DNA from: a virus
Reading direction: 5' to 3' (one strand)
Length of the DNA stretch: 36,446 nt
IMG/VR virus record: IMGVR_UViG_3300044568_004058
Coordinates: 1-36,446 of that record
In this document: positions 1-36,446 of the stretch, one piece after another
Layout: each line of letters opens with the position of its first letter
How positions within the stretch are numbered: position 1 is the stretch's first letter
The notes under the pieces: generated by a model
What the model was told of the DNA's origin: nothing
Seen by the model: only the letters and a program-made list of their open reading frames with translations
Databases searched by the model: none
Position numbers and translations under genes: made by a program

Positions 1-7
1 CATTCTT

Positions 8-208
8 ATGTCTTTAGAAGATATAAATAAAGAATTACATCAAATTATTATTCAAAAATTTTATTATGGAATGACAAATAAAGAGATTGGTCAAAAAAAC
101 GGCTATGGAAAAGAAGCGGCTCGAAAAAAAGTTAAAAAAGCCATCGAATTGTGCCAAGAAATTGTGTATAGTAATATGGGAAAAGGAACTTTAGCATCAG
201 GACAATAG
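8..208 (+). CDS. Sigma-region-4-like HTH protein, probably 5'-truncated by the window edge
   Basis: The visible 66 residues contain a helix-turn-helix of the sigma-70 region 4 / LuxR type: an acidic helix, then YYGMTNKEIGQKNGYGKEAA and a basic recognition helix (ARKKVKKAIE). The reading frame stays open to the left edge and no Shine-Dalgarno site is visible before the first ATG. The true start may therefore lie outside the window and this may be the C-terminal end of a larger protein. Possible roles are a phage sigma-like factor, another DNA-binding regulator, or a terminase-small-like HTH protein; the sequence does not separate these. It lies directly upstream of a virion-type gene, and a promoter-like motif sits inside its 3' end. 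Confidence in the HTH is good; in the function it is low. Confidence 0.55.
   Translation: MSLEDINKELHQIIIQKFYYGMTNKEIGQKNGYGKEAARKKVKKAIELCQEIVYSNMGKGTLASGQ
162..180 (+). promoter_or_regulatory. Promoter-like element TTGTGTATAGTAATATGGG
   Basis: This 19-base stretch matches the element in front of the HNH gene (TTGTGTATAATAATATGGA, about 18712-18730) at 17 of 19 positions. The preceding CAAGA is also shared, with a one-base offset. It lies 68-86 bases upstream of the 248-886 virion gene, inside the end of the preceding gene. A -10-like TATAGT is at 167-172, but there is no good -35 hexamer 16-18 bp upstream. This could be a phage-specific (for example late) promoter rather than a plain sigma-70 one. 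The assignment is inferred from recurrence. Confidence 0.4.
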
Positions 209-247
209 GAAATTAAGATTAAAACCATAAAAGTGAGGTAAATAGCT

Positions 248-886
248 ATGGTTCCAAATCAGTCAGTTAATCCGTATTTAAATAATACAGCGGGTAGCAC
301 CTATACAGCTCAGAGACAAGGTGGTACTATCGTTGGTTTAACTTCTGCTACAACGATAATTACAAAAGCAATTCTAGTTAAAGATATCAACACAAACGAT
401 ATCACAAACGACACCCTTCCAAAAGTATCTTCAGGTGCAAAAGCATACAATACAGCCAAGATTCTTTCTGCTGGAACTTTTGCATACAACGCTGCAAAGA
501 ATGGAACATGGGTATTAACTCGTGTTACAACAACTCTTGCTGGCGTTTCAAAAACTTTCTTACAGTCTATGGCGAATGTTGGATACGCTCCATCATTAGC
601 TTATTATGTAAGAAATAACTGGGTTGATACAACCAGTTTAATCCGCAAAATGCAACTTAGCTTTACTGGCTATGATGCTTCTGGTTCAGGTTATGCTGGA
701 AAGATTAAAGCCAGAACACCTTGGATCACAAGTCCAACTGCTACTGCTGGTACAGACTTTGGTACTTCATCATCTTTACCAAGCAGAGCTTATCCGGGCG
801 AATTGTACATCTTAACAAACTTTATTGATTACAAACCAGCTACAAGCTCAAATAAATATTACTATTCTCCAATTACTGGTAAGTGA
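248..886 (+). CDS. Putative virion structural protein (212 aa)
   Basis: No family is recognised with certainty. The protein is rich in Thr, Ser, Ala, Gly and Tyr and nearly free of Cys. It has a predicted beta-rich pattern and ends in a tyrosine-rich tail (YKPATSSNKYYYSPITGK), a composition typical of abundant phage structural or decoration proteins. The start is supported by a GAGGT Shine-Dalgarno site at 235-239, 8 bases before the ATG. The gene stands alone between a promoter-like element (162-180) and a strong terminator (906-934), an arrangement often seen for highly expressed virion genes. Codon choice is more GC-rich and regular than in neighbouring genes, which also hints at high expression. 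A virion role is inferred from composition and layout, not from homology. Confidence 0.5.
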   Translation: MVPNQSVNPYLNNTAGSTYTAQRQGGTIVGLTSATTIITKAILVKDINTNDITNDTLPKVSSGAKAYNTAKILSAGTFAYNAAKNGTWVLTRVTTTLAGVSKTFLQSMANVGYAPSLAYYVRNNWVDTTSLIRKMQLSFTGYDASGSGYAGKIKARTPWITSPTATAGTDFGTSSSLPSRAYPGELYILTNFIDYKPATSSNKYYYSPITGK

Positions 887-905
887 TTTCCTTTATTATT
901 AAGTT

Positions 906-934
906 GGGGTCGGGGAATCCCGGCCCCTTTTTTT
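906..934 (+). terminator. Rho-independent terminator after the 212-aa gene
   Basis: GGGGTCGGG (906-914) pairs with CCCGGCCCC (919-927) through nine pairs including one T-G wobble. The loop is GAAT and a run of seven T follows (928-934). The stem is very GC-rich against an AT-rich background. It closes the 248-886 transcript. The next gene has its own AGGAG site immediately after, at 935-939. Confidence 0.9.
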
Positions 935-950
935 AGGAGTATATCATATT

Positions 951-1385
951 ATGAGTAGTTTATTTAACTGGCATGAAGCATTACCAAATATTGGAGATTT
1001 CTTTAATAAAGTTGGATTTCCAATGGGCGTATGGTTGGTAACAGTATTTATATTGTATAAACTATTTTATACCATTGGTTATAAAGCATTGTCTAAATTA
1101 TGGAATAAAGTAGAGCCAATAATGGATGCGCACTTTGAACTAGTAACTAGTATGAAAGATAATCTTTCAAAGCAAACTGAGATTATGAGTGCAACAAATG
1201 TTCTTATTGAAACTAAACTTGATAAGCATACAATAATTTTAGAAGATCATAGCAAAGCTCTTGATAGGATGCTTAAAATGAGTGAAAAAAGAAATGAACT
1301 TCTTGAGCAAAATGGCTCAACTAAGAAATTAAAACCATCGCCCTCAAATAATGGATCGGTAGGAAATATTCATGGGACTAAATGA
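951..1385 (+). CDS. Holin-like single-TM protein with coiled coil (144 aa)
   Basis: A hydrophobic segment at about residues 22-45 (FPMGVWLVTVFILYKLFYTI) is a probable membrane helix. It is followed by a long amphipathic, charged region (about 55-115) with coiled-coil character and a basic, low-complexity C-terminus. One N-terminal TM followed by a cytoplasmic coiled coil resembles BhlA/UviB-type phage holin-like proteins and some phage membrane anchors. The ATG is preceded by AGGAG at 935-939, directly behind the terminator. No endolysin gene is visible nearby, so a lysis role is only a possibility. Its end overlaps the next ORF by 14 bases. Confidence 0.45.
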   Translation: MSSLFNWHEALPNIGDFFNKVGFPMGVWLVTVFILYKLFYTIGYKALSKLWNKVEPIMDAHFELVTSMKDNLSKQTEIMSATNVLIETKLDKHTIILEDHSKALDRMLKMSEKRNELLEQNGSTKKLKPSPSNNGSVGNIHGTK

Positions 1386-1557
1386 TAAAATCATAGAAAT
1401 TTTGCTTAAACAGTTTAATTTTTCTCAGGCCGACCTTGACAAAGTGAAGGCGGTACTGGATAATATAAATGTAAAAACGGTTGATGGCAAAACCTACATT
1501 GAAATCAGGGTAAACAAAGTAACAGTCGTATTAGAAGGCAATCAGAATGAATCTTAA
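1372..1557 (+). CDS. Unknown small protein (61 aa)
   Basis: This acidic/basic mixed, soluble small protein has an N-terminal amphipathic helix (NDKIIEILLKQFNFSQADLD) followed by a beta-hairpin-like segment (TYIEIRVNKVTVVLEG). No known family is recognised. It overlaps the end of the holin-like gene by 14 bases and the start of the next gene by 11 bases, so translational coupling is likely. A sigma-70-type promoter (1436-1464) lies inside it. Confidence 0.55.
   Translation: MGLNDKIIEILLKQFNFSQADLDKVKAVLDNINVKTVDGKTYIEIRVNKVTVVLEGNQNES
1436..1464 (+). promoter_or_regulatory. Sigma-70-type promoter inside the 61-aa gene
   Basis: TTGACA (1436-1441) is an exact -35 box. A spacer of 17 bases leads to GATAAT (1459-1464), a 5/6 match to the -10 box. 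It points rightward into the small genes, the deaminase and the ribonucleotide reductase. It is one of four exact TTGACA sites that all have a well-placed -10. Prediction only. Confidence 0.5.
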
Positions 1558-1891
1558 TATTGGAAAAATTAGAATTACAGAGGAGATTGACCGTTATGAT
1601 AGCGGTCTTCTCATGTTTAAGTTTAAACAGAATAAAATTGAATACCACTGTATCAGCATTCAACTGCTAAATGAAAGAGAAGGTTACTTAGCCTTTTTTC
1701 TATCTAAAGAGTTAGCAGATCTTTTTAAAAAGAGTGATTATAGTACAAAAGGTATGCAAGATTTATTTAAGGAAAAAATTGAAGAATTCTATTTTGTTTC
1801 ATTTCAAGATGAAGACCCTGAAACTCAAGTAATTGAATACTGCGGATTTATTGAAAAAGAAGAAGTTTTTAAACTTTTCAACATAAAATAA
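1547..1891 (+). CDS. Unknown phage protein (114 aa)
   Basis: No family is recognised. The protein is soluble, Phe- and Glu-rich, with alternating beta-type segments (RITEEIDRYDSGLLMFKFKQ; IEYHCISIQLLNEREGYLAF) and a charged C-terminal half. Its ATG overlaps the end of the preceding ORF by 11 bases, and it is followed after 16 bases by the next small gene. A hairpin (stem 1589-1595 with 1601-1607) sits about 40 bases into the coding region; its relevance is unknown. It is the first complete gene downstream of the 1436-1464 promoter. Confidence 0.55.
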   Translation: MNLNIGKIRITEEIDRYDSGLLMFKFKQNKIEYHCISIQLLNEREGYLAFFLSKELADLFKKSDYSTKGMQDLFKEKIEEFYFVSFQDEDPETQVIEYCGFIEKEEVFKLFNIK

Positions 1892-1907
1892 TTTAAAGGA
1901 CTTGATC

Positions 1908-2096
1908 ATGAGAATTAACGTAGACAAGCTCAATGAAACAGTAAAAAAAGAGATCCCAAACACAGAAAATATTTCAAATCCAGATGGATTTTTTGGTTAC
2001 TTTGAAGAGCGAGAAGGCTATAATAAATTAGTAGCATTTTGCTCACGTAACGATCAATCAAAATTCACTTGGATTCATAAAGCGTATCAAGCATGA
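1908..2096 (+). CDS. Unknown small protein (62 aa)
   Basis: A short soluble protein of unrecognised family; the middle reads NPDGFFGYFEEREGYNKLVA and the end is aromatic (FTWIHKAYQA). The ATG at 1908 is preferred over the upstream in-frame TTG at 1902 because AAAGGA (1895-1900) is 7 bases upstream of it. Its stop overlaps the start of the deaminase gene in an ATGA arrangement, so the two are probably translationally coupled. Confidence 0.55.
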   Translation: MRINVDKLNETVKKEIPNTENISNPDGFFGYFEEREGYNKLVAFCSRNDQSKFTWIHKAYQA

Positions 2097-2566
2097 GACT
2101 AGACTGGGATCAATATTTTTTAGGAATGGCCCACTGGGCAGCTATTCGTTCTCACGATAGCCAGACTCAAGTGGGCTGTATTATTGTTAATTCAGATAAT
2201 CATATTATCAGTATTGGATATAACGGATTTCCTGCGAAAACTAATGACACTAATCTTCCAACGGTTAGGCCGGGAAAATATCCTTTTATGCTACATGCAG
2301 AACAAAACGCCATTAGCAACATGTTAATTAAACAAAATAATTTAAGAGCTTATATAACAGCTAATCCATGTTCAACGTGTGCAAAGCTATTATGGCAAAA
2401 TGATATAAAAGAATTAATAGTAGATAAAAAAGGCGTCATATATTCAATGAATCAAGGCGATATTGATGTTATGAAATTTTTGATAGAAAACGGTTTAAAA
2501 ATAAGAAACATAGATTTTAATCAAGATATATTTGCGTATCTTGCCAATAAATTAAGAAGAGGATAA
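2093..2566 (+). CDS. Deoxycytidylate (dCMP) deaminase-like zinc enzyme
   Basis: This cytidine/deoxycytidylate deaminase-fold protein would convert dCMP to dUMP and so feed dTMP synthesis. The zinc site is visible: H68 and E70 in LHAEQNAI (HAE motif) and C93/C96 in PCSTCAKL. The N-terminal SHDSQTQVGCIIVN and YNGFPA segments are typical of dCMP deaminases. At 157 aa the length is normal for the family. It sits directly before ribonucleotide reductase, and a dUTPase occurs further along the same strand, giving a coherent dUMP/dNTP supply route. The start overlaps the preceding stop (ATGA). No thymidylate synthase was seen in the window. A related CMP/dCMP-type deaminase with another substrate cannot be excluded. 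Confidence 0.85.
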   Translation: MRLDWDQYFLGMAHWAAIRSHDSQTQVGCIIVNSDNHIISIGYNGFPAKTNDTNLPTVRPGKYPFMLHAEQNAISNMLIKQNNLRAYITANPCSTCAKLLWQNDIKELIVDKKGVIYSMNQGDIDVMKFLIENGLKIRNIDFNQDIFAYLANKLRRG

Positions 2567-2569
2567 TAA

Positions 2570-4753
2570 ATGTCAATTAAAGCACTCCAAGACTATACTT
2601 TCACCGGAAAATATGCAAGATTTATTCCAGATAAAAAAAGAAGAGAAACGTACAAAGAAAGTGTTGATCGTGTTCGCAATATGATGCATAAGCAATATGC
2701 AGATAAGGGCGAAGAAGTAGGAAAGATGATCGATTGGGCATATGATATGATGCTCAAGAAAAAGGGACTCGGCTCACAACGAGCATTGCAATTTGGCGGA
2801 GACCCAATCTTCAAGCATAATGCTAGAATGTATAATTGTACAGTTTCTTTTGCAGATCGTATAAGATTCTTTCAAGAGTGCATGTATATGCTTCTTTGCG
2901 GATGCGGAGTTGGATTCTCAGTTCAGTTTAAGCATATTGATAAATTACCAAATCTTTTAGATAGCAAATCTGGAAAAGTAAATTATACTATTCCTGACGA
3001 TATTGAAGGGTGGAGCGATGCTGTCGGTATTTTAATTTCGTCATATTTTGATAGTGATAGCGAATTTCAAGATTATAAAGGAAAAGAAGTTCAATTTATT
3101 TATGATAAAATTCGTAAAAAGGGAACAAGAATTTCTGGAGGAGGAAAGGCTCCCGGTCCAGAACCACTAAAAAGGGCATTAGATAAAATTAAAGACGTTC
3201 TTGATAAAGCTGTCCTGCGAGGCAATAAAAGAATCAAACCTATTGAAGTATACGATATAGTGATGCATTTTGCAGATGCTGTTATTTCTGGAGGAGTTCG
3301 CAGAAGTGCGACGATCTGCCTTTTTTCGCCAGAAGATAAAGAGATGGCTACCGCTAAAACTGGTAATTGGTTTATTGATAATCCTCAGCGGGGGCGATCT
3401 AACAATTCAGCATTGCTACTTCGAGAGAAGACAACTCCTGAACAATTCTCTGAACTAATGAAGTCAGTAAAAGAGTTTGGTGAGCCGGGATTTGTATGGG
3501 CTGACGATGAAGACTTTATTGTTAATCCTTGTGTTGAAATCGGTATGTATCCAGTTGATATTGAAACTGGTGAAAGCGGTTGGCAGGGATGTAATCTTTC
3601 TACTGTTAATTGTGCGAAAGTTAATACAGAAGAAGATTTTTATGATGCAGTTCGTGCTGTAACAATTATTGGAACTCTTCAAGCTGGATTTAATAATTTT
3701 CCATATTTAGGTAAAACTAGCGAAAAGATTTTTGCCAGAGAGGCTTTACTTGGCGTATCAGGAACGGGCTGGTTTGAAAAGCCTGAAATTTGTTTAAATC
3801 CCGATATCCAAAGAAAGGCAGCAGAACTTGCAAAATCTACCAATAAAATGGTCGCAGCAGCAATCGGCATCAATCAGGCTGCGAGAGTCACGTGCGTTAA
3901 ACCTGAAGGCACTGCTTCTTGTATTCTTGGTACTGCTAGCGGTATCCATCCTCATCATGCTAAACGCTATATTCGTCGTGTTCAGGCAAATAAGATGGAA
4001 GCAATCTACCAACATTTCCAAAAATGTAATCCAAGAGCGTGCGAAGAATCTGTTTGGTCGGCCAATAGGACCGATGATGTAATTGCTTTTTGTATTGAAG
4101 TCCCTGATGGTAGCAAAACTAAGAACCAAATTACTGCTATTGAACTTCTTAAAACGGTAAAGTCAACTCAACAAAATTGGGTATTGTCGGGAACTAATAA
4201 GGAGCTTTGTACTAAGCCTTGGCTTAATCATAATGTCAGCAATACTATTAATGTTAAGCCAGCGGAATGGGAAGAGGTTGAGAAATTCATTTATGATAAT
4301 CGTGAATTTTTCTGTGGGATTTCCTTGCTTCCAGTAACAGGAGATAAGGATTATCCTCAAGCTCCATTTACTACTGTGTATTTACCTAGCGAGATGATTG
4401 CACATTATGGCGATGGAGTCATGTTTGCAAGTGGTTTAATTGAAGTTGCTTTAACTTTATTTGAAGATAATCTTTGGGCAGCTTGCGATAGCCTTCTTGG
4501 ACTAGGCGCTCCAATCAAAGGTAAGGCTAAAGAAGAATGGGTATCAAGATGTGGAAGATTTGCCAATAAGTACTTTGAAGGTGACGTAAAGAAGTTTACC
4601 TATTGCATGAAAGATATTTATAACTTTAAACTCTGGACTGAACTTAAGCGAGAGTATGAAGATGTTGATTATACAGAAGTTCTTGAAGAATATGATGATA
4701 CTCAATTGGAACAGGCAATGGCATGTACTGGTGGAGCTTGTGAAGTAGTATGA
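2570..4753 (+). CDS. nrdJ: Class II (adenosylcobalamin-dependent) ribonucleotide reductase
   Basis: At 727 aa this is close to the monomeric class II ribonucleoside-triphosphate reductase of Lactobacillus leichmannii (739 aa). It reduces ribonucleotides to deoxyribonucleotides using a B12 radical. Visible residues are C90 in the NCTVSF segment (one of the active-site redox pair), C321 and E323 in NPCVEIGM (thiyl radical Cys and Glu), C341 in WQGCNLSTVNC (partner of the redox pair), and the C-terminal swinging-arm pair C719/C724 in CTGGACEVV, with the same spacing as the family's C731/C736. KPEGTASCILG matches the conserved phosphate-binding region. No intein is present. The start overlaps nothing but follows the deaminase by only 3 bases. 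A cobalamin requirement implies the infected host supplies the cofactor. Confidence 0.93.
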   Translation: MSIKALQDYTFTGKYARFIPDKKRRETYKESVDRVRNMMHKQYADKGEEVGKMIDWAYDMMLKKKGLGSQRALQFGGDPIFKHNARMYNCTVSFADRIRFFQECMYMLLCGCGVGFSVQFKHIDKLPNLLDSKSGKVNYTIPDDIEGWSDAVGILISSYFDSDSEFQDYKGKEVQFIYDKIRKKGTRISGGGKAPGPEPLKRALDKIKDVLDKAVLRGNKRIKPIEVYDIVMHFADAVISGGVRRSATICLFSPEDKEMATAKTGNWFIDNPQRGRSNNSALLLREKTTPEQFSELMKSVKEFGEPGFVWADDEDFIVNPCVEIGMYPVDIETGESGWQGCNLSTVNCAKVNTEEDFYDAVRAVTIIGTLQAGFNNFPYLGKTSEKIFAREALLGVSGTGWFEKPEICLNPDIQRKAAELAKSTNKMVAAAIGINQAARVTCVKPEGTASCILGTASGIHPHHAKRYIRRVQANKMEAIYQHFQKCNPRACEESVWSANRTDDVIAFCIEVPDGSKTKNQITAIELLKTVKSTQQNWVLSGTNKELCTKPWLNHNVSNTINVKPAEWEEVEKFIYDNREFFCGISLLPVTGDKDYPQAPFTTVYLPSEMIAHYGDGVMFASGLIEVALTLFEDNLWAACDSLLGLGAPIKGKAKEEWVSRCGRFANKYFEGDVKKFTYCMKDIYNFKLWTELKREYEDVDYTEVLEEYDDTQLEQAMACTGGACEVV

Positions 4754-5808
4754 GTTTATTCGGAGTCCCTCCAACTTTAATAAGATACGACCTACAAAGT
4801 TTAAAAATAAATAATGTAGGCGTATCAGGTATTCAAAATATATCTATAAGCCAAACTTTAGATGCAACAACGATTCCTGCTTGGGGAAATCCATTTACGT
4901 CTAAAAATATATATAAAAAACCAAACATTGAAATATCTTTTAGTAAATTTATTTCTGACAATGTTAAACCACTTCCAATTGATGGAGCAATAACTGGAGT
5001 TAGTAAAACAGGATCTGTAATTCCTTCTGGAAGATTAGTTCCATCTCCATTGGATATTGATTTATATATTTATAATTATCAAAATTCTGAAAACATATAT
5101 CCAACAGGAATACAATTAAAAGACTGCTTGTTAAAATCTGTATCATATAGATTCCAAACAGAAGGATTTTTTACAGAAGATATTTCTTTTAGTTCTCATG
5201 CATTATTAAGCAGTGGAATGCCAAATGCAATAAAAGCAAATGAAGATAGTCCATCTTATGTAGCGCATAGTGGAAATGTAAAGAGAAGAAAAGATTTCTT
5301 TGTAAGCGGGATACCACCAGAAGTGTCAGGACACTTATCTAGCGGTCATGCTTTATTATCAGTCGAAGTTACAATATCTTTTGACTATGGTGAAGTTCCT
5401 TCTTATGGAAGATTCTATACGGCTGCTAATAAATATGTAAGATATCCAATTGATGTGTCGTGTACTTTTGAAGTTCTTGATCGTGGATTTTATCCAGTAA
5501 CAAATAACTTATTCCAAGATACAGGAACAATACCTGATACTTATGTATATTCGGGAATTCCTAACCCTCCACCGTTTAGTGGAGAAATAAGAGCTTCTGG
5601 AAATATAAATGAAGTTGTAAATTCAGTTTTTGAAAATATGTATACCACTGGAATTTTATTAGGCATTAAAGATTCTTTAACAATAGATCTTGGGTCTAAT
5701 AATTTCTTAACAAACAGAGAAAGAAGTGGAGGTGATGCTGGGCAAAATAACTACTCAACATATCGCTACACATATAAAAATACAACAAGCGAATTTACTT
5801 TATCATGA
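4750..5808 (+). CDS. Putative virion protein with two tail-tube-like domains (352 aa)
   Basis: The protein is Ser/Gly/Tyr-rich and beta-rich, with no membrane segments. Two halves each show a pattern reminiscent of phage tail-tube domains. The first contains GIQNISISQTLDATTIPAWG followed by PNIEISFSKF. The second contains VEVTISFDYGEVPSYGRFYT followed by VRYPIDVSCTFEV. That suggests a duplicated tube-type or baseplate-hub-type fold. The start overlaps the stop of the reductase gene (ATGA), so a structural gene is embedded in the nucleotide-metabolism operon, which is unusual. The assignment is by pattern only; structure prediction would be needed to settle it. Confidence 0.45.
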   Translation: MSLFGVPPTLIRYDLQSLKINNVGVSGIQNISISQTLDATTIPAWGNPFTSKNIYKKPNIEISFSKFISDNVKPLPIDGAITGVSKTGSVIPSGRLVPSPLDIDLYIYNYQNSENIYPTGIQLKDCLLKSVSYRFQTEGFFTEDISFSSHALLSSGMPNAIKANEDSPSYVAHSGNVKRRKDFFVSGIPPEVSGHLSSGHALLSVEVTISFDYGEVPSYGRFYTAANKYVRYPIDVSCTFEVLDRGFYPVTNNLFQDTGTIPDTYVYSGIPNPPPFSGEIRASGNINEVVNSVFENMYTTGILLGIKDSLTIDLGSNNFLTNRERSGGDAGQNNYSTYRYTYKNTTSEFTLS

Positions 5809-5821
5809 AAGATCATAAATC

Positions 5822-6517
5822 ATGTCAACACGCAAAACAAGAAAAACCGCTCAAAGAGCAACAGCAAGTGCTATAACTAATCCGCATCGTAAAATACTTA
5901 AACCGAAAAGTATTAATCAAGAAAACTATATCATATCTATGGTTGAAAACGATATTACAATTTGTACAGGTCCAGCAGGATCTGGCAAATCTTCGGTTGC
6001 TGTTGGTCTTGCGTGTAACTGGCTTTTAGAAAATAAAATAGAAAAAATCATAGTAACAAGACCAGTTGTTGAAGCCGGTAGAGGGCTTGGATATCTTCCC
6101 GGTAGTAAAGATGAGAAGATACAACCCTATGTTATGCCAGTTCTTGAAGAGATGCAGCAATATCTTGGCAGAGAATTATTAAACAAACAGCTTGCTGCTG
6201 GAATTGTTGAACTCTGTCCACTTGAGTATATGAGAGGAAGAAACTTCCATCATTCATTTATGATACTTGATGAAGCACAGAACGCAACGTATGAACAAAT
6301 AAAAATGTTTTTAACTAGAATAGGAATGCATTCACGAGCAATTATTGAAGGCGATCCATATCAATCAGACCTACCCCTTTCTATGAGGGGTGCAATGATG
6401 GATATTAGAGACAAGCTATTTGGATTACAAGGAGTTGGAGTTTGTGAACTTCAGGCAACAGATATTGTTCGTAACCCTATAATCGGTCGAGTACTAGAAA
6501 GGCTAGAGACTAGATGA
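5822..6517 (+). CDS. phoH: PhoH-like P-loop ATPase
   Basis: This is a PhoH-family NTPase (231 aa), common in environmental phages and thought to act on RNA. Its exact role in infection is unsettled. Walker A is GPAGSGKSS (K56) and Walker B is FMILDEAQN (D150). The family signature VTRPVVEAGRGLGYLPG and the later IIEGDPYQSDLP are both present. The basic N-terminal 35 residues (TRKTRKTAQRA) could bind nucleic acid. The start is 13 bases after the preceding gene; the end overlaps the following small gene in an ATGA. Confidence 0.93.
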   Translation: MSTRKTRKTAQRATASAITNPHRKILKPKSINQENYIISMVENDITICTGPAGSGKSSVAVGLACNWLLENKIEKIIVTRPVVEAGRGLGYLPGSKDEKIQPYVMPVLEEMQQYLGRELLNKQLAAGIVELCPLEYMRGRNFHHSFMILDEAQNATYEQIKMFLTRIGMHSRAIIEGDPYQSDLPLSMRGAMMDIRDKLFGLQGVGVCELQATDIVRNPIIGRVLERLETR

Positions 6518-6774
6518 GAAAGTATGTCGCTCCAATCATTGTTGCTGGAATCTTAATAGGTAACTTAGCTTTATCTTATGCAGCAATGAAAGACATGAAA
6601 GAAGAATCTCAAGATATTAATGTTGAGATTATTGAACATTATAACTATATGATTGATTTTGAAGAAAGAACAAAAGAAGAAGAGAGAATTATCAAAGAAG
6701 GATATGCCCATTTTCTATCTTATGTTTCTGAGGAATACTACGAGTCTAATCCAGAAGATAAACCAAGTTTTTGA
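6514..6774 (+). CDS. Small protein with N-terminal signal/membrane segment (86 aa)
   Basis: Residues 2-24 (RKYVAPIIVAGILIGNLALS) form a positively charged N-terminus plus hydrophobic stretch, typical of a membrane anchor or signal peptide. The remaining 60 residues are strongly acidic and helical (EERTKEEERIIKEGYAHFLS). No family is recognised. The protein would sit in the host inner membrane with an acidic soluble tail, or be exported. The start overlaps the phoH stop in an ATGA. Confidence 0.6.
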   Translation: MRKYVAPIIVAGILIGNLALSYAAMKDMKEESQDINVEIIEHYNYMIDFEERTKEEERIIKEGYAHFLSYVSEEYYESNPEDKPSF

Positions 6775-6781
6775 GGAATTT

Positions 6782-7123
6782 ATGCCAACTTATCACTATG
6801 CTTGCAAAGAATGCAAAGAAGAATTCGAAGTCTTTCATTCAATCAAAGAACCATTAAGAACCATCTGTCCATTTTGCGAAAAAGCGGGCTTGTCGGTTGT
6901 TTTGGATGAGCCTCCTGTTATAATAAATAAAGAGGTGAAGACAATCGGCCAGCTCGCCGAAAAGAATGCCAAAAGCCTTGGGCGGTATGGACTTGAAGAA
7001 AAGATGGCAAAGGACGGCTCTTTAGAAAGAATTAAGCACAGAGAAAAAAGAGAGCTAAATAGTAAAATAGCAAAGCTGTCTCCAGAGAAACAACGGAAAT
7101 TTATTGAAACAGGAAAACTATGA
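6782..7123 (+). CDS. FmdB-type zinc-ribbon protein (113 aa)
   Basis: The N-terminus MPTYHYACKECKEEFEVFHS with ICPFCEKAG matches the FmdB/CxxC zinc-ribbon family (two CxxC knuckles at residues 8-11 and 29-32). The rest is a basic helical tail, ending in a segment (SPEKQRKFIETGKL) typical of phage FmdB-like proteins. The ATG at 6782 is chosen over the longer frame from 6653 because the family begins exactly at MPTY and GAGGA lies at 6773-6777. FmdB-like proteins are regulators or of unknown role; here the role is unknown. The stop overlaps the next gene (ATGA). Confidence 0.75.
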   Translation: MPTYHYACKECKEEFEVFHSIKEPLRTICPFCEKAGLSVVLDEPPVIINKEVKTIGQLAEKNAKSLGRYGLEEKMAKDGSLERIKHREKRELNSKIAKLSPEKQRKFIETGKL

Positions 7124-7368
7124 TAAGAGAAAAATTCAATGTAGGTCCACATATAGGAATACTAAAAGTGAATCTATATATCCATAGAATGTTAGATGAT
7201 GGTAGTGTTGATCCTGAAATTGTAGATTGCACAGAAGAATTTCAAAATTTAAAAATGACAAACAAAGGCGAGATTCATGTGGTAGGATATGATAAGAAGG
7301 ATTGTATTGAAAAAGTAAAAAATATGCTTGAAAGTCTAGGAAAAACAAATGTCAAGAAACGAAAATGA
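7120..7368 (+). CDS. Unknown small protein (82 aa)
   Basis: No family is recognised. It is a soluble alpha/beta-type small protein: a beta-rich first half (HIGILKVNLYIHRMLDDGSV) and a C-terminal Lys-rich helix ending KKRK. It overlaps the zinc-ribbon gene in an ATGA and the next gene by 20 bases, so it belongs to the same translationally coupled operon. Confidence 0.5.
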   Translation: MIREKFNVGPHIGILKVNLYIHRMLDDGSVDPEIVDCTEEFQNLKMTNKGEIHVVGYDKKDCIEKVKNMLESLGKTNVKKRK

Positions 7369-7705
7369 AAATATACAAGATCTTAATTTACCAGAAAAAG
7401 ATGAAGTAAACGTAGAGTTTATCGAGAAGACAGGAAAATCAGGAGAAGAGCATAACGCTGTTGCTAAAATTGCAACAATAGTAAACAAAGAAGAACAGAA
7501 AAAAACAATTAATTACTATGTAAAAATTGGAAGGGGTATGATATTTGATCCTTTTGGAATGGACTCTAATAAAATCAATGCCTACAATTTTCAATTTAAA
7601 AAAGCTGATGAGAAAGTTTTTTCATATTATTTACAGTATTTGAAAACACGAAGATCAATGTTTTTAACTTATGCTCAAAGAGAATTTCAAAATAAAGGAT
7701 ATTGA
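7349..7705 (+). CDS. Unknown phage protein (118 aa)
   Basis: No family is recognised. The first 35 residues are acidic and probably disordered. They are followed by a compact region with YYVKIGRGMIFDPFGMDS and an aromatic helical C-terminus (VFSYYLQYLKTRRSMFLTYA). It overlaps the preceding gene by 20 bases and is 2 bases from the next. Its context is the PhoH to RecA stretch of small unknown genes. Confidence 0.5.
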   Translation: MSRNENENIQDLNLPEKDEVNVEFIEKTGKSGEEHNAVAKIATIVNKEEQKKTINYYVKIGRGMIFDPFGMDSNKINAYNFQFKKADEKVFSYYLQYLKTRRSMFLTYAQREFQNKGY

Positions 7706-7707
7706 TT

Positions 7708-8007
7708 ATGCCGAAGAAAAAGGTGGAAGTTCCAAAAACCAATATAAACAAAACAGTTAAAATGGGCAATGAAAATAAAAAGGTAAATATTACTGAACCT
7801 AAAGTAGCCCAGAAAAATGAGCCAAGTCCAAAAGGCTATCCTGAAACAAGAGAGTTGTTTGCTCATAAAAAAGATTATGGTGTAACTGCAATGACAGAGC
7901 AAGCGTCTATGAGGGCTGATGAAACAGCAAAAAATAGACAACCTACAAATGGATATAATATTCCTCCAAGACTTGGAAATTGTGTTCGTAAAATTAGGGA
8001 AGACTAA
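7708..8007 (+). CDS. Unknown Lys-rich small protein (99 aa)
   Basis: The protein starts MPKKKVEVPKTNINKTVKMG and is basic and probably disordered for the first half, with a more ordered end (NGYNIPPRLGNCVRKIRED). The ATG at 7708 is chosen rather than the in-frame TTG at 7702 because AAAGGA (7694-7699) is 8 bases upstream. The stop overlaps the next ATG as TAATG. No family is recognised; the basic tail would allow nucleic-acid binding. Confidence 0.5.
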   Translation: MPKKKVEVPKTNINKTVKMGNENKKVNITEPKVAQKNEPSPKGYPETRELFAHKKDYGVTAMTEQASMRADETAKNRQPTNGYNIPPRLGNCVRKIRED

Positions 8008-8504
8008 TGCTTTGTACAAGTTTCAATAAAGACATATTATTACTTTTAGATAAGCAAGAAATATTATGGAAGTGCATTCTTGATAATGGAACAGAAGTGT
8101 GGTCAGATTTTGACGCTTCTGACAAAAAAGATCCTTGGACAAGACTAAAAGAGTTCTGCTTTAATAATAATATAAAAGTAATTGAAGTAAGAGTTCTTTG
8201 CCCCGGAATGCCAGAGCAAACAATATTTCAAGATGACAATGGCCTTGATAAATTTTTTATTATAAGAGGGCTTTGCAAAGAACTAACCGATAATACTGAT
8301 GTGATATACAAGTTCATGTCTTTTGGAATTGTTAAGAGTGACAACAAAATTCATGTTAAGAAATTTTATTGGCCACAATTCGCTCTTGGTGAAGACGAAG
8401 AGATCAGAGAAATAACTCCTGAAAATGAAAAGTTACTTTTTAAAAAAAGAATAATGTGCGAGGATAACTGTAAATGTCGGGAAAAAAAATCCAGACTGCA
8501 TTAA
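8007..8504 (+). CDS. Unknown phage protein (165 aa)
   Basis: No family is recognised. The beta-strand-like opening (QEILWKCILDNGTEVWSDFD) is followed by a segment with PWTRLKEFCFNNNIKVIEVR. The C-terminus holds CEDNCKCREKK, a small Cys cluster that could bind metal. The start overlaps the preceding stop (TAATG), and its last 31 bases overlap the next gene. Confidence 0.5.
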   Translation: MLCTSFNKDILLLLDKQEILWKCILDNGTEVWSDFDASDKKDPWTRLKEFCFNNNIKVIEVRVLCPGMPEQTIFQDDNGLDKFFIIRGLCKELTDNTDVIYKFMSFGIVKSDNKIHVKKFYWPQFALGEDEEIREITPENEKLLFKKRIMCEDNCKCREKKSRLH

Positions 8505-8938
8505 GTAAATACAAGTCTCCATCAACTGGAGACTTTTGTACTTCAGCACAATATGTTGCTGAATTAATTTGTCAGAAACTTGCAAAGCATGAAAAAGTAG
8601 GGACGCTCCCCTATAAGTTTTGGAATCTGCCAAAATGGAAAAAAATATATATTAGGCAAGTTTCGTTAGCAAATAAACTAATAAAAGAATACGGCGAAGA
8701 GTCTGTTATAAAATTTGTAAAGTCAAGTGCAGGTAAAAATACAATTTCTCTTGGAGCTAGAAATGTAAAAAAAGAAATTGAAAAAATTAAATTTGCTCTT
8801 GACAATACGCCAAAGCGTGATACAATTGAAATAATTGCGATTGAGCCACTTGAATTTAAACCAAGAAAATCATTTGGAACCAAAACGCTTGTAAATAGAT
8901 TGAAAGATATAGAAAGTGACATGAATAACAATGGATAA
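8474..8938 (+). CDS. Unknown protein upstream of RecA (154 aa)
   Basis: This basic, helical protein of unrecognised family includes KFWNLPKWKKIYIRQVSLAN and a Lys-rich C-terminal region. Its position directly before the RecA-like gene, with an 8-base overlap, suggests a recombination/replication-associated role, but nothing in the sequence proves it. A perfect hairpin (8513-8535) lies near its start, and the putative promoter for RecA (8799-8826) lies inside its 3' part. Confidence 0.5.
   Translation: MSGKKIQTALSKYKSPSTGDFCTSAQYVAELICQKLAKHEKVGTLPYKFWNLPKWKKIYIRQVSLANKLIKEYGEESVIKFVKSSAGKNTISLGARNVKKEIEKIKFALDNTPKRDTIEIIAIEPLEFKPRKSFGTKTLVNRLKDIESDMNNNG
8513..8535 (+). other. Perfect 9-bp hairpin near the start of the 154-aa gene
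   Basis: AAGTCTCCA (8513-8521) and TGGAGACTT (8527-8535) are perfect inverted repeats around the loop TCAAC. Only two more T follow, so it is a weak terminator at best. It could be an attenuator, an RNA processing or stability element, or chance within coding sequence. No function is assigned. Confidence 0.35.
8799..8826 (+). promoter_or_regulatory. Sigma-70-type promoter upstream of the RecA-like gene
   Basis: TTGACA (8799-8804) is exact. A 16-base spacer leads to TACAAT (8821-8826), a 5/6 match, with TG at 8818-8819 forming an extended -10. The expected start point is about 100 bases before the recA-like ATG at 8931. It lies inside the preceding gene. Prediction only. Confidence 0.55.
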
Positions 8939-9923
8939 AGATTTTCTTAAAAAATATGGCGATTACGTAACAACTGGCGAAAAAGTATTAGAAACTAAAA
9001 AAAGCTACAAAACTATCTCTATTAGTCCTGCAATTGATCTTGCTCTAGGAGGTGGTGTTAAAGAAGGCTCTTGGATGATTCTTTCTGGGCCACCAAAAGC
9101 TGGCAAGACAACCACAACTATGCAAATCATTGCCAACTGTCAAGCAGAAGGTCGAAAGATTATTTATCTTGATGTAGAGGGTCGGCTTAAAGAAATGAAC
9201 TTTGAAGTTCCGGGAATCGATCCATCTTTAGTGCAAGTAATTCGATCAGGAGACCAGCCATTACCAGCAGAAACATTTCTTGATATTGCAAGAAAGTTAA
9301 TATCTGAAAAAGAGAACGAAGGTTGTGTTCTTGTTATTGACTCTATTTCTTCCCTAATTCCTTCTCGTGATCTTGATGAAGATATTAGCGGCATGACTCG
9401 TCCGGGTTTGCCAAAGATTCTATCAGATTTTGTAAAAAAACTTGGTCAAACTGTACCAAACCAAAAGTGTCTTGTTATCATGATTACGCACATGATTACG
9501 AATACCAGTGGATATGGTAAGAGTAAAATGGCTGATGGCGGTGTTAAGATTCAATTCCAAGCCGACACGAGAATGGAAGTAAAAAGTGTTCAGCCTTGGG
9601 AATCTGCAAGCTCTAGTAAAGATCAAAAGAATGTCATTGGATTAAAGGTTACATGGGATATCCTTTGTTCATCTATTGGATCTCCTTATAAGACTTGCGA
9701 GAGTTGGATTAGATTTGGTCATGGAATCGACAAAGTGCAAGAAATTCTTATGATTGCAATCGATCTTGGTCTTATTTCAGTTGCTGGCTCATGGTACAAC
9801 CTTGACTTTATTGAATCTGAAAAAGTTAAGTTGCAAGGACAAGAGAAGGTATATAATTATTTAACTGAAAATCCAGAAGCATATAAAACGCTGGAGTCTA
9901 AAGTTAAGGAACTATTATATTGA
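8931..9923 (+). CDS. uvsX: RecA/UvsX-like recombinase
   Basis: This 330-aa RecA-fold strand-exchange protein shows Walker A GPPKAGKTTT (K59), the strand KIIYLDVEG with the catalytic-type Glu region, Walker B VLVIDSISSL, and a DNA-binding loop region around MTHMITNTSGYGKSKMADGG. It would form filaments on single-stranded DNA for repair and recombination-dependent replication. Its length and organisation are closer to phage UvsX/RecA-like proteins than to full bacterial RecA. It is followed, with a TTGA overlap, by a Vsr-like nuclease and then a coiled-coil protein, a recombination cluster. Bacterial RecA acquired by transfer is less likely, given the divergent loops. Confidence 0.9.
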   Translation: MDKDFLKKYGDYVTTGEKVLETKKSYKTISISPAIDLALGGGVKEGSWMILSGPPKAGKTTTTMQIIANCQAEGRKIIYLDVEGRLKEMNFEVPGIDPSLVQVIRSGDQPLPAETFLDIARKLISEKENEGCVLVIDSISSLIPSRDLDEDISGMTRPGLPKILSDFVKKLGQTVPNQKCLVIMITHMITNTSGYGKSKMADGGVKIQFQADTRMEVKSVQPWESASSSKDQKNVIGLKVTWDILCSSIGSPYKTCESWIRFGHGIDKVQEILMIAIDLGLISVAGSWYNLDFIESEKVKLQGQEKVYNYLTENPEAYKTLESKVKELLY

Positions 9924-10333
9924 ACATTATTGGATTAGATGGTAAAGAGTACTCTTGGATTCCTAGCAATAATATTGTAGAAACTGAACGTCGATCAGGA
10001 CCACATGCTAAAGCTAAGGATTTATTAAAAGAGCGTTATCCTAATGATCGAATACTAGAAGAGATAGTTTTGCCCGGAACAAAGACAAGTACAAGAAAAT
10101 CCACTTTAAAAGCGGATTTTTTTATTCCAGTTAGGGGACTAATCGTTGAAGTGCATGGCCGACAGCATACAGAGTTTAATAATTTCTTTTTTGCTAATAA
10201 GATGGAATTTTATAAAGCTCAAGCAAGAGATAAAGATAAAAAAACTTGGTGCGATCTTAATGAGTTTACACTAATAGAATTATTTGAAAATGAAACACTA
10301 GAAGAGTGGAAAGAAAAGCTATGGACGACATAG
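9920..10333 (+). CDS. Vsr/PD-(D/E)XK-like nuclease (137 aa)
   Basis: D66 in KADFFIP and E77/H79/Q82/H83 in VEVHGRQH form the metal site pattern of Vsr-like PD-(D/E)XK nucleases (DUF559-type). An N-terminal helix (AKAKDLLKERYP) precedes the site. The same arrangement, xDxxIP then E[IV]xGxQH, is found in the homing endonuclease at 28687-29463. The start is a TTG overlapping the RecA stop (TTGA), supported by AAGGA at 9906-9910. Its place between the recombinase and a coiled-coil protein suggests it processes DNA intermediates in recombination or repair. The target specificity cannot be read from the sequence. Confidence 0.7.
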   Translation: MNIIGLDGKEYSWIPSNNIVETERRSGPHAKAKDLLKERYPNDRILEEIVLPGTKTSTRKSTLKADFFIPVRGLIVEVHGRQHTEFNNFFFANKMEFYKAQARDKDKKTWCDLNEFTLIELFENETLEEWKEKLWTT

Positions 10334-10806
10334 AAAAAAAATGCGAAGCGTTCCAGAAAAGCATAGACGACTGGATCTCTGGACATTTTATTGATTATGG
10401 ATTAAAAAACTCTTCTGAATTAGTTGGTAGAGTTTATCAAATAATGTATATGTCAGAAGAAGACTTAAGAAAAATGTCGTCAGTTGATTGCCAAACTGCA
10501 ATATATTCTCTTAATAAATATATGACATATATAAACAATGTAATTGCCAGAGAGAAAGCGGTTAAGCAATGGGCAGAACAAGGAATCTGGTATATAATAA
10601 CTGGACAAAAGCACGAAAAGTATGCTAAATGGGAAGAAAAGTACTATTCTGCAATAAGAAATAGCGAGGTTGGTTTAAAATTACAAAAACTTAAAACAAC
10701 TTCTGAATCCAGAGTATTATCAGCAGAATCGCAAGTAAAAGGAATCGAGCAATCAATTAAAGTATTAGAAAATATAAGCAGGAGTAAGTCGTATGAACGA
10801 TCTTAA
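10321..10806 (+). CDS. Coiled-coil protein of the recombination cluster (161 aa), possibly a UvsY-type mediator
   Basis: This helical protein contains ITGQKHEKYAKWEEKYYSAI in the middle and a C-terminal coiled coil (about residues 120-155). Its size, its helical nature and its position just after a UvsX-like recombinase recall UvsY-like recombination mediators, which load the recombinase on SSB-covered DNA. No conserved UvsY signature is recognised, so this is inference from context. The ATG at 10321 is preferred to the upstream GTG at 10306. It overlaps the nuclease gene by 13 bases and the next gene by 14. Confidence 0.5.
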   Translation: MDDIEKKCEAFQKSIDDWISGHFIDYGLKNSSELVGRVYQIMYMSEEDLRKMSSVDCQTAIYSLNKYMTYINNVIAREKAVKQWAEQGIWYIITGQKHEKYAKWEEKYYSAIRNSEVGLKLQKLKTTSESRVLSAESQVKGIEQSIKVLENISRSKSYERS

Positions 10807-11263
10807 AGAACAGGCAAAAATAATTATAGCAAAAGGAAAAAAGTTAAATGATCCCGAATTAGTTCGAATGGGTTTAGAAATGTTAGACGCTTATGATCAA
10901 GAAATAATTTCTGCAAATCCAATCGCAGTTCAGTCGTCAGTGCCAACAGAAAAAAAGACTATCGCTGGAAGATTTGATATGGGAGAATTCACCATGTCAA
11001 AGGCGGGATCAAATGTCGTAGAAAAAAGCGGAAGAAAGCAACCAATTTCTACTGGCCAAAGAAATAATAAATATGTTGATGAAGGAGAACATAGAGATAT
11101 TGTAACGCCAAATGTTAAACAAACTGAGAGAACTAGAAAATCAATCGAAGAGCAAAAAGTCAATCAAATTTGTGAAGTATGTGGAAAAAGGGAGAGAGTT
11201 TTACCAATATACGCTAGAGAATTTTATCGTTGTGAATCTTGTTTATTGAAAGGAAAATCATGA
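10793..11263 (+). CDS. Unknown protein with C-terminal zinc ribbon (156 aa)
   Basis: An N-terminal helical region (LKEQAKIIIAKGKKLNDPEL) is followed by a long polar, probably disordered linker. The protein ends in a zinc ribbon: ICEVCGKRERVLP and YRCESCLLKGKS, two CxxC pairs about 22 residues apart. The zinc ribbon suggests nucleic-acid or protein binding; no family is recognised. GGAG upstream supports the ATG at 10793, and the stop overlaps the dUTPase start in an ATGA. Confidence 0.6.
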   Translation: MNDLKEQAKIIIAKGKKLNDPELVRMGLEMLDAYDQEIISANPIAVQSSVPTEKKTIAGRFDMGEFTMSKAGSNVVEKSGRKQPISTGQRNNKYVDEGEHRDIVTPNVKQTERTRKSIEEQKVNQICEVCGKRERVLPIYAREFYRCESCLLKGKS

Positions 11264-11703
11264 GTGCATTTTTAAGTTATGAACTACCAGTTAAAAAATT
11301 AACCCCAACAGCAAAACTTCCAGATAAAGCTAATCTATTTGATGCTGGGCTAGATTTATATTGTGACGAAACAGAAGTTGTAGTGCTTAATCCGGGAGAA
11401 CGTAAACTATTCTCTACAGGAATTGCGGTTGGAATTTCAAAAGGTTTTGTGGGCTTAATTTGGCCAAGATCAGGACTTGCTGTAAAGAAAGGCTTTGATA
11501 CAATGGCAGGAGTTATTGATGCTCCCTACCGTGGAGAAGTTAAAGTGTTGATTATTAATGAAGATAGTGCATGTCAAATTGTTTCTCCGGGAGATAAGAT
11601 TGCTCAAATGATTGTGCAGCCTATTCCTGATTTTACTCCAATTGAAGTTGAAGATCTTGATTCAACAACTCGTGGAGACAAAGGATTTGGGAGTTCGGGA
11701 TGA
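11260..11703 (+). CDS. dut: dUTPase (deoxyuridine triphosphatase)
   Basis: This trimeric-type dUTPase (147 aa) hydrolyses dUTP to dUMP, keeping uracil out of phage DNA and feeding dTMP synthesis. All five family motifs are present in order: AGLDLY, WPRSGLAV, GVIDAPYRGEV, GDKIAQMIVQ and RGDKGFGSSG. The ATG at 11260 (with AAAGGA at 11249-11254) is chosen over a longer TTG-initiated form. It overlaps the preceding stop (ATGA) and is itself overlapped by a 36-aa membrane peptide. It works together with the dCMP deaminase and ribonucleotide reductase encoded upstream. Confidence 0.95.
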   Translation: MSAFLSYELPVKKLTPTAKLPDKANLFDAGLDLYCDETEVVVLNPGERKLFSTGIAVGISKGFVGLIWPRSGLAVKKGFDTMAGVIDAPYRGEVKVLIINEDSACQIVSPGDKIAQMIVQPIPDFTPIEVEDLDSTTRGDKGFGSSG

Positions 11704-11810
11704 CAATTAGCGATTATCTTGGAGTTGGATTTGTATTGTTTACGGTTTTTTATTTTATAGTTTTAACCAGAGTATTATCTAACACAAAAATAGGGACGAA
11801 AGAAAATTAA
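11700..11810 (+). CDS. 36-aa single-TM membrane peptide
   Basis: The ATG at 11700 overlaps the dUTPase stop (ATGA), and the TAA (11808-11810) overlaps the next ATG at 11810 (TAATG). The peptide has one strong hydrophobic segment (about residues 7-24: LGVGFVLFTVFYFIVLTR) and a short basic, polar tail. The tight coupling on both sides supports a real gene despite its size. No family is recognised. It may be an inner-membrane effector or a small accessory protein. Confidence 0.6.
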   Translation: MTISDYLGVGFVLFTVFYFIVLTRVLSNTKIGTKEN

Positions 11811-12046
11811 TGGATTACGTGCAAGCATTTTATGTAGAAAATTCAAAAATTATACTTGACAATTTGCCGCAAGAGATATATAATGGAATGAATGAAGATG
11901 GGTTTTTATCTAATGTAGATAATAGTCCTTGGACAACAAAAATCAATATTCTTGGAAGAACATATCACTTAATTTTCTCAAAAAGGCAAGAGACAGTAAG
12001 TGACTTTATGAACGGTGTTTTTTATTTAGAAGGGGAAACGCAATGA
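11810..12046 (+). CDS. Unknown small protein (78 aa)
   Basis: This soluble protein with no recognised family has a helical first half (FYVENSKIILDNLPQEIYNG) and a beta-type second half (TKINILGRTYHLIFSKRQET). It is coupled to its neighbours by TAATG at the start and ATGA at the end. A perfect sigma-70 consensus promoter (11856-11884) is embedded in its coding sequence. Confidence 0.5.
   Translation: MDYVQAFYVENSKIILDNLPQEIYNGMNEDGFLSNVDNSPWTTKINILGRTYHLIFSKRQETVSDFMNGVFYLEGETQ
11856..11884 (+). promoter_or_regulatory. Perfect-consensus sigma-70 promoter inside the 78-aa gene
   Basis: TTGACA (11856-11861), a 17-base spacer and TATAAT (11879-11884) are exact matches to both consensus hexamers at optimal spacing. 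It points into the repeat protein, the coiled-coil protein and the DnaB-primase-polymerase operon. A strong early promoter for the replication module is the natural reading; it has not been tested. Confidence 0.65.
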
Positions 12047-12291
12047 ATTCTTTAATAGCATTAGTAGCTATAACAATTGGACAAATACATGTAAATGTCC
12101 CACAGCAATATGTAAATGTTCCAGTTCAGCAATTAGTACAGTATGTAAATGTACCAGTTCAACAGCCAGTACAATACGTTAATGTGCCCGTACAAACAGT
12201 TACATATACATACCAGCCAGTAATTTATTATTATCCAACATATTATTATCCTATTTATTATTACCCTTATGTCATATATAGAAGTTATTAA
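12043..12291 (+). CDS. Exported/membrane repeat protein with VNVPVQQ repeats and Tyr-Pro-rich tail (82 aa)
   Basis: The N-terminus (NSLIALVAITIGQI) is hydrophobic and signal-like. Three copies of an 11-residue unit follow, YVNVPVQQxVQ, preceded by a partial copy HVNVPQQ. The C-terminus is extremely rich in Tyr and Pro (VIYYYPTYYYPIYYYPYV). No family is recognised. Repeat units differ mostly at synonymous third positions, so the protein sequence seems to be maintained. It could be a surface or envelope-interacting extended peptide. It is coupled to the preceding gene through ATGA and followed by a strong AAGGAG site for the next gene. Confidence 0.55.
   Translation: MNSLIALVAITIGQIHVNVPQQYVNVPVQQLVQYVNVPVQQPVQYVNVPVQTVTYTYQPVIYYYPTYYYPIYYYPYVIYRSY
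12088..12195 (+). repeat. Tandem 33-bp coding repeat (YVNVPVQQxVQ)
   Basis: Units begin at 12109, 12142 and 12175 (the last partial), with a diverged partial copy at 12088-12108. Each full unit is 33 bases. Differences between copies are mainly in third codon positions (for example GTT/GTA/GTG, CAG/CAA). Confidence 0.8.
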
Positions 12292-12300
12292 GGAGAACTA

Positions 12301-12699
12301 ATGGAAAATAATAATGAAAATAGTGTTTATAGCTATTTAGAAATAATTCGTAAAGCTGCAAATGAACTTGAAAAAATTCATGTTTACGAAACTAATAGTG
12401 CAATCTACGGATCATCTAAAGAAGAAGAGCTAAAAATAGAAATTGGAAATCTTAATAATCAAATTTTAGAATATGAAATTCAATTAGCAGACCTTCAAAA
12501 AATGGTCGACTCTGCTATCGAATTGAATAAATCACTATATGATGCTAATGGGAAGTTAATTGAAGCAAATAATAAATTGATTTCAGAAAAGAAACTAGCA
12601 GAAGAAAATAAGGAACTTGCGATTGAGCAAGCGGAAAAGATTATAGAAGTGTATAATCGACTTCCAAAAATTGTAAAAAGAATGTATGGAGTAAAATAA
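12301..12699 (+). CDS. Coiled-coil protein upstream of the helicase (132 aa)
   Basis: The protein is almost entirely helical, with a long heptad-type region (about residues 38-115: EEELKIEIGNLNNQILEYEI, then LADLQKMVDSAIELNKSLYD). No enzyme motif is present. AAGGAG at 12290-12295 gives a strong start. It lies immediately before the DnaB-type helicase, so a helicase-loader or scaffold role is conceivable but not shown. Confidence 0.55.
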   Translation: MENNNENSVYSYLEIIRKAANELEKIHVYETNSAIYGSSKEEELKIEIGNLNNQILEYEIQLADLQKMVDSAIELNKSLYDANGKLIEANNKLISEKKLAEENKELAIEQAEKIIEVYNRLPKIVKRMYGVK

Positions 12700-12700
12700 A

Positions 12701-14155
12701 ATGTCCCAAGCTATACTTGAAAATTTACCTGTAGAACGTGCTGTGCTGGCAGGAATTTGCCAGTATGGCTTGGAAGTATATGTTGATTTAGATTTTATAG
12801 ATGCTGATTATTTCTCTCACGAATTAAATCAAATTATTTTCAGTTGCTTGCAAGATATTATTCAGAATAACCAAAAGATTGAGTATCTTGCAATTTTTTC
12901 TGCCGCTCAAAAACTAGGAGTATTTGAACTTATTAATAAAAATACAGAAATGGGTTTTATTAGAAGTTTATTTAATTTTCCTATTAATAAAGATAATGTG
13001 CCAAAATTTGCAGCTAAGTTAGCAAAGTTAAAACTAGCTAGAGATATTAAAAAAGCAATCAAGCAATCAGAAAAAGCAATTGATAAAGTCACTGGCGATG
13101 AAGCAGTAGAAGATATTATCTCCTCTGTAGAAAAACCAATTACAGATATTACATTAAACGCATACAAAGAGTATAGTAATAAAACTATGCTTGTGGGTGA
13201 AAATATTGATGAATACGTTCAATTTCTTATTGATAACCCTACTGATTATCTTGGTATTCCTACCGGCCTTAATCGGTTTGATGAGGCTTGCGGAGGAGGT
13301 ATCAGACGAAAATCGGTCTGTTTAATTGGGGCAAGAACAGGTGTAGGTAAAAGTGTTATTTCTACAAACGTAGCTCTTCATGTTGCAAGTAAACTACACA
13401 TCCCCGCTTTATATCTTGATACCGAAATGGATATAAGCGACCAAAGAAATCGTATGCTGGCAAACTTGAGCGGAGTCGATATTAATGATATTGCTAAAGG
13501 TAAATTTGCTAAAAGTTTTATGGCGACAGAAAGTGTAAAAAAAGCAGCTCAACACTTAAAGGATATACCATATCATTATATGTCGATTGCAGGACAGCCA
13601 TTCGATAATATTTTAAATATTATTAAAAAATGGATTCATCAATATGTTGGATTTGACGAGAACGGTAAAACAAAAGATTGCTTAATTATCTATGACTATT
13701 TTAAATTAATGAGTAGTGCGGGACTTTCTGCCGCAATGCAGGAATATCAAGCATTAGGATTTCAAATTACTAAAATGAATGATTTTTGTATTCAATACGA
13801 TGTCCCTTGCTTGTCATTTGTTCAGCTTAATAGAGAAGAAGAAATTGCCCAATCAGATCGATTGCAATGGCTTGCAGCAACTGTTGCTAAGTTTCAAGTT
13901 AAAAATGATGAAGAAATTGCAGACGATGGCGATCAAAATGGAAATAGAAAAATTGTTTTCATTAAAACGAGACATGGTTCTGGGCTTGAGCCGGGAGACT
14001 ATATTAATGTAAAAATGCATGGATCTCAGGCGAAACTAACTGAATGGTATACCAGAAATGAATTAAAATCAGGAGCAGTAGATGACAACAGAAACGAAGA
14101 ACCGCCATTCGAAGAACGAGAAGATAACTCAGCAGAAGGTTTATTCGATCTGTAA
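12701..14155 (+). CDS. dnaB: DnaB-type replicative helicase
   Basis: This 484-aa hexameric 5'-3' helicase unwinds DNA at the phage fork. It has an N-terminal helical DnaB-N domain (about 1-110, LPVERAVLAGICQYG...), a linker, and a RecA-fold ATPase. Walker A is GARTGVGKSV (K217), the catalytic-type Glu is in YLDTEMD, Walker B is CLIIYDYFKLM, and VQLNREEE is the usual DnaB motif 4 region. KTRHGSG matches the arginine-finger region. The last residues are EGLFDL. The primase gene begins inside its 3' end (74-base overlap in another frame), so the two are made together. Confidence 0.92.
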   Translation: MSQAILENLPVERAVLAGICQYGLEVYVDLDFIDADYFSHELNQIIFSCLQDIIQNNQKIEYLAIFSAAQKLGVFELINKNTEMGFIRSLFNFPINKDNVPKFAAKLAKLKLARDIKKAIKQSEKAIDKVTGDEAVEDIISSVEKPITDITLNAYKEYSNKTMLVGENIDEYVQFLIDNPTDYLGIPTGLNRFDEACGGGIRRKSVCLIGARTGVGKSVISTNVALHVASKLHIPALYLDTEMDISDQRNRMLANLSGVDINDIAKGKFAKSFMATESVKKAAQHLKDIPYHYMSIAGQPFDNILNIIKKWIHQYVGFDENGKTKDCLIIYDYFKLMSSAGLSAAMQEYQALGFQITKMNDFCIQYDVPCLSFVQLNREEEIAQSDRLQWLAATVAKFQVKNDEEIADDGDQNGNRKIVFIKTRHGSGLEPGDYINVKMHGSQAKLTEWYTRNELKSGAVDDNRNEEPPFEEREDNSAEGLFDL

Positions 14156-15164
14156 TCAATTAGCAGATAAAATACATGCTTTGCTTGAAGCTCTTAATGT
14201 TGAATATATAGAATTTGAAAATCGTTTAGCTTTTTCCTGTCCTGTTCATGGCGGAGATAATTCAGGAGGAGCTTGCATATTTACTGATGGCTCAAAATCT
14301 AAAGGTAATTGGGTTTGCTGGACTCATTCATGTGAAAAAGACTTTGGAAAAAATCTAATTGGTTTTGTTAGAGGCGTTCTAAGTTATAAGAAAAATAAAG
14401 AAGTTAGTTTTATTGAAGCAATTAACTTTTGTTTGTCGTTTCTTGATAAAAAACTAATTGATATTCCAGAAGAAAAAATTCCAGAGAGTATTTATAATAA
14501 TCAAAAACTAATGGAAATTTTAACCAGAGAACCAGAAAAAGTAATTACAAATATTACTAGAGAACAGATTATAAAAAGCATTGAAATCCCCTCAAAATAT
14601 TATATGGAAAGAGGATTTTTAGCGGAAACTCTTGTTGTTTTTGATGTCGGTGAATGCTATAATTCTAATAAGCAGATGTATAATCGTGCAGTGGTTCCTG
14701 TTTATGATGAAGATCTAAATTACATAGGATGTGTTGGCAGATCGCTAGATGAAAGCAATAAAAAATATAAATGGATAAATAGTAAAGGATTTAAAAAATC
14801 TTTTTATTTATATGGAGTATGGAAAGCAAAACCATTTATACAAAAAACTTCAACAGTTATTCTTGTAGAGGGACAGGGTGATGTCTGGCGTCTTTATGAA
14901 GCGGGTATCAAAAATGCAGTTGGTATATTCGGATCAGATTTAAGTGAAGATCAATTAATAGCATTGGAAAAACTTGGTGCTATGAATGTAGTTATATTAA
15001 CTGATAATGACGAGGCTGGACAAAAGGCATCACAAGGAATTATCCAAAAGGGTGGAAGAAGATTTAATTATTTTACTCCAAAAATTTCAAAAAAAGATAT
15101 TGGCGACATGTCAATAGAAGATATCGAAAAAGAATTAAAACCTCAAATAGAAGGGCTATTTTAA
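14082..15164 (+). CDS. dnaG: DnaG-type primase (zinc finger + TOPRIM)
   Basis: This 360-aa DNA primase makes RNA primers. The N-terminal zinc finger is visible: C53PVH56 and C79WTH82 with C84 following. The TOPRIM domain has the catalytic Glu in VILVEGQGDVWRL and the acidic pair in ILTDNDEAGQKA. It is smaller than bacterial DnaG (about 600 aa) and lacks the C-terminal helicase-binding domain, as in other phage primases. The start at 14082 gives a 74-base overlap with dnaB; no later start keeps the zinc finger. The last residues are QIEGLF, resembling the end of the helicase (EGLFDL). Confidence 0.88.
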   Translation: MTTETKNRHSKNEKITQQKVYSICNQLADKIHALLEALNVEYIEFENRLAFSCPVHGGDNSGGACIFTDGSKSKGNWVCWTHSCEKDFGKNLIGFVRGVLSYKKNKEVSFIEAINFCLSFLDKKLIDIPEEKIPESIYNNQKLMEILTREPEKVITNITREQIIKSIEIPSKYYMERGFLAETLVVFDVGECYNSNKQMYNRAVVPVYDEDLNYIGCVGRSLDESNKKYKWINSKGFKKSFYLYGVWKAKPFIQKTSTVILVEGQGDVWRLYEAGIKNAVGIFGSDLSEDQLIALEKLGAMNVVILTDNDEAGQKASQGIIQKGGRRFNYFTPKISKKDIGDMSIEDIEKELKPQIEGLF

Positions 15165-15979
15165 TGAGTCAAATTTTAGCATTCAGCGGAAAGAAACAAT
15201 CAGGGAAAAATACTCTTTGCAATTTCCTTCATGGGTATCAATTAAAAAGCTACTCTATGATCGATGGGTTTGAAATTGCAGAAACTGGAGATCTGATTAT
15301 TGAAACAAGCATAAGAGAAGAAACTGGAAAAATTTCTAAAGGAAAGGGTCAAATTGATGTTACAAGATTAGATATTGAATTTGTTGTATGGGCAATGGAT
15401 AATATCTGGCCTTTTGTTAAACATTACGCTTTTGCAACAGCTTTGAAAGAAATGGCAATTGGTTTATTTAATATTAAGAATGAATTAATATATGGAACTG
15501 ATGAACAAAAAAATCAATTAATCCAATATAAATGGGAAGATATGCCAACAAAAGTTAAGGGTAAAACTGGATTTATGACTGGCCGAGAGTTTATGCAATA
15601 TTTTGGAACTGATATTTGTAGAAAAGTATATCCTGATATTTGGACAAATAGACTAATTAAAGATATTCAAGCAGAAGAACCTAATCTAGCTATTATTTCT
15701 GACGCAAGATTTGAAAATGAAATTAAAGCAATTCAGGCAGTAGGTGGAAAAGTTATTAGATTAACTAGAGAAGTTTCAGGCGAAGATTCTCATGATAGCG
15801 AAACGTCACTTAATAATTATGATGGTTTCGATGCAGTAATTGATACGCAAAACCTTAATATAGAACAGTCATGCGAAGAGCTAATAAAAATTCTTAGCGA
15901 GTGGAGATGGTTTGATACAAAAACACTTATCGCTCCAGACAAACCAACTAAAAAGCAATCAACAATGGCAATTCGATGA
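15164..15979 (+). CDS. Deoxynucleoside monophosphate kinase-like P-loop protein (271 aa)
   Basis: The P-loop is GKKQSGKNT (K15), and the central part reads TGREFMQYFGTDICRKVYPD and IWTNRLIKDI. The strand AIISDARFENEIKAIQAVGG is characteristic of phage dNMP kinases of the T4 gene 1 type, which phosphorylate dNMPs to dNDPs. A nucleotide-kinase role fits the dNTP-supply genes nearby. The start overlaps the primase stop (TAATG), and the end overlaps the nuclease gene (ATGA). Confidence 0.8.
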   Translation: MSQILAFSGKKQSGKNTLCNFLHGYQLKSYSMIDGFEIAETGDLIIETSIREETGKISKGKGQIDVTRLDIEFVVWAMDNIWPFVKHYAFATALKEMAIGLFNIKNELIYGTDEQKNQLIQYKWEDMPTKVKGKTGFMTGREFMQYFGTDICRKVYPDIWTNRLIKDIQAEEPNLAIISDARFENEIKAIQAVGGKVIRLTREVSGEDSHDSETSLNNYDGFDAVIDTQNLNIEQSCEELIKILSEWRWFDTKTLIAPDKPTKKQSTMAIR

Positions 15980-17007
15980 TAACAACATATTTTAGAAGTT
16001 CTAGTCTAAATAACTGGAAATACTGTCAAATGCAGTATTTTATGACTTATGTTTTAGGACATCAATCGCCATCAGGAAAAAAAGCTGACTTAGGAACTAT
16101 AACCCATGCGGTATTTGAAACACTAGCACTATGTAAAAAAAGAACACAGTTTAATAAACGTAGCAATATGAAAATCACTCAAGAGCCTTTGGGTGATTTT
16201 TCTTTTACAGAAGAGCAGTTATATACTAGTGAATTTGTAAATTATATTCTTGGAAGAAGTTTTGACTATTATAAAACTAATTGTACTCATAACCAGTTTA
16301 ATCAAAAAGATTATGAATTTTGCTATAAAATGGTATGGGATACTTTAGCGTATAATAATGGACAATTTGACCCCCGTAATCGTAAAATTATTGATACAGA
16401 ACCACATTTCGATATTCCTATTAAGGAACCTTGGGCTAAATTTAGCTTCGCTGGACCGGATGGAGAAGAAATTTCTGGAAATCTTGCGATAAAAGGGACG
16501 ATTGATCTTGTAACTGAGCTGCCAGATGGTACAATAGAAGTGATCGACTGGAAAACTGGGCAGAGGTTAGATTGGGCCACGGGCGAAAAGAAGGACTACG
16601 AGAAACTTATGACAGATACTCAACTTCTTCTTTACCACTATGCTATTGGTAAATTATATCCTATGCATCGACACGCTTTAATGACTATCTTCTTTTGTCG
16701 TGATGGAGGTCCATTTACGCTTGCTTTTGATGAGCAGGATGATAAAAACTTCATAAAGACACTCGAAAAGACATTTAAAGAAATTACAATTAATCAAGCC
16801 CCTAAGCCAGTTTCAAAAGATCGAAACAATTTTAAATGTGAAAAACTTTGTCACTTTTATAAAACAGTTTGGCCCGGAACAAATAAAACAATGTGTCATC
16901 ACGTAGAACAGCAACTCTCTACTATTGGTATGGAAAAGACTGTAGCTACATGTTCTAGGCCGGGATTTGCAATTGGGACATATAAGGACCCCGGAGCAGT
17001 TGAATGA
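15976..17007 (+). CDS. Cas4/RecB-like PD-(D/E)XK exonuclease with Fe-S-type cysteines
   Basis: This 343-aa RecB/AddB/Cas4-type nuclease has the pattern GTITHAVFETL (His), IKGTIDLVTEL (Asp), IEVIDWKTG (Asp-x-Lys) and DTQLLLYHYA (QxxxY). C17 near the N-terminus together with C-terminal cysteines (CEKLC, MCHH and others) resembles the four-Cys Fe-S cluster of Cas4/AddB. It would degrade or trim DNA ends at replication or recombination intermediates, acting with the RecA-like protein. The start overlaps the preceding gene (ATGA), and the end overlaps polymerase (ATGA). Confidence 0.85.
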   Translation: MITTYFRSSSLNNWKYCQMQYFMTYVLGHQSPSGKKADLGTITHAVFETLALCKKRTQFNKRSNMKITQEPLGDFSFTEEQLYTSEFVNYILGRSFDYYKTNCTHNQFNQKDYEFCYKMVWDTLAYNNGQFDPRNRKIIDTEPHFDIPIKEPWAKFSFAGPDGEEISGNLAIKGTIDLVTELPDGTIEVIDWKTGQRLDWATGEKKDYEKLMTDTQLLLYHYAIGKLYPMHRHALMTIFFCRDGGPFTLAFDEQDDKNFIKTLEKTFKEITINQAPKPVSKDRNNFKCEKLCHFYKTVWPGTNKTMCHHVEQQLSTIGMEKTVATCSRPGFAIGTYKDPGAVE

Positions 17008-18488
17008 TTATTCCAGCTATTACAACTCACTATTCACTATCAAAGGGCTTTATCAAGCCAGAAGAGGCAGCTAAAAAGTGTAAAGACCTTGGCTATACTC
17101 ATTGCCTACTTGCTGATAATTCATTAAGTGGTGTGGTTGAGTTTTTTAGCTGTATGAAAAAAGAAGGCATAGTACCCATCATTGGTTGGAAAGTCGATGA
17201 TGGGCATTTTATTGCAAAAACACTAGAAGGTTATAAACTTCTTGTTAAATTATTCTCAGGCGAGAATATAATATATTATGATGAAGATCTTGAATTTTAT
17301 CCAGATGGTAGTCTTGAATTACTAGAAGTCTGCTATGCAGAAAAAAGAGATGCAATTCTCCATAGAATTGTTCTTTGTTCTGGGTTAAAAACTACGCTTA
17401 AAAAAGCAAAAGACATTGATCTTGGTGAATTTAAGAAATATTTTGAAAGTGATGACTACTCATTTGAATCAAGCAGAAATGCGCAAGTCTTCAATTTTAG
17501 CAATAATACAAAGTTAATTTCTGAACTAAAAGACTATACAATTTTTGCAAAGCCTAAACTTCCAAAAGTGGACTGTAAAGGTCAAACAGAAGAGGAATAT
17601 ATAACACAGTTATGTCGTGAAGGCTGGAAGAAAAAATTATCGTATTTAAAAGGAGAAAAAAGACAAGAGTATGGCGACCGTGTAAAGTACGAACTTTCAA
17701 TTATCAATGGCTTTGGCCTTGCGGGATATTTTTTAATTGTGCAAGATATTATCGCATATGTTAGAAATAATGGTTGGTTGCCGGGACCGGGAAGAGGTTC
17801 TGCTGGAGGTTGTTTAGTATCTTATCTTTTAGGCATTACAGAAATTGATCCAGTAAAATACGATCTACTATTTTCAAGGTTCCTTAATTCTGGTCGATTC
17901 AGCAAAGATAATATATCATTACCGGATATTGATATGGACGTTCCTTCTAATCATCGTGATGAAATCATTGAGTATCTTAAGAACAAATATGGTCATCAAC
18001 GAGTTTGTCAAATGATTACCTTTGGGCGATTGCAAGGGCGATCAGTAATTAAAGAAGTGGCTCGTATATATGGAGATTTATCATTTTCTGAGTTAAATGA
18101 GATCACTGAAAGCCTTCCGCCTGAGTCAAGTATTTCAGATGAACTTGAAGAAATGGATATAAAATCAGTTATTATCTGGACACTTGAAAATAAGCCCGAA
18201 AAATTAGGTAAATGGTGCAGACTAGTTAATGGAAAATTAACAGGAGAGTTGTCCGATCTATTCGACCTTGCTATAAGAATTGAAGGAACTTTTAAAAGTC
18301 AAGGAGTTCATCCTGCTGGTGTAATTATATCCAATGAAGATCTTCTTAATGATGCTCCGCTAATAAAAAATAAAAGCGGAAATAATGTAGTAGGTTTTGA
18401 AATGCATGATTTAGATAAAGTGGGACTAACTAAATTCGATGTCTTGGGAGTTAATCTTTTAGATAAAATAATGGAAATTAAAAAATGA
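17004..18488 (+). CDS. dnaE: DNA polymerase III alpha, N-terminal gene (PHP-like + palm)
   Basis: The first half of a C-family DNA polymerase, 494 aa. The N-terminal PHP-like region is short, and its first metal motif is degenerate (TTHYSLSKG where active PHP domains have HxH/HxD). The catalytic domain includes GPGRGSAGG, PDIDMD (catalytic D308 and D310) and VGLTKFDVLG (third catalytic D479). The gene stops 15 residues later, exactly where the polypeptide should continue into the fingers. The missing part is encoded at 20463-22037. All three catalytic Asp are on this piece, so it could not act without its partner. The stop overlaps the next ATG (ATGA). No intein motifs are present. Confidence 0.92.
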   Translation: MIIPAITTHYSLSKGFIKPEEAAKKCKDLGYTHCLLADNSLSGVVEFFSCMKKEGIVPIIGWKVDDGHFIAKTLEGYKLLVKLFSGENIIYYDEDLEFYPDGSLELLEVCYAEKRDAILHRIVLCSGLKTTLKKAKDIDLGEFKKYFESDDYSFESSRNAQVFNFSNNTKLISELKDYTIFAKPKLPKVDCKGQTEEEYITQLCREGWKKKLSYLKGEKRQEYGDRVKYELSIINGFGLAGYFLIVQDIIAYVRNNGWLPGPGRGSAGGCLVSYLLGITEIDPVKYDLLFSRFLNSGRFSKDNISLPDIDMDVPSNHRDEIIEYLKNKYGHQRVCQMITFGRLQGRSVIKEVARIYGDLSFSELNEITESLPPESSISDELEEMDIKSVIIWTLENKPEKLGKWCRLVNGKLTGELSDLFDLAIRIEGTFKSQGVHPAGVIISNEDLLNDAPLIKNKSGNNVVGFEMHDLDKVGLTKFDVLGVNLLDKIMEIKK

Positions 18489-18694
18489 ATGAAAAAATAA
18501 GCTATGCTGAAGTTATAATAAAAGGAAATGATATAAATTACAAAGATATTTCTTTATGTGATTTAAGAAATTATGTTCCTTGGTATCGAAATAAAAAAAA
18601 TGGTATTTATCAAGTTCACAGTAATAAATTTTCACAAATATATTATAATTTGGATGACGCAATTAATAAATTTTTGGAATTAAAAGGAAAATAG
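18485..18694 (+). CDS. Unknown small protein between the polymerase halves (69 aa)
   Basis: The ATG overlaps the stop of the N-terminal polymerase gene (ATGA). Its 69 residues (ISLCDLRNYVPWYRNKKNGI and a C-terminal helix) match nothing I recognise. It does not resemble the start of the C-terminal polymerase gene and shows no intein or endonuclease motif. It could be part of the unit carried with the HNH gene, a leftover of it, or an independent small gene. Confidence 0.5.
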   Translation: MNEKISYAEVIIKGNDINYKDISLCDLRNYVPWYRNKKNGIYQVHSNKFSQIYYNLDDAINKFLELKGK

Positions 18695-18723
18695 TTGCCT
18701 GTTACAAGACTTTTGTGTATAAT
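18695..18723 (+). promoter_or_regulatory. Promoter directly before the HNH homing endonuclease
   Basis: TTGCCT (18695-18700, 4/6 match) and TATAAT (18718-18723, exact) are 17 bases apart, ending 27 bases before the ATG at 18751. The -10 region TTGTGTATAATAATATGG is nearly the same as the element at 162-180, and TGTGTATAATA recurs on the minus strand near 31735. The promoter lies in the short gap after the 69-aa gene. The homing endonuclease thus probably has its own promoter inside the polymerase operon. Confidence 0.6.
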
Positions 18724-18750
18724 AATATGGAAACAGAAAAGGAGAATTTA

Positions 18751-19545
18751 ATGAAAACAAAAGTCTGTAACGTGTGTAATATTGAAAAATCAGAATCTGA
18801 ATACTATAAAAAAGGTTCTGGATTACAATATAGATGTAAACAATGTGTAAAAAATCATATTAGGTATGAAAAATGTCCTAATTGTGATAGACAAAAAAGA
18901 TTAGAAGCTGAATTATGTTCTATATGCTCTAAGCAGTCTCAGAGAGAAGTATATTCAGAAGAATTAATAAATCAAGTAATTGATCTTTATACTTCAGGGC
19001 TATCTACTTGGAAAATTGCCAACCAATTAGGTAGTTATCAGGTGAAGATAGTAAGAATTCTTCACAGAAATAATATTAAGTTAAGAAATAATGATTTTGT
19101 AAATAACGGTAAATATAGAGAAGATAATCCAGCTTGGAAAGGATACAAATTAATAAGTGGGGGATATTTTGCGTCAATTAAAAGATCCGCAGATTCCAGA
19201 AATCTAGAATTTGATATTAATATTGAATATCTAAATGAACTATTTGAGCTTCAAAATGGGAAATGCGCAATATCTGGATTAGACATTATACTTCCTAGAA
19301 GCGATGAAAGTAGATCAACTGGAGAATATACTGCATCATTAGATCGGAAAAATTCTAATTTAGGTTATATTAAAAATAATTTACAATGGGTTCATAAATG
19401 GGTTAATAAAATGAAGCAAAATTTACAAGAAGATGAATTTTTATATTTATGTAGCTTGATAACAGATAATAATAAAGATAAAATAAAAGAAGTTGATATT
19501 AATACTTTAATGCAATATAAAAGGAGAAATAAAATTGGCACTTAA
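18751..19545 (+). CDS. HNH homing endonuclease with two zinc ribbons and an HTH (264 aa)
   Basis: N-terminal cysteine pairs C6/C9 with C29/C32 and C42/C45 with C56/C59 form two zinc ribbons. A resolvase-like HTH follows (about residues 69-105: LINQVIDLYTSGLSTWKIAN...). The HNH nuclease is around residues 185-225: GKCAISGLDI, then ASLDRKNSNLGYIKNNLQW and HKWVNKMKQ, typical of free-standing phage homing endonucleases. The ATG at 18751 is chosen for its AAAAGGAG site (18737-18744) and promoter; the longer GTG-initiated form is unlikely. It sits between the two parts of the DNA polymerase gene. Its 3' end contains the AAAAGGAG ribosome site used by the exonuclease gene. Mobility is inferred from family knowledge. 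Confidence 0.88.
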   Translation: MKTKVCNVCNIEKSESEYYKKGSGLQYRCKQCVKNHIRYEKCPNCDRQKRLEAELCSICSKQSQREVYSEELINQVIDLYTSGLSTWKIANQLGSYQVKIVRILHRNNIKLRNNDFVNNGKYREDNPAWKGYKLISGGYFASIKRSADSRNLEFDINIEYLNELFELQNGKCAISGLDIILPRSDESRSTGEYTASLDRKNSNLGYIKNNLQWVHKWVNKMKQNLQEDEFLYLCSLITDNNKDKIKEVDINTLMQYKRRNKIGT

Positions 19546-20242
19546 TACGTATCGTGACTATTGTGTTATGGACCTAGAAACCTCTGGTAAAAACCCTAAT
19601 GGTTGTCAGATCACTCAAATTGCGGCTGTGGTAATCCACGGCAAGAAATTGACTCTCCAGCCCGGAGGAATCTTCAACATTGAAGTAAGGCCCGAATTTG
19701 ACGACGAGAAGGCCATTGCTGCCGGATTCGATCCAGTAGAGCAAGAGGCTCTTGATATAACACGTAAAACTCGTGAACAGCTCGAAAAGGCGATTGGGCC
19801 AAAAGAAGCGTGGAGTCAGTTTGTAAACTTTGTAAATAAGTTCAACGCTAAAGGCAGTCCTTATTTTGCACCAATTCCCGTAGGATATAATATTAATAAT
19901 TTCGATTTACCAATAGTCGAAAGATACTGTCGTATTTATGGACCAAAAGAGGAAAAAACTGGAAGACAAAAATTATTTAATCCTATTTTTAAAGTTGATA
20001 TGATGGATAATCTATTTATGTGGTTTGAAGATCATAGCGCTGTTCAAAAATTAAATTTAGGTTATTTACGAGATTTCTTTGGGTTTCCAGAAAAGAGCAA
20101 AGCAAATGCTCACGATGCTCTTTATGATGTTGTAGATACTGCAAATCTTTTTATTAAGTTTCTTAAATATCACAGAAAACACAGCGAAAAAACTAAATTT
20201 GAAAAATCATTTGCCGACATTAAAATGGATATTGAACTATGA
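19535..20242 (+). CDS. DnaQ-type 3'-5' proofreading exonuclease (DEDDh)
   Basis: This 235-aa exonuclease has the DEDDh motifs: D13/E15 in VMDLETSG, the middle Asp in YNINNFDLP, and His/Asp in ANAHDALYDVVDTA. It is the likely proofreading (epsilon-type) subunit for the polymerase, whose own PHP domain looks inactive. The start is a TTG at 19535 with AAAAGGAG at about 19518-19526, inside the end of the HNH gene; the two genes overlap by 11 bases. It lies between the two halves of the polymerase gene. Base use is more GC-rich in the first 200 bases than later. Confidence 0.9.
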   Translation: MALNTYRDYCVMDLETSGKNPNGCQITQIAAVVIHGKKLTLQPGGIFNIEVRPEFDDEKAIAAGFDPVEQEALDITRKTREQLEKAIGPKEAWSQFVNFVNKFNAKGSPYFAPIPVGYNINNFDLPIVERYCRIYGPKEEKTGRQKLFNPIFKVDMMDNLFMWFEDHSAVQKLNLGYLRDFFGFPEKSKANAHDALYDVVDTANLFIKFLKYHRKHSEKTKFEKSFADIKMDIEL

Positions 20243-20466
20243 AAATTAAATCAATTGAAAAATATTCGCATTTCATAATTGAAATGGAAGATGGTAAAAT
20301 TTATAAATATGTCCCGGACCAATCAAAGCAAACTCATTGGGGAGAGTGGTTTCTTGATTTTGACGGTCATTATATAAAAGTGATTAATGAAGAAAAAATT
20401 AATCAACTAAAAGACGCTTATATTGAACATGTTGACTATATAATCTCTTGTGGAGCATACCAGTGA
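20239..20466 (+). CDS. Unknown small protein before the C-terminal polymerase gene (75 aa)
   Basis: ATGA overlap with the exonuclease at its start and GTGA overlap with the C-terminal polymerase gene at its end make it part of a coupled operon. The sequence (YSHFIIEMEDGKIYKYVPDQ...) looks like a compact beta-strand domain with an acidic helix. No family is recognised. It might help assemble the split polymerase, but this is a guess from position only. Confidence 0.5.
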   Translation: MKIKSIEKYSHFIIEMEDGKIYKYVPDQSKQTHWGEWFLDFDGHYIKVINEEKINQLKDAYIEHVDYIISCGAYQ

Positions 20467-22037
20467 CTCAAGATTTTGATATTGATAATTTTGAAGACAT
20501 TGCAACATGGGAATTAATTAGCAGTGGCAAAACTAAAGGTGTATTCCAGCTAGAATCTAAATTGGGTTCTAGTTGGGCCAAGCGAGTTAAGCCACGTAAT
20601 ATTGAAGAGCTGGCAGATTTAATTTCAATTATTCGTCCGGGAACTCTTGAGGCGGAACTTGAAGGAAAGTCTATGACTAAACACTATGTTGATCGCAAGT
20701 GGAAAATAGACGAGACTAAATATTTACATTCTGCCCTTGAGCCATTACTTGGTAGTACATATGGCATTATCGTATATCAAGAACAGGCGATGAAAATTGC
20801 AACTGCTCTTGCTGGATTTACCCCAGAAGAAGCAGATTCGCTTCGCAAGGCGATGGGTAAAAAAGATGCTGCTCTTATGAATGAAGTGGGACAGAAATTT
20901 ATTAAAGGCTGCGAAGCAAAAGGAATTGTTGATGCAGCATCCGCAGCACAAATCTTTAACTGGATTCAGGCTTCAGCCCGATATTCATTTAATAAAAGCC
21001 ACGCAGTTGCTTATGCTATTAATTCTTTTCGCTCTGCTTACTGTAAAGTCCATCGTCCATTAAAATTCTATGAGAAATATCTTAATCATGCTCATAACAA
21101 ACCGGATAAGCAAAAGGAAATAAAAGAACTTATTATGGATGCTAAATTATCTGGCATTGAAGTTTACCCTCCAAGATTAAATAATTTACATAGAACTTTT
21201 ACTCGTGATGGAAGCAAAGGTATTATATACTTTGGATATAGCAATGTAAAAAGTGTTGGTGAGGGAGAACAGGAAAAAATCGAAGCGGTTATTACTGATG
21301 CGGTTAAAAGTTCAAATAAGCCGATTTCAGAATTTAACTGGCTTGATTCTTTGTTTTATATCGGCAATGAAATTAAAAAGAACGCATTTATTTCACTTAT
21401 TAGCGTTGGAACTTTTTCAGGAAAAAACAACGCTTTAACTAGAAATCAAATGATGTTTGAATTTGATATTTGGTCAAAATTAACAGTAAAAGAACAGACT
21501 TGGATTATCAATAATCGAAACAGTAGTAATTGCTTAAAAAGTTTAGTTCAAAAAATGATAAATGAAAATGAGAAAATCAATTCTAGAAGAATGGCGTCTG
21601 TATTAGATATTTATCAAGCTCTTGAAAATCCGCCATATTCTTTGGAAGACGATTATGCATGGATAGCAGAAACAGAACAAAAATTAATGGGCTGTGCTTT
21701 AACATGCTCTACTGTTGATATGTCATGTAGTGATGTTAATATTACTTGTGCAGAAATTGCAAATGGTGAAGTTAAGAGTATAAAAGATGCTTGTTTAGGA
21801 GTTAGAATTAATGAAGTAAAAGAATATACGATTAAACGTGGAAATTCAATTGGAAAAATCATGGGATTTGTAAGTGCAGAAGACTGGAGCGGGGAGCTTG
21901 ATTCCATAACATTTTTTTCTGATGAATTTGAAAAATATAAAAAGTTGCTTTTTATCGGAAACACGCTATTATTATATGGTGAGGTTCAAGAGAAAAGGGA
22001 CAAATCCTTTGTAGTTAAACATGCAGAACAAATTTAG
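20463..22037 (+). CDS. dnaE: DNA polymerase III alpha, C-terminal gene (fingers to OB domain)
   Basis: The second half of the C-family polymerase, 524 aa. It starts with the continuation of the palm/fingers (WELISSGKTKGVFQLESKLG, IVYQEQAMKIATALAGFTPE, FNKSHAVAYAINSFRSAYCK), then a helix-hairpin-helix-type region and a C-terminal OB-like domain (VRINEVKEYTIKRGNSIGKI... to the end). The start is set at GTG 20463, overlapping the preceding stop (GTGA) with TGGAG at 20451-20455; the longer TTG at 20448 is less likely. Together with 17004-18488 it makes about 1018 aa, somewhat shorter than E. coli alpha (1160). The FNKSH site used by cyanobacterial split inteins is intact and uninterrupted here. 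Confidence 0.92.
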   Translation: MTQDFDIDNFEDIATWELISSGKTKGVFQLESKLGSSWAKRVKPRNIEELADLISIIRPGTLEAELEGKSMTKHYVDRKWKIDETKYLHSALEPLLGSTYGIIVYQEQAMKIATALAGFTPEEADSLRKAMGKKDAALMNEVGQKFIKGCEAKGIVDAASAAQIFNWIQASARYSFNKSHAVAYAINSFRSAYCKVHRPLKFYEKYLNHAHNKPDKQKEIKELIMDAKLSGIEVYPPRLNNLHRTFTRDGSKGIIYFGYSNVKSVGEGEQEKIEAVITDAVKSSNKPISEFNWLDSLFYIGNEIKKNAFISLISVGTFSGKNNALTRNQMMFEFDIWSKLTVKEQTWIINNRNSSNCLKSLVQKMINENEKINSRRMASVLDIYQALENPPYSLEDDYAWIAETEQKLMGCALTCSTVDMSCSDVNITCAEIANGEVKSIKDACLGVRINEVKEYTIKRGNSIGKIMGFVSAEDWSGELDSITFFSDEFEKYKKLLFIGNTLLLYGEVQEKRDKSFVVKHAEQI

Positions 22038-22047
22038 GAGTTGAATA

Positions 22048-22371
22048 ATGAATGTTTGTTGTTTTATTGGAAAATTGGTTAATGATCCAGAGCTAAGGGA
22101 AATCAATGAAACTTATGTTGTAAATTTTTCTTTAGCCGTAGAGGACTATAGAAAAGACAAAGAAGGTGAAAAGCATAGAAGAATTGATTTTTTAGATTTT
22201 GAAGCATGGGATAGCGGAGCAACTACTATCGCCAAACATTTTAAAAAGGGCGATATGATGGCAATTGAAGCAGAAGCTAGGCAGCACAAGTGGACATCTA
22301 ATGATCAAAAGCGTCAAAAAATTGTTTTCAGAGTAAAAACTTTTAAATCTTCAGGATGCAAAACGGAATAA
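22048..22371 (+). CDS. ssb: Single-stranded DNA-binding protein, OB fold (107 aa)
   Basis: The protein opens MNVCCFIGKLVNDPELREIN, the typical SSB first strand, and continues with VVNFSLAVEDYRKDKEGEKH and RRIDFLDFEAWDSGA, also characteristic of bacterial-type SSB. It covers single-stranded DNA at the fork. It ends at GCKTE and so lacks the long linker and acidic DDxPF tip that recruits partners in bacterial SSBs. GGAG at 22037-22040 lies 7 bases before the ATG. It follows the C-terminal polymerase gene after 10 bases and is the last gene of the replication block. Confidence 0.88.
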   Translation: MNVCCFIGKLVNDPELREINETYVVNFSLAVEDYRKDKEGEKHRRIDFLDFEAWDSGATTIAKHFKKGDMMAIEAEARQHKWTSNDQKRQKIVFRVKTFKSSGCKTE

Positions 22372-22374
22372 AAT

Positions 22375-24024
22375 ATGAGAAAAAGAAAAGTATTATTTGT
22401 AACAGAGGCATCTTTTATGCCGACTGGATATTCAGTTTATACAAAAGAAGTTTTATCAAGACTTCATAAGCATCCAGAATTAGAAGTTGCAGAACTGGCG
22501 TGTTTTACAACTCAAAAAGCAGAAGAAATTAAATCAGTTCCTTGGAAAGTATATGCCAATGTTCCTGATCCAGAGAATCAAGAACATAACAATATATATA
22601 ATTCTAGCATGACAAATAAGTTTGGAGATTTTACATTTAATCATGTATTAATAGATTTTCAGCCAGATTTTGTTATGGATATTCGTGACTGGTGGATGCT
22701 GGAATTTGAAGAGAGATCTCCATTTAGAGACTTCTTTAACTGGGCTATAATGCCAACAGTTGATGCAGAGCCACAAAATATTTCATGGATTGATACATAT
22801 TCTACTGCTGATGCGGTTTTTTCATATTCTGAATTTGGTAGAGATACCATGCTTCAACAGTCAAAAAATATAAATTTTATAGATGTAGCATCTCCTTGCG
22901 CAAGTAATAGCTTTCATCCTATAAAAGATAAAAAAGCTCTAAGAAATGAATTTGGACTAAAGGACGATATTACTATTTTTGGAACAGTTATGCGCAACCA
23001 AAGACGCAAATTGTATCCAGATTTATTTAAGGCATTTAGATTATTCTTAAATGAAAACCCCTCACTAACAAATGTATATCTATATTGCCATACAGCATAT
23101 CCAGATGTTGGTTGGGATATTCCAGATTTAATTAAAGAAAATGAACTGGGTAATAAAGTTTTACTAACTTATAAGTGCAGAAAGTGCAATAAGATCAGTT
23201 CTCTATTCTTTAATGATGCTGTTACATTTTGCAATTCATGCGGAGCATATGCTTCATGCCCAGTCGGAATTCAAAATAAAATTGAAGAAAGCGATCTTAA
23301 TAAAGTTTACAATCTTTTTGATGTATATATTCAATGGGCAAATAGCGAAGGTTGGGGAATGCCCCAACTTGAAGCAGCTCATGCGGGGCTTCCAATAGTC
23401 TCTGTTCACTACTCTGCTATGCAGTCTCTTATTGATAATATCGAAGGAATTGGAATTAAGCCAATCGGATTTTATAAAGAGCTAGAAACAGGATGCATGA
23501 GAGCAGTGCCTGATAATCAATCTTTAGCTAATATAATTCGTGATTTATCAGTAGATACAGCTAAGAGAAATTATATAGCAAATAAGTGCTATGTTAATTC
23601 AAAAAATATTTACGATTGGGATTTTACTGCAAATAAATGGTTGAAGTATTTCTTAGCAGCTCCATTAAAAGATCCTAAGACAACTTGGCTTTCTCCTCCT
23701 AGATTTTTTAATCCAGCAAGAGAAGTTCCTGAGCAAGTAAAAAATATTTCAATTGCCGATCAAGTAAATTGGCTATTTATGAATGTACTTGGAAAACCAG
23801 AACTTTTAAATAAAAGCATATGGAAGCGAATGTGTAAAGATCTGATTTATAGATCAACAATGTCGTCTATTATACCGGGTTATTATTATAACGAGTATTC
23901 TCATCCAGATATGGAGAAAAGATTTGAAGAGTTTAACATTCAAAAGGCTTTTGAAAATTGTTTGAACATGAGAAATTCTATTAATGAATGGGAAAAAGTA
24001 AGAGTTCAAAGGATTAGCAAATGA
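22375..24024 (+). CDS. GT-B glycosyltransferase with an internal zinc ribbon (549 aa)
   Basis: This GT4-like glycosyltransferase would transfer a sugar from an activated donor. The N-terminal Rossmann-type part begins VLFVTEASFMPTGYSVYTKE. The C-terminal donor-binding part has SEGWGMPQLEAAHAGLPIV, the usual E(x7)E-type signature. Between them C268/C271 and C286/C289 form an inserted zinc ribbon, which is uncommon for this family. The extra C-terminal region (about 420-549) matches nothing I know. It is the first gene of an eight-gene cassette after ssb. Its substrate could be phage DNA bases, virion proteins or host glycans; the sequence does not decide. Confidence 0.8.
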   Translation: MRKRKVLFVTEASFMPTGYSVYTKEVLSRLHKHPELEVAELACFTTQKAEEIKSVPWKVYANVPDPENQEHNNIYNSSMTNKFGDFTFNHVLIDFQPDFVMDIRDWWMLEFEERSPFRDFFNWAIMPTVDAEPQNISWIDTYSTADAVFSYSEFGRDTMLQQSKNINFIDVASPCASNSFHPIKDKKALRNEFGLKDDITIFGTVMRNQRRKLYPDLFKAFRLFLNENPSLTNVYLYCHTAYPDVGWDIPDLIKENELGNKVLLTYKCRKCNKISSLFFNDAVTFCNSCGAYASCPVGIQNKIEESDLNKVYNLFDVYIQWANSEGWGMPQLEAAHAGLPIVSVHYSAMQSLIDNIEGIGIKPIGFYKELETGCMRAVPDNQSLANIIRDLSVDTAKRNYIANKCYVNSKNIYDWDFTANKWLKYFLAAPLKDPKTTWLSPPRFFNPAREVPEQVKNISIADQVNWLFMNVLGKPELLNKSIWKRMCKDLIYRSTMSSIIPGYYYNEYSHPDMEKRFEEFNIQKAFENCLNMRNSINEWEKVRVQRISK

Positions 24025-25103
24025 AGATAAAATATATTGGAAATTTTAATGATGGCACAGGGTGGGCAAAAGCTGCTACATATAATGCTCTTGCTCTTGC
24101 CTCTGCTGGACATGATATATATTGCGAAGAATTTAAATATAATCAAATGTCAGTTATGCTAGAGCCTGAAATTCAAAATTTAACAGAAAAAAAATCTGAT
24201 AAATATGATGCTGTAGTTTATCACTTATTGCCTACTGATTATAGATATGATTCATCTGTAAAAAATATTGGTTTTGTTTCTTTGGAGACTCTGACTTTAT
24301 CATCTGTTCCTTGGCTTAAAAAAATTAGCATGATGGATGAGATTTGGGTTCCAAATAACGCATCTAAACGGTGTCTTATTAATTCTGGAATTGAAAACGA
24401 TAAAATTAAAGTTTTTCCACATACTTTTAATTTTTATAAAACTTTGGAAGTGGCTCAAAATAGCAAAACACAAAAAGAACTTAGCGGCACTTTTAATTTT
24501 GTTTTTAACGGGGAATTCACTAAAAGAAAAAATTTAGAAGCTCTTTTATTTGCGTTTCATAATGAATTTGATTTTATTGAGCCTGTAAATGTATTTATAA
24601 AAACATCAAAAAATCCAAATCAGGTAATTGATTTTTGCAATGCTGTAAAAACAAGAATGAAAAAAAGAGGCAAGTACAAGAGTGAAATAGTGGCAACCGG
24701 ATATATGAGCGAAGCTGATTTATTCGGGGTCATCAAAAACTGTCATGCGTTTGTTATGCCAAGCTATGGAGAAGCGTGGTGCTATCCCGCACTTGAAGCA
24801 ATGACATTTGGAATTCCTCCTATTTATACAAAAGGAATCGGAATAGAAGATTTTGATAGTTCAGGATTTTTTGTTGATTCCAGAGTTACTCCTTGTTATG
24901 GCGCAAATGATACATTCGACTTTTTATATACATCGGATGATTTCTGGCTTGAAATTGATATAATGGACTTACAAAAAAAACTAAGACAAGTTTATGAGCT
25001 ACAAGCCAATCCGAAAGAATTTAACTCGCTTAAAGAAATATGCACTATGCGTGCTAAACAATTTCATTTTACAAATACAGAAATTACCAGAGGAATTATA
25101 TGA
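24021..25103 (+). CDS. Second GT-B glycosyltransferase (360 aa)
   Basis: GT4-like protein with N-terminal FNDGTGWAKAATYNALALAS and, in the donor domain, FNFVFNGEFTKRKNLEALLF followed by MPSYGEAWCYPALEAMTFG, with the acidic signature (E, then E7 later) of retaining GT-B enzymes. It overlaps the first glycosyltransferase by an ATGA, so the two are co-translated and probably act in one pathway. No membrane segment is present; it is a cytoplasmic enzyme. Substrate unknown. Confidence 0.82.
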   Translation: MKIKYIGNFNDGTGWAKAATYNALALASAGHDIYCEEFKYNQMSVMLEPEIQNLTEKKSDKYDAVVYHLLPTDYRYDSSVKNIGFVSLETLTLSSVPWLKKISMMDEIWVPNNASKRCLINSGIENDKIKVFPHTFNFYKTLEVAQNSKTQKELSGTFNFVFNGEFTKRKNLEALLFAFHNEFDFIEPVNVFIKTSKNPNQVIDFCNAVKTRMKKRGKYKSEIVATGYMSEADLFGVIKNCHAFVMPSYGEAWCYPALEAMTFGIPPIYTKGIGIEDFDSSGFFVDSRVTPCYGANDTFDFLYTSDDFWLEIDIMDLQKKLRQVYELQANPKEFNSLKEICTMRAKQFHFTNTEITRGII

Positions 25104-25519
25104 AAGTTTATATTGGAAACAGATCGGTTGACTCGCCAGAATATAAAAACTTAACAGAAGTTGAAATGCTCAAGTATATCGCTGATGATTCTGAATGCAC
25201 TTCTATTATACTAGATGGGGTTTTAAAAGGTCTGGCAATTAGTGAAATCCCACCAGTTTTAAATTTAATAGTTAGTAAGCTCAGAAATAAGGGCGAAATT
25301 ATTATTAATGATTTGGATTTTGATCTTCTTGTATTTGCTCATAGAAAACAAAATAATTTGTTTGAATTGAATAAAATGGTTGAAAGTTTTGGGGGATTTA
25401 AGTCATTTATAACTTATGAATTAATTTCCGATGTAATGAAAAATTTTAACAACATTCAACTTTTATCTATTAATATAGACAACTTGGAATTTAGACTTAC
25501 ATATCAGAAATCACTATGA
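25100..25519 (+). CDS. Methyltransferase-like or unknown protein (139 aa)
   Basis: The central pattern (ILDGVLKGLAISEIPPVLNL followed by KLRNKGEIIINDLDFDLLVF) resembles the second half of class I SAM-dependent methyltransferases. However, the glycine-rich SAM-binding loop that should precede it is absent. It may be a reduced or inactive methyltransferase-like domain working with the neighbouring glycosyltransferases. Coupled to both neighbours by ATGA overlaps. Confidence in any enzymatic role is low. Confidence 0.45.
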   Translation: MKVYIGNRSVDSPEYKNLTEVEMLKYIADDSECTSIILDGVLKGLAISEIPPVLNLIVSKLRNKGEIIINDLDFDLLVFAHRKQNNLFELNKMVESFGGFKSFITYELISDVMKNFNNIQLLSINIDNLEFRLTYQKSL

Positions 25520-26238
25520 ATATAAATATATTTTCTTGCGAAAACTGCTGCAATGCTAAAATGCAAAACGAAAATCAAGTCGGTTGCAATTTAGATAAAC
25601 TAAAAAAAATACCACACGCTTTTAACGAAACTAATAAATTTTTTGATTTACAGAAAGTTTGTCAGTATAAAAATAAAACAGAAGATGAGATTTTTATTAA
25701 GTTTGGATATATTTTTATACTTGACGATAAAGATAATCTAGATATCTTAAAAGAAAATATAAAAGCAGTTGTAAAACTAAAGCCAATGTGGATAGGAATA
25801 AGTAATGACTTTCCAGAAATTGGAAACGAAATAAACGACCAATTAGTTAATTGTCAAATTCCATATAATATTATTTCAAACTATGAAAAAATAGCGGGAG
25901 ATATTTATAGACTTGATCAATTCATGAACAGCTATAAAAACGGATGGACTTTTGTAAATATTGCTGGAAAAGAACTAGATACAAATCTATTAAACGTGTT
26001 AAATGGATATGTAAATGATTTTAATTCATTAGGTCTAGTAACCCATGATTGCGATTCTATAAATGGATTTGCATTTTTTAACATGATTTTTAAATATTTA
26101 AAGGGCAACTATCCATCTATCCTAGATGATGAAACAGTAGTAGAAAAAACTTTTATTGAAAAAATTATGGAAACATCACCACAAATGAAAAAGAATTGGA
26201 AGGATTTATATGAAGTCTACAGTAATTCTAGCAGTTAA
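25516..26238 (+). CDS. Unknown cassette protein with N-terminal Cys cluster (240 aa)
   Basis: The N-terminus carries a cysteine cluster (FSCENCCNAKMQNENQVGCN and later VCQYKNK), which could bind zinc or a metal cluster. The rest is an alpha/beta domain (FGYIFILDDKDNLDILKENI, VVKLKPMWIGISNDFPEIGN) that vaguely recalls glycosyltransferase-A folds, but no motif is convincing. It overlaps the preceding gene by ATGA and the next by 29 bases. A sugar-metabolism role is inferred only from context. Confidence 0.45.
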   Translation: MNINIFSCENCCNAKMQNENQVGCNLDKLKKIPHAFNETNKFFDLQKVCQYKNKTEDEIFIKFGYIFILDDKDNLDILKENIKAVVKLKPMWIGISNDFPEIGNEINDQLVNCQIPYNIISNYEKIAGDIYRLDQFMNSYKNGWTFVNIAGKELDTNLLNVLNGYVNDFNSLGLVTHDCDSINGFAFFNMIFKYLKGNYPSILDDETVVEKTFIEKIMETSPQMKKNWKDLYEVYSNSSS

Positions 26239-26812
26239 TGATCAAGAAAATATTGCCGCTTCTATACTAAGCGTATTAGAAAGTAATAAAAAGCCTGATA
26301 ATTTTTGTATTGCACTAAATGAATCTAGCTCAGATAAAGTAAAAGCAGTAGTAACTTCGTTTTTTAAAAGCTGTTGTGATGGGTCTTTTTATACAGAAGA
26401 ACACAACAAAGATTTTGTGCTTTCAAAGAAAAATGATTTTGAAATTAATATGATTAGTATATTATCAAAAAATCCTATTGCGGACTGCTATGACTATATT
26501 AAAAATGAGACAGATATATTTTTTACAATGGGCCATAAAACAGTTTATAAAAAAGAATATATTGAAAGAGTATTAGATTTATTTGATAATATTACTGGAG
26601 CTGTTTATACTGATTTTTATATAAATGGCAGAAGAACATATCTGGAATCAATGCATCCTTTTAATAGCAATCTTAATAATGTTCAAGAGTTAGCTTTTAA
26701 GAAAGAAATTCTAGATGCTACACCCAAGTTTTTTCACGCTCCAGAAATTATATCAAAAGCATATTCAAAATCAATTATAAGAAATATTCCAGAAGCATTG
26801 TATTTACTATGA
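26210..26812 (+). CDS. GT-A (family 2-like) glycosyltransferase-type protein, divergent (200 aa)
   Basis: The N-terminus (KSTVILAVNDQENIAASILS then VLESNKKPDNFCIALNESSS) follows the GT2 pattern of a first beta strand, helix and acidic second strand. The expected DxD metal motif is not clear; TDFYINGRR lies at the place where one might look for it. It is short (200 aa) and may be reduced. It overlaps its neighbours by 29 bases (start) and ATGA (end). The fold is inferred from pattern; activity is uncertain. Confidence 0.5.
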   Translation: MKSTVILAVNDQENIAASILSVLESNKKPDNFCIALNESSSDKVKAVVTSFFKSCCDGSFYTEEHNKDFVLSKKNDFEINMISILSKNPIADCYDYIKNETDIFFTMGHKTVYKKEYIERVLDLFDNITGAVYTDFYINGRRTYLESMHPFNSNLNNVQELAFKKEILDATPKFFHAPEIISKAYSKSIIRNIPEALYLL

Positions 26813-27507
26813 ATAAGCATATAAGAAAAATTAAGGGGAAGAACTTCTCTGATTTGCAAATATGTGTTCTTGCCGCTGGAATAGGAGCAAGGACAAAATC
26901 TTATGAGCCAAGATGTCTATTAAAATATGATGGAAAAATCATTTTAGATAATCAAATAGATGTTTTATCAGAAGTTTTTCCTAAAGCTGAATTAAGTATT
27001 GTTGGTGGATATGATATTAACAGGATAATAAAAAAAAATAATAAAAGAGCAAGGATAATTGAAAATCAAATATATCAAGATACTAATAGCGGCGAAAGTT
27101 TAAAATTAGCTGTTAACAACTCTTTATTAGAAAATATGATATTTATTCATGGTGATCTAGTTATATCCACTGAAATTTTTAATTATGTAACAATGGAAAA
27201 TTCTTTCATACTTACTGATAGTCGAAATAAATTTGAAGAAAAAGAAGTGGGAGTAACTATTGTTAATGGTTATGCAACTGTGCTATCTTATAATTTGCCA
27301 ACAAAATGGTGTCAAATAGCATATCTAGGAACAAACGAGCTTAATATTTTTAAAAAGCTATTAAGTAAACAAGACTTCAACACTAAATATTTGCTAACAT
27401 TTGAAATATTAAATAAGATTTTAGAGAATGGTGGATCTTTTAAGTGTTTTGATATAGGAAACGGGTTCATAAAAGAAATAGATAATTTAAAGGACATTAG
27501 CCAATGA
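26809..27507 (+). CDS. Sugar nucleotidyltransferase-like protein (232 aa)
   Basis: ICVLAAGIGARTKSYEPRCL matches the GxG-type NTP-binding signature of sugar-1-phosphate nucleotidyltransferases (LAAGxGxR...P), with the later NSGESLKLAVNN and MIFIHGDLVIS (Asp of the metal site). It would activate a sugar as an NDP-sugar for the glycosyltransferases of the same cassette. The usual PK motif Lys is replaced (EPRC instead of xPKx), so activity should be checked. Coupled by ATGA at both ends. Confidence 0.75.
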   Translation: MNKHIRKIKGKNFSDLQICVLAAGIGARTKSYEPRCLLKYDGKIILDNQIDVLSEVFPKAELSIVGGYDINRIIKKNNKRARIIENQIYQDTNSGESLKLAVNNSLLENMIFIHGDLVISTEIFNYVTMENSFILTDSRNKFEEKEVGVTIVNGYATVLSYNLPTKWCQIAYLGTNELNIFKKLLSKQDFNTKYLLTFEILNKILENGGSFKCFDIGNGFIKEIDNLKDISQ

Positions 27508-28256
27508 AATTGTTAGTAGATAAAACTTTAATATCATATGCAACTCCAGTTGTATTTTCTGGATTTTCAGCGTCTCAACATAATAGTCAGATCATGTCAA
27601 CCTTTGATACATTTGATTCGTATGAGCCAGATATTTATTTAGCCGATCCAGATCTTTTAAATAATACAACGTATAAAGCTCTTGAAGAAAGGCCGCACTT
27701 AAGAGTTTGTGTAATCCAAAAAGAAGGAACTGAACATCCTAAAAAAGCGGAATTTAAAGAAAGATTTGGAAATCTATACGAATGGATTATCGATTCGGGA
27801 CATGGCGATTTATATTTATATAGTAACCCATCTTTTATAGAAGAATATAAATCTGACCTAGTTTCAATTGAAAATGGTATAAAAGATTTCTTAGAAAACT
27901 TAGAAATCCCCGATTCACTAGTATTTAGAATTTTTTCAAATCAACTAATCTATAATAAAAGATATTGCGGAATAGTACCAGAGCCAGTCAACAAAAATAT
28001 TTATAAATCATCAAAATATAGCATTTCTTTAAATAGCAATACGTATAATTCATTACTATGTGATTGCTATCCAATTAAACCCGAAGAGTTCACTATCGAT
28101 ACTCTGTACACTGATAAGCAAAAAGAAGTAAAAGAATTAAAAGAAAAAGTTATTGAAGAAAAGACAAATTTTCATTTCGTAGCAAATATTTTAAACATTT
28201 TAGGGCTTGATAAAGAATCAAAAATAATTTTATATAAAATGAAGGAGCTTCTATGA
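27504..28256 (+). CDS. Putative CgeB-like glycosyltransferase-type protein (250 aa)
   Basis: An N-terminal region (YATPVVFSGFSASQHNSQIM, then YEPDIYLADPDLLNN) is followed by CGIVPEPVNKNIYKSSKYSI and LNSNTYNSLLCDCYPIKPEE. The latter resembles the C-terminal donor-side segment of CgeB/GT1-type proteins (S-x-N...L...G/C-C-x-P-I), but the family's glycines are missing. The C-terminal 60 residues are a charged helix. Treat as a possible glycosyltransferase-like fold. It is coupled to the preceding and following genes by ATGA overlaps. Confidence 0.4.
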   Translation: MKLLVDKTLISYATPVVFSGFSASQHNSQIMSTFDTFDSYEPDIYLADPDLLNNTTYKALEERPHLRVCVIQKEGTEHPKKAEFKERFGNLYEWIIDSGHGDLYLYSNPSFIEEYKSDLVSIENGIKDFLENLEIPDSLVFRIFSNQLIYNKRYCGIVPEPVNKNIYKSSKYSISLNSNTYNSLLCDCYPIKPEEFTIDTLYTDKQKEVKELKEKVIEEKTNFHFVANILNILGLDKESKIILYKMKELL

Positions 28257-28699
28257 ATATTGGATTTATTGTAAATAATCTTGCAAACTCGGAACAAACT
28301 TGCGAAATTTTCAATTTAGTAAACAAGATTTCTTTGGGGAGTAATAAGTATATTCCACAAATATTTTTTCAAAATGTATTAAATCAAGTGTTACCGCCTC
28401 CTTGTTTATGCATGAACATTACAGGGATTTCCAACTTTAAAGGAAAAGCAGTTGCTTTTGGATTAGACTCTGCTCAGGTTCTTTTCAACAACAATGCTAA
28501 TACAGAAAACTGGCTAGTGTTATGGGACTTGCCTTGGTTATATAATTCTATAAATTATCCTGTTTGTATAAACCTAATGAAAAAATTTAAATTAGTAGTA
28601 CGAAGCGAAGACCATAAAGAAATCGTTAAAAATTTTACAGGCAGAGATGATATTTTAATTGCTAAAAATTCGGATGAGTTATTAAAATGTTTGATATAA
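28253..28699 (+). CDS. Unknown cassette protein (148 aa)
   Basis: This soluble alpha/beta protein has VLFNNNANTENWLVLWDLPW and a C-terminal segment (KLVVRSEDHKEIVKNFTGRD) reminiscent of the tail of GT-B glycosyltransferases. No signature motif is present. As the last gene of the glycosylation cassette it is likely linked to the same pathway. The end overlaps the homing endonuclease start by 13 bases. Confidence 0.4.
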   Translation: MNIGFIVNNLANSEQTCEIFNLVNKISLGSNKYIPQIFFQNVLNQVLPPPCLCMNITGISNFKGKAVAFGLDSAQVLFNNNANTENWLVLWDLPWLYNSINYPVCINLMKKFKLVVRSEDHKEIVKNFTGRDDILIAKNSDELLKCLI

Positions 28700-29463
28700 A
28701 AAAAATATGCGATATGTATGACGAGAATAATAGCATAAGAGAAATCGCTTCAGCTCTAAATACATATCCAAACAAGATAGCTCGAATACTAAAAAAAGCG
28801 GGCAAGGAACTAAGATCAAAAAGAGAAGCTGGTAAAATAGCTGTTGATCAAGGTAAAATAAAACCACCTATGCTTGGTAAGAAAAGAAGTGAAGAAGAAA
28901 AAAGCAATATTGCAGCCAAAAGATCAAAAAAATGGAAAGAGATGTCAGAAGAAGATTTGGAAGCGTTTAGAAAAAATGCTAAAGATAGATGGGAATCTCA
29001 AACAGAGCAAGAAAAAGATTATAGACAGCAAAAAGCTGGAGAGGCTCTTAAAAAGGCAAGTGTAGAAGGTTCAAAGGCTGAAAAATATCTTTATAGAGAG
29101 TTGACAAAAGCGGGTTATGATGTTATAATGCATAAGACGGGTCTTATTCCCGGAGAAAAGTATGAAATTGATTTATATATTCCGTCAATGATGGTGGCTA
29201 TTGAAATAGATGGCCCTCAGCATTTTTTCCCCATATACGGAGAAAAAAACTTGAACCGTAATATAAAATATGATTCCATAAAAAATGGTGCATTAATTTC
29301 AAGAGGAATATGTGTTCTAAGAATAAAATATTTGCATAAGCACAATTCTCGCACAATCAATAAAAAGCTCTTTTCTCTTATTTTGGGTGAACTAAACAAA
29401 ATTAAAAATAAATTTCCAGATTTGCAAAATAGACTAATAGAATTGGAGATGGATGATGTTTGA
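28687..29463 (+). CDS. Vsr-fold (EDxHD-type) homing endonuclease (258 aa)
   Basis: The N-terminal HTH is at residues 5-40 (NNSIREIASALNTYPNKIAR). A NUMOD3-like DNA-binding element follows (MLGKKRSEEEKSNIAAKRSK), then a Vsr-like PD-(D/E)XK nuclease. E160/D162 lie in KYEIDLYIP and E173/D175/H179 in IEIDGPQHF. The latter is the EDxHD-type signature of phage homing endonucleases such as I-Bth0305I. No intron or intein surrounds it, so it is free-standing. It overlaps both neighbours (13 and 11 bases). A consensus promoter for the next gene lies inside it (29101-29129), and it also supplies the downstream GGAG ribosome site. Confidence 0.82.
   Translation: MFDIKKICDMYDENNSIREIASALNTYPNKIARILKKAGKELRSKREAGKIAVDQGKIKPPMLGKKRSEEEKSNIAAKRSKKWKEMSEEDLEAFRKNAKDRWESQTEQEKDYRQQKAGEALKKASVEGSKAEKYLYRELTKAGYDVIMHKTGLIPGEKYEIDLYIPSMMVAIEIDGPQHFFPIYGEKNLNRNIKYDSIKNGALISRGICVLRIKYLHKHNSRTINKKLFSLILGELNKIKNKFPDLQNRLIELEMDDV
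29101..29129 (+). promoter_or_regulatory. Perfect-consensus sigma-70 promoter inside the homing endonuclease gene
   Basis: TTGACA (29101-29106), a 17-base spacer and TATAAT (29124-29129) match both consensus hexamers exactly, and TG at 29121-29122 gives an extended -10. It points at the Rad52/Erf-like gene starting at 29453 and the zinc-ribbon gene behind it. Confidence 0.65.
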
Positions 29464-30250
29464 AGAAAAAGAAGATTTCTTTGGTAGTACAGAAAAAGAT
29501 AATGATATTTTTGATTTGTCTTCAATAGAAAAAGTTGAAATAGTCAAAGATCCGAATGAACCAGACCAACTATCTCCTGAATGGCATGACTATGTTATGT
29601 CTAAGTTCACTGACTATGAACTTGTAGAAATAAACGGAGAAAAGTATCCAAATTGTTATGGACTAAGAAGAGTTGTGGAATTGCTAATTGGAAATATTGT
29701 AGAGAGCAAACCAACTAATCTTATTGTTTCTCCTGATTCTACCGGAAGCAATCCGGGGCGAGTAACTTGTATTTATGAAGTTACTATTAGAGATTTTGAA
29801 ACAGGGCAACTTAAAAAATATGGCGATGTTGCAGAAGTATTTTCTCTTAACTGCGACGATCTTTTCCTTGCTTATCCTGCGGCAACTGCTGTCACCCGTG
29901 CAGAAGGCCGCTGCTTGCGTAAATTGCTCAAGGTGCGATGTGTGGCAGCAGAAGAGCTTACTCGCAATAAGAACGTAGGAGAGGCCGTTAAAGCCGTTAT
30001 AAAGAGTGTTCCAACAGATGGCTCTTATCAGGAGCAAGATCCTATTAGCGGCGCACAAATCAAAGCTGTCGAGAGTCGATGTAATATCTTGGGAATTGAT
30101 ATTATGAAATTTATCAACAGTTATGAAGAAGGTAAGACATATAGCAAGCTAGAAGATGTTCGTAAAAAAACAGCGATCACCATGATTGGCTTACTAAATG
30201 ATTATCAGAATAATAAAACACCAATTCCTACAAATATATTGAAAGGGTAG
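29453..30250 (+). CDS. Putative Rad52/Erf-like single-strand annealing protein (265 aa)
   Basis: The segment DLFLAYPAATAVTRAEGRCL and RKLLKVRCVAAEEL follows the pattern of the conserved core helix of Erf/Rad52-like phage annealing proteins (alternating Ala, then RAExRxLRK...). The C-terminal part (IKAVESRCNILGIDIMKFIN...) resembles a small helical domain found in such proteins. It would anneal complementary strands in recombination, with SSB and RecA as partners. The ATG at 29453 or 29456 is used (GGAG at 29445-29448; the second has better spacing). An alternative is a general phage recombination or replication protein of unknown type. Moderate certainty only. Confidence 0.45.
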   Translation: MMFEEKEDFFGSTEKDNDIFDLSSIEKVEIVKDPNEPDQLSPEWHDYVMSKFTDYELVEINGEKYPNCYGLRRVVELLIGNIVESKPTNLIVSPDSTGSNPGRVTCIYEVTIRDFETGQLKKYGDVAEVFSLNCDDLFLAYPAATAVTRAEGRCLRKLLKVRCVAAEELTRNKNVGEAVKAVIKSVPTDGSYQEQDPISGAQIKAVESRCNILGIDIMKFINSYEEGKTYSKLEDVRKKTAITMIGLLNDYQNNKTPIPTNILKG

Positions 30251-30252
30251 TA

Positions 30253-30594
30253 ATGAGTTTTACAATCACAAAAGGTCCAAATGGAATTTCTATTGCCGCA
30301 ACTGGCGATACTCATAAAGATGTATTTTCTCAAATTGCTGATTTGGAAGAAGTTTTTGGAGTTCAAAAGTGTGGCAAATGTCAGTGTCCAGATATTAGAT
30401 TTGTTGTCAGAACAGTTGATGACAACGATTACTATGAATTCCAGTGTAAAAATCTAAAGTGTAGAGCTAAGTTAGCTTTTGGCCAAAATAAAAAAGGCGG
30501 AGGACTATTTCCAAAACGCAAAGATAAGGATGATAACTGGTTGCCAGATAGCGGCTGGATGCGATGGGATAAAGAAAATAATAAAGAAATATAA
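30253..30594 (+). CDS. Zinc-ribbon phage protein (113 aa)
   Basis: CGKCQCPDIRFVVRTVDDND followed by YEFQCKNLKCRAKL forms a zinc ribbon (CxxCxC and CxxxxC). The C-terminal KKGGGLFPKRKDKDDNWLPD is basic and polar. The ribbon suggests nucleic-acid binding, perhaps together with the annealing protein directly upstream (2-base gap). It is the last gene of the rightward unit; a terminator follows within 10 bases. No specific family is recognised. Confidence 0.6.
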   Translation: MSFTITKGPNGISIAATGDTHKDVFSQIADLEEVFGVQKCGKCQCPDIRFVVRTVDDNDYYEFQCKNLKCRAKLAFGQNKKGGGLFPKRKDKDDNWLPDSGWMRWDKENNKEI

Positions 30595-30596
30595 AC

Positions 30597-30627
30597 AAAA
30601 AAGCCCCGGTAAAACGGGGCTTTTTTT
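30597..30627. terminator. Bidirectional rho-independent terminator between converging units
   Basis: GCCCCG (30603-30608) pairs with CGGGGC (30615-30620) around the loop GTAAAA. It is flanked by A-runs before (30597-30602) and T-runs after (30621-30627), so it works on both strands. It ends the rightward unit (last gene ends 30594) and the leftward one (last gene ends 30724). Confidence 0.9.
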
Positions 30628-30666
30628 ATATCGATATAACCTACCGCCGTTCGTATTCGGTTATAT
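30626..30666. other. Palindrome and hairpin in the intergenic region after the terminator
   Basis: TTATATCGATATAA (30626-30639) is a perfect 14-base palindrome. ATATAACC (30634-30641) and GGTTATAT (30659-30666) form an 8-bp inverted repeat around a 17-base loop. A short inverted repeat GAGTC-GT-GACTC follows further on (about 30676-30687). The rest of the gap to 30723 contains no gene that I can see. The role is unknown: an RNA end structure, a protein-binding site, or chance. Confidence 0.5.
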
Positions 30667-30723
30667 TACGAGAATGAGTCGTGACTCGAAACGGCAAAAA
30701 GGCCACCAGCTATTCTCTCGATA

Positions 30724-31695
30724 TTATAGATATTCTAAGCTAACATAAAGACCATAGTTTGTTTTACTACCAATACTCAACGGAGAAGCAGATAAAGCAA
30801 CTCTCCAAGTATGAAGAGTATCATATCCAGTTCCACCATAAGAATTTGCTAAATATGTTCCTGAATTATATGGCCCTAAAGTTGTGCCAAGTAAACTTGC
30901 CTGTTGAGCTGAGTCAATATATTGACTATACTTTGGAACTGCTGATGTTAAAACACCAGTATCAAGACCTTTTCCACCACTTCCGGGAGAGTCGAGAAGA
31001 GGAACAATTAATCCACTTCCACCAACTGTATCAAAACCCGGAATTACTAATGCGGAAATAGCAGAATCGGGATTTCCTGAACCATTATTATAATGATAGT
31101 CAGTATAATTATAAAATTTTACACCAACTGAGTTCTGATAGTATGGACGAATAGATTTATTTGCACCATATACTGAGCCGCTTGGCCAAGGTGATCCCCA
31201 CCAAAAAGCATCACCAAAACACGAGTTTGCACCAACAACTGGAGAGCCAAAATTGCTAACCCAAGTAGCATATGCTTTATTGTCAAAATTAACAATTTCT
31301 GCAACCTTAGTAATGACTCCAGTTGCAGGAGAGTTAATATTAACTCTATCAAAAATTCTTAACTGAGCATTTTGAACTTTTACAGCAGAAGTATGAGAAA
31401 AATTAATTAAAAGAGTTGCCTGAGAGCTGTTTGCAGTAGCAATTGTTCCTGAAGTTGGAGATATTCCAACAATACATCCAGAAGCATTTGGTCCAGCAAC
31501 GGTTCCAAGATATTTTACATTTCTTGCTTCGCCACCATTTGTTGTTCCATTAGAATCTGTAATATAAGTACTATCTTGGTATTTTAATGTTGAAACACTT
31601 GACCCCCAAGTTGATCCATAAAATCCAAGACCTGAACCTCCTAGCCCAATAACTCCAGAGCTAGAATCTAAAACCGAAAAGTAAATCGATGCCAT
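30724..31695 (-). CDS. Putative virion/tail-associated protein, Gly/Ser-rich (323 aa)
   Basis: This beta-rich protein is dominated by Gly, Ser, Thr and Tyr (opening SIYFSVLDSSSGVIGLGGSG), with many Asn and few charged residues. Such composition is typical of phage tail, fibre or adhesin proteins. No family is recognised. The start has a strong AGGAGG site (31706-31701 on the minus strand), 5 bases before the ATG. The upstream 48 bases hold a promoter-like element and two palindromes. It is the last gene of the leftward virion module and may be transcribed on its own. Confidence 0.5.
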   Translation of the reverse strand: MASIYFSVLDSSSGVIGLGGSGLGFYGSTWGSSVSTLKYQDSTYITDSNGTTNGGEARNVKYLGTVAGPNASGCIVGISPTSGTIATANSSQATLLINFSHTSAVKVQNAQLRIFDRVNINSPATGVITKVAEIVNFDNKAYATWVSNFGSPVVGANSCFGDAFWWGSPWPSGSVYGANKSIRPYYQNSVGVKFYNYTDYHYNNGSGNPDSAISALVIPGFDTVGGSGLIVPLLDSPGSGGKGLDTGVLTSAVPKYSQYIDSAQQASLLGTTLGPYNSGTYLANSYGGTGYDTLHTWRVALSASPLSIGSKTNYGLYVSLEYL

Positions 31696-31702
31696 TTAAA
31701 CC

Positions 31703-31714
31703 TCCTACGTAGGA
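31703..31714. promoter_or_regulatory. Perfect 12-bp palindrome over the ribosome site of the 323-aa gene
   Basis: TCCTACGTAGGA (31703-31714) reads the same on both strands. On the minus strand it runs into the AGGAGG ribosome site. It could be an operator or an RNA element controlling translation of the 323-aa protein. Confidence 0.45.
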
Positions 31715-31717
31715 AAG

Positions 31718-31731
31718 AATGATATATCATT
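31718..31731. promoter_or_regulatory. Perfect 14-bp palindrome at the start site of the 323-aa gene's promoter
   Basis: AATGATATATCATT (31718-31731) is a perfect palindrome overlapping the downstream edge of the predicted -10 box, only 3 bases from the next palindrome (31703-31714). The position suits an operator for a repressor or activator. Role inferred from position. Confidence 0.5.
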
Positions 31732-31758
31732 ATATTATACACATTACCACTTATTCAA
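31729..31758 (-). promoter_or_regulatory. Promoter-like element for the 323-aa gene
   Basis: On the minus strand TTGAAT (31758-31753) and TATAAT (31734-31729) are 18 bases apart. A second overlapping TATAAT (31739-31734) is preceded by TGTG. The motif TGTGTATAATA is the same as in the HNH promoter (about 18714-18724) and similar to 164-174. The -35 region lies inside the 3' end of the 31744-31950 gene. Confidence 0.5.
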
Positions 31759-31950
31759 GGGGCATTTTTCAGAATCCCAAGAGGCTTTTATTTCTAAATA
31801 ACATCCACACTCTTTACATTTTGAATTTTCGAATTTATCACAATTATAACAAATGCTAAGTCTTTCATTTTTAATTATTTCGTCAGCTTTTTTAAATTTA
31901 TTTGCAGCATGATTAAATAATGACGAAGTAAGATTAAATACTTCTTTCAT
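31744..31950 (-). CDS. Small Cys-rich zinc-ribbon protein (68 aa)
   Basis: The first 30 residues form a helix (FNLTSSLFNHAANKFKKADE). The second half is a metal-binding knuckle, RLSICYNCDKFENSKCKECG and CYLEIKA, with a final CPLNKW. The pattern CxxC, CxxCxC and CPLxKW is widespread in tailed phages, usually of unknown function. The start overlaps the stop of the preceding leftward gene by 4 bases. It is too short for an enzyme and probably a structural or regulatory zinc protein. Confidence 0.7.
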   Translation of the reverse strand: MKEVFNLTSSLFNHAANKFKKADEIIKNERLSICYNCDKFENSKCKECGCYLEIKASWDSEKCPLNKW

Positions 31951-32291
31951 ATGATAATTTCCTTAATTTCTTCGTTTTCAGATTGTTGAAAAGCAAATCG
32001 TAGCTCGCAATCTGTGTGAAGATAATGATGTACCGTGAATGATTTTAATCTATTAAAAAAATCCTCATTTTGTTCATTATATCGCAAAATTAAATATGAA
32101 ACAAAATTTGCAATTGCTGGCAAAATTACATTATTCTCAGTGCATTGTGAACATCCAACTTCGTTGTTTGCAATTTTTTTCATTTGATCTTTATAGTTTA
32201 ACATAAAATTAAATTCTGGCAAAATAACATAAAAATCATCTTTTGCCAATGCACCTATAATATATTCTCTATCTATATATTTAATATTCAT
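31947..32291 (-). CDS. Unknown protein in the leftward virion module (114 aa)
   Basis: Residues such as FYVILPEFNFMLNYKDQMKK and NFVSYLILRYNEQNEDFFNR indicate a helical soluble protein with a Cys pair (GCSQC). No family is recognised. The ATG at 32291 overlaps the upstream stop (TAATG), with GGGAG behind it; the longer TTG start at 32300 is less likely. It is between a virion gene and a zinc-ribbon gene and may be a tail chaperone or assembly factor, which is not shown. Confidence 0.45.
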   Translation of the reverse strand: MNIKYIDREYIIGALAKDDFYVILPEFNFMLNYKDQMKKIANNEVGCSQCTENNVILPAIANFVSYLILRYNEQNEDFFNRLKSFTVHHYLHTDCELRFAFQQSENEEIKEIII

Positions 32292-34012
32292 TATCCACAA
32301 CTCCCAAGTCTATTATTATCACAACATGATAAGTATATTTTATCAAATACATTTATTCCACATGATTGGCACGATATTGTAGGTTGATATTCTTTAACTG
32401 GACATCCTGTAGCAATGTCAATTATATCTTGTATTGACACATTCATATTTCCATATGTGAATCCTCCACACCCTGCTATTTTATCATTAGCATTAATTCC
32501 AGCTTCAACTTTTAAAAACCCAGAGCAAGGATTACATGGATCAAATATATTAGGCCCAGAAAAGCACTCTTTATCCTCTTCTCCATATTGTCTAATATTT
32601 ATATTAGTATTAAATAAGCCCCCTTGAAAAAGACATGTACCTCCTGCAAATAAACAAGCATCTTCCCAAGATGTCTCATTTTCCCACCAACCACCTTCAT
32701 CCATAAATTTTACCAAATATTCGCATCCCGGTGGTAAGTTTTCATCATTTTCTCCGAAATCAGGTCTTGGTATAAATTTTTGTTTGATTCTTATACATTT
32801 AAGCTCATCTAATGGTGGCAAATCAGCACAAGAACATCCTCTATCTCCTTTTCCATGATAGTTTATAAATCTAACTCCTGCTGGGCACTCTTCAGTTGGA
32901 TCATCGGGTAGTCCTCTGCTTCCAGCAAATATAGCCGGATAAAATCTAAATTTTCCAGCACTACCGCATTCTCCAAGTTCAGAGTTAAGTTCACTTGCCC
33001 AAGCTCCATAGCTACAATATGTTCGAACCTTATAATATTTATAGCCACAAACCTTATAAGAGGCCCATGCATATTGATTTGCACAAAAATTTTCTTCTGT
33101 ACAGCCAGCATCTGTAACAGGAGGCTTTGATATATTGCAACATCCGCTATACTGACTATAGGGTCCAAGAATCATAAGGAACTCATTATTTCCGCTGCTA
33201 GATACTGTTCCTCCTCCTGCCGCACCTCCTCCGATTGGTCTCCATTCATAATTAATATTAGCAGCTAAAAAATAATCACCAGACTGTAAAGAAAAACTAT
33301 TATTTCTATTTGTAAGTTGAACTACTTCTTTAACATTTAAACTAGATGGACCGTCTTTTACCATTTCTCCATATGGATTTGGCTTTACTACTCCTGAATT
33401 ATTTCTAACTAATGTAAAAGTAGAATACTGAAGATTTTTACCTCTGTATATTTGTCCAGAACCAACTGAAGGAGACGAAAAATCACCAGCAGATAAATTA
33501 CTAACCATTCTACCTTCTATAATTTCTGTGCCACCGGTCCAAACTTTTCTATTGTCATCCCATCTTAAATCAACTGGCCCAGTTTTCCATTTTGATCGAT
33601 CAACGGGAGTTTCTAAATTAAATACTCTACCATTTGATCCAGATGGCATTGGAAGTCCACAGACATCATATCCCCACCCTGATAAATAAAATGGTCCCTT
33701 CCAAACCATAGGTTGCACGCTATGACTTCCGCTAGCAACTGGAAATTTTTTATGATTAAAATCTTTTGTTAATCCCGCCCTTGCAGTTATAGAATAATCA
33801 TTTTTATCAAAAAAGAAATATGGATCAAGATCAAAAGAAGTTGGAGAAACATTAAATTTAAAAAATACTCCTGAACATTTAGCTGTTTGATCTATTGGTC
33901 CTTGAGTTGAAGGATACATCAAAGTTGGATCAACCGATATATTTTGCGGAACTTCTGAAATCTGTTTTGCATTCCAAAGAACTTGTCTATATCCTGACTG
34001 AAAATTAACCAT
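32291..34012 (-). CDS. Very Cys-rich putative virion protein (573 aa)
   Basis: The N-terminal half (about 1-285) is beta-rich with few Cys and shows segments such as WKTGPVDLRWDDNRKVWTGG that suit a structural phage protein. The C-terminal half carries about 24 Cys in 290 residues, many in close pairs (GCSC, DPCNPC, SCQSC, SCC). This suggests disulfide or metal stabilisation of an exposed adhesin-like part. No family is recognised. A strong GGGAGG site lies upstream. The start overlaps the upstream gene by 8 bases. A virion role is inferred from composition and from the neighbouring large gene. Confidence 0.55.
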   Translation of the reverse strand: MVNFQSGYRQVLWNAKQISEVPQNISVDPTLMYPSTQGPIDQTAKCSGVFFKFNVSPTSFDLDPYFFFDKNDYSITARAGLTKDFNHKKFPVASGSHSVQPMVWKGPFYLSGWGYDVCGLPMPSGSNGRVFNLETPVDRSKWKTGPVDLRWDDNRKVWTGGTEIIEGRMVSNLSAGDFSSPSVGSGQIYRGKNLQYSTFTLVRNNSGVVKPNPYGEMVKDGPSSLNVKEVVQLTNRNNSFSLQSGDYFLAANINYEWRPIGGGAAGGGTVSSSGNNEFLMILGPYSQYSGCCNISKPPVTDAGCTEENFCANQYAWASYKVCGYKYYKVRTYCSYGAWASELNSELGECGSAGKFRFYPAIFAGSRGLPDDPTEECPAGVRFINYHGKGDRGCSCADLPPLDELKCIRIKQKFIPRPDFGENDENLPPGCEYLVKFMDEGGWWENETSWEDACLFAGGTCLFQGGLFNTNINIRQYGEEDKECFSGPNIFDPCNPCSGFLKVEAGINANDKIAGCGGFTYGNMNVSIQDIIDIATGCPVKEYQPTISCQSCGINVFDKIYLSCCDNNRLGSCG

Positions 34013-36446
34013 AAAAAATTCCTCCCATTGTTGTGCCTGAGCTTTCCTTTCCTCTTACTTCAAATAGCCCGGAGTTAAATAAAGCCTTATGTTCTATAGG
34101 ATATCTTTGATTCCATACATAAGCAGGGCTATAAATTTGTTCATACGATACTCCAAAACTTTCTTCAGGACTAAATCCTAGAGCCTTCATTGCAGGTTGT
34201 GAAGCAGAAGAGTGTGCGTTAATAGCTCCATAGTCTGAAGGTGATTGCGGTTTAATCTGATTAATTGTTCTCCAGAGTGAATTATTCCAGTTTGCCCAAA
34301 TGCCTTGCGCCGAACTTCTATTGATAGAATTAATTTTTTGTTTTTCCATAAAACTAAAAAAAGATTTATTTACAGGAGGAAGAAAAGCTCTTCTGATAGA
34401 ATTTCTTATTTCTGTATCTATTTTAAATTTTTCTTTTTGAGAAGTAATTATTCTTTCAATATTATATCTTGCAAGTTCGCCTCGTTTTTTTGTCCAAGTT
34501 GTAAAATTATATGTAGTTTTTATTTCCTCTGAAGAAATGCTAATAGAGATAGTTGTTATATATGGTCCAGTATCAAAAATTTTATCTGATATATTCCATT
34601 TTGGAGTTTCTGAAAATTCTATATATCCTGTTTCTAGTGCATGAATACTTGTTAATTCCGCTTGAGCCATTTGTGAAGCAAAAATATTCATATCATCTGT
34701 GGAACCAAAAGTTTCTGGTTTTAAACTAGTGTCTGCACTAATATTAACTTTACCTTTTCTACCTTCTTTTGCATTAATTTCTGAACTACTATCCCATCCA
34801 CTAAATGCCCACCACGGCCCCCAGACATATCTTGTACTTTTTTGAGGAACAGAAATTAAAACAGGCGGCATTTTTGCAGGAGCGATAGATCCATCAAGAA
34901 TATTTTCTGAGCCAAACATATTTTGATAACCTACTTTTGTCGATTTTCCAATTTCACTATCGTCTTGGAAAATAAGTTTGGCAAGAACTCCAAATGCATT
35001 TACTTCTGTTGTATATTGATCATATATTTCAACAGATGGAACAGTAACTTTACAAAATCCATAAATTTTATTTAAAACTTTATTTCCGGCACTATCAGTC
35101 ATTAACTGGCCTGATGGAGAAGTTACTGGAAATTTTTGTCCTGCAATTTCTTGATATAGTTTTGTAACGTCAACATATCTAATTCCCCAAGCGGTATCAA
35201 CTGTTGCAGCTCCTAGTATACCTTTTTTTGTTTGATTTGCATTATCTAAATAATCGATAATTGTATATTGGCTATTTAAATCTGAATAATCAGCTAATAT
35301 GCCACCCCAAATAGGATCATAACTATATAAAGGGTAGGCAACAGTGCATTTTAATCTTCCGGCTCCACCATCATAAAACGAAGTGTCAGTAATATATTTT
35401 GTAATATCATTTCCTGCCCATGCAGAATTATCAAGCTCCCAAGCGTATTCCGGTTCTTGGTCAAGCTCAATCCATCTAAAATTATTTTCAATGCCTCCCG
35501 GCTCTGAAGGAACAGCAACTAAAAATTCTTTTCCATAAAAATCATCGGCTATTTTTTTTATTCCATTATATCTTGTATTTAAAGTTCTTTGCATTATATC
35601 TTTTTGTGCGTCTTTTGTTCCAAACATATATGACGCATATAATTCTGCGCTATCTAAACTTGTATCCATTAAATCGTGAGTTGTTTTATTTCCTTTAAAA
35701 ACATCTCGAATGTCTTTTAAAGAAAAATTATCAAATCCAGAAATAGTTTTTAATGGAGTATAATAATTCAATTTTAATTGTAAATCAGTAGGTGCTGCCA
35801 TCATTAATTTATGATACATATCCCAAGTTTGTCTACTCGATATAGCACATCGCATTTCAAGTAAATTTGTATCAAACCACAGAAAGTCACCCTCTTTAAC
35901 AAATGAATTTCTTTGTCCAGTCATATCTAATGCATCAATAACAACTCTAATTGGACTGAAAAAATCTAAATATTGATTCATTCCAGTTCCATGATAATAA
36001 ATTGTATTAATTCCAGCTCCCTTTTTACCCCAAATTGGCAACATATGACCTTGATTTGCAAACCAATGTCTAGTAGCATTATCTCCAATAATAACTTTTT
36101 GAGAAACTAATTCAGTAGTTAGTTCTTTTCCAATTCTATATGATTTTATATTTTTTGACTCATCAGGAACTTTTAACAAATTAGTTATAATTTTTTTTAC
36201 TTGATCTGAATCTGATGGTTTTTTTCTTGGCAACATTTTTAATTTTAACGCAGCTTTTTTCATAACTCCTAGATCATCAGCTATATATCCTTTAGTTTTA
36301 TCTTCATCAATATAAATGTAATAATCATACATTGTAATTTCTGAAATATCTCTTAAAAAAGAATTAAAATCAACAAATGTGCTTTTAATTCTATAGTCAT
36401 TCAATTCTTTTATAGCAGTCGAAAGATCAGAAATGTCAAACTCATA
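34005..36446 (-). CDS. Large putative virion protein, 5' end outside the window (at least 813 aa)
   Basis: The frame stays open to the right edge: upstream of the first start-like TTG (36404) the protein continues as YEFDISDLSTAIKELNDYRI, so the real start lies beyond 36446. The sequence is rich in Tyr, Trp, Asn and Asp (for example LLEMRCAISSRQTWDMYHKL, YVWGPWWAFSGWDSSSEINA), with no membrane segments, and resembles large tail or baseplate/adhesin-type phage proteins. No family is recognised. The last 8 bases overlap the Cys-rich gene. It is the most upstream gene of the leftward virion module in this window. Confidence 0.55.
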   Translation of the reverse strand, partial: YEFDISDLSTAIKELNDYRIKSTFVDFNSFLRDISEITMYDYYIYIDEDKTKGYIADDLGVMKKAALKLKMLPRKKPSDSDQVKKIITNLLKVPDESKNIKSYRIGKELTTELVSQKVIIGDNATRHWFANQGHMLPIWGKKGAGINTIYYHGTGMNQYLDFFSPIRVVIDALDMTGQRNSFVKEGDFLWFDTNLLEMRCAISSRQTWDMYHKLMMAAPTDLQLKLNYYTPLKTISGFDNFSLKDIRDVFKGNKTTHDLMDTSLDSAELYASYMFGTKDAQKDIMQRTLNTRYNGIKKIADDFYGKEFLVAVPSEPGGIENNFRWIELDQEPEYAWELDNSAWAGNDITKYITDTSFYDGGAGRLKCTVAYPLYSYDPIWGGILADYSDLNSQYTIIDYLDNANQTKKGILGAATVDTAWGIRYVDVTKLYQEIAGQKFPVTSPSGQLMTDSAGNKVLNKIYGFCKVTVPSVEIYDQYTTEVNAFGVLAKLIFQDDSEIGKSTKVGYQNMFGSENILDGSIAPAKMPPVLISVPQKSTRYVWGPWWAFSGWDSSSEINAKEGRKGKVNISADTSLKPETFGSTDDMNIFASQMAQAELTSIHALETGYIEFSETPKWNISDKIFDTGPYITTISISISSEEIKTTYNFTTWTKKRGELARYNIERIITSQKEKFKIDTEIRNSIRRAFLPPVNKSFFSFMEKQKINSINRSSAQGIWANWNNSLWRTINQIKPQSPSDYGAINAHSSASQPAMKALGFSPEESFGVSYEQIYSPAYVWNQRYPIEHKALFNSGLFEVRGKESSGTTMGGIFYG

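Follow-up and report, generated by a model that had tools for sequence, protein, structure and literature searches.

The catalytic subunit of a replicative polymerase is usually thought of as a single chain, and a phage locus in which DNA polymerase III alpha (Pol III alpha, DnaE) occupies two genes raises the questions of whether the break is real, how it arose and how an active enzyme could be made from the pieces. In the window, the whole 36,446-nucleotide stretch of viral DNA analyzed here (IMG/VR record IMGVR_UViG_3300044568_004058), the N-terminal half lies at 17004..18488 and the C-terminal half at 20463..22037 (plus strand, as for all features below), with four ORFs between them: a 69 aa small ORF, an HNH gene, an exonuclease and a 75 aa small ORF. 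This layout had been predicted from the sequence alone, and it was confirmed when the coordinates were re-read. The N half (494 aa) comprises PHP, palm with D308, D310 and D479, and thumb, and matches PF07733 (2.3e-73) and PHP (PF02811; 5.5e-12) in profile searches; alignment of the three Asp with the E. coli 'MPDFDVD' and 'KFDFLG' motifs bears out both the catalytic assignment and the end of the chain 15 residues past D479. The C half comprises fingers, HhH region and OB fold and matches PF17657 (1.5e-43), also above the cut-off, whereas the HHH_6 and OB matches of the halves fall below it. Although its frame opens at TTG 20448 (529 aa), GTG 20463 is preceded by GGAG (20452-20455) with 7 nt spacing, which upholds the predicted length of 524 aa. 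The FNKSH motif is uninterrupted, as had been claimed. The halves thus carry the features of a C-family DnaE (PHP, palm with three Asp, fingers and OB), and together they would have polymerase activity. They sit inside a helicase-primase-SSB cluster, in which the next gene encodes a single-strand binding protein (22048..22371; PHROG 44, 1.1e-21). A frame error, which the original prediction had named as a possible undoing, is unlikely because a separate contig (L003) is 100% identical to the window across all six parts and the same layout occurs in 112 locus groups.

Predicted structures place the break between domains. The N model (pLDDT 91.4) aligns with 5..570 of E. coli alpha (2hnh, VIA-align; Z 24.1, 459 aligned, 3.4 A), and the C model (pLDDT 91.9) aligns with 581..1073 of 5fku_A (Z 21.7, 455 aligned, 9.0 A) and 639..1121 of 3e0d_A (Z 20.8, 432 aligned, 4.2 A), both also by VIA-align; overall, the two half models match DnaE structures at Z 20-27. 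By these models about 10 E. coli alpha residues, those between 570 and 581, would lack a counterpart at the cut, consistent with the few missing residues that had been predicted. The cut is at a short surface-type connection directly past the last palm element, so that each half is a full set of domains. A joint alignment of the intact polymerase of L218, described below, with the half rows was also prepared for folding and was discarded, as it matched the C rows to the N portion (15-21% identity).

The exonuclease between the halves (19535..20242; 235 aa, TTG start with AGGAG upstream) is a DEDDh 3'-5' exonuclease of DnaQ/epsilon-like type that matches PF00929 (2.3e-10) and PHROG 192, DNA polymerase exonuclease subunit (1.2e-25). 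Its D13, E15, D124, H193 and D198 are unchanged across 11 sequences, as expected of a DEDDh active site, and it would bind the polymerase as a separate-subunit proofreader; no exonuclease fused in frame with N or C was found among the split groups. The small ORF s69 (18485..18694; 69 aa), whose start overlaps the N stop (ATGA), belongs to a family that 71 of 112 split groups carry and that in each of them lies between N and exonuclease, with dN/dS of 0.05 and 0.15 in two pairs and no match of weight in Pfam, PHROGs or NCBIfam. The other, s75 (20239..20466; 75 aa), overlaps both the exonuclease stop and the C start, and its family occurs in only one of the split groups, the window's own; in the same slot L010 carries an unrelated-looking ORF of 71 aa. 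The fourth insert is an HNH/endonuclease VII-like gene (18751..19545; PHROG 3322, 8e-23; PHROG 1035, 1.8e-22), for which ATG 18751, with AGGAG, is the likelier start in a frame open from GTG 18715.

To assess how widely the split occurs, we placed N and C profiles on the frames of 142 IMG/VR-derived locus groups. N and C lie on separate frames in 112, and in every one of these, the window's own included, the exonuclease stands between them; the same order recurs in five of seven MAG contigs found with the exonuclease. The layout is therefore not a peculiarity of one phage. Among the 107 split groups with a motif match, the N half ends 15-43 residues (median 18) past the third catalytic Asp, the N motif having been missed in five groups and the C motif in one by a single letter. 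N or C is partial in 17 of the split groups, and 22 of the 142 are incomplete owing to contig ends or short fetches. Eight more were flagged with both profiles on one frame: the L011 group (a chimera whose own locus is split), L063 (chimeric tail), L039 (distant and intact), three named phages cut elsewhere (L064, L065, L066), L218 and L272. Judged from the sequences surveyed, the split is an old, shared state of a large clade of uncultured tailed phages, and an arrangement retained for so long very probably works; we found no prior description of it in the open-licence literature.

The HNH gene invites comparison with Aeromonas phage Aeh1 nrdA, and the original prediction had framed the locus against endonuclease invasion. 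Under such an account a homing endonuclease would have broken the polymerase gene in this phage; phage genes split by endonucleases of this kind are known (PMC2988022), and HNH relatives occupy both slots of our loci, between N and exonuclease in 3 groups and between exonuclease and C in 11 (13 groups in total). A homing endonuclease that had caused the break should leave relatives without it unsplit, whereas 99 of 112 groups have the same split around the exonuclease without this HNH family. L013 has an HNH gene with 65% identity in the same slot, between s69 and exonuclease, and its near relatives are split alike with no HNH gene; in 14 groups the exonuclease is the only ORF of at least 40 aa between the halves. 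Since the N-exonuclease-C order occurs in all split groups and the HNH family in 13, the split is an old feature common to these groups and the HNH gene arrived afterwards: by its distribution, it is a late insertion between s69 and exonuclease and did not cause the break now observed. We therefore reject HNH invasion as the cause in the window and regard this explanation as very improbable, although an endonuclease may have caused the ancestral split and later been lost.

It is similarly hard to credit that an RNA intron or protein splicing nonetheless unites the halves, even though relatives bear elements of these kinds at other places in the gene. Intein-like segments lie at GPGRG/SAAG and FNK/SH in the polymerase gene of L271, and L331 has a LAGLIDADG ORF at MP/DIDID. 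At the cut itself, the N end and the C start carry no extension long enough for intein halves, and profile searches found no intein family on P0001 or P0002; with these short ends and an intact FNKSH, the arrangement is not that of a split-intein DnaE. Rfam gave no match at gathering cut-offs in the window, 6 loci and 13 loci, and none even at E<=1 on three short stretches, 18300-20700 of the window among them, and this agrees with the predicted absence of intein or intron-like sequence at the junction; it is a weak control, as the intron-like insertions of L331 and L066 also gave no Rfam match. A better argument against RNA joining comes from the tightest loci, those like L104, in which the frames of N, exonuclease and C touch or overlap and leave no space outside coding sequence, the gap being filled by an exonuclease under purifying selection.

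Least probable of all is that the fragments are dead or serve another role while the phage relies on a polymerase of the host or a second one of its own, an idea favored by the fact that no record is known to be complete. Wherever dS is unsaturated, dN/dS of N, C and exonuclease is 0.007-0.105, indicating purifying selection (dS was saturated and gave no value in 7 of 27 comparisons), and the catalytic residues are unchanged in 45 N sequences. An intact second polymerase, which according to the original prediction would make these genes dead fragments, did not appear in 18 records (the window's and those of 17 relatives, eight of them at least 150 kb, all fragments or of unknown completeness): each has one fingers domain and none has PolA or PolB (PF00136). 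This makes a strong but not final case that these records hold no second polymerase, and the location in the replication cluster also speaks against a dead or diverted role. An apparent second polymerase in the close relative L012 was rejected as the product of a chimeric contig, whose sequence matches L026 at 100% identity for 14067 bases before it shifts within a glycosyltransferase frame to a bacterial-type dnaE.

The unsplit relative with the same exonuclease alongside, for which a search had been suggested, exists. L218 encodes an intact polymerase of 1144 aa with both halves present at 47-55% identity and the exonuclease adjoining, and because it carries both in one chain, N and C belong to a single enzyme. 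In L272 the polymerase is cut at another place. Polymerase trees were built with 118, 52 and 38 rows; 12 of the 112 groups are absent from the tree, the exclusions comprising 15 of the 17 partial groups together with L271 and L280, and a few rows retrieved later were added. On the polymerase tree the split has a single origin, and in all three trees, rooted from outside, L218 falls within the split clade across several starred branches, with L272 also inside; the halves were probably rejoined in the L218 branch. That the intact layout of L218 is instead ancestral, and the gene was split once afterwards with no rejoining, we consider unlikely, given this nested placement. Arguing in its favor, AU tests on the placement are marginal (p 0.0274 to 0.0472) for a group named after the tree was seen, and the L218 N half is about equally similar to most split lineages (38-55%). 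A tree of three genes (exonuclease, RecB-like nuclease and glycosyltransferase), rooted by choice on L034 and so silent on the root, makes L218 and L272 sisters (95*), whereas the polymerase trees put L272 beside the window's lineage and L218 near L150; owing to this conflict, one or two rejoinings can be read equally well, the rejoined and re-cut cases being represented by one contig and one population.

Collectively, these data make it highly likely that uncultured tailed phages of a widespread clade have a replicative polymerase of two polypeptides, made from an N-exonuclease-C operon, whose halves assemble non-covalently. The original prediction that an active enzyme would have to assemble from two chains is supported to this extent, the split being real and no intein or known intron having been seen. 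In the proposed working, N would supply PHP, palm, thumb and the three catalytic Asp, and C would supply fingers, HhH and OB; once translated, the halves would most likely associate without a covalent bond into the active polymerase, which the exonuclease, translated between them, would join as a separate proofreading subunit. The exonuclease stop and the C profile start are a median of -0.5 nt apart, and the C frame is open at or upstream of that stop in 76 of 112 split groups, a spacing that suggests coupled translation; the gene order may aid assembly during translation. More tentatively, and with doubt outweighing confidence, N, exonuclease and C could be an obligate three-part replicase in which the order itself is selected, such that the exonuclease would attach to nascent N ahead of C and the proofreading module would lie non-covalently between palm and fingers. 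Such a state could be reversible, the polymerase having been rejoined in L218 and, on the same or a different branch, re-cut at another position with the exonuclease again inside (L272).

If the two-polypeptide assembly holds, a whole clade appears to replicate with a two-piece Pol III alpha across divergence to ~40% sequence identity, and the rejoined and re-cut forms provide natural comparisons. This would open to test the palm-fingers contact, the role of operon order in assembly and the return of split enzymes to a single chain. The natural split site could be used in the design of a switchable polymerase, and the split polymerase could serve to mark an abundant group of uncultured phages.

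Other two-gene polymerases and interrupted phage genes resemble this locus only in part. Cyanobacterial DnaE is likewise encoded by two genes, with a break at FNK/C in the fingers and a split intein that restores the chain, whereas here the cut lies at palm/fingers with FNKSH intact and no intein. PolC of Firmicutes (NCBIfam PRK00448) also has a DEDDh exonuclease within its polymerase coding sequence, as a domain inserted in the PHP region of one chain, while the exonuclease of our locus has its own gene, which lies between palm and fingers. A phage DnaE in two frames, as in the window, is also carried by Cbastvirus phages (phi13:1, Larrie) and Bacillus phage Jayan, but the cut there falls close to the DxD motif (at about 364-369 of the N profile) with no exonuclease between; DnaE is intact in PS1, a close relative of Jayan. 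OM43 phages MEP401/402 and phage MIJ3 are described as having a two-gene DNA polymerase whose parts are separated by a small ORF or HNH gene (PMC10580990, PMC6892783); the likeness of MEP401/402 is one of gene layout, polymerase family aside, and MIJ3 differs in having a split PolB, of another family, with a putative split intein. The group 2.2 jumbo phages also have Pol III alpha as two proteins, which are said to be likely to reconstitute one enzyme, and theirs is described as a minimal core without other Pol III domains, encoded by distant genes alongside a family B polymerase (Iyer and others 2021, PMC7824862). The window's polymerase is not of that minimal type, since domains from PHP to OB are present, the genes are neighbors around the exonuclease and no PF00136 occurs in the 18 records. 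In Aeh1 nrdA, the T4 gene 60/39 topoisomerase and Aeromonas phage gene 43, the product is assembled from pieces of a split essential gene, with an endonuclease or untranslated insert at the break and intact relatives (PMC2988022); here, in contrast, the split is the norm across a deep clade, with a proofreading exonuclease resident between the halves.

The window is a virus record 36,446 bases long. Its polymerase lies in a replication cluster that encodes a DnaB-like helicase, primase, dNMP kinase and RecB-like exonuclease, followed by the polymerase, SSB and a glycosyltransferase. DNA polymerase III alpha is encoded here by two genes, N for the N-terminal half (17004-18488, 494 aa; PF07733 2.3e-73, PHP 5.5e-12) and C for the C-terminal half (524 aa, most likely starting at GTG 20463), which contains the fingers domain (PF17657 1.5e-43). 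The halves are separated by four genes: a 69 aa ORF (18485-18694) that matches no known family, an HNH / endonuclease VII-like gene (18751-19545), a DEDDh exonuclease (19535-20242) and a 75 aa ORF (20239-20466). The original prediction that N carries all three catalytic Asp is borne out by alignment. A promoter-like TTGCCT-17-TATAAT is found just upstream of the HNH gene (18695-18723), as is often the case for free-standing endonucleases, and may be due to chance, because the scan returned 19 promoter-like sites versus 17.5 expected. Elsewhere in the window, a UvsX-like recombinase gene (8931-9923) is directly followed by a second HNH / homing endonuclease-like gene (9920-10333).

Relatives were collected from IMG/VR with a tblastn-confirmed scan using N (43 loci) and profile scans using N, C and the exonuclease (at least 80 loci for the largest), and loci sharing 300-base stretches were merged, giving 142 groups among the matches listed. 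In 112 of the 142 groups among these matches, N and C occupy separate frames of the same strand, and the exonuclease frame lies between them in all 112 split groups. N followed directly by C was not seen in any of 22 incomplete groups, and no exonuclease fused in one frame with N or C was found in the split groups. Similarly, five of seven exonuclease matches on contigs of assembled genomes have the N-exonuclease-C order (the other two have a weak exonuclease match only); their bins, which are weak host evidence, are Flavobacteriales (twice), Chitinophagia, SAR202 and Alphaproteobacteria. Named phages with N relatives comprise 1334 records, all below 60% identity and at or below 36.5% in the best 40 of the 1334, and the exonuclease has one weak match, in Bacteroides phage SJC03 (23.5%); thus, no cultured member of the group was seen among the named phages searched with N and the exonuclease.

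While the exonuclease is constant, the other contents of the gap vary among split groups. The 69 aa family occurs in 71 of 112, always between N and the exonuclease, and the HNH family of the window in 13 of 112, with relatives in the N-exonuclease slot in 3 groups and in the exonuclease-C slot in 11, one group being counted in both; the 75 aa ORF is confined to the window's own group (1/112). No other ORF of at least 40 aa accompanies the exonuclease in 14 groups, although in L080, at least, the gap leaves room for a small ORF that was missed. In 76 of 112 groups, the C frame is open from the exonuclease stop or earlier (median distance from exonuclease stop to C profile start, -0.5 nt), and N and the exonuclease are ~6.1 kb apart in one contig (L300 and L201), so the slots can fill without the order breaking. 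Additionally, 18 of 112 C halves (L028, L029, L034, L037 and 14 others, mostly early branches) start with an extra segment, containing a CGC motif and, further along, a Cys, ahead of the fingers.

The dN/dS of N, C and the exonuclease is 0.007-0.105 and that of the 69 aa ORF 0.05-0.15, from the comparisons with computable dS (20 of 27 rows, which include SSB). An intact second polymerase, raised beforehand as a reason to doubt the split, was not found in the 18 records searched (eight of them at least 150 kb), each of which has one fingers domain and none of which yielded DNA_pol_A or DNA_pol_B. An apparent second copy in the IMG/VR contig L012 was rejected as a contig chimera; at 14067-14623 its sequence switches within a glycosyltransferase frame to bacterial-type dnaE.

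In 118-row and 52-row trees, the split polymerases group together in a single clade (100*), and this clade includes two exceptions to the layout, L218 and L272. L218, an 80 kb contig, encodes its polymerase as a single chain of 1144 aa, immediately preceded by the 69 aa ORF, the exonuclease and an HNH gene, and is the unsplit relative with the same adjoining exonuclease that the original prediction had sought. A second contig, L292, is 92% identical over residues 7-348 and has the same upstream order, stopping before the joint. In six contigs of a single population, L272 among them, joined palm and fingers are followed by the 69 aa ORF, the exonuclease and an OB end encoded separately; one of these contigs stops before the exonuclease. 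Even L218, L292 and L272 keep the 69 aa family together with the exonuclease. AU tests gave p 0.0384 for trees with both L218 and L272 outside the split clade, 0.0393 with L272 outside, and 0.0472 with L218 outside (0.0274 with long branches left out), values that are marginal, uncorrected for number and obtained for groups named after the tree was seen; moreover, a three-gene tree pairs L218 with L272, which the polymerase trees do not. The intact layout may be the ancestral state, which we consider rather unlikely; our reading is that the polymerase was split once, anciently, that its halves rejoined on one or two occasions, and that L272 was cut a second time.

Other breaks in the polymerase gene are of different kinds and offer a useful contrast. 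The polymerase of the split-clade phage L271 has intein-like segments (3306-5577 and 6833-8830): the first, at GPGRG/SAAG, is split with a short ORF between and has an N-terminal splicing region above the NCBIfam cut-off, and the second, at FNK/SH, is below cut-offs. In the Alphaproteobacteria-binned contig L331 (3200-4935), a LAGLIDADG ORF interrupts N at MP/DIDID, and Bacillus phage Jayan (L066, 4478-5006), whose close relative PS1 is intact, carries an insertion in the corresponding codon region; an Rfam search of both insertions gave no intron match. The N half of L134 (5066-6709) is interrupted by one in-frame stop, located between SAAG and LISYL at a position occupied by Cys in relatives, with recoding, mutation or sequence error as alternatives.

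AlphaFold models of each half, built from 45-row alignments, have mean pLDDT of 91.4 (N) and 91.9 (C). The N model aligns over its whole length with residues 5..570 of E. coli alpha and 7..633 of Thermus-type alpha, and the C model with 581..1073 and 639..1121, respectively. As modeled, the cut therefore drops ~10 residues (E. coli numbering), at a site just past the last palm element. C superimposes on full-length E. coli alpha with an rmsd of 9.0 A over 455, which is high because its domains are differently placed; the fingers part alone gives 3.7 A on 2hnh 582..910. On paper, N and C are one enzyme, structurally complementary according to these models.

Beyond the layout, conservation, selection and structural complementarity of N, exonuclease and C demonstrated here, we propose that the translated N and C would bind each other, with the exonuclease as a probable third partner. 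The PHP region of alpha is where the epsilon exonuclease binds in E. coli. Here the PHP region belongs to N, which is translated first, and a gene order of N, exonuclease and C would be well suited to co-translational assembly, the boldest step of the proposal.

Endonuclease-associated splits are known for T4-type genes (PMC2988022). A split Pol III alpha has already been reported in group 2.2 jumbo phages, where, in contrast to the neighbouring halves here, it is a minimal pair that is distantly encoded (PMC7824862). No description of the neighbouring N-exonuclease-C arrangement was found in the open-licence papers searched.
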